Below are positions 1 to 58,511 of a stretch of DNA of 58,511 nucleotides, piece by piece; position 1 is the first letter of the stretch; every line of letters starts with the position of its first letter. The stretch is from the NCBI GenBank assembly GCA_009840945.1, contig VXMU01000129.1, positions 1-58,511 on the forward strand, given 5' to 3'. Origin of the DNA: Chloroflexota bacterium. GTDB lineage: Bacteria > Chloroflexota > Dehalococcoidia > UBA2979. The notes beneath the pieces are model-generated. The model did not search any database and had not been told where the DNA came from. It was given only the letters and a program-made list of their open reading frames with translations. A program made the translations under genes and the position numbers.

Positions 1-1992
<1,992 letters not shown>

Positions 1993-1996
<4 letters not shown>

Positions 1997-2841
1997 CCCC
2001 CGCCCGCGGCGGCACGACGAAGCGCTCGCGCACCGCGGGCCGCTCCCGCCGCAACGGTGACGACACCCCCCGCACCGCCGCCGACCTCCACGGCGGCATC
2101 GACGACTTCGACGACGAACAACCCCAGCTCCCTCCGTTCGACGCCGAGGATGGCGTCGCGGCGTTCCTCGACGCGCTGCGTGCGGGCGAGCCGTGGTACC
2201 CGGCGCTGCTCGCCGTGGTCGCGCGCTGGGTGACGCCGGAGGAGACCGTCGACGACGCGCGGTACCGCTACCTGCTGGGCGGCGAGGCGTTCGACTGGCG
2301 CCGCCTCGCCGAGCGCCTCCTCGACGCAGCGGGCGACCTCGTGCCCGCCGACGAGGCCGAGCGGCTGCTGTTCGAGGGCAAGCTCCCCACGGGCGAGGAC
2401 CCCTCGGAGGAGGCGTTCGCGCGCGCCATCGGGCGCGAGAAGTACCGCGCGCACCTCAACTTCCAGTACGGGGTGACGGTCGAGGAGACGCTGCTGCTGC
2501 AGGCCGAGCAGGACCTGCACAAGGCGCGCCACCTGGAGGGCCCGCGCGGCGAGCCGGTCGACGTGGCGGCGTACGAACGGGTCTACGGCAGGACCTTCGC
2601 CGAGCTCTCGGCGGAGTACCGCATCGAGACCGGCGCGAGCCTGGGGTCGAACGTGAGCCAGGCGGAGCTGGCGGCGTTCACGTACTGGTGCTCGAAGTAC
2701 CGCTTCCGGTTGGCGGAGCCGGCGCGCGTCGCGTCCGACACTCGCAAGGCGCTGGCCCTGCTCTCACGCCTCGAGGCCGCCCGCGCGCCGCGCGAGCTCC
2801 GCATCCCCACGCCCCAGCCCGCCGAGATCATCGAGCTGTAG
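1993..2841 (+). CDS. Conserved hypothetical protein downstream of secA
   Basis: I do not recognise a named domain in this 282-residue protein. The start is taken as the GTG that overlaps the secA stop (GTGA), because the frame upstream is only a shadow of secA. The first 40 residues are basic and low-complexity ([16 protein letters not shown]), followed by an acidic stretch and a mostly helical domain with [19 protein letters not shown] and [23 protein letters not shown]. Similar proteins with an FDW..LAERL segment are, as I recall, found in Chloroflexota. There are no signal peptide or membrane segments. Coupling to secA may only reflect operon packing. Function unknown. Confidence 0.7.
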
Positions 2842-2999
2842 CCGTAGCCCCCGTCCAGGGCGGGATCGGCTCGCCCACTTCGAGCGCCTCACTGCGCCCA
2901 TGCGGCGACGCGGGCCCGGCCCGTGGATGCGAGCGCCGGCGGCGGCTGATAGACCCGGCGATCGGCCCCACCGCTCGGCGGGTCGGGGTGGCGCAGCGG

Positions 3000-3428
3000 C
3001 TAGTCGTCGCCCTCTTCGTCGTCGGACATCTGGTTGAGCTCGACGAAGACGTTGCCGTTGCTGAGCGGGTGCACCCACGCGCTGTTCGGCGACTCCTCCT
3101 CCAGCGTGACCGTCGCGCCCGCGTCCTGCGCGCGCTGCACGGCCTCGCCGATGTCCTCGACCTCCATGCCCACCAGGTAGAGGCCCTCGCCGTCCGGGTA
3201 GACCTCGCCCGAGCGCATGTCCATGAAGCGCTTGAGCGCCGACTCACTCTCGCCGGGCGAGACCAGCTCGAGCATATGGCCCTCGTCGGTGCCCATCATC
3301 ACGCCGCGGAAGCCCCACCGCTGCTCGAAGATCTCGCCGGTCTGCTTGAGCCCGAACATCGCCTCGTAACGCTTGATGCCCGCCTCGAGGTCGCGCACGG
3401 CCACGGAGAAGTACTGGAATTTCGGCAC
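3000..3428 (-). CDS. VOC (glyoxalase/bleomycin-resistance) family protein
   Basis: A 142-residue protein with two beta-alpha-beta-beta-beta units typical of the vicinal oxygen chelate fold: FQYFSVAVRDLEAGIKRYEA (residues 4-23) and YLVGMEVEDIGEAVQRAQDAG (84-104). Candidate metal-side residues lie in GHMLELVSP (50-58) and in WVHPLSNGNVFVELN (H120, E130). The frame is open far upstream, but the start is set at the GTG preceded by AAGGAGGT with 6-nt spacing, an excellent ribosome binding site. The C-terminus is acidic (DDEEGDD). VOC members include lyases, dioxygenases and binding proteins; the substrate cannot be told. It is divergent from the hydrolase at 3561. Confidence 0.85.
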   Translation of the reverse strand: MPKFQYFSVAVRDLEAGIKRYEAMFGLKQTGEIFEQRWGFRGVMMGTDEGHMLELVSPGESESALKRFMDMRSGEVYPDGEGLYLVGMEVEDIGEAVQRAQDAGATVTLEEESPNSAWVHPLSNGNVFVELNQMSDDEEGDD

Positions 3429-3560
3429 GGTCCACCTCCTTGATTCCGGTCTGCCGGTCGCGAGCATACCGCCACCGCGAACCGCGCGTCGCGAGGCCGC
3501 GCCGATGCGGTACGCTGCCAGCCACATCGAGCGGCCGCGAGGCCCACGAGGGAGCCGCAC

Positions 3561-4202
3561 ATGCCGCAACGCCGCGTGACCATCGAGAGCGACGGCGCCA
3601 GCCTCGAGGGCGTGGTGACCACTCCCGACGGTGCGGGCCCGTTCCCCGCGGTCGTGATCTGCCACCCGCACCCGCAGTACGGCGGCTCGATGCACAACAA
3701 CGTGGTGGCGGCCGTCGCCTCCAGCGTGGTCGCGCGCGGCATCGCCGCGGTGATGTTCAACTTCCGCGGCGTCGGCGGCTCCGACGGCGTGCCCGGCGAC
3801 CAGGGCGAGGCCCGCACCGACGCCACGACGGTGCTCGCCTACGCCGCCGCCCTCGACGACGTCGACGGCGACCGCGTGGGCCTCGCCGGCTACTCGTTCG
3901 GCGCGGGGACGGCGGTGGGTGTGGCGGGCGAGGGGCTGCCGGCGCTGGCGCTGGTCTCGCTGCCGCTGATGATGGCCGAGGGCGCCCACGACACCCTCGC
4001 CGCCTACAGCGGGCCGCTCCTGCTCATCTCGGGCAGCGAGGACGAGGGCAGCAACGAGGCCGGGCTGCAGGCCCTGGCCGAGTCGTGCGCGGGCGAGGCG
4101 ACCGTGCGCGTGGTCGCCGGGGCCGACCACTTCTGGTGGGGCGACGAGTACGCGATCGAGCAGGCGGTGGGGCCGTTCTTCGCCTCAGCCCTCGCGGGCT
4201 GA
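3561..4202 (+). CDS. Alpha/beta hydrolase (dienelactone-hydrolase-like)
   Basis: A 213-residue cytoplasmic alpha/beta hydrolase. Visible elements: the oxyanion-side motif HPHPQYGGSMHNN (residues 35-47), FRGVGGSDG (69-77), the nucleophile elbow GYSFGA with Ser112, a probable acid Asp161 in SGSEDEG and a probable catalytic His190 in ADHFWWGDE. The HPHP..GG..NNVV signature is typical of the COG2945-type subfamily of small hydrolases of unknown substrate. The ATG follows a short divergent region shared with the VOC gene. An epimerase gene follows after about 90 bp with its own strong ribosome binding site. Confidence 0.9.
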   Translation: MPQRRVTIESDGASLEGVVTTPDGAGPFPAVVICHPHPQYGGSMHNNVVAAVASSVVARGIAAVMFNFRGVGGSDGVPGDQGEARTDATTVLAYAAALDDVDGDRVGLAGYSFGAGTAVGVAGEGLPALALVSLPLMMAEGAHDTLAAYSGPLLLISGSEDEGSNEAGLQALAESCAGEATVRVVAGADHFWWGDEYAIEQAVGPFFASALAG

Positions 4203-4289
4203 GAGCAGGGGCCGTTCTTCGCGGGCGCCCTCGGCGCATAGCACGGACGCCGGAGAGAGACGGAACGCCGGAGACTCGAGGAGGTCACG

Positions 4290-5369
4290 ATGAAGGTGCT
4301 GGTGATGGGCGGGACGCGGTTCAACGGGCTCGCCCTGGTGCACGAGCTGGTGCGCCACGGCCACGACGTCACGATCTTCAACCGCGGCCAGACCGAGGCG
4401 CAGCTGCCGCGCGGCGTGCGCCGCCTCTACGGCGACCGCACCGACCACGACGGCATGCGCGAGGTCTTCGCCGACGAGGAGTTCGACGCCATCCAGGACA
4501 TCTCCGGCTACACCCCGGAGGACGTCGAGATCATGGTCGACATCTTCCGCGGCCGGACCGGCCACTACATCTTCGCCAGCTCGACGGTGATCTACGCCGC
4601 CACGAAGGTGCTGCCGATCCGCGAGAGCTCGCCGGTGGACGGCACCGACCGCCAGTCCCAGTACGGCCTCGACAAGCTGGCCTGCGAGGCGATCCTGCTG
4701 CGCGAGCACCGCCAGCACGGCTTCCCGGCCACCATCGTGCCGTTCTCGATGGTCTTCGGGCCGCACAACATCATCCCGGTGCGCGAGCAGCGGATGTTCA
4801 GCCGCCTGCTGCAGGGCCGCCCCGTGATGATCCCCGGCGACGGCACCACGCTCAGCCAGATCGGCCACGTCGACGACGAGGCGAGCGCGCTGCGCATGCT
4901 GATGATGCAGCCGCAGACCTACGGCAAGCGCTACAACCTGACCGGCCGCGACTACTGGAGCGACGAGGGCTACGTCGACACCTTCGCCGACATCCTCGGC
5001 GTCGAGGCGGACAAGGTGTTCATCCCGGCGGAGACGATGGACGCCGTCTACGACGGCCAGATCCCGCTCGACGACGACCCGGAGGAGCCGGGCAACTTCG
5101 GCGCGGTGACCGCGCCCGCGAGCCAGCGCAACCTCCCGTACCTGCAACAGATGATCCAGCGCCTGGCGCCGTACATCCATCGCTGGAACGAGAGCACGGT
5201 CTTCTCGATCGAGCGCCTGCGCCGCGACATCGGCTGGGAGCCCGCCTACACGTTCCGCACCGCCGTCGAACAGACCTACGAGTGGTACCGCGCCGAGGGC
5301 CTCCACGAGTCCCTCGAGTTCGACTGGTCCTGGGAAGACCGTCTACTGGCGCGCTTGCGCGCCTCTTAG
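4290..5369 (+). CDS. NAD-dependent epimerase/dehydratase family protein
   Basis: A 359-residue extended SDR protein. The N-terminal nucleotide-binding motif is MGGTRFNG (residues 6-13), followed by FNRGQTE, which resembles the atypical CSP41-like branch rather than classical GalE (TGxxGxxG). The catalytic pair is YGLDK (Tyr125, Lys129). The middle contains VFGPHNIIPVREQRMFSRLL, and SQIGHVDDEASALRMLM is the usual post-active-site helix. The start ATG follows GAGGAGGTCACG, a strong Shine-Dalgarno. The substrate is probably a nucleotide sugar or related compound; it cannot be specified. A 450-base non-coding stretch follows. Confidence 0.88.
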   Translation: MKVLVMGGTRFNGLALVHELVRHGHDVTIFNRGQTEAQLPRGVRRLYGDRTDHDGMREVFADEEFDAIQDISGYTPEDVEIMVDIFRGRTGHYIFASSTVIYAATKVLPIRESSPVDGTDRQSQYGLDKLACEAILLREHRQHGFPATIVPFSMVFGPHNIIPVREQRMFSRLLQGRPVMIPGDGTTLSQIGHVDDEASALRMLMMQPQTYGKRYNLTGRDYWSDEGYVDTFADILGVEADKVFIPAETMDAVYDGQIPLDDDPEEPGNFGAVTAPASQRNLPYLQQMIQRLAPYIHRWNESTVFSIERLRRDIGWEPAYTFRTAVEQTYEWYRAEGLHESLEFDWSWEDRLLARLRAS

Positions 5370-5795
5370 CAGGAGCAGGGCAGGCCTTGCCGGAGCGGGC
5401 GAGGCTTGTGATCCGGGCCGCAGCGGCGTCGGCGGATCGTCCGGGCCTGCGTGTCGAGAGCGTCCGGAGCTTCGCGGCGCCGAAGAGGTCCCTTTCTGAT
5501 CCCCTCGCCCCCGCCCGCAGGGTATCCCCGCGTTGAGGAGAGTTGAGGTCTGCCTCGGCTCTCCGACAGGCCAGACTGCGGGGGAGAGGGTGAGGGTGGG
5601 GGGATCCGATCTTCCGGGTGCCAATGGCCATCAGGAGGCCTGCCGGACCCTCACCCCAACCCTCTCCCGCGGTGCGGGAGAGGGGGTCAGACTGCTCACC
5701 GCGGGCGCGACGCAGGTCCGTTATAACGGTCGATCACCGACGCTCTGACGTCACATGACTGTCGCCAAACACTGCTAGCAAGCCCACCAAGCTCC
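5370..5795. other. Non-coding region with repeat copies
   Basis: I see no supportable gene here. It holds two copies of the CCCTCACCC/GGGAGAGGG repeat (about 5579-5603 and 5646-5690) and a perfect 12-bp palindrome CCGTTATAACGG at 5718-5729 that could be a protein-binding site. Open frames here on either strand are GC-driven shadows. Confidence 0.6.
5579..5690. repeat. CCCTCACCC/GGGAGAGGG repeats, copies 1 and 2
   Basis: Two oppositely oriented copies: GGGGGAGAGGGTGAGGGTGG at 5579-5600, and ACCCTCACCCCAACCCTCTC followed by a GCGGGAGAGGG return arm at 5647-5690. The second can fold into a hairpin (CCCTCTCCCGC with GCGGGAGAGGG). The same unit recurs around 9738, 9879, 11161, 11209, 27129 and 36510, always between genes. 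Confidence 0.75.
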
Positions 5796-5819
5796 TGCAA
5801 AGAGGCGGCAGTGCCGCCT
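5796..5819 (-). terminator. Probable terminator of selC
   Basis: Read on the minus strand, the tRNA 3' end runs directly into AGGCGG-CACTG-CCGCCT followed by CTTTGC. This is a 6-bp GC stem with a short T-containing tail. It touches the CCA end of the tRNA. Confidence 0.5.
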
Positions 5820-5915
5820 GGCGGGAGTGCGTGGGGGTCGAACCCACCCGGGACTGCGACGCAGCCCCACAACGGTTTTGAAGACCGCGGGCGCCACCGG
5901 ACACCATCCACTCCC
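5819..5915 (-). tRNA. selC: tRNA-Sec (selenocysteine, anticodon UCA)
   Basis: A 97-nt tRNA with all hallmarks of bacterial tRNA-Sec. Acceptor arm: GGGAGTG pairs with CACTCCC, with discriminator G and encoded CCA; the eighth acceptor pair is a G-G mismatch. D-arm: a long 6-bp stem GGUGUC/GGCGCC around a 4-nt loop. Anticodon arm: GCGGU-CUUCAAA-ACCGU carrying UCA. Variable arm: very long and paired, GGGGCUGC/GCAGUCCC. T-arm: GUGGG-UUCGACC-CCCAC. It decodes UGA as Sec when an mRNA carries a SECIS element. No selA, selB or selD lies in the window. It supports the UGA-containing FTR gene at 10074-10517. Confidence 0.95.
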
Positions 5916-5921
5916 GCGTAG

Positions 5922-5927
5922 ATTCTA
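5922..5927 (-). promoter_or_regulatory. Possible -10 box of selC
   Basis: TAGAAT on the minus strand ends 6 nt before the tRNA 5' end, a good match to TATAAT in a GC-rich context. No convincing -35 box is seen at the usual distance. Confidence 0.35.
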
Positions 5928-6072
5928 CGGCCCTCGCCCTTGCGGGCGCCTCGAGGCACATCGGTCACCCGATCCGGTCCGATCAGGCCGCCACTAGCGA
6001 CCCCAAGATCGAGGGATCAACGGCAAGCAGTCGGAGCCGGATCACGGTCCCCACACCGCAAACGAGCCTCAG

Positions 6073-7119
6073 CTACTCGTGCGAGGAAAGAGGACACTGC
6101 CCGCAGCCGCCGCGGGAGCACCAGAGGTCCTGGAGGTGGAGCAGGCCCTGCGCGTGCTGGGCGCCCGAGCCCCGCGGGGGCGGGCCGAGGAGCGACGCGA
6201 GGGCGCGGGTGCGGCCGTACGGGCGGGGCGCGGGCCAGCGCTCCGCCAGGTCCGCGGTGGCGCGGGCGAGCGGGGCGTCGTCGTAGGCGGCGGCCGCGGC
6301 AGCCAGCAGGGGCAGGGCGGCATTCCAGCCCACCTCGGCGGCGCGGCCCGGCCCGACGGCGCCCTCGGAGTGGAACGCGCCGATCAGGACGCGGGGACGT
6401 GCGCCGCCGTCCAGTGCGAGCACGCGCAGGGCGCGCAGCACGTCCGGGGCGAGGGGCGCGGTGAGGCGCGCGGCGAGCGCGGCACGCTGAGCCAGCGTCT
6501 CGCGGCGGCGGCCGGCGCTGCCGAGCAGCGCGCCGTCCAGCAGCGCGTCCCACGCGCGGTCCCAACCGTGCGCGGCGGCCAGGTCCGCGGCGCGCCACGT
6601 GCGCTCCGCCAGCCGCCGGCGGCCCTCGGCGCGCACGAGCTCCGAGGTGGCCGCGGGCCCGCGCGCGAGCGCCGCGGCGGCGCAGGGCTCGGCTCCCGAG
6701 GGGCCGCGGCGGACCAGGCGTCGGAGCCGCGACGGGTCGTGGCCGAGCGCGGGGCCGACCTCGACGGTCGGCGCGCTGCCCCCACCCGGGAGGGGCTGAG
6801 GCGTGCCCCGCTCTGGCCGGTCGTCCCGCCAGACGAGGTGCAGCACCACGTCCGCGTAGGCCGGGTCATCGAGGTGGCCGTGGTGGACGAAGTCACTGGC
6901 GGCGAGGTGGACCTCGACGTCCCCGCAGAGCACGACGCCGGCGGGGCCGCCGAACGCCGCCTCGCGCACGTCGGGGCCGGGCCCGCGCCCGGCGCGCCCC
7001 GGGCGCAGCAGCGGCCACGGCAGCACGCCCTCCGGCACGCGCCCCAGCAGCCAGAGCGCGACCAGCTCCCGCTCCCGGAGCGGCGGAGCGTCCGCGGGCG
7101 TCCGGGCAGTGGCGACCAC
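6073..7119 (-). CDS. DUF2851 family protein
   Basis: About 348 residues if it starts at the GTG 4 nt after the stop of the upstream XRE gene. The frame stays open further upstream, but there it only shadows that gene. Features of the DUF2851 family: an N-terminal LWLLGRVPEGVLPWPLL segment, an acidic GDVEVHLAASDFVHHGHLDD block resembling a nuclease-like core, and the C-terminal cysteine signature QGLLHLQDLWCSRGGCGQC. The function of the family is not established. It probably forms a two-gene operon with the XRE regulator, so the regulator may control it. The start is uncertain because no strong ribosome binding site is visible. Confidence 0.82.
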   Translation of the reverse strand: MVATARTPADAPPLRERELVALWLLGRVPEGVLPWPLLRPGRAGRGPGPDVREAAFGGPAGVVLCGDVEVHLAASDFVHHGHLDDPAYADVVLHLVWRDDRPERGTPQPLPGGGSAPTVEVGPALGHDPSRLRRLVRRGPSGAEPCAAAALARGPAATSELVRAEGRRRLAERTWRAADLAAAHGWDRAWDALLDGALLGSAGRRRETLAQRAALAARLTAPLAPDVLRALRVLALDGGARPRVLIGAFHSEGAVGPGRAAEVGWNAALPLLAAAAAAYDDAPLARATADLAERWPAPRPYGRTRALASLLGPPPRGSGAQHAQGLLHLQDLWCSRGGCGQCPLSSHE

Positions 7120-7123
7120 GCCG

Positions 7124-7405
7124 CTACCCGCCCTCGTCCGTGCTGGGGGCGCCGATGTCGCTCGCGTCGTAGTAGCCGGCCTGCTCGGCCACGAGGTGGA
7201 GCAGGCGCTGGGCCATGCGCCGCGGTTGACGCGCGCCGGTCTCCCACTCGGAGACCGTCTGCTGGTTGGTGCCGAGGCGGTCCGCGAAGGCGGTCTGCGT
7301 CTCGCCCAGGTGGCGGCGCAGCCGGCGCACGCGCCGCCCGCTGGCCCACTCCGCCTCGTGGGCATCCTCGCCGCCCGCGTGGTACCGTCCCGCCTCTTCC
7401 GCCAT
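7124..7405 (-). CDS. XRE-family HTH transcriptional regulator
   Basis: A 93-residue DNA-binding protein. The helix-turn-helix is clear: RRHLGETQTAFADRLGTNQQ followed by TVSEWETGARQPRRMAQRLL, and then an amphipathic tail possibly for dimerisation. I start it at the second Met (7405), not at 7429, because the 7429 ATG lies inside an inverted repeat that looks like an operator. It lies just upstream of and close to the DUF2851 gene and is divergent from the groE operon. It is probably an autoregulated repressor of its own operon. Confidence 0.8.
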   Translation of the reverse strand: MAEEAGRYHAGGEDAHEAEWASGRRVRRLRRHLGETQTAFADRLGTNQQTVSEWETGARQPRRMAQRLLHLVAEQAGYYDASDIGAPSTDEGG

Positions 7406-7412
7406 GCGCTCC

Positions 7413-7436
7413 AGCGTACACGAATTCATGTACGCT
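7413..7436. promoter_or_regulatory. Inverted repeat, likely operator of the XRE regulator
   Basis: Perfect 8-bp arms AGCGTACA and TGTACGCT are separated by 8 bp, directly upstream of the XRE start chosen here. The size and symmetry fit a dimeric HTH repressor site, so autoregulation is inferred. Confidence 0.55.
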
Positions 7437-7465
7437 TCACACCGCCCCCTCGGGCGGACCCGGCG

Positions 7466-7492
7466 CTAGCACTCTCCCATATAGAGTGCTAA
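7466..7492. promoter_or_regulatory. CIRCE element (HrcA operator) of groES-groEL
   Basis: CTAGCACTC, 9 bp, then GAGTGCTAA. This matches the CIRCE consensus TTAGCACTC-N9-GAGTGCTAA with a single mismatch. It lies about 140 bp upstream of groES and predicts repression by HrcA, relieved on heat shock. A TATAGA hexamer inside the element may be the -10 box. Confidence 0.93.
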
Positions 7493-7631
7493 GCTACCGT
7501 TCGCCGCAGCGGTCCGGGCGTCAGCGCGCGTCCCCGCCGGCAAGCGAAGCGAGCACTCCGGTCGCGCTCCCGCCGAGTGGCGGCTCGCACCGGACCAGGC
7601 AGGCAAGACAGGCATGGGGAGGTAACCGAAC

Positions 7632-7931
7632 TTGGCAACGTCAGTCATCCCGCTCACCGATCACATCGTGCTGCAGTCCATCGAGGAGGAAGAGTTGACG
7701 GCCTCCGGGCTCGTCATCCCCGAGTCCGCCAAGGAGAAGCCGCAGCACGGCAGCGTCGTCGCCGTCGGCCCCGGCAAGATGAACGACGCCGGCGTCGTCG
7801 AGACCATCGACCTCGGCTCGGGTGACCGGGTGCTCTACCAGAAGTACACGGGCCAGGAGATCAACGTCGAGAACGAGGACTACATCATCATCCGCTTCCA
7901 GGATGTCCTCGCGAAGCTCGTCGACGGCTAG
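7632..7931 (+). CDS. groES: Co-chaperonin GroES
   Basis: A 99-residue Hsp10 that caps the GroEL ring. The start is TTG, preceded by GGGGAGGTAACC at proper spacing. The sequence shows IPLTDHIVLQ at the N-terminus, the mobile loop around EEEELTASGLVIPESAKEKP (14-33) and GSVVAVGPGK, and ends in DYIIIRFQDVLAKL. It is followed by groEL after 12 nt, forming the normal bicistronic operon under CIRCE control. Confidence 0.97.
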   Translation: MATSVIPLTDHIVLQSIEEEELTASGLVIPESAKEKPQHGSVVAVGPGKMNDAGVVETIDLGSGDRVLYQKYTGQEINVENEDYIIIRFQDVLAKLVDG

Positions 7932-7943
7932 GAGCAGCCACGC

Positions 7944-9635
7944 ATGCCCAACACCAAGGAGCTGAAGTTCGACGAGGAGGCGCGACACGCCCTGAAGGAC
8001 GGTGTCGACATCCTCGCGAACGCCGTCGGGGTGACGCTGGGGCCGCGCGGCCGCAACGTCGTGCTCGACAAGAACTACGGCCCGGCCGTCATCACCAAGG
8101 ACGGCGTCACGGTCGCCAAGGAGATCGAGCTCAAGGACCGCTTCGAGAACATGGGCGCGCAGCTCGTGAAGCAGGTGGCGGTCCGCACCAACGAGATGGC
8201 CGGTGACGGGACCACCACCGCCACCGTCCTCGCGCAGGCGATCTTCACCGACGGCATGCGCGTCATCGCCGCCGGCGCCAACCCGATGGCGATCCGCCGC
8301 GGCCTCGAGTACGGCCAGCGCGTCGTCACCGGCGAGCTGCGCGGGCTCGCCTCGCCCGTCGAGGGCAAGGACACCGTCGCCGCCGTGGCCGGCATCGCCG
8401 GCAACGACCGCCGCATCGGCGACCTCATCGCCGACGTGATGGAGAAGGTCGGCAAGGACGGCGTCATCACCGTCGAGGACGGCAAGTCCATCGACGACGA
8501 GACCGAGTTCGTCGACGGCCTCCAGATCGAGCACGGCTTCATCTCGCCGCACTTCATCACCAACCAGGAGCGCCAGGAGTCCGTCATCGAGGATGCGTAC
8601 CTCCTCGTCACCGACTACAAGTTCACGGCAGTGACCGACATCCTGCCGATCGTCGAGAAGGCGCTGCAGGTCACCAAGAACCTCGTCGTGCTCTGCGAGA
8701 ACTTCGAGGGCGAGGCGCTGCAGACGATGATCGTCAACAACGTGCGCGGCACGCTCGCCTTCCTCGCCGTGCGCGCGCCCTCGTTCGGCGACCGCCGCAA
8801 GGCCTCCCTCGAGGACATTGCGGCGCTCACCGGCGGCACGTTCCTCACCGCCGACATGGGCCGCAGCATCCAGGACGCGCAGATCGCCGACCTCGGCCGC
8901 GCCTACCGCGTGGTCTCGGACAAGTCGCGCACCACGATCATCGACGGCTACGGCTCCGACGAGGCCGTGCAGGCGCGCATCCGCCAGATCCGCGCCCAGA
9001 TCGAGGACGCCTCCTCCGAGTACGACCGCGAGAAGCTCCAGGAGCGCCTCGCGAAGCTCGCCGGCGGCGTGGCCGTCATCAAGGTGGGCGGCGCGACCGA
9101 GACCGAGGTGCGCGAGAAGAAGTTCCGCGTGGAGGACGCCCTCTCCGCCACCCGCTCCGCCGTCGAGGAGGGCGTGGTGCCGGGCGGCGGCGTCGCCTAC
9201 ATCCGCGTCCAGGAGGCGCTCGCCCGCGCCGCCGACGGGATGGAGGACCCCGAGGAAGAGGTGGGTGTCCGCATCCTCCAGCGGGCGCTGGAGTCCCCGC
9301 TGCGCAAGCTCGTCACCAACGCCGGGCTCGAGGGCTCGGTCGTCGTGGACGACGTGCGCAGCGCGGAGACGAACACCGGCTACGACGTCGCCCGCGGCGA
9401 GCTCGGCGACATGTACGACCTCGGCATCCTCGACCCGGTGAAGGTGTCGCGCGCCGCGCTGGAGAACGCCGTCTCCGTCGCCGCGCTGATGCTCACGACC
9501 GAGAGCCTGGTGGGCGAGGCGCCCGAGCCGCTCCGCCAGGGCCCGGAGGTCACCGCCGGCCTCGCCGACCCGGCCGCCATGGCCGGCGGCATGCCGGGCG
9601 GGATGCCCGGCGGCATGGGGATCCCCGGCATGTAG
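7944..9635 (+). CDS. groEL: Chaperonin GroEL
   Basis: A 563-residue Hsp60 that folds proteins in the GroES-capped cavity using ATP. Key sequences: [15 protein letters not shown] (residues 32-46), the ATP-binding GDGTTT (87-92 region), the hinge and apical segments EGMQ-equivalent [10 protein letters not shown], and [13 protein letters not shown] near the C-terminal equatorial domain. The tail is [12 protein letters not shown], the usual Gly-Met-rich end. The length is slightly above the E. coli protein (548). It is co-transcribed with groES, and a hairpin follows 25 nt after the stop. Confidence 0.98.
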
Positions 9636-9660
9636 CCCTCTCGTCCCGACGAGAACACGC

Positions 9661-9690
9661 GACGGGCCGTCCTCACCGGGCGGCCCGTCT
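9661..9690 (+). terminator. Hairpin terminator after groEL
   Basis: A perfect 9-bp stem GACGGGCCG/CGGCCCGTC with an 11-nt loop begins 25 nt after the groEL stop. The following TGCTTGTG is only weakly T-rich, as is common in GC-rich genomes. Confidence 0.65.
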
Positions 9691-10073
9691 GCTTGTGGGG
9701 GAGCAGCCCCGGCGAAGGGACACGCGGCGACCTCCGGTCCCCTCTCCCCCCGGCGGGGCGAGAGGGTGAGGGTGAGGGGGCCTGCGGGGTGCGACCAGCC
9801 CTCGAGGCGCCAGCCGGACTCTGATCCCGCGGGGGTCTGCGTGCACCGGGTACGTGTGGCGTATCGAGCAGCTCAGCCGGACCCTCACCCCCGCCCTCTC
9901 CCAGGGGGAGAGGGGGTCAGAGCGCCCCTTCGGGGCGGCAGAAGGAGCGGAGCGGGAGAGGGGGCCGCAGCGCCTCTTCGGGGCGGCGGACACCTCGCCC
10001 TGGCAGGGCCCCACGGGGGTGCGTGATACCCTGTCGCCATCAGCAGAGGTCACAACGGGCGGGAGCCAGACAC
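9691..10073. other. Non-coding region with repeat copies 3 and 4
   Basis: No gene is supported between the groEL terminator and the FTR gene. The region contains two repeat copies and a duplicated CCTTCGGGGCGGC-like segment (about 9922-9937 and 9973-9990). The upstream extension of the FTR frame to GTG 10023 is probably not translated. Confidence 0.5.
9738..9920. repeat. CCCTCACCC/GGGAGAGGG repeats, copies 3 and 4
   Basis: Copy 3 (about 9738-9780) reads CCCCTCTCCCCCC then GGGGCGAGAGGGTGAGGGTGA. Copy 4 (about 9879-9920) reads GGACCCTCACCCCCGCCCTC followed by a GGGGGAGAGGGGGTCAG return arm. They lie in opposite orientation, about 100 bp apart. Confidence 0.75.
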
Positions 10074-10517
10074 GTGGTCGAACAGCCCAGCGACGCCGAC
10101 CGGGCGGAGGCTTCCGAGAAGTCGATGGCCCGGATGTGGAAGTTCGTCGAGAACTTCGCCGAGAAGAGCGGCTCGTACCTGCACCCCCAGCGCGAGATCA
10201 CCGAGTTCCTCGTGATCGGCCTCGCCAAGCACGTCGACGACCTCGGCAGGCCGCTCTGTCCCTGCAACTTCTACGAGGACAAGCAGGAGGAGGTGAAGCG
10301 CTCGACGTGGATCTGCGCCTGCGAGGAGATGCAGAAGTATAAGTACTGCCACTGACTGCTCTTCTGTAATGAGGAAGGTCTTCCCATCACCGAGTACCTC
10401 CCAGAAGACCACGAAGGCCGCGAGATCTACGGCCTCGTGAAGGATCCGCACCCCGACAAGGGGCGCGCCCTCGCCCGCCTCGAGAAGAAGCAGGGCCGCA
10501 TCATCCGCAAGGACTGA
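10074..10517 (+). CDS. Selenoprotein ferredoxin-thioredoxin reductase catalytic (beta) subunit, UGA read as Sec
   Basis: Read through the TGA at 10353-10355, this is 147 residues of an FTR beta-type protein. FTR uses a [4Fe-4S] cluster next to a redox-active disulfide to reduce thioredoxin with ferredoxin electrons. The signature CPC-X16-CxC-X8-CHC is met exactly: Cys62/Cys64 (CPCNFYEDK), Cys81/Cys83 (WICACEEM), Cys92 then Sec94 (YCH-U-LLF). Known family roles put the last position in the active-site disulfide and four of the others on the cluster. The 53 codons after TGA keep family-like sequence (LPITEYLPEDHEGREIYGLV) to a TGA at 10515. The start is GTG 10074 after GGGAG; a GTG at 10023 is also in frame. 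A truncated gene is the alternative, but selC and the hairpin argue for Sec. Confidence 0.88.
10353..10390 (+). promoter_or_regulatory. Candidate bacterial SECIS element with UGA (Sec) codon
   Basis: Beginning 10 nt after the UGA, bases 10366-10390 fold into an imperfect hairpin. GGAA/UUCC is capped by the tetraloop GGUC (10377-10380), continued below by AUG/CAU and GU/AC with a bulged A (10372) and one A-C mismatch. The GGUC apical loop is the same as in the E. coli fdhF SECIS. The UGA-to-loop distance of 21 nt is within the usual bacterial range. This would be the SelB binding site. Confidence 0.72.
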
Positions 10518-10550
10518 CCCGCCGCCCCGCGGGCCGCCGAGGCAGGCTCG

Positions 10551-11114
10551 ATGGAAATCGGGGAGACCCTCTACGTCACCGGCCGCGACGAGTGGCGCCG
10601 TTGGCTGGAGGCGCACTTCGAGACCGCGCGCGACATCTGGCTGGTCTACCCGAACAAGGCCTCGGGCGAACCGCGCATCCCCTACAACGACGCGGTCGAG
10701 GAGGCGCTCTGCTTCGGCTGGATCGACAGCATCGTCAAGAAGCTGGACGAGTTGCGGGCCGCGCAGCGGTTCTCACCACGGCGGCGTGGCAGCGGCTACT
10801 CGCAGCTCAACAAGGAGCGGCTGCGCTGGCTCACCGGTGAGGGGCTGCTGCACCCCTCCGTCCGCGCGTCGGCCGAGGAGGCGCTGCGCGAGGAGTTCGT
10901 CTTCCCCGACGACATCCTCGACGCGATCCGCGCGAACGACGCGGCCTGGGCGCACTACGAGCGCTTCTCCCCCGCGTACCGCCGCATCCGCGTGGCCTAC
11001 ATCGACGTCGGCAGGGCGCGCCCGGAGGTGTTCGAGAGCCGCCTGCGGAGCTTCATCAAGGCCACGGAACAGGGGCGGCAGCTGGGCTACGGCGGCACCG
11101 AGAAGTACTTCTGA
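10551..11114 (+). CDS. YdeI/OmpD-associated family protein
   Basis: A 187-residue protein with the YdeI core: ARDIWLVYPNKASGEPRIPY (27-46), YNDAVEEALCFGWIDSIVKK and a RFSPRRRGSGYSQLNKERLRWL block, which is typical of the family. The C-terminal part AYRRIRVAYIDVGRARP...FIKATEQGR is the usual RRxxxYxxWIxxAKRxETRxxR-like region in a degenerate form. Members are often described as bacteriocin-protection or OmpD-associated, but the biochemical role is unknown. It lies 33 nt after the selenoprotein gene and may be co-transcribed. Confidence 0.85.
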   Translation: MEIGETLYVTGRDEWRRWLEAHFETARDIWLVYPNKASGEPRIPYNDAVEEALCFGWIDSIVKKLDELRAAQRFSPRRRGSGYSQLNKERLRWLTGEGLLHPSVRASAEEALREEFVFPDDILDAIRANDAAWAHYERFSPAYRRIRVAYIDVGRARPEVFESRLRSFIKATEQGRQLGYGGTEKYF

Positions 11115-11600
11115 GGCGCGGGCTGCCGGCCCGCCGCGGGCCGGGCGCACCCGCGGACCGGATCCCCTCACCCTAGCCCTCTCCCCAGGGAGAGGGGATC
11201 AGAATCCGGCCCCCTCTCCCCCTGGGAGAGGGTGGGGGTGAGGGTCCGGCTGGCGCTCGAACGGCTGCTCGCCCCGGCAGATCGGACCCCGATGTGCGCC
11301 ACAAATCCGATCACCGAACCGGTGAGACCCGGAGTCAGAATTGGATCTCTGACGTCGGCAAGCTGCGGTCTGGACCGGATCCTGTTGCCTCGTAGCGCCG
11401 AGAGGGTGCTCGGAGTCGCCAGGAGCGATACTCATAGCCGCTGCGTCCGCCCCCTGAGCATGCAGCGTCGTTAAACGGGCATGTTCGTGATGGGCCACGT
11501 CACCTCGGTTGTAGCTGCGAGTTTCTGGGTGCGTCGGCGCCAAGGGAGGGTTCGGCGGGCATCCGCTCTGGTTACGGAGCGACGAGGGTGCTCGCGTCGG
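11115..11600. other. Non-coding region, left flank of the accessory island
   Basis: No gene is supported. Two repeat copies sit at 11161-11202 and 11209-11250; the remaining sequence is less GC-rich. Base composition and codon use change from here rightward. Confidence 0.5.
11161..11250. repeat. CCCTCACCC/GGGAGAGGG repeats, copies 5 and 6
   Basis: Two copies back to back in opposite orientation. The first reads CCCCTCACCCTAGCCCTCTC with the return arm GGGAGAGGGGATCAG. The second reads CCCCCTCTCCCCCTGGGAGA then GGGTGGGGGTGAGGGTCC. Together they could form a large cruciform or strong bidirectional terminator. Confidence 0.75.
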
Positions 11601-11975
11601 CTAAGGGATAGCCTCGATAACGACCCTGCCTGCTTCTTTCGCAACGTCCACGTGAACAGCGTGCTCGGCGAGCATCGACATGCCGACCGCCGGCGTGCCT
11701 GATGTGATCTGAGCGACCACTTCTCGCGCCCGACCGTCCCACATCACTGTTGCTGTGCAGGTCTCGCGCGTCACCTCTGCACCATCCTGAAGGGTTGCCT
11801 GAGCCGGGGCGCCGGAGATCAGGTCGAGTTTCGCCACGAGATCCGGCGGCAACGTGAGGAATCCGCCGAAGCCGGTCACGATCACCGCATCCACGTAGGC
11901 AGTACGCCCCGTCGGGCCGAGGAGCTGCAGCCTGATAATGGCCTGCAGGGCCGCGTTGACGGTGCCCTCAATCAT
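11601..11975 (-). CDS. Clan AA aspartic protease-like protein (catalytic Asp replaced)
   Basis: A 124-residue retropepsin-fold protein. The order MIEGTVNAALQAIIRLQLLG, AYVDAVIVTGFGGFLTLPP and ATVMWDGRAREV closely follows bacterial clan AA aspartic proteases, where the flap and the hydrophobic GxLLG-type segment appear as VGMSMLAEHAVHVDV. The family motif is normally D-T-G-F; here it is V-T-G-F (about residue 33), so the catalytic Asp appears to be Val. It may be an inactive paralogue or a binding protein. The gene is isolated at the left edge of the island and faces away from the GTPase module. Confidence 0.72.
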   Translation of the reverse strand: MIEGTVNAALQAIIRLQLLGPTGRTAYVDAVIVTGFGGFLTLPPDLVAKLDLISGAPAQATLQDGAEVTRETCTATVMWDGRAREVVAQITSGTPAVGMSMLAEHAVHVDVAKEAGRVVIEAIP

Positions 11976-12165
11976 GGAAGCGGCCGATCATCTGCGCTTG
12001 GGATTCCCCCTGGGGCTTGAGCCTCAGATCGACGAACGATGGTGTTCCTCAACCGAGCGCGGCACAACTCGGAAGCGAGAACCACCGCAGCCGAAGCTGA
12101 CGGTGGTTCTCTGACGGAGTTCCTCCGCCGACTCACAGAGGCCCTCACCTTACACCTCCTCAGGA

Positions 12166-13113
12166 GTGGGCGGCCAGAGCCCGATCGGCCTCAGCGTAAG
12201 CGACGCTGGCTCGCGGCCCCGAGTAGTATCGAACGCGAGCACGCATGGAGGGGAAGACACTCGATCTACGATCGTCGAGTTGTTCGTGGAGGAAGGACCG
12301 GCTGCGGATACAGCAGCGCTCTGCGTAGCTACTGGTACGTACGGCGGTCGCGAGCCGGAAGCCACAGGGGGTCTAGCTTCGCTCGCGCACGAATATCTCA
12401 GCCGTCGAGCGGTGAGTATCCGGGCTCACGAGGAAACACGGCGTGCATCCACCGTTACTCCCGCCCAGACGGGTGTAGGAACCAAGCTGTCCAATCAGGT
12501 CAAGGAGGCACTCGATCAGGGTGACCCTATGGCAGCGGTCACAGCGCTGAACGACGCTGTTGCGAACCTTGCTACGCGCCTCGCGAACGTTGCTGCGGCC
12601 GACGCCAGTGCTCACAACCAACTAGTCCTGAGCCTTGCTGGGCTCTCGGAGGAGAACAACATTCTCTGGTGGGTCATCAGTAACTACTCGCGAGAGTTGG
12701 GTCGGCCGCGCGGCCAGGCGTCACCCAAAGAACTGGTCCTGCCTTCGGCATACGAGCTGGCGGGCCTTGTCACGCATGCCGTGCCGCCGAGGGTTTCGAT
12801 CGAGTACCTACGCCACGTGTCGTCGTCTACAGAAGGCGAAACGCCTTCGCAACTCACCGTCGCGGAAGCCCTGGAGGCAACCACCTCTGGCTGGCGAGAC
12901 TCGGCGACGGCAATCTCACCGGAAGAGGACCCGGACTACCTCTTCCCGGTACTCGTCGGCTTGCGACTCATGAGGGAGACGCCTGCAGGTGAGTGGGAGC
13001 AGGCACTTCTGGACCGGACCGGGCTCTCGACGGAGTTCGCTGACGCCCCGGAGAACGTGGGATTACAGTTCCTGCACGAACTCTTGCTCACCCGCTGCCT
13101 CGACGGGGCGTGA
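12166..13113 (+). CDS. GTPase-associated system helical (GASH) domain protein
   Basis: A 315-residue mostly helical protein. The C-terminal two thirds (from about residue 115: ALDQGDPMAAVTALNDAVAN, LSEENNILWWVISNYSRELG, LVLPSAYELAGLVTHAVPPR) resembles the GASH domain seen beside paired GTPases in predicted NTP-dependent conflict systems. The N-terminal 100 residues are less certain. GTG 12166 is the first possible start after an in-frame stop, with AGGAG immediately against it, so the true start could be further downstream. The DO-GTPase gene follows after 4 nt, supporting an operon. Role inferred: scaffold or adaptor of the GTPases. Confidence 0.62.
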   Translation: MGGQSPIGLSVSDAGSRPRVVSNASTHGGEDTRSTIVELFVEEGPAADTAALCVATGTYGGREPEATGGLASLAHEYLSRRAVSIRAHEETRRASTVTPAQTGVGTKLSNQVKEALDQGDPMAAVTALNDAVANLATRLANVAAADASAHNQLVLSLAGLSEENNILWWVISNYSRELGRPRGQASPKELVLPSAYELAGLVTHAVPPRVSIEYLRHVSSSTEGETPSQLTVAEALEATTSGWRDSATAISPEEDPDYLFPVLVGLRLMRETPAGEWEQALLDRTGLSTEFADAPENVGLQFLHELLLTRCLDGA

Positions 13114-13117
13114 CACC

Positions 13118-14014
13118 TTGAATCCGAATCCGAACGACACTGCGGCGGGCTTCGTTGCGTTACCGTCCGCGGGTGCACTGACGGTCGAGGAAGCGAACCA
13201 GACCGCCCGTTCCTCGGTAACGCGAGTGATTATCCCGGTGGGCCTCGCCGGCGTCGGGAAGACAACGTTACTTACGGAGCTATACGGAAAGTTCCTTCAG
13301 GGCCCGTTTGCTGGTCATCAATACGCTTGGTCCCGAACGCTTCACGGGTTCGAGCAGCGCTCGCATCACGCGCGGACAACCTCAGGCCGGGCGACCCCAG
13401 AGACACTTCGGACACCGCTCGCTGACCGCGACGTGTTCTTGCATCTCCGACTCGCGCCCGAAGAGGGCGCGGCGCCTGCACGAGACCTCTTGATCGCCGA
13501 TTGGCCAGGCGAGGAGTTTCGGGCGATGCGGGACGACGTACAGACAGCAAGAGCCCACCCGTTTCTCTACCGCGCTGACCACGTTGCCTTCCTTGTGGAC
13601 GGTGGGCGCTTCGGAACGCAGGCACTGCGACAAGAGGCTCGCCACGATACCGACATGTTGATCCAGAGCATTCTCGACGCTGGCGTCGATGGAGCCGTGA
13701 AGTCTGTCATCTACACGAAGTGGGACGCAGCGCTGAACGGAGACGGCGCCGACCAACTCGAGGACTTCGTCGAGGCGTTCGAGGGAGAGATCCGCCGCAA
13801 GCACGAGGCCCGCGCGGGTGAGCTTCAGTTCATTCGGACGGCGGCTCGTCCGGAGTCTGGCTCCGAGGTGTGCCGCGGGAAGAACCTGGATGAGGTCCTC
13901 CGGACTTGGCTTCGTTCCGCTCGCCGACCGCTCGAGGTGCCCGCATCCACCGGGGTCCAAACGACACGAGAGTTCGATCGCTTTCGATCTAGCTCGCCGC
14001 AGAGGGCCGACTGA
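13118..14014 (+). CDS. Double-GTPase system GTPase (first of pair)
   Basis: A TRAFAC-type P-loop GTPase of about 298 residues. It shows the Walker A motif GLAGVGKTTLLTELY, a segment GPFAGHQYAWSRTLHGFEQR conserved in the DO-GTPase family, a switch II equivalent LLIADWPGEEFRAMRDD (DxPG replacing DxxG) and a base-specificity motif IYTKWD (TKxD). The start is set at TTG 13118, 4 nt after the GASH gene; an earlier start would overlap that gene, and a later one is possible. It ends in a TGATG overlap with the second GTPase, so the two are translationally coupled. Family-level function is predicted only: GTP-dependent control of a conflict effector. Confidence 0.72.
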   Translation: MNPNPNDTAAGFVALPSAGALTVEEANQTARSSVTRVIIPVGLAGVGKTTLLTELYGKFLQGPFAGHQYAWSRTLHGFEQRSHHARTTSGRATPETLRTPLADRDVFLHLRLAPEEGAAPARDLLIADWPGEEFRAMRDDVQTARAHPFLYRADHVAFLVDGGRFGTQALRQEARHDTDMLIQSILDAGVDGAVKSVIYTKWDAALNGDGADQLEDFVEAFEGEIRRKHEARAGELQFIRTAARPESGSEVCRGKNLDEVLRTWLRSARRPLEVPASTGVQTTREFDRFRSSSPQRAD

Positions 14015-14874
14015 TGCACCAGGCGTTGCTCGTAGGTCTGCCGTCATCCGGCAAGACGACGTTCCTCGCAGCCTTGTGGCACGTCATCTTTGTCCGGGAT
14101 GTCGATGGTGCCCTTGAGCTAGAAGTTCTGCATGCGCCCTTCGACCACTTGAATGATCTGACCGGTCGCTGGCTACGGTTCGAGGTGGCCAACCGAACAA
14201 GCATCGACGCTGAGCAGACTGCCACGATCAGAATCAAGCCTGGTGACGGGGAATCCACCACCGAGATCGTCGTACCCGACCTCGCCGGCGAATCAATCAA
14301 GCGGAGCCTTGCGGATCGCCAATGGCCAACTGGTTTTCGGGACTACGTGCACGACTCCACGGGCGTGTTGCTCTTCGTTCACCCGAAGGAGACAAGCGAG
14401 CCATGGCCGATTCTCGACGCGATGGAGATCGCGGGCGAGGAAGCACTGCCATCTCAGGAATCTGGCGCGGCGGACGCGTCAACCGAGAGTGAATGGAGCG
14501 CCGAGCAAGTACCGACGGACGTGCAGCTCGTCGACCTACTCCAGCTTCTTTGCACGGAGATTGCGACGGGACACTTCAGGCTCGCCGTGATCGTATCTGC
14601 TTGGGATCTGGTGGAGGAGCAAGGCACCCCGTCAGAGTGGTTAGCCAAGGAGCTCCCACTGGTTGATCAATTCCTGAGAAGCCACGACCACTCGCGCTTT
14701 GATGTTCGCGTTTACGGAGTCTCCGCGCAGGGTGGTGAGCTCCCTCAGGAAAGCGATCGCCTCAAGTCCCTCCTCAGCGCTTCTGAGCGGATACGCGTCG
14801 TGCGCGACGCGAACGCAGAATCGCATGACATTACCGAGCCCCTCCGGTGGGTCGTCGATGTCGATACGGGGTGA
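14014..14874 (+). CDS. Double-GTPase system GTPase (second of pair)
   Basis: A 286-residue P-loop GTPase-like protein. The Walker A motif GLPSSGKTTFLAALWHVIF lies at the very N-terminus, VVPDLAGES serves as the DxxG-type switch II, and AVIVSAWDLVEEQ replaces the NKxD motif. A variable acidic insert (ALPSQESGAADASTESEW) lies in the middle. The ATG overlaps the stop of the preceding GTPase gene. It is distinct in sequence from that GTPase, so the pair is the dissimilar two-GTPase arrangement known from GAP1 loci rather than a tandem duplication. Confidence 0.72.
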   Translation: MHQALLVGLPSSGKTTFLAALWHVIFVRDVDGALELEVLHAPFDHLNDLTGRWLRFEVANRTSIDAEQTATIRIKPGDGESTTEIVVPDLAGESIKRSLADRQWPTGFRDYVHDSTGVLLFVHPKETSEPWPILDAMEIAGEEALPSQESGAADASTESEWSAEQVPTDVQLVDLLQLLCTEIATGHFRLAVIVSAWDLVEEQGTPSEWLAKELPLVDQFLRSHDHSRFDVRVYGVSAQGGELPQESDRLKSLLSASERIRVVRDANAESHDITEPLRWVVDVDTG

Positions 14875-14896
14875 TACCAGTCGCGGTGGCGAGGCG

Positions 14897-17044
14897 ATGC
14901 GAGTCGCTCAAGCCCTCCATGGGTACCGCAACGGGCACGACCTATTGGCGAGTTCCCGTCGGCTATCCAGGGAGGGGGAGCGAGCCCTCCTCGAGTTGTC
15001 TGATCTCTCCGGGTCGGCCGCTAGAACTCGCGGGTTCGAGAGCTACATATCGGGATACGCGGTGCCGGGCGAACGCCTCTACGCGTTTGCGCGGACGTGG
15101 TTGGCGGATGGAGACGCAAGGCCGGGTTCGGTGTGGACCCACACGCTGCTTCTGACACCTGAGCAGATGGCGCTGCCGAATGTAGCTAGTCTCGCCCAAT
15201 GGTTCCGTAGGCCGCAGTCCGTCGATCACGCGGTTGAGTACGCAAGCCCACTTGAGATCGATGAGCACAACATTGCTGAGCCTCCAAATGCGCCCAGATC
15301 GCCGCACCGCTCGACCGAAACCAGCATCCGTCTAGCCGATATCGTCGCGTCTCTGTACCAGAGCGATAGTGCGAATCACGCGATTCTTCTGCCGGCGGCA
15401 TCCGCCGCTGACTACGAAGAAGTCCTGCTTCATATCTGGTCCATTCAGTGGCCCGAGCTCCGCGAGCACTTCTCGTTCTGCACTGGAGCCCTATCCTTCC
15501 GTCAAGTCGCTGGCCGCCCCTTCGATCTACAGGTCATCCCTCAAGATCGCGCAACGACGATCGGGCGGGGCGCGGCTCAGGAAGTGCTCCTCTTGGGTGC
15601 CGAGCTCGGCGCTGACTCACTCTCGGCCACATGGGCCATGGGTCTTCGACCAGATGACGCTGCCTTGCGCGAGCTGAGAGCCTTCGTGTGGCAATTCGGG
15701 CCGCGGCTTGGGCCGGACCGATTGTCGTTCGGGCGTCTAGTACAACTTCACTCGATCGCTCGGGGAATGTCGGATCGCACGGATTGGCAGGCACTTCTGG
15801 AGAGCATCGGTGCCTGGTACCCGCAACTGTCGAGTGCTCAGGCATTGAAGTCATGGGCACTCGACGAATCCGGACCGAGGCCTACCGAACCGCTCACGAG
15901 TCTGGATCGGCTGTCAGTCCTGTCGCGCTCGGCCGCCGGCTCTGCCTTCCCAGGATGGTGGCACTCGTTGAGCAACTCGTTCCTGCAAGCATTATCAGCT
16001 GATGAGCCGGGGTTCGGGGTATTCCTGCGGGAGTTTCCCGCCTTCGCGACCGCGGATGCGCGCGCAGCCCTCGTGCGGCTCGCGGCCGACGATCTCGAGG
16101 CCGAGGCGTTCGTTCAGCTCATTGGGTGGTGGCCGGATGCGGTCACGTCGAGCGCATTCGACCTCAGGCCTTCCATTGTCATGGACCCGGTACTCTGGGA
16201 ATCGAAAGGCGCTAGGCCCCGTGCACTTACGTGGCTCGCCGGAGCTGACCTAGACGACTCTTTGGTCGCCGAGATAGTACGCGCTGTAATCGCCGCGGGG
16301 CCGTCCGTTGCCTTGACTGACCTTGCTGACGGATTGGGTAGCCGTGCGATCGAAGCTGCCTTCGACGTGCTCGGCGAGAGTTCGGATCAGGAGGAGGTTC
16401 TGCCAGCTAGGCCCGAATGGGCGGCGACTCTACGCTCACATGCGAAGGAAGGTGTTTCGTGGCTCGGCAGGACCGAGAGGCCGTCTACAGCCCTCGCAAA
16501 GCTCGTCCTCGACCAATTCCAGCCGGGGGACCGTCGGCTCCGCGTTCTCGAGAACAAGCGTTGGAGCGAGATCGCAAGGGTTGATCCCTCCACCACTGCA
16601 GGAACCTCGGTTCGTGCGTTCGCACTCGGTGTTGGGCTCCGCGATGACCGCGCGTCCGCGAGTTCCCTCGTGGCCCAAGTCTTTCAGACCGTCTACGACT
16701 CCGCTGAGGCCGGTCGCCTCAGTGATGATGACTGGAACAAGCTGACACGTGCCTTCCCGAAGCCGCCACGGTCACTGCGGAGGCTCATCCGTCGCGGTGG
16801 GGTCGGAAGGGGGCAGATCCTGAGAAGAGCACTCGTCGAGGCATTCGGACAGCGGGATTGGCCCGTCGCCGATTTTCTCGAAGCCGTCAGCGACACCTCC
16901 ATGCTGGCTCGCATGGTTACTGAGAATGTCCGAACCAAGTCGGGTAGGAAGCTAGGTCGGCGACTCAACGCCGCCATTCAGGGGGGCGATCTGCTCCTCA
17001 GCGATCCACAACGCAGCGCGCTGGGGACCTGGATAGACGACTAG
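14897..17044 (+). CDS. GTPase-associated protein 1 (GAP1)-like protein
   Basis: A large protein of about 715 residues starting MRVAQALHGYRNGHDLLASS, the N-terminal signature of GAP1-type proteins. Next come GYAVPGERLYAFARTWLADG and RPGSVWTHTLLL. The middle and C-terminal parts are largely helical (FLREFPAFATADARAALVRL; DFLEAVSDTSMLARMV). I chose ATG 14897 because the conserved motif begins there; ATG 14858 and starts inside the previous gene are alternatives. No catalytic motif is visible. It follows the two GTPases by 22 nt. In known loci GAP1 accompanies them as a predicted sensor or platform; the effector is not identified. Confidence 0.75.
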   Translation: MRVAQALHGYRNGHDLLASSRRLSREGERALLELSDLSGSAARTRGFESYISGYAVPGERLYAFARTWLADGDARPGSVWTHTLLLTPEQMALPNVASLAQWFRRPQSVDHAVEYASPLEIDEHNIAEPPNAPRSPHRSTETSIRLADIVASLYQSDSANHAILLPAASAADYEEVLLHIWSIQWPELREHFSFCTGALSFRQVAGRPFDLQVIPQDRATTIGRGAAQEVLLLGAELGADSLSATWAMGLRPDDAALRELRAFVWQFGPRLGPDRLSFGRLVQLHSIARGMSDRTDWQALLESIGAWYPQLSSAQALKSWALDESGPRPTEPLTSLDRLSVLSRSAAGSAFPGWWHSLSNSFLQALSADEPGFGVFLREFPAFATADARAALVRLAADDLEAEAFVQLIGWWPDAVTSSAFDLRPSIVMDPVLWESKGARPRALTWLAGADLDDSLVAEIVRAVIAAGPSVALTDLADGLGSRAIEAAFDVLGESSDQEEVLPARPEWAATLRSHAKEGVSWLGRTERPSTALAKLVLDQFQPGDRRLRVLENKRWSEIARVDPSTTAGTSVRAFALGVGLRDDRASASSLVAQVFQTVYDSAEAGRLSDDDWNKLTRAFPKPPRSLRRLIRRGGVGRGQILRRALVEAFGQRDWPVADFLEAVSDTSMLARMVTENVRTKSGRKLGRRLNAAIQGGDLLLSDPQRSALGTWIDD

Positions 17045-17196
17045 GCGCCAGCGGGCAGCTGCGGACTTTGCACGCGACGTTCGAGCTCCTACTGCTCGGC
17101 CATCAGCCCCCCAGCGGAGTCGCCGGACTTGGTGACTGCGCCATCTCACAAAGCTGCCCTAGCGGCGGCCACGATCGGTTGCGCGTGTGGAGCCGT

Positions 17197-17202
17197 TACA
17201 AT
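17197..17202 (+). promoter_or_regulatory. Possible -10 box giving a leaderless mRNA
   Basis: TACAAT ends 6 nt before the ATG at 17209, so transcription would begin at the A of the start codon. No ribosome binding site precedes the ATG, which fits leaderless expression. No good -35 box is seen. Confidence 0.35.
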
Positions 17203-17208
17203 CTCCCT

Positions 17209-17739
17209 ATGGACTCACCCCTGCACATCGAGCGCGTCTTACTCGTGGCAGGCGGCCGGGGCAGCGGGAAGAGTACCCAGCTAAGAGCGATGTTCCTTGA
17301 CCCGCGACTGGGCTACGACGGTCAGATTCCAACGATCCGGAGGCCTCGCGAGAGATACAGGTTGTCGCCTGACAGGCAGCTCTACGTTCGGTTCAGCTCT
17401 CCGCACGAGAGCAATGCGACACTGGAAGAGTTCCTCAACAAGATAGAGACGAAGTCCGTCTCCGGACGCTGGTGCTTTGCAGGTGCCGTTCAGATCGAGT
17501 CCACAAACAGGGTGCCGGACCTTCGCGACGTGGTCGACGCCATCGTCCAGAGATTCTCGCCCGAGCGCATTCGGATCGCCCTTCTCTCGCCGGATCGCCG
17601 GGGTCGGCAGCTGGCCGACGCGAATGACCACTTGGAGAACCTGCGCGAAGCGGCGCCAGTCGTCGAGGTCATGTCCATCGATGCCCGAACCCGCGAAGGG
17701 AATGGCTTGCTCCTCGCGGACACCTTCGACTTCGCCTGA
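17209..17739 (+). CDS. Small P-loop NTPase of unknown function
   Basis: A 176-residue protein with an N-terminal Walker A motif LLVAGGRGSGKSTQLRAMF. A Walker B-like region may be RIRIALLSPDRRG, near residue 120, but no canonical hhhhDE is evident. The ATG at 17209 is preferred over earlier in-frame starts because the preceding 47 codons look non-coding and a TACAAT box sits just before it. It lies in the same direction as GAP1 but after a 164-bp gap, so it may have its own promoter. Its role with the GTPase module is inferred from position only. Confidence 0.6.
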   Translation: MDSPLHIERVLLVAGGRGSGKSTQLRAMFLDPRLGYDGQIPTIRRPRERYRLSPDRQLYVRFSSPHESNATLEEFLNKIETKSVSGRWCFAGAVQIESTNRVPDLRDVVDAIVQRFSPERIRIALLSPDRRGRQLADANDHLENLREAAPVVEVMSIDARTREGNGLLLADTFDFA

Positions 17740-18202
17740 AACGAGAGGGAGTGCCGCGCCGAATGGCCAGCCTCCCTTCAACGGGCAGCCCGCCACCAGC
17801 AGCGGTGGCGTAGCGTGAAGTCCATAGCTCGCGCGCGTGCAGATATCGTCCGACCCAAAAACCTGCCGGGGTGACCCCGCCCGTCTTGCCGGCGGACAAC
17901 ATCTAAGTGGGATGCTGCCCCGATTTCGTGGGAGCATGCCCGTGGGTCGGCGAGCCAGCGACGACCAGGCCTGTCCCTACGCGTCGGCCGACCCGTGGAG
18001 CGCCCCGGCGCGCAGCCTCATCTCGCCTAATCATCCCTGCATCCCCAGGTCGACACTCCCGCTCGGCTCGTATTCCTGATGTTGTAAGCTCGTATTCCGA
18101 ACGTTGTAGGGTTCTACGGAGTTCTGTGGAACGGGCAGCCCGGATAGTCGGACCGCGGTGGATCCGCGCAGGGACGCACGCCGAGCTCGAGAGTACCGCC
18201 AG
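17740..18202. other. Non-coding region between P-loop gene and DUF4928 gene
   Basis: No gene is supported. The notable element is a 22-bp tandem repeat at 18066-18109. Weak AT-richer patches near 18078-18115 could hold the promoter of the DUF4928 gene. Confidence 0.45.
18066..18109. repeat. 22-bp direct repeat (two units)
   Basis: Two adjacent 22-bp units share GCTCGTATTCC at the left and GTTGTA at the right, differing in the four bases between and the last base. They lie about 95 bp upstream of the DUF4928 start, so they may bind a regulator. Confidence 0.6.
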
Positions 18203-19054
18203 ATGAATGAGCAGCCGACCGATCTAGTCGAGCACTGGCACGAGGCTGAGGCTGCGCGAGGGACGTCGCCCAAAGGCGTCCCGAATACCGGCCTGCACGT
18301 CCTGGAGATCTTCCGAGAGCAATGGCCGCTTGACGAGAGACATTACCTGACGGAGGGCGGCGGGCAGGTCAAAGGGCTGAGTGGTCATTCGGGCGACATC
18401 ATCATTCGCCGGTACGCGCCCAACTTCAGGTCGATCGGAACCGAGGCAGGGAGGACGAGCAGGTCCACCCCTGGGGCCGCGCAGCGCCTCGCCGCAAGGT
18501 TGAACGAACTTCCGGCGACGATCGGTAACGATCGCGGACAGCGAGCCGATCGTGCGGATCGCATGCAGCGCTGGATCGTGAATGAAGTGCTGGCCCGCGT
18601 ACTCGCTCCCAGAGGACCGGCCATCGAGATCCTCGACGGTGAGCCGCTCGAGCGTGCGTTGAACCGGCATCTGGATGACGCCGCGGGCGATATCACCTGG
18701 GTTCGAGCCGCCGAGAGGCTGCTCGCCGCAACCATAGACGTAGTGACCAGGGATGCCGACGTTCCGCACGGCGACCAACTGCGTCTTGGTGATACGGCGT
18801 TGGTACTGTCGGAATTGCCGACTATGGCCGATGTCGAGACGTGCGCTGCGGCCGTCGCGGACCAGATGCGGTGCCTGCTCCTCACGCCCAACGCGCGGGT
18901 ACTGGCCTCAGCTCAGTTGCTGGAGGCAAACGAACTCGATGCCGTTGAGGTTGAGAGCGCGTCGCGCTTCGTTGCCCGGCTGATCGACATCCCAGGCCGC
19001 TTTGAGCCCGTCCGCCGCGATGAAATGATTCACACACTCAACGAGCGACTCTAA
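18203..19054 (+). CDS. DUF4928 family protein (restriction-modification associated)
   Basis: A 283-residue protein (298 from GTG 18158). The segment LTEGGGQVKGLSGHSGDI, followed by SIGTEAGRTSRSTPGAA and RLAARLNELP, matches DUF4928, a family usually encoded next to 5-methylcytosine methyltransferases and suspected to contain the restriction endonuclease. No classical PD-(D/E)XK motif is obvious by eye. It is convergent with the minus-strand RM operon, and its TAA overlaps the TAG of the DUF3883 gene. It was probably acquired with that operon. Confidence 0.7.
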   Translation: MNEQPTDLVEHWHEAEAARGTSPKGVPNTGLHVLEIFREQWPLDERHYLTEGGGQVKGLSGHSGDIIIRRYAPNFRSIGTEAGRTSRSTPGAAQRLAARLNELPATIGNDRGQRADRADRMQRWIVNEVLARVLAPRGPAIEILDGEPLERALNRHLDDAAGDITWVRAAERLLAATIDVVTRDADVPHGDQLRLGDTALVLSELPTMADVETCAAAVADQMRCLLLTPNARVLASAQLLEANELDAVEVESASRFVARLIDIPGRFEPVRRDEMIHTLNERL

Positions 19055-19977
19055 CCATCAGCGAGTGCATCGGCGGGATCAAGCGGCAGCCCAGGCCGCA
19101 GTTCAGAGGCGTCGATGCGGATCTTCGTTACTTGCCATTCCGCCGACAGAACGACATCGACGGGCATCCTAGGAATCAATGGAGTCAGCGTAGTCCAGCC
19201 AACAACCTCGGGTGCTGAGTCTCCCGTCGATCGACACAACACCAGGTACCACCGCGGCCGCCTCGATCCAACCTCGAACTCGTTTCGAGTTAGATAGACG
19301 GTCGGGTCACGCCCTCGATAGCACTTCACCTCGAGCCGGCACAACTCCCCCGCCAAATTGGGAGACGAGATGTCCCACCCCATGGCGTCCGAGATCAAAC
19401 TGACCCGTCGCGCTTTGCGCGCAAGATCGGGGCGGCCTCGTGCTTCGAGAAAGTCCCGGCAAGCTGACAGGACGACGTCCTCGCCGGCCTCCCCGAGCTC
19501 ACGGAGCGCCTCAGCGTCGTACTTTGACGCAGCGGCCAGTAAGATCGCGTCGCGTTCATCGTCATCGAACATCTCTTCGAAGAGGGCCGACGCGTCCTCC
19601 GGTAGGAACTCCTCTCGCACCTCACCGCGTGCGGTCGAGGCGCTCAGCCAAGCGGGCAAGGAGTCAAGGATCATCGCGCGTACCAGTTCGCGGGCGACCT
19701 CGGTTTCGTCGTCGTCAGGGAGTGCGAGGCTCCGCGCTGTGGCGCCGAGGGTGGTACCTTCGCGCGTCAGCCACCCTTGTTCCGCAAGCCACTGCTGGGC
19801 GACCAGCAGGCCCTTCGACGAGAGGAACCCTCCAGACGGCGTTGCTCGGTACGAGGCAAGGAGCTCCGAGTCGGCATGACGACCACGGCCCACGATGCGC
19901 AGCACGCGCGCCGCCGACCGCAAGAGGTACGACCCTGGAAGGCTCTCGGGCCGCGCGCCGCCACCGTCATCCGGCAA
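19051..19977 (-). CDS. DUF3883 domain protein, putative PD-(D/E)XK nuclease
   Basis: A 308-residue protein and last gene of the minus-strand operon. The C-terminal part holds the DUF3883-type nuclease core: MGWDISSPN (Asp), then RLEVKCYRGRDPTVYLTRNE with the E-x-K pair, then RRPRWYLVLC. The N-terminal 150 residues contain a winged-helix-like segment (GGFLSSKGLLVAQQWLAEQG, LTREGTTLGATARSLAL). It overlaps the helicase gene by 11 nt at its start, so translation is likely coupled. A DNA-cleaving effector role with the helicase is inferred. Confidence 0.72.
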   Translation of the reverse strand: MPDDGGGARPESLPGSYLLRSAARVLRIVGRGRHADSELLASYRATPSGGFLSSKGLLVAQQWLAEQGWLTREGTTLGATARSLALPDDDETEVARELVRAMILDSLPAWLSASTARGEVREEFLPEDASALFEEMFDDDERDAILLAAASKYDAEALRELGEAGEDVVLSACRDFLEARGRPDLARKARRVSLISDAMGWDISSPNLAGELCRLEVKCYRGRDPTVYLTRNEFEVGSRRPRWYLVLCRSTGDSAPEVVGWTTLTPLIPRMPVDVVLSAEWQVTKIRIDASELRPGLPLDPADALADG

Positions 19978-21805
19978 GATGCCTGGCTACCTCCGCGAGG
20001 TCGCCCTGATCGACACCGAAGTCGGCCTCGCCCTCAAGGCCCTCCTCGGGCGTCGCGGGAAGCGACATCACTGTGAGCCCAGGGTCGTGCAGCAGCTCGC
20101 CCAAGCGCTCGGTCTTCTCGCGGAGGCGCGACTCGACGACTTCATCGATGGTCTCGGGACTGCCGAGGATCGTCACTCTAGTCTCCGTCTCGGGATCCAG
20201 GCCGAGCCGGTGGATCCTGTCGACGCTCTGCAGGTAGTGTCCGGCGTTGAAGGTCCGCTCCAGGTAGATGGCGTCGTGGCACGCGTGGTGCAGGCTCACT
20301 CCCTCCCCGAGCGCCGCGGGGTTCGCCAGCAGCACGTGGCAATCCGGATCAGAACGGAACCGCCTCAACTGATCCGCGCGATCGTGAACTCCGCCATGAA
20401 CCAGCGCAGGCGAGTAGTCCGTCAGCTCGTGGCGATACAGCGTTTCGAGGTTTCTGACGAAGTTCGACCACACGAGGGTCTTCCTCCCGGCACGGACGTT
20501 CTCCTCGATCGCCGCCTTCAGGAACTCGAACTTCCACGGCGTCTCGTAGTTCGGATACGCTCGCAGGAGGCCGTCGAGGTCGGTGTCAGGCGGCACATCC
20601 AACGGCGGGTGCCGAAAGAGCACGGGATCGTGGGGGTGACTTCCCGCGATCAACAGGCTGGGGTTCGTCGCTGCCTCCAACAGGTACATCGTGATGCGCC
20701 CGAACGCCCGCAAATCGATGCGCGCGCGGCGGGATGCGTCGAACAGCCCCCCGTACCGCCCCACGATCGCTCCGTATATCTCTGCGTGGAGCGGATGGAG
20801 ATCCCGGTGCTCCGTGCGGATAAGAGGTTCTGGAAGGTCTAGTTCAACCTTGGTCGTCCGAACGAACAGAGGTGCGATTCGACGTGACACCTCCCGAATG
20901 CCATCCTCGTCTCGGGCATCGCGTGGTATCAGTTGACGCGCGCTTCCCGGCCACACGAAGTCGAAGAGCGCATCAAGGTCGAATACTGACTGCGGGGCGG
21001 GCGTCCCGGTCAGGATGTCGCGACGCACGGCCAGATTGGCCAGGTTCAAGCAGTTCCGGCCCCACTCTCCAGCCCACCCGCGCTTCATGCGATGGGCCTC
21101 GTCGAGGATCATGTGCGTCTTCCTGGCCGCCACCCACTCCGCGAGTTCATCGAATCCGGACTCGAGCCGCTGGTAGTTGACCAGGAGAACCTCGGCGGGA
21201 GGAACGACGCCTCCCGTAAACCGCACCACAGCCGGGACCGGATCGAAGGAGGACTCCGCCTCGTCCTCCCAGGACTCGAACGCCGCGAGTGGCGCCACCA
21301 CGAGGAGTCGCTCAACGCGAGCTGCCCGACGTTCAGCCTCGTACGCTCCGTAGGCGACGCTCGTCTTCCCGGCTCCTGGAACCGAGAAGTTGGCACCGTT
21401 AGCGAGCGCGAGCAGCTTGCCGAGGTCGCGGATCTGGAACGGCCGCAAGGCACGCACGAAGCGACTACCTTCAAGTGCCTCAGCGACGGCGGCCCCGTCC
21501 AGGGGTGGCGGAGACTCCAGCGCCACACTGAAGCGCTCCGAGTCCGCGAGACGGCGCCGCACCAAGTCGAGTGCATCGCCCTTCCACTCGACACCCACTT
21601 CGTACTCGCGGAAGTACTCTGCCACCCAATTCAGGTGGGCCAGGAACTCGCTGATCGGAACGTTGACGCGCGTCCGCGGTGAGCGTCCCTTCGTGCCCCA
21701 CTCCGTCTGAACCCTGAGCCACACAAGCTCCGGTACGCCCGGGCCGCGCGAGACGACGACATCGGTCGTCCCTGCTCTGTGGTCTATCGAAACAACGCTA
21801 CGCAT
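19967..21805 (-). CDS. SNF2/DEAD-like helicase of the RM cluster
   Basis: A 612-residue superfamily 2 ATPase. Motifs: a Q-like region LRPFQIRDLGKLLAL (120-134), Walker A SVPGAGKTSVAYGA (141-154), motif Ia LLVVAPLAAFESWEDE, the DEAH box ILDEAHRMKRG (233-243), motif III ILTGTPAPQS, motif V NPAALGEGVSLHHAC and motif VI QSVDRIHRLGL. This is SNF2-like organisation (GTPxxN-like GTPAPQ, DRIHR-G). It probably translocates on DNA for the nuclease encoded downstream. It overlaps the upstream ParB-like gene by 8 nt and the downstream DUF3883 gene by 11 nt. Confidence 0.85.
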   Translation of the reverse strand: MRSVVSIDHRAGTTDVVVSRGPGVPELVWLRVQTEWGTKGRSPRTRVNVPISEFLAHLNWVAEYFREYEVGVEWKGDALDLVRRRLADSERFSVALESPPPLDGAAVAEALEGSRFVRALRPFQIRDLGKLLALANGANFSVPGAGKTSVAYGAYEAERRAARVERLLVVAPLAAFESWEDEAESSFDPVPAVVRFTGGVVPPAEVLLVNYQRLESGFDELAEWVAARKTHMILDEAHRMKRGWAGEWGRNCLNLANLAVRRDILTGTPAPQSVFDLDALFDFVWPGSARQLIPRDARDEDGIREVSRRIAPLFVRTTKVELDLPEPLIRTEHRDLHPLHAEIYGAIVGRYGGLFDASRRARIDLRAFGRITMYLLEAATNPSLLIAGSHPHDPVLFRHPPLDVPPDTDLDGLLRAYPNYETPWKFEFLKAAIEENVRAGRKTLVWSNFVRNLETLYRHELTDYSPALVHGGVHDRADQLRRFRSDPDCHVLLANPAALGEGVSLHHACHDAIYLERTFNAGHYLQSVDRIHRLGLDPETETRVTILGSPETIDEVVESRLREKTERLGELLHDPGLTVMSLPATPEEGLEGEADFGVDQGDLAEVARHLAG

Positions 21806-22748
21806 CGACCTTGTTCGCTTCGGCCAGCAGATTCACTTCCTTCCGGAGATCTCCGACCGCGTGGTCGAGAGCCCCGTGGTCGAAACCCGGACCCTGCTGT
21901 GCGGTCGGAAGGGCGTCGCGCGCGCGGGCCACCTTCTGCTGCGCTTGCTTGACGAGCCGCAGCGGCGTGGACTGCCGCTGCTGGTCCTTCCTGTGCTCCT
22001 CGCTGTCCTGCGACGCCTGCGTGATCCGTTCCTTGATCTCCTCGTACAGTTGCGCCTTCGTCAGACCGCCACCGGCCGGCGCGTCCGGATCCGCACCGTA
22101 GAGTTCGGCGACTCTCACAAGGAGGCGCTTGGGATCGATGGTGGTCGCGTCCGTACCACCCAACCCATCGAGGATCGCGAGCCCGTCGTCGATGTCGCCG
22201 TCGCTGGAACCACTGCCATTCGTAGCGCCGCCGCCGACCAGCGGCAGGAGGTGGTCGTCATCATCGAACAGCGGCTCGACGTACTCGGTGAGAAACTCGT
22301 TTGTGTCCCAGCGTCGCAGGTTTCGGTAAGTGACGCCCACCAATACTCCAGCGATACGCCCGTCGCGGACGCGCCGTGCCTGTTCCGGGTCGTTCCGCCG
22401 GATCTTCACCAACACACCTGCATGCGTGACGATTCCGAACTCAAGCTGCCCACTCTCGCGGAGATTGTCGGCGAGTACTCCAAAGCCGGGCGTCTCAGTG
22501 AGGATCTCCCCGATAATCGTCTGTGCGTGCTCCGAGTAGGGAGCATCCCTCAGCACGGCCGCATCGGCGTGAGACTCGATGTGGGCTCGAATCCGATGGC
22601 TCGAGGGATTCAGCAGGACGCTGTCCAAGGACAGTGTGATGGCGGGCAGCGGCTCTGAAGCATTCTGCCAGACTACCGAGTAGGTCTCAGTCGCAGCTTT
22701 CGACTTCGCCGCGATTTCGGCGATCCGCGCTTCCTCGGTCGGCGGCAT
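21798..22748 (-). CDS. Unknown protein with possible ParB-like N-terminal domain
   Basis: 316 residues, not confidently recognised. The N-terminal part (ITLSLDSVLLNPSSHRIRAH, then GVLADNLRESGQLEFGIVTH, then GVLVKIRRND) follows the order of ParB/sulfiredoxin-like domains, with the usual GNTR-like motif degenerate. The C-terminal part is a linker rich in Gly and Asp (GGGATNGSGSSDGDIDDG), a LTKAQLYEEIKERI helix and a charged coiled-coil-like tail. Its position between vsr and the helicase, with 8-nt overlap, ties it to the RM operon. It may specify DNA site recognition. Confidence 0.6.
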   Translation of the reverse strand: MPPTEEARIAEIAAKSKAATETYSVVWQNASEPLPAITLSLDSVLLNPSSHRIRAHIESHADAAVLRDAPYSEHAQTIIGEILTETPGFGVLADNLRESGQLEFGIVTHAGVLVKIRRNDPEQARRVRDGRIAGVLVGVTYRNLRRWDTNEFLTEYVEPLFDDDDHLLPLVGGGATNGSGSSDGDIDDGLAILDGLGGTDATTIDPKRLLVRVAELYGADPDAPAGGGLTKAQLYEEIKERITQASQDSEEHRKDQQRQSTPLRLVKQAQQKVARARDALPTAQQGPGFDHGALDHAVGDLRKEVNLLAEANKVDA

Positions 22749-22784
22749 TGTGCGCTCCTCCGCGGCTCTGTTCTGGGGGTCATC

Positions 22785-23228
22785 TCATGATAGACGGCCC
22801 CTCGCCGTTGGCGAGCTGCCCGATCGCCGACTCTCGAGCGCTTCGAGGAGTCTCTCGGTACCTGTCGCGAGATCGCACTCCCAGATCTCGACCACCCACC
22901 AGCCGTCCTTCGTCAGCGCCTCCGCCGCCGCACGATCGCGGTCTCGGGTTCGCTGGATCTTGGCCCGCCAGTACTCGGCGTTGGTGGCAGGCAGGCGGTC
23001 GCCGCGACGGCAGTCATGGCCGTGCCAGAAGCACCCGTGCACCTGCACCACTGCGCGGTACCTCGAAAGGACGATATCGGGGTGTCCGGGCAGGTCCCTG
23101 CGATGGAGCCGATAACGATAGCCGGCGGCGTGCAGTGCACGCCTGACTAGCAACTCCGGCCCGGTGTCACGTGAACGCACGCGGGCCATGATCCGACTAC
23201 GCGCGGCCGGGTCGACGGTGTCAGCCAC
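22785..23228 (-). CDS. vsr: Very short patch repair endonuclease Vsr
   Basis: A 147-residue Vsr. It nicks 5' of the T in T:G mismatches formed when 5-methylcytosine deaminates, protecting sites modified by the neighbouring methyltransferase. Conserved parts: RSRIMARVRSRDTGPELLVR (11-30), LPGHPDIVLSRYRAVVQVHG (46-65) with Asp51 and His64, CFWHGHDC (66-73) with His69 and zinc-type Cys, and the C-terminal GWWVVEIWECDL. It lies 120 bp downstream of the dcm-like gene. Confidence 0.93.
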   Translation of the reverse strand: MADTVDPAARSRIMARVRSRDTGPELLVRRALHAAGYRYRLHRRDLPGHPDIVLSRYRAVVQVHGCFWHGHDCRRGDRLPATNAEYWRAKIQRTRDRDRAAAEALTKDGWWVVEIWECDLATGTERLLEALESRRSGSSPTARGRLS

Positions 23229-23348
23229 TCTCCCTCACCTCGAACCGGGAGGCCGCCGTCTCAAAACGATGCTCGCACATCAGCACTCCGGCTTCGCCAT
23301 CACCGGCGCCAGGGTAGCGTTCGGCCGTGTGGCTCATGCCGCGATCGA

Positions 23349-24467
23349 TTAGGCAGGCGACTCGACCATCGGATTCAGGCACTCGCGAATGATCCACTCC
23401 ACGGCTGGGACGCAGACCGCGTCGCCAAACCCCGAGAGGGCCTGATTATCGGAAACGGACTCCGGCACTTGGAAGTCCGCGGCACCCTGCAAGCGAGCAT
23501 ACTCGAGCGGGGTCATCCACCGTACCCTCACGTCGCCGCGATATGCCTCAACGAGCGCCTGCTTGCTGGACCCACCGCCCGAGGTTCTGAGACAGCCAGC
23601 GATCGCGTCCGCCCTTATCTCCCATACGGCGCGCCTGTTCCGCGTCCGGCGGTAGGCGGTGGCCCACGAGGTCGACCGGCCGCCGGCCATTCGCGTCAGG
23701 CGCTCGCGATGCCGTTCCGCCAAGGAGGCCACGAACTTGCGCACCCTCTCGGCACCCCACCACCGCTCGTCGTTCTCCGCAAGGCGTTCGACGACATCCT
23801 TCAGCGATGCTTGCGCGTTCGGCGGCACCGGACAGGACAATGGATCGAGACCCAAGTCAGCGTTTGCTTCGATGAATCGCATCAGCGGCGGCGGTCGAAG
23901 CAGTGATTCGTCCCACCCCGCTCCGTGACCCGCACCGCCGCCGGCTCGACCAACGATGAAGAGGCGTCTACGGCTCTGCGGTACGTGCCACCTTGCGTCG
24001 GTGATGAGCAGGTCGCAGCCGTACCCGAGGTCGCGAAGGCGGGCGAGTGCGGCACGCAAGTCGGCACCTTGCCCCGACGTGAGGAAACTAGGAACGTTCT
24101 CGATGAGAACGAAGCGTGGGCGGCGAGCACCCATCTCCTCCAGGACTCGAGCGAACTCCCAGAACAAGCCCGAGTGCTCTCCACCTAGCCCGCGACGCTT
24201 GCCGGCCAGGGAGAGATCCACGCACGGGAACGAAGCCGTCGCAAGGTCCACATCGGGGATGTCGGCGCCGCTGACCTGCCGCACGTCCCGGAGATCGAAA
24301 TCGGTACCCCGGAAGTTGGCGCAGTACATATCCCGTTTGAACGCCTTGATGTCATTGGCGTAGCGAACGCTCCAGCCAGCGCGTTCGAGCGCCATCCTGA
24401 CGAGTCCGATGCCAGCGAAGAACTCAGCTGCGGTCCCGACGTTGCCACGCCTCAGGCCATCGTGCAT
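23349..24467 (-). CDS. dcm: DNA (cytosine-5-)-methyltransferase
   Basis: A 372-residue C5 methyltransferase. Motif I is AAEFFAGIGLVRMALERAGW (13-32), motif IV is ASFPCVDLSLAGKRRG with the catalytic Cys82, motif VI is IENVPSFL, motif VIII is VPQSRRRLFIVG, and motif X is near ALSGFGDAVCVPAVEWII. It has one target-recognition region, so it probably modifies a short palindrome that cannot be named from the sequence. It heads the minus-strand operon with vsr, the ParB-like gene, the helicase and the DUF3883 nuclease. It is divergent from the HTH/STAS-like regulator. Confidence 0.95.
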   Translation of the reverse strand: MHDGLRRGNVGTAAEFFAGIGLVRMALERAGWSVRYANDIKAFKRDMYCANFRGTDFDLRDVRQVSGADIPDVDLATASFPCVDLSLAGKRRGLGGEHSGLFWEFARVLEEMGARRPRFVLIENVPSFLTSGQGADLRAALARLRDLGYGCDLLITDARWHVPQSRRRLFIVGRAGGGAGHGAGWDESLLRPPPLMRFIEANADLGLDPLSCPVPPNAQASLKDVVERLAENDERWWGAERVRKFVASLAERHRERLTRMAGGRSTSWATAYRRTRNRRAVWEIRADAIAGCLRTSGGGSSKQALVEAYRGDVRVRWMTPLEYARLQGAADFQVPESVSDNQALSGFGDAVCVPAVEWIIRECLNPMVESPA

Positions 24468-24671
24468 AACGTCCGACCTAACTGATCATTTAGGCGCCCG
24501 CTTTACTGGTTTATCTTATCACGTACGTGCCTGCGGTTGCGACTCATGCGGCGGCCAAGCCCCTCCGACAAACGGCGGAACTCTTGGATCCTCTAGGTCC
24601 GAATGCCCGACCGTCGTGAGACGTCTCCTCTCGCAGACGCGGCATGAGTGGTTGGCGCTGTATACACGGCG

Positions 24672-24677
24672 TACACT
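24672..24677 (+). promoter_or_regulatory. Possible -10 box and operator upstream of the HTH/STAS gene
   Basis: TACACT ends 7 nt before ATG 24685, suggesting a leaderless transcript as at 17209. It lies in the imperfect inverted repeat TGTATACACGGCGTACA (24661 area), which could be an autoregulatory operator. Confidence 0.35.
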
Positions 24678-24684
24678 CCACCAC

Positions 24685-25254
24685 ATGGGAGTGACACCTC
24701 AGGAAGTACCCGGTGCAGCGCGCCCTCGAGGCGCGTGGTTGCGCCAACTCAGGGTCTCGATGGAGATGACTCAACGCGACCTCGCCGGCGAGCTCGGCGT
24801 TTCCACCAACACTGTCGCTCGATGGGAACGCAACGAGGTCGAGATGCGGCACCCGCAGATGCTGCGCCTCGCGCTCGATGCGGTCCGTCATAAACGGGGG
24901 CAGCGGAAGCTGTCCGCGGATGATCACATCGCGACGCGTTCGCCGACTCACCAGACCGCTGCCCCCGAATCGGGCGCGGGCACCCTCTTCAGGCTCGCCG
25001 AGCGCGGCGCGACGTTCGCAACTCGCGAGAGAGCCGAAGCCCTGGCATCGGGCATTCCGGAGGGGGATGTCACCATCGACTTCAGCGGCGTGAAGGCAGC
25101 AAGCCCTTCGTTCTTGGACGGGTTGATCGGTGTGCTGTCAGAGCGCACCGCCTCGACGGCGCTGACCGGCCTGACGGTCGAGATGGAACAGCTCGCGGGC
25201 CTGATCGTCGCTCGACGTGGCGTCGGTGGCCGATTCAGGCTGCCAGCGGCGTGA
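24685..25254 (+). CDS. HTH regulator with STAS-like (DUF4325) domain
   Basis: A 189-residue two-domain protein. The N-terminal XRE-type HTH is MEMTQRDLAGELGVSTNTVA plus RWERNEVEMRHPQMLRLAL. After a linker, the C-terminal domain reads RGATFATRERAEALASGIPE, VTIDFSGVKAASPSFLDGLI, the pattern of the STAS-like DUF4325 family (DFSGV..xSxSFxDxL). The frame extends upstream over the dcm start but is non-coding there; ATG 24685 precedes the conserved domain. Divergent from dcm with a 217-bp intergenic region, it is placed like a controller protein of an RM system. Confidence 0.78.
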   Translation: MGVTPQEVPGAARPRGAWLRQLRVSMEMTQRDLAGELGVSTNTVARWERNEVEMRHPQMLRLALDAVRHKRGQRKLSADDHIATRSPTHQTAAPESGAGTLFRLAERGATFATRERAEALASGIPEGDVTIDFSGVKAASPSFLDGLIGVLSERTASTALTGLTVEMEQLAGLIVARRGVGGRFRLPAA

Positions 25255-25320
25255 AGTGTTCTATCGCCGGGCACCTGAATGGAGTCGAGGCAGTCATGAA
25301 GTAAGGACCTAGAAGAGCCA

Positions 25321-25360
25321 GTCGGGGCGGGCTGCCTCAGCAAAGCTCGCCCGCCCCGAC
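25321..25360 (+). terminator. Hairpin after the HTH/STAS gene
   Basis: A 12-bp perfect stem GTCGGGGCGGGC/GCCCGCCCCGAC with a 16-nt loop, 66 nt after the stop. No T-run follows. Confidence 0.5.
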
Positions 25361-25666
25361 CGGAGACACACCAGGCAGTCACCTGGCACGGATCGCGGAG
25401 GAGCGGCGGGGGCCGCGTCCGCAGCAGACTCGAGAGGCGCTCTCGGTGCCCGCTTTTCCCGTTACGCACAGCATACCGCGTAATCGCGGTGGTCTCGATC
25501 GACGGTGGCCCGAGGTATCGGCTGTCGCGAGTCCCACGGCCTCGACGACCCGCGATGCTGCACCTAGAGGCACCCCCGATCTCGCCGTACAAGACCCGGC
25601 AGGACTTGGCGGCATCCTCAGCCCAACCGCGTCAGGAGGCTCGCGATGACGTAGCACGACGTACGT

Positions 25667-25710
25667 CTGGCCGGGCGGAGTCACTCGATAAGCAACACCC
25701 GCCCGGCCAG
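25667..25710. repeat. Perfect 12-bp inverted repeat upstream of the transposase
   Basis: CTGGCCGGGCGG and CCGCCCGGCCAG flank a 20-nt loop. With the following GGGGGCG/CGCCCCC hairpin (about 25755-25775) it could insulate the transposase from outside transcription, as subterminal hairpins do in several insertion sequences. Confidence 0.55.
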
Positions 25711-25804
25711 TTAGCACCGAGCCTCAAAGGCCCGGCACAATCGGAACGGCAGGGGGCGTTTAGCCCGCCCCCGAACCAAGCGAACCCCGGAGGTACAAGC
25801 TCCA

Positions 25805-27058
25805 ATGTCCGCGTCTTCCGCATCTCCAGACGACCAGAGGATACTCGACCGCTGCCCGCGCTGTGAGCTGTCAGTCGACAGTTTCTGCGAAGAACACCGC
25901 CCGAAGCGCTCGCCGCAGTTCGCCAACGAGTACATAGAGATCAGACGCGCGCTCTACCACAACCGAGCGAACTCGCGACAGGACAAGAGCGCCATCCTGG
26001 ACGACATTTGCGATGTCACCGGCTACCACCGGGACACCGTGAAACGGAAGCTCACAGCGAAGAAACCGCAGGGAGCCCCGAAGAAGCGAGGGCGGAGGAC
26101 GAAATACACGAAGGAGGACGCCGATGCGCTCCTGTATCTTCGGGAGGCCTCGCGGTTCATCGACGCTCGGGGACTCAAGTCGCGACTTCCCGGCTTGATC
26201 AGGAAGATCGAGAAGGGCGGCCATCGTTACTTCCCCCGAGAGGTCAAGAACCACCTGGCGGAGATCTCTCCCCGAACGATAGACCGACTCGTTACGAAGT
26301 ATGGAGGAGCACGTCCGCACAGCGGTTCCGCTCGGCGCCGGAGAAGTCGACGGGGAACCTACGAGGCCTCGCTGCGAGTGCGCACCTGGGCCGAGTGGCG
26401 CAACGAACCGCCCGGCTCAGTGCTCGCCGACCACGTACACCATACGGGCAACGTGGGCGGCGGCCCGCATTGCTACACCATAGACATCCTCGACGTCGCC
26501 ACGAGTTGGACCTGGCTGCATGCCAGCGAGCGTCTTCAGAAAGACGTTGTCGTGGACATGCTGAGCCGCGCCTATAAGGTGTGGCCCGTGCGGATCCACG
26601 CTCTGCACACGGATCGCGGCACCGAGTTTCTCAACGACGAGGTCGGTGAGTGGGTGGAGCAGCACGGCATCGACCACACCATGGGGCGGATTGCGCGCTC
26701 GAACGACCAGGCCCGCGTCGAGCAGCGAAACTACACTGCCGTACGCTTGGAACTAGCGGACCACCGGTTTGCCGGCGCGACGGCTTGCAAGGCGTTGAAC
26801 GACTTCTACGCCAAGTACTGTCTGTACCTGAACTACTTCAGGCCCGTGAGAAAGCTCTCGTGGCGGGGACCGAACGGCGAGAGGGCACCGACACGCTTCC
26901 AACCGCCAGCCACGCCGTATGAGCTCATGCTCGCCTCCGGCGCGCTCGACCCAGACGCAAAACAGCGCCTGAAGCAGATCTACGAAGATCTCGACCCGGT
27001 CGTGCTCAATGACGAGATCGACAAGGCGCAGAGGAAGGCCATGAGGTACGTAGCGTAG
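25805..27058 (+). mobile_element. DDE (integrase-core) transposase of an insertion sequence
   Basis: A 417-residue transposase. The N-terminus has CPRC and an HTH-like region (ICDVTGYHRDTVKRKLTAKK); a basic segment follows (GAPKKRGRRTKYT). The rve-type catalytic core shows Asp209 (VLADHVHHTG), Asp270 (LHTDRGTEFLND) and Glu306 (ARVEQRNYTAVR). The last two are separated by 35 residues, giving DD35E. The overall plan resembles ISNCY/IS1202-like elements, but I cannot assign the family. The reading frame is intact, so the element could be active. GGAGG lies 12 nt before the ATG. It forms the right edge of the accessory island. No terminal repeats or target duplication were identified. Confidence 0.88.
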
Positions 27059-27120
27059 GGTGGATCGAGTGATCCATATGTGACTCCAAGACCAGATCCA
27101 CCAGTGATCGAGTTTTGTGG
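27059..27120 (+). terminator. Stem-loop after the transposase
   Basis: GGTGGATC (27059-27066) can pair with GATCCACC (27095-27102), and a TTTT run follows at about 27112. The left arm also contains the palindrome TGGATC-GAGT-GATCCA. This may be the terminator or right end of the insertion sequence. Confidence 0.45.
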
Positions 27121-27128
27121 CTCACATC

Positions 27129-27207
27129 AGACCCCCTCACCCTAACCCTCTCCCCCGCAGACGGGGGCGAGGGGATCGGACGGAGAGGGCGAGGGGTGAG
27201 AGTCCTC
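27129..27207. repeat. CCCTCACCC/GGGAGAGGG repeat, copy 7
   Basis: Reads ACCCCCTCACCCTAACCCTC, then CCCCCGCAGACGGGGGCGAG, followed by a second GGAGAGGGCGAGGGGTGAGA arm. It lies just right of the transposase, mirroring the copies at the left flank of the island. Confidence 0.7.
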
Positions 27208-27327
27208 CGGCACCTGGATAGCAGACCCACACCACCCCGGACACACGAAGGCCGCGGACTGCGGTTGCAACCCGCGGCCGGTGCAGCGTCGATGCTGGCC
27301 GCCGCGAGGCGGCCCGCGGGACGACGG

Positions 27328-27654
27328 TTAGGCGAGCGCCTCGTCCAGGCGCTTGGAGAGGTCACCCTTGGGGCGGAAGCCGATGATCTCGCCGACCTTC
27401 TCGCCGTCCTTGAAGACCAGCAGCGTCGGGATCGAGCGGATGCCGTACTGGCCCGCGACCATCGGGTTCTCGTCGGTGTTGAGCTTCACGAACTTGACGC
27501 GGCCGTCGTAGTCCTCGGCGAGCTCCTCGACGATGGGGGCGACCATGCGGCAGGGGCCGCACCAGGGCGCCCAGAAGTCGACCAGGACCGGGGTGTCGTG
27601 ATCCAGTACGTCGCCGGAGAAGGTGGCGTCGGAGGTGTTGGTCGGTGCTGCCAT
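27328..27654 (-). CDS. trxA: Thioredoxin
   Basis: A 108-residue thioredoxin with the redox motif WCGPC (residues 31-35) in [20 protein letters not shown], the buried acidic residue region, cis-Pro in [16 protein letters not shown], and a helical C-terminus. The ATG is chosen because AAAGGAAT lies just upstream; the longer open frame is non-coding. It is a general cytoplasmic disulfide reductase and a plausible partner of the FTR-like selenoprotein encoded 17 kb to the left, but nothing in the sequence proves the pairing. Confidence 0.97.
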
Positions 27655-27871
27655 CAGGATTCCTTTCACACTGGCCGGCCCGGCGATCGACTCACCGCGC
27701 CGCGCGCAACCTAGCAAAGATCGGCGTGTCCCCGCTACCCGCGAGGCGTCTCGCCCCGGAAGCCTCACAGCTACGTGAGCCACCCCGGGGAGCCCGGCCC
27801 GGACACGCCGCCGCTTGCCGCGCCCGGAACACGGCCCGGCTCGCACCCCCCACGACGCGGGGTCCGCGCCA

Positions 27872-27901
27872 TTGACAGGGTGTGTACCGGGCACATACGA
27901 T
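27872..27901 (+). promoter_or_regulatory. Sigma-70-type promoter of the CsoR-family gene
   Basis: A perfect -35 TTGACA at 27872-27877 and -10 TACGAT at 27896-27901 with an 18-bp spacer. The operator at 27907 begins 5 bp later, over the expected transcription start. Confidence 0.7.
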
Positions 27902-27906
27902 TCTAG

Positions 27907-27923
27907 ATACCCCACTGGGGTAT
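27907..27923. promoter_or_regulatory. CsoR-type operator ATACCCC-N3-GGGGTAT
   Basis: A perfect inverted repeat with GC-rich centre, the classic shape of copper or related metal/thiol-responsive CsoR-family operators. It covers the expected +1 of the repressor gene and so implies autoregulation. Confidence 0.8.
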
Positions 27924-27966
27924 GTCAACGAGACGGCTCAGCGCGGGACTCGCGGGGACCACGGCC

Positions 27967-28296
27967 ATGAACGACTCGGCACACCCCGACCAGGTCGGCG
28001 CCCGGCTGCGGCGCATCGAGGGCCAGATCCGCGGCATCGCCCGCATGATCGAGAACGACCGCGCCTGCGAGGACATCGTCACGCAGCTCATGGCCGTGCG
28101 CTCCGGGATCGACACCGCCGGCGCGCTGATCCTCGACACGCACCTCGAACGCTGCCTCGCCGAGGACGACAGCCCGGAGCGCATCGCGCAGCTCCGCGAC
28201 GCGATGAAGCTGTGGTGGCGCTTCGCCCCCGGCGCGGCCGGCTTCGCCGGCGGCAGCGACGCCGACGCCGAGCCCGCCGAGCAGCCGGCTCCGTAA
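27967..28296 (+). CDS. CsoR/RcnR/FrmR-family transcriptional repressor
   Basis: A 109-residue all-helical DUF156 repressor. Typical elements: RLRRIEGQIRGIARMIENDR (14-32 region), then Cys34 (RACEDIV), His59 and Cys63 (DTHLERCL), giving the Cys-His-Cys ligand set of copper-type CsoR sensors. ATG 27967 is preferred because the alternative ATG at 27922 lies inside the operator. No copper exporter or chaperone gene is adjacent; the next gene downstream is convergent plsX. The inducer (Cu(I), persulfide or another) cannot be decided. Confidence 0.88.
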   Translation: MNDSAHPDQVGARLRRIEGQIRGIARMIENDRACEDIVTQLMAVRSGIDTAGALILDTHLERCLAEDDSPERIAQLRDAMKLWWRFAPGAAGFAGGSDADAEPAEQPAP

Positions 28297-28336
28297 CCCT
28301 CGACCCCCGCTCGGGGGCCTCGCCCGCTCCCGGAAG

Positions 28337-29341
28337 CTACGAGGCTGCCTGCTCGCCCTCGGCGGCTGCGGCGCGCAGCGCGTCGACGATGCCCGCCGCG
28401 GCGGCGCCGTCGGCGGTGCGGATCGCGTTGGCGATCGCCCGCGCGTCGCTCGAGCCGTGGCCGATGTAGACCGTGCCCTGCAGGCCCAGCAGCGGGGCCG
28501 CGCCGTAGACGCGATAGTCCAGCCGGTCGCGCATCCGCCGCGCCTCGCGGCGTATCAGCAGCCCGCCGATGCGCGCGCGCAGGGACTGCGAGGCCGCCTC
28601 GCGGAGCTCCTCGAAGAGCATCGAGCTCAGGCCCTCTGCGAACTTGAGCACAGTGTTGCCGGTGAAGCCGTCGGTCACGACCACGTCCGCCGGCCGCGAC
28701 GGCAGGTCACGGCCCTCGACGTTGCCGATGAAGTTCAGGCCCGAGGCGGCGAGCAGGGCGTGCGCCTCGACCGTGACCTGCGAGCCCTTGGTCGCCTCGC
28801 CGCCGATGTTGAGCAGCGCCACCTCCGGCTCGGCCAGCCCGCGCGTGGTGCGCATGTAGGAGGCGCCGAGGACCGCCCACTGCAGCAGGTGCGACGGCCG
28901 CGCGTCCGCGTTCGCGCCGCCGTCCAGGAACAACAGGACGCCGCGGGGCATGGGCAGCAGGATGCCGATCGCGGGCCGCTCGACGCCCGGCAGCCTGCCC
29001 AGCCGGACCAGCGAGACGGCCAGCACGGCGCCGGTGTTGCCGGCCGAGATGAAGGCGTCCCCCGCGCCCTCGCGGATCAGCTCGATCCCGACGGCGATCG
29101 AGGTGTCCCGGCGGCGCAGCGTGGCGCGGGCGTCGTGGTCGCCCATCGCCACGACCTCGGGCGCGTGGACCACCTCGATGTTGGGCGTGGGCCCCTCGAC
29201 CCGGTCGAGCTCGGCGCGGATCTGCTCCTCGACGCCCACGAGCACCACCGTGATGCCGTCGCGGGCGGCCTCGACGGCGCCGGCGACCGTGGCCTGCGGG
29301 GCGAGGTCGCCCCCCATCGCATCGAGGACGATGCGCGTCAC
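28337..29341 (-). CDS. plsX: Phosphate acyltransferase PlsX
   Basis: A 334-residue enzyme converting acyl-ACP and phosphate to acyl-phosphate for phospholipid synthesis. Visible: IVLDAMGGDLAP at the N-terminus, FISAGNTGAVLAVSLVRLG, ERPAIGILLPMP, LDGGANADARPSHLLQWAVL, LNIGGEATKGSQ and VVTDGFTGNTVLKFAEG. All are standard PlsX blocks, and the length is normal. The start GTG overlaps the stop of the upstream methyltransferase (GTGA). No plsY or fab genes are adjacent. Confidence 0.96.
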   Translation of the reverse strand: MTRIVLDAMGGDLAPQATVAGAVEAARDGITVVLVGVEEQIRAELDRVEGPTPNIEVVHAPEVVAMGDHDARATLRRRDTSIAVGIELIREGAGDAFISAGNTGAVLAVSLVRLGRLPGVERPAIGILLPMPRGVLLFLDGGANADARPSHLLQWAVLGASYMRTTRGLAEPEVALLNIGGEATKGSQVTVEAHALLAASGLNFIGNVEGRDLPSRPADVVVTDGFTGNTVLKFAEGLSSMLFEELREAASQSLRARIGGLLIRREARRMRDRLDYRVYGAAPLLGLQGTVYIGHGSSDARAIANAIRTADGAAAAGIVDALRAAAAEGEQAAS

Positions 29342-30129
29342 GCGGCGACGCCGGGCTCTGCGGCGTGTTCGAGCACCGCGATGAGCCGGTCGTCGCCCTC
29401 GCGCGGCGGCGCGCCGTCGTAGTCGCCGTGCCACGCGGCTACGTGCAGGCCGGCGAGCCGGGCGGCGAGCTCGATCTCGCCGGCGGTGATGATGCGCAGC
29501 GTGAACTGCTGCGTGACGCGCTGCAGCGGCCCCTCGGGCGGCTGCACGTCGAAGTGGTACGTGACCTCGCGCAGCGACTCGACCGGCCGCCCCTCGACGG
29601 CCACGAGCTTGGTGACCGTGCCGCCCTGCGAACCCGGCTCGTGCGGCAGCTCCCGCGTCCAGTGCTGGAGGACCGGACGCGGGCCGGGCAGCCAGTCGTC
29701 CGGGTGCGGCGCCTCGACGTCGACGACCGCCTGCCCGCCGGGCGCGAGGTGTCGCGCGACGGTAGCGAGCGCGGCGGCCACCTCGGCCGTCGTCGTCATG
29801 TGCTGCAGGCCGCCGAGCGGGACGAGGACCGCGCCGAAGGGCTCGCCGAGGTCGAGCGTGCGCATATCGCCCTCGACCAGCCGCAGCGGCAGCCCTTCGG
29901 CGCGTTCGCGGGCGGCGGCGAGCATCGCCGGGCTGATGTCGACGCCGGTCACGCGCGAGCCGGCCGCGGCGAGCGGCACGGCGACGCGCCCCGTGCCGCA
30001 ACCCAGCTCGAGCACGTCACGTCCCCCGACGAGCTCCATGTAGAGCCCGAGGTCGTCGTTGAACCCCTCGAGGTCGAGGTCGTAGAAGCGCGCTATGGGC
30101 GCGAAGGGGTCGGTGTGAGCGTCGAGCAT
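29338..30129 (-). CDS. Class I SAM-dependent methyltransferase
   Basis: 263 residues. Motif I is VLELGCGTGRVAVPLAAAGS, motif II/III is VTGVDISPAMLAAARERAEG, and motif IV is GAVLVPLGGLQHM. The C-terminal half (YHFDVQPPEGPLQRVTQQFT, AARLAGLHVAAWHGDYDG) is the usual small-molecule methyltransferase cap. The substrate is unknown. It is coupled to plsX by a 4-nt overlap and divergent from the mtnA region. Confidence 0.88.
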   Translation of the reverse strand: MLDAHTDPFAPIARFYDLDLEGFNDDLGLYMELVGGRDVLELGCGTGRVAVPLAAAGSRVTGVDISPAMLAAARERAEGLPLRLVEGDMRTLDLGEPFGAVLVPLGGLQHMTTTAEVAAALATVARHLAPGGQAVVDVEAPHPDDWLPGPRPVLQHWTRELPHEPGSQGGTVTKLVAVEGRPVESLREVTYHFDVQPPEGPLQRVTQQFTLRIITAGEIELAARLAGLHVAAWHGDYDGAPPREGDDRLIAVLEHAAEPGVAA

Positions 30130-30176
30130 CGTCTCGATGCTAGGTTCGCGCTCCGCCGGGGGTCAACGCGGGCGAC

Positions 30177-30340
30177 TCACCCGCGACACTTCGACTCCGC
30201 GCGGTACTCGTCGATGAGGCGCTGACGTCCTCGGGGCGGGTGCCGGCTGCCCTGGCGCGCTGTTCGCCGTACTCAAGCGCGCGCTGCCAGGCGCGCTCGT
30301 CGTCGACCGCATCACGCTCTTGAGGCTCGTTGCACTGCAT
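30177..30340 (-). pseudogene. Possible small gene broken by a frameshift
   Basis: From ATG 30340 one frame reads ERAWQRALEYGEQRARAAGT then RPEDV; a one-base shift at that point continues as RLIDEYRAESKCRG and ends in TGA at 30177. Neither frame alone makes sense to its end, whereas the joined peptide (about 54 residues) resembles small helical proteins. It could be a decayed gene or a sequencing indel. Function unknown. Confidence 0.35.
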
Positions 30341-30478
30341 CCTGTGGGGTCCCCTTCGACGGCGGCGCTCTTCCACGATCTCGCGACGAGTGTGCCGCCG
30401 CAACCCGCGTTACTCCGGGGTGCACCACTGCGGAGCCCAACGGCTGCCATCGCGGCCCGCGCGCTCTACCATGTGCGC

Positions 30479-31564
30479 ATGGCACGCGCGCCCGAGGATG
30501 CATCCACCCGCGAGCCGTACCAGCCCGTCGCGTGGCGCGACGGGCGGCTGTGGCTGCTCGACCAGACCCTGCTCCCCGCAGAGACCCGCTACATCCCCCT
30601 CGACACCACCGAGGACGCCGCCGAGGCCATCACCACCATGCGCGTGCGCGGAGCGCCGGCGATCGGGGTGACCGCCGCCTACGCGCTCGCGGTGGCGGCA
30701 CGAACCGCGCCGTCGGGCGTCGCCGCGGCCGTCGAGGAGGCCGCGCGGCGGCTCGGCGCGACGCGCCCCACGGCCGTGAACCTGCGCTGGGCGCTCGACC
30801 GCGTCGCGGCGCGCGTCGCGGCGGCGGGCAGCGACGAGGCGGCGCGGGACGTCACACTCGCCGAGGCGCGGGCGATCCACGAGGAGCAGCACGACGCCGA
30901 TGCGCGAATGGCCGAACTCGGCGCTGCGCTGTTCCCCGAAGGCTCCAGCGTGCTCACGCTCTGCAACACCGGCCCGCTCGCCACCGCGGGCGGCGGCACC
31001 GCACTCGGCGTCATCGTCGAGGCGTGGCGCGGCGGCAGGCTCGCCGAGGTGCTCGCGTGCGAGACGCGGCCGAGGCTGCAGGGCGCGCGGCTCACGGCCT
31101 GGGAGCTGCAGCAGCACGACGTGCCGTTCCGGCTCATCGTCGAGGGGGCGGCGGCCTCGCTCATGGCGGCTGGGCGCGTCGACGCCGTCGTCACGGGTGC
31201 GGACCGCGTCGCGGCGAACGGCGACACCGCGAACAAGATCGGCACCTACATGCTGGCCGTGCTCGCCCGCCACCACGGCATCCCGTTCTACATCGTCGCC
31301 CCCGTCTCCACCCTCGACCCCCACACGCCGGACGGCGCGTCGATACCCATCGAGGAGCGCGACGACGGCGAGGTGCTGCGCCCGGGCGGCGCGGACCTCG
31401 CCGCGCCCGGAGCGCGAGCGCTCAACCCCGCGTTCGACGTGACGCCGGCCGAACTCATCGACGCAATCGTGACGGAGCAGGGGGTGCTGCGCGCTCCCTA
31501 CGGCCCCTCAATCGCCGCGGCCATCGCTGCCGCGTCGCCCGTCGGCGTCGAGGCCGCGCCGTGA
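30479..31564 (+). CDS. mtnA: S-methyl-5-thioribose-1-phosphate isomerase
   Basis: A 361-residue member of the eIF2B-alpha-like family. It converts 5-methylthioribose-1-phosphate to the ribulose form in methionine salvage. Visible: LLDQTLLPAETRYI, MRVRGAPAIGVTAAYALA, RPTAVNLRWALDR, VLTLCNTGPLATAGGGTALG (active-site Cys), VLACETRPRLQGARLTAWEL, VVTGADRVAANGDTANKIGT (catalytic Asp) and NPAFDVTPAELIDAIVTEQG. The ATG at 30479 begins the conserved part. The stop overlaps the GTG of the HNH gene, the first of several coupled junctions in this operon. Confidence 0.95.
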   Translation: MARAPEDASTREPYQPVAWRDGRLWLLDQTLLPAETRYIPLDTTEDAAEAITTMRVRGAPAIGVTAAYALAVAARTAPSGVAAAVEEAARRLGATRPTAVNLRWALDRVAARVAAAGSDEAARDVTLAEARAIHEEQHDADARMAELGAALFPEGSSVLTLCNTGPLATAGGGTALGVIVEAWRGGRLAEVLACETRPRLQGARLTAWELQQHDVPFRLIVEGAAASLMAAGRVDAVVTGADRVAANGDTANKIGTYMLAVLARHHGIPFYIVAPVSTLDPHTPDGASIPIEERDDGEVLRPGGADLAAPGARALNPAFDVTPAELIDAIVTEQGVLRAPYGPSIAAAIAAASPVGVEAAP

Positions 31565-32094
31565 GCCTGCGCAAGGTGAGCACCGGCCGGATCGAGCAGT
31601 CCGGGTTCTGGATCTTCTCCAGCTGGAGGTTCTTCACCTCGAAGTCGCAGCACTTCAACCTCAGCGGCGGCGAGTACCGCCGCGCGACGAAGCAGGTGGA
31701 GGCGGACGGCGCGGCGCGCATCGGCGAGGACGGCGACCGCGTGCTGTGGTGGACGGACGCCGGGCTGTTCTGGGCCGACGACGACCTCTCCGGCGAGGAC
31801 GTCGAGCTGCTGGTCTGGGACCGGCAGCGGCGGCAGGACGCGCGGCTCGACCGCCTGCGCAAGATCCGCGCGCGCGACGAGGAGGTCGCCGGGGCACGCC
31901 GCGAGCGCATCCCCGACGAGGTGCGCGCGTTCGTGTGGGAGCGCGACGCGGGACAATGCACGCGATGCGGCACGGACGACGACCTGCAGTTCGACCACGT
32001 CATCCCGGTCGCGAAGGGCGGCGGCAACACCATCGACAACATCCAGGTGCTCTGTGGAGACTGCAACCGGCAGAAGAGCGACTCGATCGTCTGA
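31561..32094 (+). CDS. HNH endonuclease domain protein
   Basis: 177 residues starting at the GTG that overlaps the mtnA stop. The C-terminal HNH domain is clear: VRAFVWERDAGQCTRCGTDD, LQFDHVIPVAKGGGNTIDNI, QVLCGDCNRQKSD, with two CxxC zinc pairs and the H-N-H residues. The N-terminal 110 residues (SGFWIFSSWRFFTSKSQHFN) are not recognised. It is unusual to find a nuclease domain gene translationally coupled inside a methionine-salvage operon. It may be a housekeeping nuclease or an inserted passenger. Confidence 0.88.
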   Translation: MSLRKVSTGRIEQSGFWIFSSWRFFTSKSQHFNLSGGEYRRATKQVEADGAARIGEDGDRVLWWTDAGLFWADDDLSGEDVELLVWDRQRRQDARLDRLRKIRARDEEVAGARRERIPDEVRAFVWERDAGQCTRCGTDDDLQFDHVIPVAKGGGNTIDNIQVLCGDCNRQKSDSIV

Positions 32095-32121
32095 CGGTCG
32101 GGTGAACGGAGAGGCGCGCAC

Positions 32122-33020
32122 GTGACCGCGACGGCCGAGATCGGCGTCATCGGCGGCTCCGGCTTCTATGCCCTCGACGCCCTCGAGGCGCCCGAGCGTG
32201 TCGAGCTCGACACGCCGTTCGGGCGCCCGAGCGGGCCGTACGTCGTCGGGACGCTGCGCGGGAAGCGCGTCGCCTTCCTCGCCCGTCACGGCGAGGGGCA
32301 CACGATCCTCCCGCACGAGCTGCCCGCGCGGGCGAACATCCACGGCTTCCGCCAGCTCGGCGTCGACCGGCTCCTCGCCGCCTCGGCCGTCGGGTCGCTG
32401 CAGCAGCACATCGAGCCGGGGCACGCGGTGGTGCCCGACCAGCTCATCGACCGCACGCGAGGGCGCCCGCCGAGCTTCTTCGGCGACGGGCTCGTCGCGC
32501 ACGTCGGGCTCGCCGACCCGTTCTGCGCGCCGCTCTCGCACCGCCTCGCAAGCGCCGCCGTCGGCGCGGGCGTCACGGCGCACGAGGGCGGCACGCTGGT
32601 GGTCATCGAGGGGCCCGCGTTCTCGACGCGAGCGGAGTCGGATCTGTTCCGCTCGTGGGGCGCGCACATCGTCGGGATGACGGCGCTGCCCGAGGCGCGC
32701 CTCGCCCGCGAGGCGGAGCTCTGCTACGCCTCGATCTGCTTCGTCACGGACTACGACGTCTGGCACGAGCACGAGGAGGACGTGAGCGCCGACCTCGTCC
32801 TGCGCGTGCTGCGCGAGAACACGGAGCGTGCCCGCGCGATCCTCGTCGCGGCGATCGAGGGGCTGGGCGACGAGCAGGCGTGCGAGTGCGGGAGCGCGCT
32901 GGCGTCGGCGCTGATGAGCGCGCCCCACCAGGTGCCGGCCGAGACGCGGCAGCGCCTCGCGCTGCTCGTGGACCGCTACTGGGGCCCGGCGGAGGGCGAC
33001 TCCTCCGAGGGGGGCGCGTC

Positions 33021-33024
<4 letters not shown>
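32122..33024 (+). CDS. mtnP: S-methyl-5'-thioadenosine phosphorylase
   Basis: A 300-residue type II purine nucleoside phosphorylase. It cleaves methylthioadenosine to adenine and methylthioribose-1-phosphate, the substrate of mtnA. Key blocks: IGVIGGSGFYALD, FLARHGEGHTILPHELPARA, LLAASAVGSLQQHIEPG, VVPDQLIDRTRGRPPSFF, VVIEGPAFSTRAESDLFRSW, GAHIVGMTALPEARLAREAE and FVTDYDVWHEHEEDVS. The start is GTG 32122. A Cys pair (ACECG) near the C-terminus is seen in some thermophile homologues. The stop overlaps the GTG of the next gene. Confidence 0.95.
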
Positions 33025-36471
<3,447 letters not shown>

Positions 36472-36507
36472 CGTCTGCCATGGACGCGGAACGGCGACAG
36501 CAGCCGC

Positions 36508-36547
36508 AGACCCTCACCCCAACCCTCTCCCAGGGGGAGAGGGGGCC
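36508..36547. repeat. CCCTCACCC/GGGAGAGGG repeat, copy 8
   Basis: Reads AGACCCTCACCCCAACCCTC then CCCAGGGGGAGAGGGGG, forming a hairpin in the 94-bp gap between metK and the nucleotidyltransferase gene. It is the only copy inside a run of same-strand, closely spaced genes. Confidence 0.75.
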
Positions 36548-36565
36548 GGAGGCGAGGGCTGCACG

Positions 36566-37630
36566 ATGAGGGCGATCGTGCTCGTGGGGGGGCGTGGCAC
36601 GCGGCTGCGGCCGCTCACGCCGCGCACGCCCAAGCAGCTCGTCCCGATCCTTAACCGCCCGCTGCTCGAGTACCTGCTGCGGCGGCTCCACCTCCACGGC
36701 GTGCGAGACGTCACGCTCGCCATGACCGGGCCGAACGAGGCGATCGAGCGCACGTTCGGTGACGGCTCGCACCTCGGGCTCTCCATCGAGCGGGTCTACG
36801 AGGGGGAGCCGCTCGGCTCCGGCGGCGCGATTGCGACCTGCGCGGCGCAGTGGGACGAGCCGTTCCTCGTCTGCAACGGCGACCTTGTCTGCGACCTCGA
36901 GCTCGGGCTGATGATCGAGGCGCACCGCGCGCGCGACGCCGAGCTGTCGATCGCGCTCTACGAGGTCGACGACCCGACGCGGTTCGGCGTGGTGGCGCTC
37001 GACGGCGACCGCATCACGCGCTTCGTCGAGAAACCGCCAGCCGCCGAGGCGCCCTCGAACCTCATCAACGCGGGCGTCTGGCTGTTCGAGCCGCACGTCG
37101 CCCGCGAGCTGGACGCGACCCGCTTCAACCGGGTGGAGGACGAGCTGTTCCCCGGGATGGCCGAGGGCGGCCGCGCGATCGTCGGCTTCACCCACCGCGG
37201 CTACTGGGCGGACGTCGGCACCTCGGAGGCGTACCTCCAGACCAACATCGACCTGCTGCGCGGCGATGCGCCCGCCCTCGCGCCCGAGGGCTTCCCGGCG
37301 CTCCTCGGACCCGGCACGGAGGTTGCCGCCTCGGCGATGCTCGGGATGGGCGTGGTCGCGGGCGCGGAGTGCCGCATCGGGGCCGGCTCGCTCGTCATGG
37401 CGAGCGTGCTGTGGGACGGCGTGCAGGTCGGCGAGGGCGCGCGCGTCGACCGCACCGTGCTCGCAACCGGCGCGCGCGTCGGGGCGGGTGCGGTCCTCGA
37501 AGGCGTCACGGTGGGGCACGGCGCCGAGGTGGCCCCGGGCGAGCGGCCGCCGACGGGGATCGAGATCGACGACGAGACGGTGTTCCGCGACGGCGCGGTC
37601 CACCCGGCGGCGGGCAGCCGCAGCACCTGA
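36566..37630 (+). CDS. Sugar-1-phosphate nucleotidyltransferase (mannose-1-phosphate guanylyltransferase-like)
   Basis: A 354-residue NTP transferase. The N-terminal catalytic domain carries VLVGGRGTRLRPLTPRTPKQ, LVPILNRPLLEYLLRRL, FLVCNGDLVCDLELGLM, FVEKPPAAEAPSNLINAGVW and FTHRGYWADVGTSEAYLQTN. The C-terminal part is a left-handed beta-helix-type repeat region (GVVAGAECRIGAGSLVMASV, VGEGARVDRTVLATGARVGA). This plan fits GDP-mannose or related NDP-sugar synthesis. The start ATG follows GGAGGCGAGGG. The stop overlaps the ATG of the phosphohexomutase, which would supply its sugar-1-phosphate. Confidence 0.9.
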   Translation: MRAIVLVGGRGTRLRPLTPRTPKQLVPILNRPLLEYLLRRLHLHGVRDVTLAMTGPNEAIERTFGDGSHLGLSIERVYEGEPLGSGGAIATCAAQWDEPFLVCNGDLVCDLELGLMIEAHRARDAELSIALYEVDDPTRFGVVALDGDRITRFVEKPPAAEAPSNLINAGVWLFEPHVARELDATRFNRVEDELFPGMAEGGRAIVGFTHRGYWADVGTSEAYLQTNIDLLRGDAPALAPEGFPALLGPGTEVAASAMLGMGVVAGAECRIGAGSLVMASVLWDGVQVGEGARVDRTVLATGARVGAGAVLEGVTVGHGAEVAPGERPPTGIEIDDETVFRDGAVHPAAGSRST

Positions 37631-39045
37631 TGGCCGAAATCCGCTTCGGCACCGACGGCTGGCGCGCGGTCATCGGCGAGGACTTCACGTTCGACAACGT
37701 CCGTGCGGTCACGCAGGCGACGGCGCAGTGGATGCAGCGTGCCGGCCTCGCCGGGCAGGGCGCCGTCGTCGGCTACGACACTCGGCTCCACTCGCCCGAG
37801 TTCGCCGAGGCGGTCTCCGAGGTGCTCGCCGGCAACGGCATCGCCGTCGCCCTCGCATCGGCGGCCGCGCCGACCCCGGCGATCTCCCACGCCGTGCGGG
37901 CGCGCGGCGCAGGGGCAGGCGTCGTGATCACCTCTAGCCACAACCCGCCGGAGTGGAACGGCTTCAAGGTGAAGCAGGCGGTCGGCAACTCCGCCCCACC
38001 CGAGGTAACCGCGGAGATCGAGGCGGCGCTCCCCGACATCCTCGCGGGCGGCGCGCCTGCCGAGCCGACCGAGACATCACCGCCGGTCGAGCGCTTCGAC
38101 CCGCGACCCGGCTACGTCGAGGCGCTGCGCGCTTTTGTGGACATCGAGCGAATCCGGGCCGCCGGCCTCCGCATCGCCGTCGACTCAATGCACGGGGCGG
38201 CGGGCGGCCTCACTGCGCGGGCGCTCGGCGAGGGCGCCACGACGGTGCATGAGCTGCGCGGCGAGCCGGACCCCGCGTTCCCGGGCATGCACGCGCCGGA
38301 GCCGATCGCGCGCAACCTCGAAGGACTGACGGCGCTCATCGGAGCGGGCGGCTACGACATCGGCCTCGCCACGGACGGCGACGGGGACCGCCTCGGGCTC
38401 GTCGACGAGCGCGGCGCGTTCCTCAACCAGCACCAGGCGTTCGCGCTGCTGGTGCATTACCTGCTGGACGTGCGAGGCGAGCGCGGGCCGATCGTGCGCT
38501 CGATCACGTCGACGCGGATGATCGACCGCCTCGGCGAGCGCTTCGGAGTGCCCGTCCACGAGACCGCGGTGGGCTTCAAGTTCCTCGGCCCGAAGATGCT
38601 CGAGGAGGACGCGCTCGTGGCGGGCGAGGAGTCCGGGGGCTACGCGCTACGCGGCCACATCCCCGAGCGCGACGGCATCCTCTCCGGCCTCCTGCTGCTC
38701 GACTACGTCGTGCGCACCGGCAAGCCGCTCTCGCGGCTCCTCGCCGAGCTGTACGACCTCGTCGGCCGGCACGAGTACGACCGCGTCGACATCGCGCTCC
38801 GTCCCGAGGACCGCGACGCCATCGCCGCCCGCGTCGCGGCCGCCGACCCGCCCACCATCGCCGGCCTGCGGGTCGCCTCGAAAGACACGCTCGACGGCTA
38901 CCGCTTCACGCTGGAGGGCGGGTGGTGGCTGCTGCTGCGGTTTAGTGGCACGGAGCCGCTGCTGCGGATCTACGCGGAGATGTCCTCGGCGGAGCTGGTG
39001 CAGGCCGCGCTGGCCGAGGGGCGGGGCATCGCGGGGGTGGATTGA
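37630..39045 (+). CDS. Phosphoglucomutase/phosphomannomutase
   Basis: A 471-residue alpha-D-phosphohexomutase. The N-terminus is FGTDGWRAVIGEDFTFDNVR. The phosphoserine loop is VITSSHNPPEWNGFK with catalytic Ser near residue 103, the metal loop is IGLATDGDGDRLGLVDERG, the sugar loop is VAGEESGGYALRGHIPERDG, and the phosphate loop is LLLRFSGTEPLLRIYAE. The ATG is shared with the nucleotidyltransferase stop (TGATG). The pair probably converts hexose-6-phosphate to an NDP-hexose for cell-surface glycans. A terminator hairpin lies 60 bp downstream. Confidence 0.94.
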   Translation: MAEIRFGTDGWRAVIGEDFTFDNVRAVTQATAQWMQRAGLAGQGAVVGYDTRLHSPEFAEAVSEVLAGNGIAVALASAAAPTPAISHAVRARGAGAGVVITSSHNPPEWNGFKVKQAVGNSAPPEVTAEIEAALPDILAGGAPAEPTETSPPVERFDPRPGYVEALRAFVDIERIRAAGLRIAVDSMHGAAGGLTARALGEGATTVHELRGEPDPAFPGMHAPEPIARNLEGLTALIGAGGYDIGLATDGDGDRLGLVDERGAFLNQHQAFALLVHYLLDVRGERGPIVRSITSTRMIDRLGERFGVPVHETAVGFKFLGPKMLEEDALVAGEESGGYALRGHIPERDGILSGLLLLDYVVRTGKPLSRLLAELYDLVGRHEYDRVDIALRPEDRDAIAARVAAADPPTIAGLRVASKDTLDGYRFTLEGGWWLLLRFSGTEPLLRIYAEMSSAELVQAALAEGRGIAGVD

Positions 39046-39104
39046 CGGGCGCGTGGAGTTAGGGCAGACTTGAGTCACTACCCCAGTTGGTTCGCTGGCT
39101 GGGT

Positions 39105-39128
39105 GCGAAGCCCCTTCGGGGGCTTTGC
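39105..39128 (+). terminator. Rho-independent terminator after the phosphohexomutase
   Basis: GCGAAGCCCC-TTCG-GGGGCTTTGC is a 7-bp or longer stem with a stable TTCG-type loop. It lies within the longest possible frame of the NYN gene, which argues that translation of that gene begins after it. Confidence 0.72.
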
Positions 39129-39147
39129 CTATGTCCGAGGTTCCATC

Positions 39148-39777
39148 TTGGCTCGCGTCAATGTCTACGTCGACGGTCTCAACCTCTACTACGGCGTAGC
39201 TCGCAATACTCGGTACCGCTGGCTCGATCTGCGGAAACTGAGCGAGGGGCTCATTCGTCCGGGCAACGAGATTCACCGAATCCGTTATTTCACAGCGCGC
39301 GTGACGGACCACGAGGCGAACGTCCGACAGGCTGCCTACCTTCGGGCGCTGGCGACAATCCCGAATCTCACGATCCACGAAGGGCACTTCCGCACCTATC
39401 CGACATCGATGCCACGTACTGACGGTCGCGGAATGGCCGAGGTGTACCGGACCGAGGAGAAGGGCTCTGACGTCAATCTCGCGTCACACCTGCTGTTCGA
39501 TGCATGCGCGCAGGACTTCGAGACGGCGCTGGTGATCTCGAACGACACCGACCTGGTGTTTCCGGTGCAGGAGGTGCGACATCGCCTCGGCGTCACCGTG
39601 GGCATCGCGTGCCCTGTGTATCACAGGGATCGGGTGCCCAGTCGAGAGCTTGTCGACGCCGCCGATTTCCGGGCCCACATCACCAGGAGGCACAGAAGGC
39701 TGCTGCGTCAGAGCCAATTCGCTGATCCGGTAATCGACGCCGCCGGCCGCGAGATCCGGAAGCCAGCCGCCTGGTGA
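39148..39777 (+). CDS. NYN domain protein (LabA/DUF88-like PIN-fold nuclease)
   Basis: 209 residues from TTG 39148, chosen because GAGG precedes it by 7 nt and because the upstream frame contains a terminator hairpin. The PIN-like core is ARVNVYVDGLNLYYGVARNT (first Asp), EEKGSDVNLASHLLFDACAQ (middle Asp) and ALVISNDTDLVFPVQEVRHR (Asp-x-Asp). These four acidic positions bind metal in NYN RNases. The C-terminus is basic (RRHRRLLRQSQF). Composition is less GC-rich than its neighbours, so it may be a recent arrival. Target RNA unknown. Confidence 0.88.
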   Translation: MARVNVYVDGLNLYYGVARNTRYRWLDLRKLSEGLIRPGNEIHRIRYFTARVTDHEANVRQAAYLRALATIPNLTIHEGHFRTYPTSMPRTDGRGMAEVYRTEEKGSDVNLASHLLFDACAQDFETALVISNDTDLVFPVQEVRHRLGVTVGIACPVYHRDRVPSRELVDAADFRAHITRRHRRLLRQSQFADPVIDAAGREIRKPAAW

Positions 39778-39781
39778 GCCT

Positions 39782-40615
39782 CTAGGCGGAGTGGCCGTCC
39801 CCATCCCGGCTCAAGGCGGGTACCTGCTCCAGCCACTCCAACAGCGCCCCGGCGACGTCGCGCCAGCGGGCGTCGAGGATCATGCAGTGCGCGACGCCGG
39901 GGACGATCTTCACCTCGGCGCCATACGACGCTGCCACGCGCCGGATCGCCGCGGGCCGGACGAAGTAGTCGCCGCTTGCGCCGATCACCAGCAGCGGCAC
40001 CCCGCGCGCCCGGATACGTGCGCGGTCCGGTCGCACGTAGGTGAGCTGCGCCATCGCGCGCGTGGACTCCGGACCCTGGCGGCTTGCGTACTCGATCACC
40101 AGCTCCTCGTCCAGCTCGGGTGAGAAGTTGAGCTGCCGCGCGAGCCGCCGCGCTCCCAGCAACCGGCCGGGCTTCCCGGCCAGGAGCGCCCGTATCGCCA
40201 GCCCCGGGTGATCGCGGGCCGCGCGCGCGGCCGAGAGCAGCAAGCCGAAGCGGGGCAAGGGCGCGAGCAGCGCCGCGGCCGGCGCCGCGTGCGTCTCGAG
40301 GTACTTCATCACGACCCGTGCGCCGAGGGAGTGCCCGACGACCACGGGGACGTCCGGCAGGCCCGCGGCCACGTCGTGGACATCGCTCGCGTAGTCGGCG
40401 ATCGAGGCCTTGGACAGTTGCTCGCGGCCCGCGCTCTCCCCGTGGCCGCGCAGGCTCAGCGCGTACGCATCAAAGCCATGCGCTGCGAAGAACCCGAGGA
40501 AGTGCTCGTCCCACGCCCACGCGCCATGCCCGGCGCCGTGTACGAACAGCAGCGGCGGGCGCTGAGCATCGTCGGCGCCCTGCCGGACGATCACTTCGAT
40601 GTGCGACGCCGCCAT
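39782..40615 (-). CDS. Alpha/beta hydrolase
   Basis: 277 residues. LLFVHGAGHGAWAWDEHF (oxyanion region), ALSLRGHGESAG, nucleophile elbow VVVGHSLGARVVMKYLE with Ser near residue 95, acid GASGDYFV and catalytic His in PGVAHCMILDARW. This is the usual esterase/lipase-like order; the substrate is unknown. It lies 43 bp downstream of rpsI on the same strand and could be read through from the ribosomal operon. The NYN gene is convergent, 4 nt away. Confidence 0.9.
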   Translation of the reverse strand: MAASHIEVIVRQGADDAQRPPLLFVHGAGHGAWAWDEHFLGFFAAHGFDAYALSLRGHGESAGREQLSKASIADYASDVHDVAAGLPDVPVVVGHSLGARVVMKYLETHAAPAAALLAPLPRFGLLLSAARAARDHPGLAIRALLAGKPGRLLGARRLARQLNFSPELDEELVIEYASRQGPESTRAMAQLTYVRPDRARIRARGVPLLVIGASGDYFVRPAAIRRVAASYGAEVKIVPGVAHCMILDARWRDVAGALLEWLEQVPALSRDGDGHSA

Positions 40616-40658
40616 GATGCAGAGGCCTCACAACGGGTGAGCGGGGCCAGGTTCGGCG

Positions 40659-41060
40659 CTAGCGCTTGGTGAACTGCGGGGCCTTGCGGGCGCGCTTGAG
40701 GCCGGGCTTCTTGCGCTCCTTCACCCGCGCGTCGCGGGTGAGCAGCCCGTGCTGGCGCAGTGTGCGCCGGTACCCCTCGTCGGCGGCGACGAGGGCGCGC
40801 GCGATGCCGAGGCGGAGCGCGCCGGTCCAGCCGGTCACGCCGCCGCCCTTCACCATCGCCTGCACGTTGAACCGCCCGGCGGTCTCCGTCACGGCGAGGG
40901 GCAGCATCATGTCCTGGCGCTGCGAGGCGCGGAAGATCACGTCCTCCAGCGGGCGTCCGTTGACGACCACGGCGCCGTTACCGGGGTAGAGCCGCACGCG
41001 GGCCACCGCCGCCTTGCGCCTGCCGAGACCGTAGTAGTAGTGCTGCGCGTCGGTCGTCAT
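40659..41060 (-). CDS. rpsI: 30S ribosomal protein S9
   Basis: A 133-residue S9: YYGLGRRKAAVARVRLYPG, VNGRPLEDV, GGGVTGWTGALRLGIARALV, LTRDARVKERKKPGLKRARK and the invariant C-terminal QFTKR that reaches the P-site tRNA. Standard length. It follows rplM by 3 nt. Confidence 0.98.
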   Translation of the reverse strand: MTTDAQHYYYGLGRRKAAVARVRLYPGNGAVVVNGRPLEDVIFRASQRQDMMLPLAVTETAGRFNVQAMVKGGGVTGWTGALRLGIARALVAADEGYRRTLRQHGLLTRDARVKERKKPGLKRARKAPQFTKR

Positions 41061-41063
41061 CGT

Positions 41064-41810
41064 CTACTCGTCCTCGTCCAGCGGGTTCGCATCGTAGTGC
41101 GCCGCGATGGCGCCCGCCACGTCGTCCTTGCGCCACCCGTCCTCGATGGTGATGCCCAGCCGCTCCGCCTCGGCGTCGAGCTCGCCGCGGCGGTAGCGCG
41201 ACAGCGAGCCGGTGAGCCGCTCCGGGGCGGCCTCGGGTGCAGTCTCCTCGGCGGCCTCGACGGCGGGCGCCTCGGCCACGGGCTCCTCGACGGCCTCGAC
41301 CGTCGGCTCCTCCACCTCGGGTGCGGCCTCGACCGAGGCCGAGGCGCGCGCCTCGGCTGCGGCGCGCTTGCGGGCGCGCGCGCCGGTGCCGGCGTTGACC
41401 TGCGCCTCGTGCGGATGCTCGGGGCCGTTGTAGACCTTGAGGTGCCGGAACAGCTCGCGGCCGCGCACGTTGTGGGGGAGCATCCCGCGCACGGCGGTCT
41501 CGATGACCTTGCGCGCGTCCCGTTCCATCTGCTGCGCGAACGAGCGCTGGCGCAGGTTCCCGGGGTAGCCGGAGTGCCGGTAGTACGTCTTCTGGCTGGC
41601 CTTGTTGCCGGTCAGGATCACCTCGGCGGCGTTGACCACGATCACGTGGTCGCCCATCGGCAGGTGGGGCTCATAGGTCGGCTTGTGCTTGCCGAGCAGC
41701 AGATGCGCCGCCTCGCTCGCGATGCGGCCCAGCGGGCGCCCGCTGGCGTCCAGCACGTGCCACTTGCGCTCGATGTCGGACGCGCGCAGCCGGTACGTCT
41801 TCGTCGTCAC
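41064..41810 (-). CDS. rplM: 50S ribosomal protein L13 with long C-terminal extension
   Basis: 248 residues, against about 145 for usual L13. Residues 1-145 are normal: WHVLDASGRPLGRIASEAAH, GDHVIVVNAAEVILTGNKAS, RGMLPHNVRGRELFRHLKVY, GPEHPHEAQ. The extra 100 residues comprise an Ala/Glu/Val-rich acidic linker (EEPTVEAVEEPVAEAPAVEA) and a terminal folded-looking segment (YRRGELDAEAERLGITIEDG, WRKDDVAGAIAAHYD) resembling SAP or Rho-N helix-loop-helix units. The extension may bind nucleic acid or another factor on the ribosome surface. It overlaps truA by 4 nt. Confidence 0.95.
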   Translation of the reverse strand: MTTKTYRLRASDIERKWHVLDASGRPLGRIASEAAHLLLGKHKPTYEPHLPMGDHVIVVNAAEVILTGNKASQKTYYRHSGYPGNLRQRSFAQQMERDARKVIETAVRGMLPHNVRGRELFRHLKVYNGPEHPHEAQVNAGTGARARKRAAAEARASASVEAAPEVEEPTVEAVEEPVAEAPAVEAAEETAPEAAPERLTGSLSRYRRGELDAEAERLGITIEDGWRKDDVAGAIAAHYDANPLDEDE

Positions 41811-42628
41811 CTCGGACCTCCCGCGCCGCTCGGCGCCGCGTTGTCACAGTCCCACGCCGGGACGCCCGGTGCGTAGCGCACCGCCTCCAGTGTCAGTCCC
41901 TGCGGCGGCGCGGTCGGACCCACGCTCGCCACCTCGCCGTCCACCAGCGCCGCGAACGCCTGCGGCGTGCTCGCGCCGGCGCCGACGCGCTCCAGCGCGC
42001 CCGCCGTGCGCCGCACCTGGTGCGGCAGGAAGGCGTCCGCCTCCATCGTGATCTCGACCGTGTGCGCGCCCGTGCGCACCACCGAGAGGTGGTGCAGCGT
42101 GCGCATCGGCGAGCGGCCGTCCTCGAGCGGGCTCGCGAACGCGGACCAGTCGCGCTCCTCGCGCGGGAGCAGCCCGGCGGCCTCCTCCATCGCGCCGTCG
42201 TCGAGGCGCTTGCGGACGTGCCAGCGGTCGCGGCGGCTCAGCGGCGAGCGCGGGCGGCCGTCCTCGATGCGGTAGCGGTAGCAGCGCGAGGTCGCGCAGC
42301 GCCGCGGGTCGAACGACTCGGCGACATCGGCGGCCCCGGTCACGGCCACGTCGTCGGGCAGGTAGTGGTTGATGGCGTCCCGCACGGTCGCGAGGTCATC
42401 GCGGCGGTTGAGGTCGATGGCCGCGACCTGGCCGCGCGCGTGCACGCCGGCGTCGGTGCGCCCGGCGAGGGCGGCGCGGCGCGGCTCCGCGTCCGGCTCG
42501 GCGTCGTAGGCGTAGACGGCGTCCTCGATGGCGCCCTGCACGGTGCGCCGCCCCGGCTGCAGCTGCGAGCCGGAGAAGTCCGTCCCGTCATATTCGACGA
42601 GCAATGCGACGCGTCGCAGGGTGTCCAT
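41807..42628 (-). CDS. truA: tRNA pseudouridine(38-40) synthase TruA
   Basis: A 273-residue enzyme modifying the anticodon arm of tRNAs. Blocks: VALLVEYDGTDFSGSQLQPG, RTVQGAIEDAVYAY, LAGRTDAGVHARGQVAAIDL with the catalytic Asp in RTDAGVHA, RYRIEDGRPRSPLSRRDRWH, and EADAFLPHQVRRTAGALERV. Its place between rplQ and rplM is a common gene order. The start is 7 nt after the rplQ stop. Confidence 0.96.
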   Translation of the reverse strand: MDTLRRVALLVEYDGTDFSGSQLQPGRRTVQGAIEDAVYAYDAEPDAEPRRAALAGRTDAGVHARGQVAAIDLNRRDDLATVRDAINHYLPDDVAVTGAADVAESFDPRRCATSRCYRYRIEDGRPRSPLSRRDRWHVRKRLDDGAMEEAAGLLPREERDWSAFASPLEDGRSPMRTLHHLSVVRTGAHTVEITMEADAFLPHQVRRTAGALERVGAGASTPQAFAALVDGEVASVGPTAPPQGLTLEAVRYAPGVPAWDCDNAAPSGAGGPR

Positions 42629-42634
42629 GGGCGC

Positions 42635-42985
42635 CTACACCAGCTCCAGTCTCGCCATGCGCGAGCCGTCGCCCTTGCGCGGGCCCAGCTTCTGGACGCG
42701 CGTGTAGCCGCCCGGCCGGTTGGCGTACTGCGGCGCGAGGTCGTCGAAGAGCCGCTGCACGACCTTCGGGTCGTAGATGAAGGCCAGGGCCTGGCGGCGG
42801 GCGTGCAACGTCCCGCGCTTGCCCAGCGTCACCATGCGGTCGACGAAGCGGCGGGCCTCCTTGGCGCGCGCCTCGGTGGTCTGGACCGAGCCGTAGCGCA
42901 GCACGTCGGTGGTGAGATTGCGCAGCATGGCCATCCGCTGCGCGGTGGGCATGTCGAACTTGCGGCCGTCGACCTTGTGACGCAT
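42635..42985 (-). CDS. rplQ: 50S ribosomal protein L17
   Basis: A 116-residue L17: [100 protein letters not shown]. Full length. It follows rpoA after 23 nt. Confidence 0.98.
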
Positions 42986-43008
42986 GACTCGCTACCCGTT
43001 CCCGATCG

Positions 43009-44118
43009 CTATTCGCCCTCGACGAGGTCCGAGGTGTCCTCGCCGGCCTCGCGCAGCGCCTGCATGAGCGCGGCGCCCAGCGCGCCGACGCCGTCCTCGT
43101 CCTCCTCGGCGGGCGGCGCCTCGGCCGTCGCGACGCCACCGGCCGCGACCGGCTCGGCGACCGCGGCGGGCTCCGCCGGGCGGCGGGCGTCCCCGCGCGG
43201 GGCGGGGAAGCCGTGCTCGGCCAGCTTGTCGCGAAGCTCCTCGTAGGACTTCTCGCCGAAGTTGCGCAGCGCCAGCAACTCCTCCTCGGAGCGCTCGAGG
43301 ATCGCGCCGACCGTGGTCAGGCCGGAGCGCTTGAGGCAGTTGTAGGCGCGCACGGACAGCTCAAGCTCCTCGATCGGCGTCTCGTAGCCGTCGAAGGGGC
43401 GCGCGGCGGCCGCGGCGCGGTCGGGCTCCGGCTCGGCGTGGCCCAGCAGCTGCAGCGGCTGGAGCTGCCCGCGCAGGATGTCAGCGGCCGAGGAGATGGC
43501 CTGCTCGCCGCTGATCGTGCCGTCCGTCCAGACCTCGAGCTCCAGGCGGTCGAAGTTCGTGTCCTGGCCAACGCGCGTGTGCGAGACGTTGTAGTTCACG
43601 CGCCGCACGGGCGTGAAGAGCGCGTCGATCGGGATGACGCCGATCGGCAGGCCCTCGGCCATCGCCGCCGGCGTGTAGCCCCGCCCGGTCTCGACGTTGA
43701 GGTCGACGACGAGCGACGCCTCCGGGTTGTCGAGCGTGGCGAGGTGCAGGTCGGGATTGACGACCTCGTAGTCGGCGGTGGCGCGCACGTCGCCGGCGCG
43801 CACCTCGGTCTCGCCGCTGGCCTCCAGGAACAGCCGCGCGGGCCGGTCCGCGAAGGAGCGCAGGCGCATCTCCTTGAGGTTCAGCAGCAGCTCGGTCACG
43901 TCCTCCTGCATGTGGTCGATGGTCGAGAACTCGTGGTCGACACCCTCGATGCGGACGGACGTGATTGCCGCGCCGGGCAGGGACGACAGCAGCACGCGCC
44001 GGAGCGCGTTGCCGACGGTCGTGCCGAAGCCCGCTTCGAGCGGCTCCATCACGAGCTTCACGTAATCGGAGTCCTGGTCCTCGACCCGAAGCTCCGGGCT
44101 CTGTAGTTCAGCAGCCAA
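43009..44118 (-). CDS. rpoA: DNA-directed RNA polymerase subunit alpha
   Basis: 369 residues. The N-terminal dimerisation domain shows EPLEAGFGTTVGNALRRVLL, SSLPGAAITSVRIEGVDHEF and GYTPAAMAEGLPIGVIPIDA. The C-terminal DNA-binding domain shows PIEELELSVRAYNCLKRSGL, TTVGAILERSEEELLALRNF and GEKSYEELRDKLAEHGF. Beyond the usual end, about 55 residues form an Ala/Pro/Glu-rich acidic tail ending in EDTSDLVEGE. The longer tail echoes the extensions of L3, S17 and L13 in this genome. It is preceded by rpsD with a 57-bp gap. Confidence 0.98.
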   Translation of the reverse strand: MAAELQSPELRVEDQDSDYVKLVMEPLEAGFGTTVGNALRRVLLSSLPGAAITSVRIEGVDHEFSTIDHMQEDVTELLLNLKEMRLRSFADRPARLFLEASGETEVRAGDVRATADYEVVNPDLHLATLDNPEASLVVDLNVETGRGYTPAAMAEGLPIGVIPIDALFTPVRRVNYNVSHTRVGQDTNFDRLELEVWTDGTISGEQAISSAADILRGQLQPLQLLGHAEPEPDRAAAAARPFDGYETPIEELELSVRAYNCLKRSGLTTVGAILERSEEELLALRNFGEKSYEELRDKLAEHGFPAPRGDARRPAEPAAVAEPVAAGGVATAEAPPAEEDEDGVGALGAALMQALREAGEDTSDLVEGE

Positions 44119-44175
44119 TGAACACCTCGCTGCGTGGTCGTGGCGGCGCGCCGTCCGGCGAGGCCGCCTGCTTGG

Positions 44176-44784
44176 TCAGCGTGAGTAGTACTCGACGATG
44201 GCGCTGGGGTTGAAGTAGGGCTCGATGTCCCCGGTGCCGGGCGCACCCGACACACGTCCCTCCAGCGCCTCTCGGTCGACTTCGATCCAGCCGGGCACCT
44301 CGCGCCCCTGGATGTCCTCCTTGACGATGTCGATGTACTTGGAGCGCTTGCCCCGGTCGGAGAAACCGATACGGTCGCCGATCGAGGTGTCCGCGCTGGG
44401 TACATCGAGCTTCTTGCCGTTGACGGCGATGAGGCCGTGCGTCACCAGCTGGCGCGCCTGCGCCCGCGTACCGCCGAAGCCCATGCGGTACACGACGTTG
44501 TCCAGGCGCCGCTCCAGCGAGGCCATGAGGTTGTCGCCGGTCACGCCGGGGCGCGCGGCGGCGCGCTCGTAGTAGCGCCGGAACTGCTTCTCCATCAGGC
44601 CGTAGGCGAAGCGCACCTTCTGCTTCTCGATGAGCTGGAGGCCGCGGTCGGAGACCTTGCGGCGGCGGGCCGGGCGTGCGCCCGGCGGACCCTGCCGCCG
44701 CATGCGCAGCACGGCTGCGTTGGCGAAGATCGGGGCGCCGTAGCGCCGCGCCTTCTTGACCCGGGGTCCGGTGTATCGAGCCAT
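44176..44784 (-). CDS. rpsD: 30S ribosomal protein S4
   Basis: A 202-residue S4 starting MARYTGPRVKKARRYGAPI. The N-terminus lacks the four-Cys zinc knuckle, so this is the zinc-free form. The S4 RNA-binding domain follows: LERRLDNVVYRMGFGGTRAQ, ARQLVTHGLIAVNGKKLDVP. It ends in YFNPSAIVEYYSR. The longer upstream frame shadows rpsK. Confidence 0.98.
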   Translation of the reverse strand: MARYTGPRVKKARRYGAPIFANAAVLRMRRQGPPGARPARRRKVSDRGLQLIEKQKVRFAYGLMEKQFRRYYERAAARPGVTGDNLMASLERRLDNVVYRMGFGGTRAQARQLVTHGLIAVNGKKLDVPSADTSIGDRIGFSDRGKRSKYIDIVKEDIQGREVPGWIEVDREALEGRVSGAPGTGDIEPYFNPSAIVEYYSR

Positions 44785-44800
44785 GAGTCGCTGCCCCGCC

Positions 44801-45184
44801 CTACGTCCGCGGCCGGCGCCGCTGGCGGCAGCCGTTGTGCGGGATCGGCGTGGTGTCGCGGATCGAGGAGACCCGCAGGCCCGTGGCCTGCAGCGCGCGC
44901 ACGGCGGCCTCACGGCCAGCGCCCGGCCCGCGGACGTAGACCTCGATCTCGCGCATGCCGTTCTCGATCGCCTGTTGCGCGGCGCCCTCGGCCGCGAGCT
45001 GAGCCGCGTACGGCGTGCTCTTGCGCGAGCCGCGGAACCCCGCGGTGCCGCCCGAGCCCCACGCCACGACATTCCCGTTGGGGTCCGTCATGGTGATCAG
45101 CGTGTTGTTGAACGTCGAGCGGATGTAAGCCCGCCCCCGCGGGATCGATTTGCGTTCGCGTCGCCGTCCGCGCCGGCCTCCCAT
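44801..45184 (-). CDS. rpsK: 30S ribosomal protein S11
   Basis: A 127-residue S11: [96 protein letters not shown] end. Full length. Confidence 0.98.
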
Positions 45185-45199
45185 ATGTCGCGCGCTCCC

Positions 45200-45583
45200 T
45201 TACTTCTTGCGCGCCACGCGCCGCTTGCCGGCGACGGTGCGCTTCGAGCCTCGGCGCGTGCGCGCGTTGGTGCGCGTGCGCTGGCCCCGCACGGGGAGCC
45301 CGCGACGATGGCGGAAGCCCCGGTAGCAGTTGATCTCGATCAGCCGCTGGATGTTCTGCCGCACGTCGCGCCGCAGGTCACCCTCGACCGTGTAGTCACC
45401 CTCGACGACCGCGCGCAGGCGGACGAGCTCCTCCTCGGTGAGGGCGCCGACCATACTGTCGAGCGGGATGTTGGTCTGCTCCGCGATCTGCTTCGCGCGC
45501 GAACGGCCGATGCCGTACACGTACGGGAGCGAGAACTCCAGGCGCTTGTCGTTGGGGATGTCGACGCCGGCTACTCGTGCCAT
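45200..45583 (-). CDS. rpsM: 30S ribosomal protein S13
   Basis: A 127-residue S13: [80 protein letters not shown]. The start is 25 nt after rpmJ. Full length with a basic tail. Confidence 0.98.
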
Positions 45584-45608
45584 CGTCCGTCCTCCTGCTT
45601 CCCTGGGC

Positions 45609-45722
45609 CTAGCCCTGGCGCTGCCGGTGGCGCGGGATCACGCAGATCACGCGCAGCCGGCCATGACGCCGGATGATCTGGCAGCGGTCGCACCGCTTCT
45701 TCACCGAGGCTCGTACCTTCAT
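45609..45722 (-). CDS. rpmJ: 50S ribosomal protein L36
   Basis: A 37-residue L36 found by translating the gap between infA and rpsM. It reads [20 protein letters not shown], then [17 protein letters not shown]. It keeps the zinc ligands C-x2-C, a Cys and a final His (C11, C14, C27, H32), so this is the zinc-binding form. Gene order infA-rpmJ-rpsM is standard. Confidence 0.97.
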
Positions 45723-45744
45723 CACCTGCTCCGTCTGCCGCCCC

Positions 45745-45996
45745 CTAGCGGAAGCGGTACGTGATCCGTCCGCGGGTGAGGTCGTACGGGCTCAGCTCCA
45801 CCAGCACGCGGTCGCCCAGGAGGATGCGGATGTAGTGCACCTTCATCTTCCCCGACACGTGCGCCAGGACGTGGTGGCCGTTGGGCAGCTCCACGTCGAA
45901 CTGAGCGTTCGGGAGTGCGTCGCGCACGACGCCCTCAACCTCGATGACCTCTTTCTTCTTCTGCTGCTGGCGCTGCTTCTCCTTGCGTTGCGGCAT
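45745..45996 (-). CDS. infA: Translation initiation factor IF-1
   Basis: An 83-residue OB-fold protein: [68 protein letters not shown] basic Gln/Lys-rich N-terminus ([14 protein letters not shown]) adds about 12 residues to the usual 72. The ATG overlaps the map stop by 3 nt (ATGA). Confidence 0.97.
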
Positions 45997-46796
45997 CAGG
46001 CCTGCGCCTCCGCTCGCGAGGGCAGCTGCGCGAGGCTCGTCAGCACCTCGGGCGCACCCTGGGTGATCGCCACGGTCTCCTCGAAGTGGGCGCACAGGCT
46101 GCCGTCAGACATGCTCACCGTCCAGCGGTCCTCTTCCTCCACGGTACGCTCCCCGCCCAGCGCGAACATGGGCTCCAGCGCCAGCACCATCCCGGCCTTC
46201 AGCCGGTACCCCACGCCGGGGCGGCCGAAGTTCGCGACGTGCGGCGGCTGATGCATCTCGCGCCCCACGCCGTGTCCGCCGTACTCGCGGATGATGCCGT
46301 ACCCGGCCTGCTCTCCCACCGCGCCGATCGCGTGCGAGATGTCCCCCAGGTACTTCCCGTCCCGCGCCTGCTCGATACCCGCCAGGAGCGAGGCCTCCGT
46401 CAGCCGCAGCAGCTCCGTCACCTCCGGGGGCACATCGCCCACCGCCGCGGTGAACGCGGCGTCCGAGACGTAGCCGCCGTACGTCACGCCGAGGTCGATG
46501 CTGACGATGTCTCCCTCGGCCAGCGCGAGGTCTCCGGGGAGCCCATGCACCAGCTGCGCGTTCACGGAGTAGCAGATCGCGCCCGGGTAGGGCGGTCTGC
46601 CGCCCGGCGCGTACCCCATGAACGTCGGCGTGGCGTCGCGCTTCGCGATCTCCGCCTTCGCCAGCTCGTCCAGCTCCCGGCCCGTCACGCCCGGCGCGAT
46701 CGCGTCCAGCAGGATCCGGCGCACCTCGGCGTTGCGACGCCCGGCCTCGCGCATGATCGCGATCTCGTCTGACGACTTGAGTTCGACGGACGTCAA
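45996..46796 (-). CDS. map: Methionine aminopeptidase, type I
   Basis: A 266-residue metalloprotease removing N-terminal Met. Visible: [60 protein letters not shown] (metal Asp residues), [20 protein letters not shown] (metal His) and [14 protein letters not shown] (Glu), with a final Glu in HFEETVAIT. The [16 protein letters not shown] loop is present ([17 protein letters not shown]). Standard place between adk and infA. Confidence 0.97.
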
Positions 46797-46837
46797 TCTA
46801 TGTTACGCCTTCGCTTCGCACCCGGCACGCGGCCGGA

Positions 46838-47401
46838 CTAGCCTGCCAGCGCGGCCTCCAGCCGCGCGTTCACTTCCTCGACGCTGCCGACGCCGTCCAC
46901 GTCCTGCAGCTTGCCGCGGCTCGCGTAGAAGCTCGCGACGCCCTCGATGCCCTCGGACTGCTCGCGGAGGCGGCGCTGCGCCACCTCCGGCGTGTCGTCG
47001 GCGCGGCCCTCGATCTCGGCCCGCTTCGCGATGCGCTCCAGCAGCATCTCCTCCGGCACGCGGATGAACGGCACCGTGTCGATGTCCAGCGCGCGGCCGG
47101 TGAGCGCCGTCTCCAGCGCCTCCGCCTGCCCGACCGTGCGCGGGAAGCCGTCGAGGATGAACCCACCCTCGGCGTCCGGCTGGCCGATGCGCTCCAGCAG
47201 CATGTCGATCACGAGCTCGTCGGGGACGAGCTGGCCGGAGGTCATGTACTCGTTGGCCTGATTGCCCAGGTCCGTGCCCGCGGCCACGGCCTCGCGCAGC
47301 ATGTCGCCGGTGGAGAGGTGCAGGAGGTTGTGCTGCTCGGCGCAGATCTTGGCCTGCGTGCCCTTGCCGGCGCCGATCAGTCCGAGGATTACGAGTCGCA
47401 T
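46838..47401 (-). CDS. adk: Adenylate kinase
   Basis: 187 residues, a short-lid form. The P-loop is ILGLIGAGKGTQA (GLIGAGKGT in place of the more common GPPGAGKGT). AMP-binding segments are LHLSTGDMLREAVAAGTDLG and GGFILDGFPRTVGQAEALE. The lid is reduced with no zinc cysteines (KRAEIEGRADDTPEVAQRRL). The ATG overlaps the secY stop (ATGA). Confidence 0.97.
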   Translation of the reverse strand: MRLVILGLIGAGKGTQAKICAEQHNLLHLSTGDMLREAVAAGTDLGNQANEYMTSGQLVPDELVIDMLLERIGQPDAEGGFILDGFPRTVGQAEALETALTGRALDIDTVPFIRVPEEMLLERIAKRAEIEGRADDTPEVAQRRLREQSEGIEGVASFYASRGKLQDVDGVGSVEEVNARLEAALAG

Positions 47402-48744
47402 CAGGCGATGAACCCTTCGTAGTTGCGCATCATCATCTGCGCTTCCAGTTGCCGCATCGTATCGATCACCACGCCCACCACGATCAGCAGGCCGGCGGCG
47501 CTGATCTGCAGCGCCTGCACGTTGGTCAGCATCGTGGCGAAGAAGGGCAGGATAGCGACGAACCCGAGGAAGATCGCGCCGCCCCACGTGATCCGGATCA
47601 GCACCCGGGAGATGTACTCCTGCGTCGGGCGTCCGGGCCGGATGCCGGGGATGAAGCCGCCCTGCCGCTGGAGGTTCTCCGCCAGGTTCTGCTGCTGGAA
47701 TACCACCATCGTGTAGAAGAACGCGAACAGCACGACCATCACGAAGACAAGCAGCCAGTAGATGAAGTTCGCAGGCGTGAGCGTGTCCTGCACGAACCGC
47801 GCCACGTTGGCGATCCATCCCACGTCCGCCGTCTCCGCCACGAACTGCGCGAACGCGGGCGGGAAGATCATGATCGAGAACGCGAAGATCAGCGGGATCA
47901 TACCCGCTGTGTTGACGCGCAGCGGGATATGCGTCTGCCCCTGCTGACGGTACATCCGTCCACCACGGATCGATTGCCTCGCGTACTGCACGGGGAGGCG
48001 GCGCTGCGCCTCCTGGAAGAGCACGATCAGCGCCACGACGGCGAGGGTGATCAGCGCCAGCAGCATGATCGCGCTCACCGTCGCGCCCGTGCCGGCGAGT
48101 CCGGCGCGGCCGACGATGCCCGGCAGCCCGGCGACGATGCCGCTGAAGATGATCAGCGAGATGCCGTTGCCGATGCCCTCTTCCGAGATCAGCTCGCCGA
48201 GCCACACGAGGAACATCGTCCCCGCCACCATCGAGATGACGGTCGCGAGGGTCGGGAGCGCCTGCTCGCCGGTCAGCGAGATGCCGCTCACGCCGCCGAA
48301 CTGCTGGATGAGCAGCAGCTGGGCGTAGCCCTGGAAGGCGGCGAGGGGCACGCACAGGTAGTGCGTGTACTGCTGGATCCGCTGCCGCCCGGACTCGCCC
48401 TCGCGCGACAGCGCCTGCAGCCGCGGGACCAGCGGCACGGCGAGCTGCATCACGATCGAGGCGGTGATGTACGGGTACACCCCGAGCGCGGCGACGGAGA
48501 GATTCTCCAGCGCGCCGCCGGAGAAGATGTTGAGGAAGCCGAGGATCGCGTTGTTGTCGAAGACGCTCTGCAGCACGTCCGAGTTGATCCCCGGCACGGG
48601 CACGTGCGCCACGAACCGGAAGATCAGCAGCATCGCCAGCGTGAACAGGATCTTCTGGCGGATGTCGGGCTGCTGGAACGCGTCGACGGCGGCCTGCAGC
48701 AGCCGGGGCCGCTGAGCGGGAGCGGTCTGCTGCTGCTGGGCCAC
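47401..48744 (-). CDS. secY: Preprotein translocase subunit SecY
   Basis: A 447-residue polytopic membrane protein forming the Sec channel driven by SecA, whose gene ends at the left edge of this window. Ten hydrophobic segments are visible, e.g. ILFTLAMLLIFRFVAHVPVP (TM1), LAVVALIVLFQEAQRRLPVQ and IFLGFVAILPFFATMLTNVQ. Signatures include LGVYPYITASIVMQLAVPLV and the C5 loop region QQNLAENLQRQGGFIPGIRP. The start is GTG 48744, only 4 nt after the true rplO stop at 48749. Confidence 0.98.
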   Translation of the reverse strand: MAQQQQTAPAQRPRLLQAAVDAFQQPDIRQKILFTLAMLLIFRFVAHVPVPGINSDVLQSVFDNNAILGFLNIFSGGALENLSVAALGVYPYITASIVMQLAVPLVPRLQALSREGESGRQRIQQYTHYLCVPLAAFQGYAQLLLIQQFGGVSGISLTGEQALPTLATVISMVAGTMFLVWLGELISEEGIGNGISLIIFSGIVAGLPGIVGRAGLAGTGATVSAIMLLALITLAVVALIVLFQEAQRRLPVQYARQSIRGGRMYRQQGQTHIPLRVNTAGMIPLIFAFSIMIFPPAFAQFVAETADVGWIANVARFVQDTLTPANFIYWLLVFVMVVLFAFFYTMVVFQQQNLAENLQRQGGFIPGIRPGRPTQEYISRVLIRITWGGAIFLGFVAILPFFATMLTNVQALQISAAGLLIVVGVVIDTMRQLEAQMMMRNYEGFIA

Positions 48745-48748
48745 GGTG

Positions 48749-49246
48749 CTAGTTCTCCCCGCGCCGGTGGATGCGGTTGCGCACGCGGCGCACGGCCGGG
48801 GCCAGCTCCTCGAAGCTGCCGCCGGCGGCCGTGATCGCCTCCTTGGCCGAGGCCGAGAGGCGCGGTGCGCGCACCGTCAGCGCGTGCGTGAGCTCGCCGT
48901 CCCCCAGCACCTTGAACGGCTCCTCGGGGCCGTCGATGAGGCGGAGCGCGGCGAGCTACTCGCCGTCGACGACGTCGCCGGCGGCGAAGCGGTCCTGGAG
49001 GTCGCGCAGGTTCACGGCCTGGAACTCGGTGCGGAACGGGTTGCGGAAGCCGGGCTTGCGGCCGAGGCGGCGGATGAGCGGGATCTGCCCGCCCTCGAAG
49101 CCGGGGCGGACCTTGCCGCCGCTGCGCGCCTTCTGGCCCTTGAGGCCGCGGCCGGAGTAGGTGCCCTTGCCGGATGCGTTGCCGCGGCCGCGGCGCAGCC
49201 GGGGGCGCTTCGCGCCGGCGGGCGGCCGGAGCGTGTGCTGGTCCAC
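48749..49246 (-). CDS. rplO: 50S ribosomal protein L15, interrupted by an in-frame TAG
   Basis: The frame starts at GTG 49246 as L15: [60 protein letters not shown]. It meets TAG at 48956-48958 after 96 codons (GDVVDGE-stop). Without changing frame it continues [58 protein letters not shown] to TAG at 48749, which is normal L15 C-terminal sequence and abuts secY by 4 nt. So one nonsense codon truncates an otherwise complete 165-codon gene. Possibilities are a sequencing error, a real nonsense mutation, or amber readthrough. L15 is dispensable in a few bacteria. Confidence 0.9.
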
Positions 49247-49428
49247 TACTCCACCTCCTCGACGCTCACGAGGTGCTGCACCTTGTGCGCCATACCGCGG
49301 ATCGTGTCGTTGTCGTCATGCTCCACGCTGTGGTGGAGGCGCTTCAACCCGAGCGCCTTGATGGTGCGCTTCTGCCGCTCCTCGTAGCCGATGGCGGACT
49401 TCGTCCAGGTGATGCGCAGCTTCGCCAT
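49246..49428 (-). CDS. rpmD: 50S ribosomal protein L30
   Basis: A 60-residue L30: [57 protein letters not shown]. Complete. The stop overlaps the rplO GTG (TAGTG). Confidence 0.97.
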
Positions 49429-49433
49429 CTGCT

Positions 49434-50006
49434 CTACTCCGCGCCCACCAGCGCGCGCCGGGCGGCCACCGCCTGCTCCGGGTCGCGCAGCGAGGCGAGA
49501 CCATCGATGGTCGCCCGCACCACGTTCACGGGGTTGTTGGAGCCGAGCGACTTCGTGAGCACGTCGGTCACGCCCGCGGCCTCCATGATCGCACGGACGG
49601 CGCCGCCGGCGATGATGCCCGCGCCGGGCGCGGCCGGGCGCATCACGACCCGCGAGGCCTTGAAGCGCGCCACCAGCTCGTGGGCGATGGTGCCCTCACG
49701 CATCGGCACCTGGATCATCGAGCGCCGCGCGATGACGCCGCCCTTGCGGATCGCCTCCGGCACCTCGTTGGCGCGGCCCATGCCGAAGCCGACGCGGCCC
49801 TCGCCGTCGCCGACGACGACGATGGCGGTGAAGGAGAAGCGACGCCCGCCCTTCACGACCTTCGCGACGCGGTTGATGTCCACGACCTTCTCGATGTACT
49901 CGGGGCCCTCAGGCTCGGCGTCGCGGCGGCGGTCGCCGCGCCGGCCCCGGCCGCCGCGATCACGGTCGCGGTCGCCGCGGTCGCGTCCTCCGCGCTGCTG
50001 CACCAT
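49434..50006 (-). CDS. rpsE: 30S ribosomal protein S5
   Basis: A 190-residue S5 with core blocks [40 protein letters not shown] and [20 protein letters not shown]. The first 38 residues are an unusual Arg/Asp/Gly-rich tract ([20 protein letters not shown]). The initial Met base overlaps the rplR stop by 1 nt. Confidence 0.98.
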
Positions 50007-50374
50007 CAGAAGACCAGCCCTTCCTCGCGCGCTGCCTCTGCGAGTGCGCGCACACGGCCCTTGAAGGAGAAGCCGCCGCGGTCGAACACCACGGCCTCGT
50101 GCCCGGCCTCGCGGGCGCGCTGCGCCAGCACCGTCCCCACGGCGCGCGCACGGTCCGTCTTCGTCCCGCTGCCGTTCTCGCGCACCGACGGTTCGAGGTC
50201 GGACGCGGCGACGAGCGTGTGCCCGGCGCGGTCGTCGATGACCTGTGCGTAGATGTGCCGCGCGGAGCGGAAGACGGCCAGGCGCGGCCGCTGGACCGTC
50301 CCGGCCACGCGCTTGCGCAGCCGCCGGTGGCGGCGCTGGCGCGCGGAGCGGCGGGTGTTCTGGCTACTGCTCAT
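50006..50374 (-). CDS. rplR: 50S ribosomal protein L18
   Basis: A 122-residue L18: [80 protein letters not shown]. Complete, with the 5S rRNA-binding core. Confidence 0.98.
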
Positions 50375-50386
50375 GTGCGCGCGCTC

Positions 50387-50920
50387 CTAGCCGCGCTTCC
50401 CGGCCTTGCGCCGGACCTGCTCGCCACGGTAGCGGATGCCCTTGCCCTGGTAAGGCTCCGGCGGGCGCACGCGACGCACCAGCGCCGCCTGCTGCCCCAC
50501 CCGCTGCTTGTCGATGCCGTGCACGTGCACGCGCGTGGGCGACTCCACCTCGAACGTCACGCCGTCCAGCGGCTGCAGCTCGACCTGGTGGGAGAAGCCG
50601 ACGTTCAGCACCAGGCTCTGCCCCCGCAGCTCCGCGCGGTAGCCGGTGCCGACGATCTCGAGGGACTTCGTGAAGCCCTCCGTCACGCCCTCCACCATGT
50701 TGGCGATGAGCGCGCGTGTCAGCCCGTGGAGCGCGCGGTGGTTCGGCGCGTCCGAGGGCCGCGTCACGACGACCTCGCCGTCGTCGAGCGCCACGCCGAT
50801 CTCCGGGTGGAGGTCCTGCGCGAGCTCGCCGCGCGGACCCTGCACGCGGCAGGTGCCGTCGTCCAGGCGCACCTGCACGCCGTCGGGGAGGGGTACCGGC
50901 TGCTTGCCTACGCGTGACAT
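50387..50920 (-). CDS. rplF: 50S ribosomal protein L6
   Basis: A 177-residue L6: SRVGKQPVPLPDGVQVRLDD, RALHGLTRALIANMVEGVTE, GFTKSLEIVGTGYRAELRGQ, and the C-terminal RPPEPYQGKGIRYRGEQVRR. Complete. Confidence 0.98.
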   Translation of the reverse strand: MSRVGKQPVPLPDGVQVRLDDGTCRVQGPRGELAQDLHPEIGVALDDGEVVVTRPSDAPNHRALHGLTRALIANMVEGVTEGFTKSLEIVGTGYRAELRGQSLVLNVGFSHQVELQPLDGVTFEVESPTRVHVHGIDKQRVGQQAALVRRVRPPEPYQGKGIRYRGEQVRRKAGKRG

Positions 50921-50942
50921 GGTTGTATTGCCTGCCTCACCG

Positions 50943-51341
50943 CTACCAGACGTAGCACAGGACCTCGCCGCCGACCTTGCGGCGCCAGGCTTCCTGTCCC
51001 GTCATCACGCCCTGGGAGGTGCTCATCACGGCCACGCCGAGGCCCCCGTAGACCCGGGGGATCTCGCGGCGGTTCACGTAGACGCGCAGGCCGGGGCGCG
51101 AGACGCGCCGGATGCCGCCGATCGCGGCCTGCTGGTCAGAGAGATAGTTGAGGCGTAGCCGCAGGTAGCGGCGGCTGCCTTCCTGCTCCTCCGAGTAGCC
51201 GGCGATGAAGCCCTCGGACTGGAGCACGTCGGCAATCGCCTGCTTCAGCTTGGAGGCGGGTACGCGGACCGAGTCATGGCGTGCGCCCAGCGCGTTGCGG
51301 ATGCGCGTGCACATGTCGGCCAGTGGGTCGGACATGCTCAT
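50943..51341 (-). CDS. rpsH: 30S ribosomal protein S8
   Basis: A 132-residue S8: SDPLADMCTRIRNALGARHD, VRVPASKLKQAIADVLQSEG, GIRRVSRPGLRVYVNRREIP, RVYGGLGVAVMSTSQGVMTG. The start is ATG 51341 (MSMSDP) with ATG 51335 as alternative; the upstream frame shadows rpsN. Complete. Confidence 0.97.
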   Translation of the reverse strand: MSMSDPLADMCTRIRNALGARHDSVRVPASKLKQAIADVLQSEGFIAGYSEEQEGSRRYLRLRLNYLSDQQAAIGGIRRVSRPGLRVYVNRREIPRVYGGLGVAVMSTSQGVMTGQEAWRRKVGGEVLCYVW

Positions 51342-51381
51342 CGGCTCGTGCTCGTCTCCTCTCCGCCGTGCTTCGTGGCGC

Positions 51382-51585
51382 CTACCACGACGACTTCCGA
51401 ACGCCGGGCAGCTTGCCCTGGTTCGCCAGTGTCCGGAAACAGATCCGGCACATCTCGAAGCGTCGCATGTAGGCACGGGCCCGGCCGCACGGCCGGTCGC
51501 GCCACACCACGGGGCAGCGGTTCACCTTGCGGCTCGAGTACTTCGGCTTGCGGTTCGCGGCCGCAATCAGCGACTTGCGCGCCAT
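51382..51585 (-). CDS. rpsN: 30S ribosomal protein S14 (zinc-type variant)
   Basis: A 67-residue short S14. The zinc ligands appear as [20 protein letters not shown] followed by EMCRICFR. The first Cys pair is separated by 8 residues (C-x8-C) instead of the usual C-x2-C, while the second pair is a normal C-x2-C. The rest ([11 protein letters not shown]) is standard. Zinc binding may be kept with a longer loop. Confidence 0.96.
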
Positions 51586-51627
51586 CCGTCCATTCCTCCG
51601 TACCGCTGCATTCCGCCCGCCGGACGC

Positions 51628-52188
51628 CTACTGCGTCCGCGCGAACGGCATGCCCAGCAGCTCCAGGAGCCGCTTGCCTTCTTCGTCTGTCCGCGCCGAG
51701 GTGATCACGTTGATCTGGAGCCCCCGGACACGGTCGATGCTGTCGAACGTCACCTCCGGGAAGATCACCTGCTCGGTGACCCCCAGCGAGTAGTTGCCGC
51801 GCCCGTCGAACGAGTTCGGCGAGACGCCGCGGAAGTCGCGCACGCGCGGCAGCGCGATGTGCACCAGCCGCTCGAAGAACTCCCACATGCGGTCGCGGCG
51901 CAGCGTCAGCTTGAGGCCCACGGCGTTGCCCTCGCGCAGGCGGAAGTTGGAGATGGCCCGCTTGGCGCGCGTCACCACTGGCTTCTGCCCGGTGATCAGG
52001 CGCAGGTCCTGCGTCGCGCTGTCGATGGCGCGGCCGTTCTCGAGCGCCTCGCCGAGGCCGATGTTGACCCCGATCTTGCGCAGCGTGGGCGCCTCCATCG
52101 GGTTCGAGTAGCTGAACTCGCGCATGAGCGCCGCGTGGATCTCGTCCTCGTAGCGCTGTCGCAGCCGTGGCTTCGTCGCGGTCACCAT
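51628..52188 (-). CDS. rplE: 50S ribosomal protein L5
   Basis: A 186-residue L5: RLRQRYEDEIHAALMREFSY, APTLRKIGVNIGLGEALENG, ITGQKPVVTRAKRAISNFRL, REGNAVGLKLTLRRDRMWEF, FGRGNYSLGVTEQ-type segment, INVITSARTDEEGKRLLELL. Complete. Confidence 0.98.
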   Translation of the reverse strand: MVTATKPRLRQRYEDEIHAALMREFSYSNPMEAPTLRKIGVNIGLGEALENGRAIDSATQDLRLITGQKPVVTRAKRAISNFRLREGNAVGLKLTLRRDRMWEFFERLVHIALPRVRDFRGVSPNSFDGRGNYSLGVTEQVIFPEVTFDSIDRVRGLQINVITSARTDEEGKRLLELLGMPFARTQ

Positions 52189-52204
52189 CAGTCGCTCACC
52201 ACCA

Positions 52205-52522
52205 CTAGTCGATCGCCACGCCGCAGCGCTTGCACACGCGCGTCTTGCCGCCGCTGTCCAGCGTGTCGAACGCCACGCGCGTCGCGAGGTCGCACGAGGG
52301 GCAGACCAGCATCACGTTGGAGAGATGCAGGGGCGCCTCGAGATCCAGGATCTCCGACGGCATCGTCGGGTTCTGGGAGCGGCGGTGCTTCTTCACCATG
52401 TTGATGCCGGTCACGATCACGCGGTTGTTCTTCGCCATCACCTGCCGCACGGAGCCGCGGCGGCCGCGGTCCTTGCCCGCGATCACCTCGACCGTGTCGT
52501 TGCGCTTCACCCGGGCCGCCAT
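52205..52522 (-). CDS. rplX: 50S ribosomal protein L24
   Basis: A 105-residue L24 with the KOW motif KRNDTVEVIAGKDRGRRGSV and INMVKKHRRSQNPTMPSEIL. The C-terminal VCPSCDLATRV...RVCKRCGVAID contains two CxxC pairs typical of zinc-containing L24. The ATG overlaps the rplN stop. Confidence 0.97.
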   Translation of the reverse strand: MAARVKRNDTVEVIAGKDRGRRGSVRQVMAKNNRVIVTGINMVKKHRRSQNPTMPSEILDLEAPLHLSNVMLVCPSCDLATRVAFDTLDSGGKTRVCKRCGVAID

Positions 52523-52893
52523 CACAGCACCTCCGGGGCGAGCGAGACGATGCGCATAAACTGGCGGTCGCGCAGCTCGCGCGCGACGGGGCCGGTGATG
52601 CGCGTGCCGCGCGGGTTGCCGTCGCGCGCGGCCAGCACCACCGCCGCGTTGTCGTCGAAGCGGATGGTCGAGCCGTCCGGGCGCTGCACGGGGTGCGCGG
52701 TCCGCACGACCACGGCGTGGACCACCTCGCCCTTGCGCACCGGGCTGTTGGGCTGCGCGTCCTTCACGGTCGCCACGATCAGGTCGCCGACGCGGGCGTA
52801 GCGGCGGCCGGAGCCGCCGAGCACGCGGATGCAGAGCAGCTCGCGCGCGCCGGAGTTGTCGGCAACGGTGAGGCGGCTCTCCTGCTGGATCAC
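52522..52893 (-). CDS. rplN: 50S ribosomal protein L14
   Basis: A 123-residue L14: [80 protein letters not shown]. Complete. The start overlaps the rpsQ stop by 4 nt. Confidence 0.98.
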
Positions 52894-53405
52894 GACCCGG
52901 CCTCGCCTTCGTCGCCGCCATCGGCGGCTGCCTCGGCCTCAGTGGCCTCAGGCTGGGGGGCCTCGGACTGAGGGGCCTCGGGCTGCGGGGCTTCGGGCTC
53001 GGGCTCCGCGGTGGCGGCTCGCGCCTCCGCGTCGGCGCCGGCGCCGCCCACCTCGCCGGCCTCGGCGGCCGCGCGCGCGGCGGTGCGCTGCATCTCGTCG
53101 ACCAGCGCCTCGTCCAGGACCTCCGGGGCCACCTCGGCCACCTCGCGCTCGGTCATCACCTCGACGAGGCGCCAGCGCTTGGTCTTGCTGACCGGCCGCG
53201 ACTCCTCGATGGTCACGAGGTCGCCGACGGTGGCGAGGTTCTCCGGGTCGTGGACGGCGTAGCGCTTCGTCTGGCGGATCACCTTGCGGTAGAGCCGGTG
53301 TCGCGCGGCGCGCGAGACGGCGACGATCACCGTCTTGTCGTTCTTCGACGAGACGACGGTGCCGGTGCGCCGCTTGCGGTTGACCTGTCGTTCGGCCTGA
53401 ACCAC
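52890..53405 (-). CDS. rpsQ: 30S ribosomal protein S17 with acidic C-terminal extension
   Basis: 171 residues, about twice the usual 85. The S17 core is normal: [54 protein letters not shown]. The extra C-terminal 85 residues are Ala/Glu/Pro-rich with imperfect PEAPQ repeats ([20 protein letters not shown]), strongly acidic and probably disordered. No separate domain is seen. Confidence 0.96.
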
Positions 53406-53408
53406 CGC

Positions 53409-53672
53409 TTACTCCTCCTGCTCCGCGTCGTCGCCGGAGGCGGCGGCGGCTTCAACCATCTCGCCGTACGCGACGAGGAGCGCCCGCTGGTGCAGCAGCG
53501 TCTTGATGCGCGCCACCCGCCGCCTGGTGCTGCGCACCTGCGAGACGTCCGCCAGCTGACGCGTGGCGGCCTGGAAGCGCAGGTTGAAGAGCGCCCGCTG
53601 CGTCTCCTCCAGCTCGTTGCGGAGGTCCGCCTCGGACATGGCGCGCAGGTCGGCGACGTCTTGCGCGGGCAT
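53409..53672 (-). CDS. rpmC: 50S ribosomal protein L29
   Basis: An 87-residue L29: VADLRAMSEADLRNELEETQ, RALFNLRFQAATRQLADVSQ, VRSTRRRVARIKTLLHQRAL. The C-terminus has an acidic addition of about 20 residues (AAAASGDDAEQEE). ATG 53672 shares one base with the rplP stop. Confidence 0.97.
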   Translation of the reverse strand: MPAQDVADLRAMSEADLRNELEETQRALFNLRFQAATRQLADVSQVRSTRRRVARIKTLLHQRALLVAYGEMVEAAAASGDDAEQEE

Positions 53673-54085
53673 TACGCCTCCTCGCGGGGGATCATCTTCG
53701 TGTCGACGGAGAGCTTGTGGTGCGCGCGCCGGAACGCCTCGCGCACCGCCTCCTCGGGCACCCCGGCAACCTCGAAGAGCACGCGGCCGCGCTTCACGAC
53801 CGCGACCCAGTGGTCCGGGTTGCCCTTGCCCTTGCCCATGCGGACCTCGACGGGCTTCTTGGTGACGGGCTTGTCCGGGAAGACGCGGATCCACACCTTG
53901 CCGCCGCGCCGCAGCGAACCGGTGATCGCGCGCCGAGCGGCCTCGATCTGGCGCGCGTCGACCCAGCCCGTGGTCTGCGCCTGCAGGCCCCACTCGCCGA
54001 AGGCGACGTAGTTGCCCGAGTGCGCCATCCCGCGGCGCTTGCCGCGGTGCTGCTTGCGGTAGCGGACGCGACGAGGCATCAGCAT
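53672..54085 (-). CDS. rplP: 50S ribosomal protein L16
   Basis: A 137-residue L16: [100 protein letters not shown]. Complete. Confidence 0.98.
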
Positions 54086-54089
54086 CGCG

Positions 54090-54757
<668 letters not shown>

Positions 54758-54758
<1 letters not shown>

Positions 54759-55099
54759 CAGAACACCCCCTCGTCGTCCACGACGATCTCGATGTGGCTG
54801 TAGCGCTTGAGCCTCGGCGCGGCGCGGCCGCGCGAGCGCGCCTTGAAGCGGCGCAACGTGCGCGCGTCTCCGGCGATGGCGCTCTTCACCACCAGCCCGT
54901 CCGGGTTGAGGTTGAAGTTGTTCTCCGCGTTCGCCATCGCCGAGCGCAGCGCCTTCCAGACGATGCGCGCGGAGGGCTGCGGCATGAACTGCAGCGTCGT
55001 CAGCGCCTGGTTCGCCGGCATCCCCTTGATAACGTCCAGCACCAGCCGCACCTTGCGGGGCGAGACGCGCTGGTGGCGGGCGACGGAGCGGACTTCCAT
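54758..55099 (-). CDS. rplV: 50S ribosomal protein L22
   Basis: A 113-residue L22: VRSVARHQRVSPRKVRLVLD, VIKGMPANQALTTLQFMPQP, NAENNFNLNPDGLVVKSAIA, RRFKARSRGRAAPRLKRYSH. Complete. Confidence 0.98.
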
Positions 55100-55101
55100 C
55101 G

Positions 55102-55386
55102 TTATCGGACCCTCGAACTGGACTCGCTGCGGCCGCGGTGGCCGCGGAACGTGCGCGTGAAGGCGAACTCGCCCAGCTTGTGGCCCACCATGTTCTCGGT
55201 GCAGAACACCGGCACGTGGCGGCGGCCGTCGTGGACCGCGATGGTCATGCCGACCATCTCCGGCATCACCATGGAGGCGCGCGACCAGGTGCGGATCACC
55301 TGCTTGTTCTGTGAGCGCTGCGCCGCCTCCACCTGCTTCATCAGGCTCGGGTGGACGTAGGGCCCCTTCTTCGTCGATCGAGACAT
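55102..55386 (-). CDS. rpsS: 30S ribosomal protein S19
   Basis: A 94-residue S19: [77 protein letters not shown] 55386 is the conserved start; upstream frame is rplB shadow. Confidence 0.98.
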
Positions 55387-55388
55387 CG

Positions 55389-56231
55389 CTAGCGCCTCCG
55401 CCCGCCGCGCGTGCGCCGGCGCACGATGTAGCGGTCCGTGCGCTTGTTGCGGCGCGTCCGGTAGCCGAGCGCGGGCTTGCCCCACGGCGTCTTCGGGCCG
55501 GGCAGGCCCACCGGGGCCTTGCCCTCGCCCCCGCCGTGCGGGTGGTCCACCGGGTTCATCACGGAGCCGCGCACCTGCGGGCGCCGCCCGCGATGGCGCT
55601 TGCGGCCCGCCTTGCCGAGCTTGATCAGCGCGTGCTCCGGGTTGCCGACGGTCCCGACGGTGGCCCGGCAGTTCTCCAGCACCTGGCGCATCTCACCCGA
55701 CGGCATGCGCAGCAGCACGTAGCCGCTGTCGCGCGCCATCACCTGGATGCCCGCGCCGGCCGAACGCCCGAGCTGCCCGCCGCGGCCCGGCTGCAACTCC
55801 ACGTTGTGCACCATCGTGCCCGGCGGCATGTCGCGCAGTTCGAGCGTGTTGCCCGGCGCGATCGGCGAGCCCGGCCCGGCGACGACCGTGTCGTCCACGC
55901 GCAGCCGGTCCGGGGCGATGATGTACCGCTTGTCGCCGTCGGCGTAGAAGATCAGCGCGATCCGCGCGCTGCGGCCGGGGTCGTACTCGATGGCCGCGAC
56001 GCGGCCCGGCACGCCGTCCTTGTCGCGCTTGAAGTCGATGATGCGGACGCGGCGCTTGTGGCCGCCGCCGCGGTGGCGGACGGAGATGCGGCCGTCGCGG
56101 CTGCGGCCCGCGCGCTGCTTCTTCGTGGCGAGCAGGCGCTTCTCCGGCTTCTTCTTCGTGATCTCGTCGAACGTGTGGCCCATCGCGTTGCGACGGCCCG
56201 GCGAGGTTGGCTTGTAGGTCCGCAGTGGCAT
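55389..56231 (-). CDS. rplB: 50S ribosomal protein L2
   Basis: A 280-residue L2: [80 protein letters not shown] with the conserved His of the peptidyl transferase region. Complete. Confidence 0.98.
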
Positions 56232-56234
56232 CGC

Positions 56235-56531
56235 CTACACCCCCTCGAAGTACTGAATCTGCTCGCCCTCGGCGAGGGTCACGATCGCCTTCTTCCAGGA
56301 CGGCGATGTCGACATGCCCATCCCGAAGCGCCGCGTCTTGCCGCGCACCATCATCGTGCGCACCTTCAGTACGTGGACATCGAAGGCCTGCTCGACCGCC
56401 TCGGCGATCTGCGACTTGTTCGCGCGCGTGTCCACCTCGAACACGTACTGGCCCAGCGCTCCCAGCATCGTCGACTTCTCGGTGACGACCGGGCGCTTGA
56501 GCACCTGCAGCGGGTGAATCGCCTTCGGCAT
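56235..56531 (-). CDS. rplW: 50S ribosomal protein L23
   Basis: A 98-residue L23: HPLQVLKRPVVTEKSTMLGA, YVFEVDTRANKSQIAEAVEQ, AFDVHVLKVRTMMVRGKTRR, WKKAIVTLAEGEQIQYFEGV. Complete. Confidence 0.98.
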   Translation of the reverse strand: MPKAIHPLQVLKRPVVTEKSTMLGALGQYVFEVDTRANKSQIAEAVEQAFDVHVLKVRTMMVRGKTRRFGMGMSTSPSWKKAIVTLAEGEQIQYFEGV

Positions 56532-56535
56532 GCCG

Positions 56536-57207
56536 CTAGACCTCCACCGCCGCCGCGTCGCCGGCGGGCCGCCCGTCGGCGCGCTCGCCGCCCCACAGCT
56601 CCTCGGCGCGACGCACGGCGTCGACGGTCAGCACGAGGGTGCGGTGCGCGAGCATGTCAGCCACGTTCAGCACGTCGGCCGGCACGGTGCGCACGCCGGG
56701 GATGTTGCGCGTCGACAGCAGCGCCGCGCGGTCCGGCGCGCCGGTCACGACGAGCGCCGAGCGCTCGACGCCGAGGTTGGAGAGCAGCGCCGTCGCTGCC
56801 TTCGTCGAGGGCTCCTCGATGCCCAGGGCGTCGACCACGTGCAGGCGGCCCTCGGCCACGCGGCTGGAGAGCACGGAGCGGATCGCCAGGCGGCGCATGC
56901 GCTTCGGCAGGCGCTGCACGTAGGAGCGCGGCTTCGGGCCGAAGGCGACGCCGCCGCCGCGGCGGATGGGCGAGTTGGCCGAGCCGACGCGGGCCATGCC
57001 GAGGCCCTTCTGCCGGCGCAGCTTGGCGGTCGAGCCGCGGATCTCGCCGCGCGACTTGGTGCTGGCGTTGCCTCCGCGGCGTGCGGCGAGCTGCGCCACC
57101 AGCGTCTGGTGCACCACGCCCTCGTTCGGCTCGATGCCGAACACGGCGTCATCGGCCTCGATCGGGTCGAGGTCGGCGCCCTGTGCGTCGCGCACCGCGA
57201 GTTCCAT
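56536..57207 (-). CDS. rplD: 50S ribosomal protein L4
   Basis: A 223-residue L4: EGVVHQTLVAQLAARRGGNA, STKSRGEIRGSTAKLRRQKG, LGMARVGSANSPIRRGGGVA, FGPKPRSYVQRLPKRMRRLA. Complete. L4 is an autoregulator of the S10 operon in some bacteria; no such leader structure was assessed here. Confidence 0.98.
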   Translation of the reverse strand: MELAVRDAQGADLDPIEADDAVFGIEPNEGVVHQTLVAQLAARRGGNASTKSRGEIRGSTAKLRRQKGLGMARVGSANSPIRRGGGVAFGPKPRSYVQRLPKRMRRLAIRSVLSSRVAEGRLHVVDALGIEEPSTKAATALLSNLGVERSALVVTGAPDRAALLSTRNIPGVRTVPADVLNVADMLAHRTLVLTVDAVRRAEELWGGERADGRPAGDAAAVEV

Positions 57208-57209
57208 CG

Positions 57210-58106
57210 CTACTCGTCCTGCTCTTCCGCCGACTCGTCGTCGGCCTCATCGTCGTCGGCCTCGGTGTCTGCGGCGTTGGTGGCCTCGGGTTCGTCGTCC
57301 GTGTCTTCGGGCTCGGTGTCCTCGGTCTGGGCCTCGGCCTCGACGGCTTCCTCTTCGGCTGCCTCGACGTTGTCGGACTCCACGGCCTCGATGGCCTCAG
57401 GCTCGGGTTCGTCCGCCGGCGGCTCGATGGCCGCGGCGGCGGCGATCTCGGGCGGCTCGTAGTCGGCGAGCGGGGCCTTGCGGCCGGGCGTCACCTGCAC
57501 GATGCCGTTCGGCGGCCCCGGCACGGAGCCCTCGACGAACAGCAGGTCGCGCGAGGGGTCGGTGGCGACCACCAGCAGGTTCAGCACGGAGACCGTGCGC
57601 GCGCCCATGTGGCCGGCCATCTTCTGGCCCTTCCACACCTTGCCCGGCGTGGTGCCCGCGCCGACCGAGCCCGGCGCGCGGTGGCGGTCAGACTGGCCGT
57701 GGGTCTTCGGCCCGCCGTGGAAGCCCCAGCGCTTCACGCCGCCGGCGAAGCCGCGGCCCTTCGAGGTGCCGCTCACGTTGACGTAGCTGCCCGCCTCGAA
57801 CTGCTCGACGGTGATGACGTCGCCGAGGGCGTGGTCGCCGGCGTTGTCGGCCGGGAACTCGCGCAGCAGCGTCAGGGTCTCGCCCTCGGCGCCGGATGCG
57901 CGGAGGTGGCCGCGGGACGGGCGGTTGAGCCGCTTGCGGTTGCCGCGCATCCCCACCTGCACCGCGCTGTAGCCGTCGCGCTCCTCGGTGCGGAGCTGGG
58001 TGACGGTGTTGGGGCCGAGCTGGATCGCGGTCACGCCACGGGCGCGGCCTGCGCCGTCGTAGAGGCGCATCATGCCTACCTTGCGGCCGAGCATCCCGTG
58101 GATCAT
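57210..58106 (-). CDS. rplC: 50S ribosomal protein L3 with acidic C-terminal extension
   Basis: 298 residues against about 210 normally. The L3 core is complete: [100 protein letters not shown]. After about residue 215 comes an 80-residue Glu/Asp/Ala-rich tail ([20 protein letters not shown] and [16 protein letters not shown]), probably disordered. Confidence 0.97.
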
Positions 58107-58117
58107 CGCGCCGGCTC

Positions 58118-58432
58118 CTAGAGCTTGATCTCGATGTCGACGCCGGACGGCAGTTGCAGCCGCATCAGCGTGTCCACCGTCCGCGACGTCGGGTCGAAGA
58201 TGTCGATCAGCCGCTTGTGCGTGCGGATCTCGAACTGGTCGCGCGAGTCCTTGTCGATGAACGGCGAGCGGATCACGGTGTACTTCCGGATCCGCGTGGG
58301 CAGCGGGACCGGGCCCGCCACCTGCGCGCCGGTGCGTTCGGCCGTCTCCACGATCTGGGCCGCCGAGCGGTCCAGCACGCGGTGGTCGTAGGCCTTCAGC
58401 CGAATGCGTATCCGTTGGCGCGCAGCTACCAC
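58118..58432 (-). CDS. rpsJ: 30S ribosomal protein S10
   Basis: A 104-residue S10: [80 protein letters not shown]. First gene of the S10 operon, 25 nt after tuf, so probably co-transcribed with it. Confidence 0.98.
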
Positions 58433-58457
58433 TCAGGACTCCTCGCGCGTGCCCGGG

Positions 58458-58511
58458 TTACTCGTTGATACCGGTGACGACGCCGGCGCCGACGGTGCGG
58501 CCGCCCTCGCG
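58458..58511 (-). CDS. tuf: Elongation factor Tu (3' end only)
   Basis: The last 17 codons plus TAA, entering from the right edge on the minus strand: REGGRTVGAGVVTGINE. The REGGRTVGAGVVT stretch is the conserved end of EF-Tu. It places the str-type gene tuf directly upstream of the S10 operon. Confidence 0.93.
   Translation of the reverse strand, partial: REGGRTVGAGVVTGINE

Follow-up and report, generated by a model that had tools for sequence, protein, structure and literature searches.

The window, 58,511 nt of a contig from a genome of the Dehalococcoidia, contains a gene that very probably encodes a stand-alone catalytic chain of ferredoxin-thioredoxin reductase (FTR), in which a UGA codon is decoded as selenocysteine (Sec) in place of the cluster-facing redox cysteine and which would follow a cycle like that of the plant FTR. 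FTR is the textbook converter of single electrons into a thiol signal via cluster-bound sulfur. The selenoprotein form has been barely documented and is common in a large lineage known mostly from metagenome-assembled genomes (MAGs), where a standard-code list of open reading frames truncates it at the TGA. The Sec clade and its Cys relatives, 81–82% identical to one of its members, constitute matched natural pairs for the study of selenium beside an iron–sulfur cluster.

The catalytic chain and its active site

The read-through frame starts with a GTG at 10074, chosen by eye, and continues to a TGA at 10515–10517, with a single inner TGA. The gene and the codons of its active site are as follows.

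10074..10517, plus strand, ftrB-like FTR catalytic chain, Sec-containing; 147 residues before the final stop (PF02943 and fold)
10257..10265, plus strand, CPC codons (Cys62 and Cys64), aligned with 1dj7_A 55 and 57
10353..10355, plus strand, the inner TGA, predicted codon of Sec94, aligned with 1dj7_A position 87
10365..10367, plus strand, codon of Cys98, four residues past Sec94

The read-through product scores 81.7 bits with PF02943, against a gathering cut-off of 22 bits, and is assigned to the family on that score; the standard-code reading frame (10023–10355), which ends at the inner TGA, scores 67.5 bits. The motif of the window FTR is CPC-X16-CAC-X8-CHU, and is followed by 53 codons. 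In a phmmer alignment with the cyanobacterial chain 1dj7_A, residues 14–100 align with 7–93 with no gaps, and Cys62, Cys64, Cys81, Cys83, Cys92 and the TGA correspond to positions 55, 57, 74, 76, 85 and 87 respectively. All six FTR motif positions are aligned in this way, the sixth being a predicted Sec in place of Cys. The initial annotation had placed the TGA at the last Cys of a CHC motif with 53 further codons leading to a second TGA, and the frame, the family score and the alignment with 1dj7_A all agree with this. Positions 57 and 87 of 1dj7_A are taken here to be the redox pair of FTR, with 87 as the neighbour of the cluster iron, and the remaining four (55, 74, 76 and 85) to be the cluster ligands. 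Cys64 is presumably the partner of Sec94.

An AlphaFold model of the window FTR, with the TGA entered as Cys, has a mean pLDDT of 90.3. Its best Foldseek matches are 7c3f, 7bzk and 1dj7 (E 4.6e-7 to 1.1e-6), comprising FTR–thioredoxin complexes together with 1dj7 itself. By analogy with these, the gene would encode an FTR catalytic chain that carries a predicted [4Fe-4S] cluster and performs ferredoxin-linked disulfide reduction.

Thioredoxin neighbourhood and proposed cycle

The likely substrate is encoded in the window, on the far side of an inserted island.

27328..27654, minus strand, thioredoxin (WCGPC), likely substrate; PF00085 113.1 bits and synteny
11115-27327, between the FTR and OmdA genes and the thioredoxin gene, inserted island, missing at this place in L097

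L097 is the nearest named record, 97% identical to the window gene and with the TGA identical in place. Its gene order is FTR, an OmdA-like gene, thioredoxin, a metal-sensitive repressor and a PlsX-type gene, while in the window some 16 kb of other genes separate the OmdA-like gene from the thioredoxin. The island includes domains of GTPase-associated systems (GASH, two double-GTPases and GAP1-N1). It also encodes Vsr and a DNA cytosine methylase, an SNF2-like helicase and a transposase-like gene with an rve domain, and shows a weak match to type II restriction. GC-rich repeats CCCTCTCCC...GGGAGAGGG flank the FTR gene at window positions 9720–10000 and 11160–11240.

A WCGPC thioredoxin lies within 3 kb of the FTR in 16 of the 29 named Sec loci of the clade (among the best 80 of 152 named records). 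In 15 of these 16 it is on the opposite strand, so the association is one of synteny and not an operon. No thioredoxin was found within 3 kb at any of the other 51 named loci, which are 50 Cys forms, mostly from other lineages, and a record from an Anaerolineae MAG (L130). Thioredoxin reductases of TIGR01292 adjoin the FTR gene in L105 and L107, so that another thioredoxin reductase exists in those two. The genome from which the window comes (92.5% complete) gave no match to the FTR variable chain FtrA (PF02941), and the window FTR is therefore not the plant heterodimer.

The same lack of a PF02941 subunit would also fit a Sec enzyme of the FTR fold that acts on a substrate other than thioredoxin, such as glutaredoxin, peroxiredoxin or a small disulfide, or that draws on a donor other than ferredoxin. 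FTR-fold enzymes fused to rubredoxin or glutaredoxin do exist, and 13 of the 29 named Sec loci show no thioredoxin within 3 kb, some of these loci being cut short by contig ends. However, thioredoxin is the commonest redox neighbour found, and complexes of FTR with thioredoxin are the best matches to the fold, so a different substrate or donor is rather unlikely.

In the FTR cycle, as described in the accessible part of an earlier account, one active-site sulfur attacks thioredoxin while the other serves as a fifth ligand of a cluster iron (PMC3838966). By analogy, the second active-site atom would be selenium in the window FTR. What the analysis shows directly is the sequence, the conserved hairpin, the genes of the Sec machinery, the match in fold and the synteny; the presence of Sec in the product, the cluster, the donor, the substrate and the Se–Fe bond are inferred. 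With thioredoxin as substrate, the resting enzyme would contain an Se–S bond between Sec94 and Cys64. Reduction of the cluster by a one-electron donor of low potential, probably ferredoxin, would open the Se–S bond. Cys64 would then attack the disulfide of thioredoxin, with the selenolate of Sec94 kept at a cluster iron meanwhile, and a second electron would lead to the release of reduced thioredoxin. The gain from selenium may be an easier opening and closing of the bond beside the cluster.

Reading of the inner TGA

Homologues were collected from 44 genomes of the window's family, 37 of which gave a match, and from 393 genomes of its class, 166 of which gave a match, with the 37 of the family included. 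From these 79 loci were read, the window's own among them; the other matching loci are chiefly fragments and more divergent forms. The codon at the Sec column is TGA in 65 loci, TGC in 13 and TGT in one. The 65 TGA loci are spread over 63 genomes, of which 33 belong to the window's family and 30 to five further families of its class. Of these loci, 64 cover the CPC region and have the motif CPC, CxC, CxU, any second TGA in them being the final stop; the remaining one is a fragment with a later start. The 14 Cys loci have CPC, CxC, CxC. A second, overlapping set comprises the best 80 of 152 named records, and here the column is TGA in 30, TGC in 43 and TGT in seven. Twenty-nine of these TGA records, those in the clade, are MAGs labelled Chloroflexi, Chloroflexota or Dehalococcoidia; a species name is given for three, two being Dehalococcoides mccartyi and one Thermoflexus hugenholtzii. 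L130 is the thirtieth.

A Cys located four residues after the Sec, in the sequence LLFC, is found in 62 of the 65 Sec forms, and Val occupies that position in all 14 Cys forms of the first set. Cys is also found there in three Cys database proteins. The idea that Cys98 is a strict partner of Sec was dismissed, with three of 65 Sec loci lacking it and three Cys proteins having it. It arose about once, together with the clade, and so provides no independent correlation with Sec.

A predicted hairpin follows the TGA.

10369..10387, plus strand, predicted SECIS hairpin; core GGAA[GGUC]UUCC at 10373-10384, with a gap of 21 nt from TGA to loop

It lies just past the UGA and has G in its apical loop, as looked for in a selenoprotein gene. 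The sequence GAA-GGT-CTT occupies nucleotides 19–27 past the TGA (codons +7, +8 and +9) in all 65 Sec forms, and among the 62 codon columns whose residue is conserved these three alone lack synonymous variation in the Sec forms. At these codons the 14 Cys forms of the first set have GGT in none, CTT in none and GAA in five. In the named set (best 80 of 152), 29 of the 30 TGA records carry GAA-GGT-CTT, while the 50 Cys forms have GGT in six, CTT in one and all three codons in none. For comparison, a count over 14 window genes gives GGT for 19 of 428 Gly codons, CTT for four of 370 Leu codons and GAA for 28 of 363 Glu codons. The TGA in 65 of 79 loci and the three synonymous codons fixed in all 65 together confirm, at the level of sequence comparison, that the inner TGA is real, and more than chance or one sequencing error; the codon recurs in many separate assemblies.

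The closing pair of the hairpin is G–C in GAG..CCC (40 loci) and GCG..CCC (3 loci), and C–G in xCG..CCG (22 loci). Placed at columns 19/33, 99.6% of cells pair and both sides are changed in 19 of 50 distinct rows, a double-sided change exceeding that in all 500 shuffles, which do not keep relatedness. Placed at columns 20/33, 88.0% of cells pair with no covariation. The calculated fold energy of the window hairpin is no better than that of shuffled sequences (z −0.10; −1.47 and −2.02 for other members), folding of the 48 nt from the TGA selects another hairpin (z −0.17), and the best RNAalifold consensus is a different structure, without double-sided change. In view of the energy and RNAalifold results, the assignment rests not on energy but on the invariant synonymous codons and the 19/33 closing pair. 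On this basis the conserved GGAA[GGUC]UUCC hairpin is predicted to be a SECIS element, whose GGUC loop would be bound by SelB.

The window also carries a gene for tRNA-Sec.

5823..5915, minus strand, tRNA-Sec with anticodon TCA; RF01852 73.7 bits (5819-5915 by ARAGORN)

This gene is 4.2 kb upstream of the FTR gene, and the genes in between include groES- and groEL-like ones, identified by eye. The machinery is present as a whole, with SelA, SelB, SelD and tRNA-Sec all found in the genome, and the SelD gene has a single inner TGA of its own, in CGGUAGK. Decoding of the UGA would thus depend upon SelB, the tRNA-Sec of the window and the GGUC-loop hairpin past the UGA. SelA (E ≤ 0.001) was found in 60 of 63 Sec genomes against 18 of 34 Cys-only genomes tested. 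In the window's family the counts are 31 of 33 Sec and none of four Cys-only genomes. Elsewhere in the class SelA was found in 29 of 30 genomes with a Sec form and in 18 of 30 with a Cys form, these last 30 being drawn from the 99 other genomes that gave a match. Some of the SelA matches are fragments, and that of one genome (G201) is under the cut-off. SelA is usual with the Sec forms, yet also common without them.

If the UGA were a real stop, as in the standard-code list of reading frames, which ends there, the product would be a protein of 93 residues terminating in CH and the remainder would be a decaying or accidental frame. Such a protein would be truncated without the sixth motif position, whereas the codons downstream carry the fixed hairpin sequence and are under purifying selection, with dN < dS past the TGA in 12 of 12 pairs (dN 0 to 0.045; dS 0.13 to 0.99). 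This makes termination very improbable. Insertion of tryptophan or some other residue at the UGA, through an altered code or a suppressor, is scarcely credible: Trp does stand at the Sec column in two of 120 listed database proteins (P0046 and P0111), but P0046 sits within the Sec clade and has the LLFC signature, so that its Trp more likely reflects mistranslation of a TGA during gene calling, and the genome has tRNA-Sec, SelA, SelB and SelD while the FTR gene has TGA as its own final stop. In both Trp entries, gene calling may have rendered a UGA as Trp.

Sec at the cluster-adjacent redox position of the window FTR, as the initial annotation proposed, is strongly supported by the TGA in 65 of 79 loci, the hairpin codons and the sel genes. 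None of the three outcomes that it named as refuting was seen: close homologues continue past the codon and do not all end there, many separate assemblies have TGA and not TGC or TGT, and the genome has selA, selB and selD as well as tRNA-Sec. A selenolate beside the cluster may also alter the two-step reduction of thioredoxin, as that annotation suggested.

Alternation of Sec and Cys, and relation to known systems

A first tree of 75 loci, with four fragments omitted, has two Sec changes, with a single change in 44% of bootstraps. On addition of 23 database proteins the Sec rows and P0046 form one clade (90/95). With four further Cys proteins (P0039, P0042, P0052 and P0057) and removal of 11 near-copies there are three changes in the tree, and these four proteins nest with the Sec forms L080 and L082 in a starred clade (100/98). 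The best identities to L080 are 81% for P0039 and 82% for P0057. We read the nested Cys forms as probable reversions from Sec to Cys; repeated gain of Sec might also account for them. The initial annotation had proposed aligning homologues in search of such alternation, and with TGA, TGC and TGT all at this column Sec and Cys do alternate among close relatives, within a supported clade.

Inner TGA codons also occur in other FTRs. In L130 the TGA (L130:3247-3249) is at the same column on a Cys-type background, in one assembly, and its nearest kin are Cys proteins (best identity 87%). It lacks the GAA-GGT-CTT codons, and another hairpin is predicted to be able to form there. If real, this TGA would have a separate origin. 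TGA also occupies this column in three FTRs of the window's class that end in a rubredoxin-like part and belong to three families (L187, L188 and L189 in genomes G093, G209 and G150); they read CYU, where their kin have CYC or CFC. The rubredoxin domain was scanned in L188, and the ends of L187 and L189 were judged by eye. A hairpin with a GGUC loop is likewise predicted for L188. G150 has in addition a second FTR copy without an inner stop. Finally, L177 (G406), from one assembly, is a fusion of FTR with glutaredoxin in which TGA takes the place of the second CPC cysteine, which is the other redox position.

In a tree of 31 chosen rows the supported branches force at least three Sec/Cys changes, a count that does not separate gains from losses; separate gains of Sec in these FTRs appear the likeliest reading. 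No TGA was found at a cluster-ligand position in the loci read (the first set and the best 80 of 152 named records). There is about an even chance that selenium has come repeatedly to the cluster-binding residue of FTR, in a clade spread through part of the Dehalococcoidia, separately in Anaerolineae and in the rubredoxin fusions, that it is selected only at the two redox positions and never at the four ligands, and that an Se–Fe bond is made in each turnover. If so, a selenolate–iron bond would form on a [4Fe-4S] cluster at every turn of the enzyme.

No paper on Sec-FTR in Dehalococcoidia, or on such an enzyme, was found in the open-licence literature, and PMC12013277 nowhere mentions ferredoxin, FTR, thioredoxin reductase or Chloroflexi. 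The initial annotation was right to be cautious about earlier bioinformatic reports. A selenoprotein survey of the Global Ocean Sampling data in 2008 is reportedly the work of Zhang and Gladyshev. According to the accessible text, Sec-FTR was represented in that survey by two sequences, one with two Sec (PMC2398784), and it is given with a CxU motif in the available parts of reviews of 2022 and 2026 (PMC9312934, PMC13188914). As far as their accessible descriptions go, the Global Ocean Sampling Sec-FTR and the NCBIfam family NF041072 (FtrB double-selenoprotein) are likewise FTR catalytic chains with Sec at a redox-active Cys; the described read and NF041072 have two Sec, whereas the window FTR has one and keeps the Cys of CPC. 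With one inner TGA and a score of 38.4 against a cut-off of 160 bits, it falls outside the double-Sec family, and none of 400 genomes of the phylum reached that cut-off.

The plant and cyanobacterial catalytic chains (1dj7, 2pu9 and 7bzk) share with the window FTR the fold and the six gapless motif positions, but the window FTR has Sec for Cys87, no variable chain was found in its genome, and its last 47 residues do not align to 1dj7. The ferredoxin-dependent disulfide reductase of Methanosarcina acetivorans (4tpu, where the molecule is named rubredoxin) is a weaker match in fold and sequence. Unlike enzymes of that type the window FTR has no rubredoxin domain, and it is 21–30% identical to the fusions L187–L189. 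Sec-FTR as such is already known; what is new is the one-Sec form in many Dehalococcoidia-like genomes, its hairpin and its recurrence, together with an FTR–glutaredoxin fusion having TGA at the other redox Cys.
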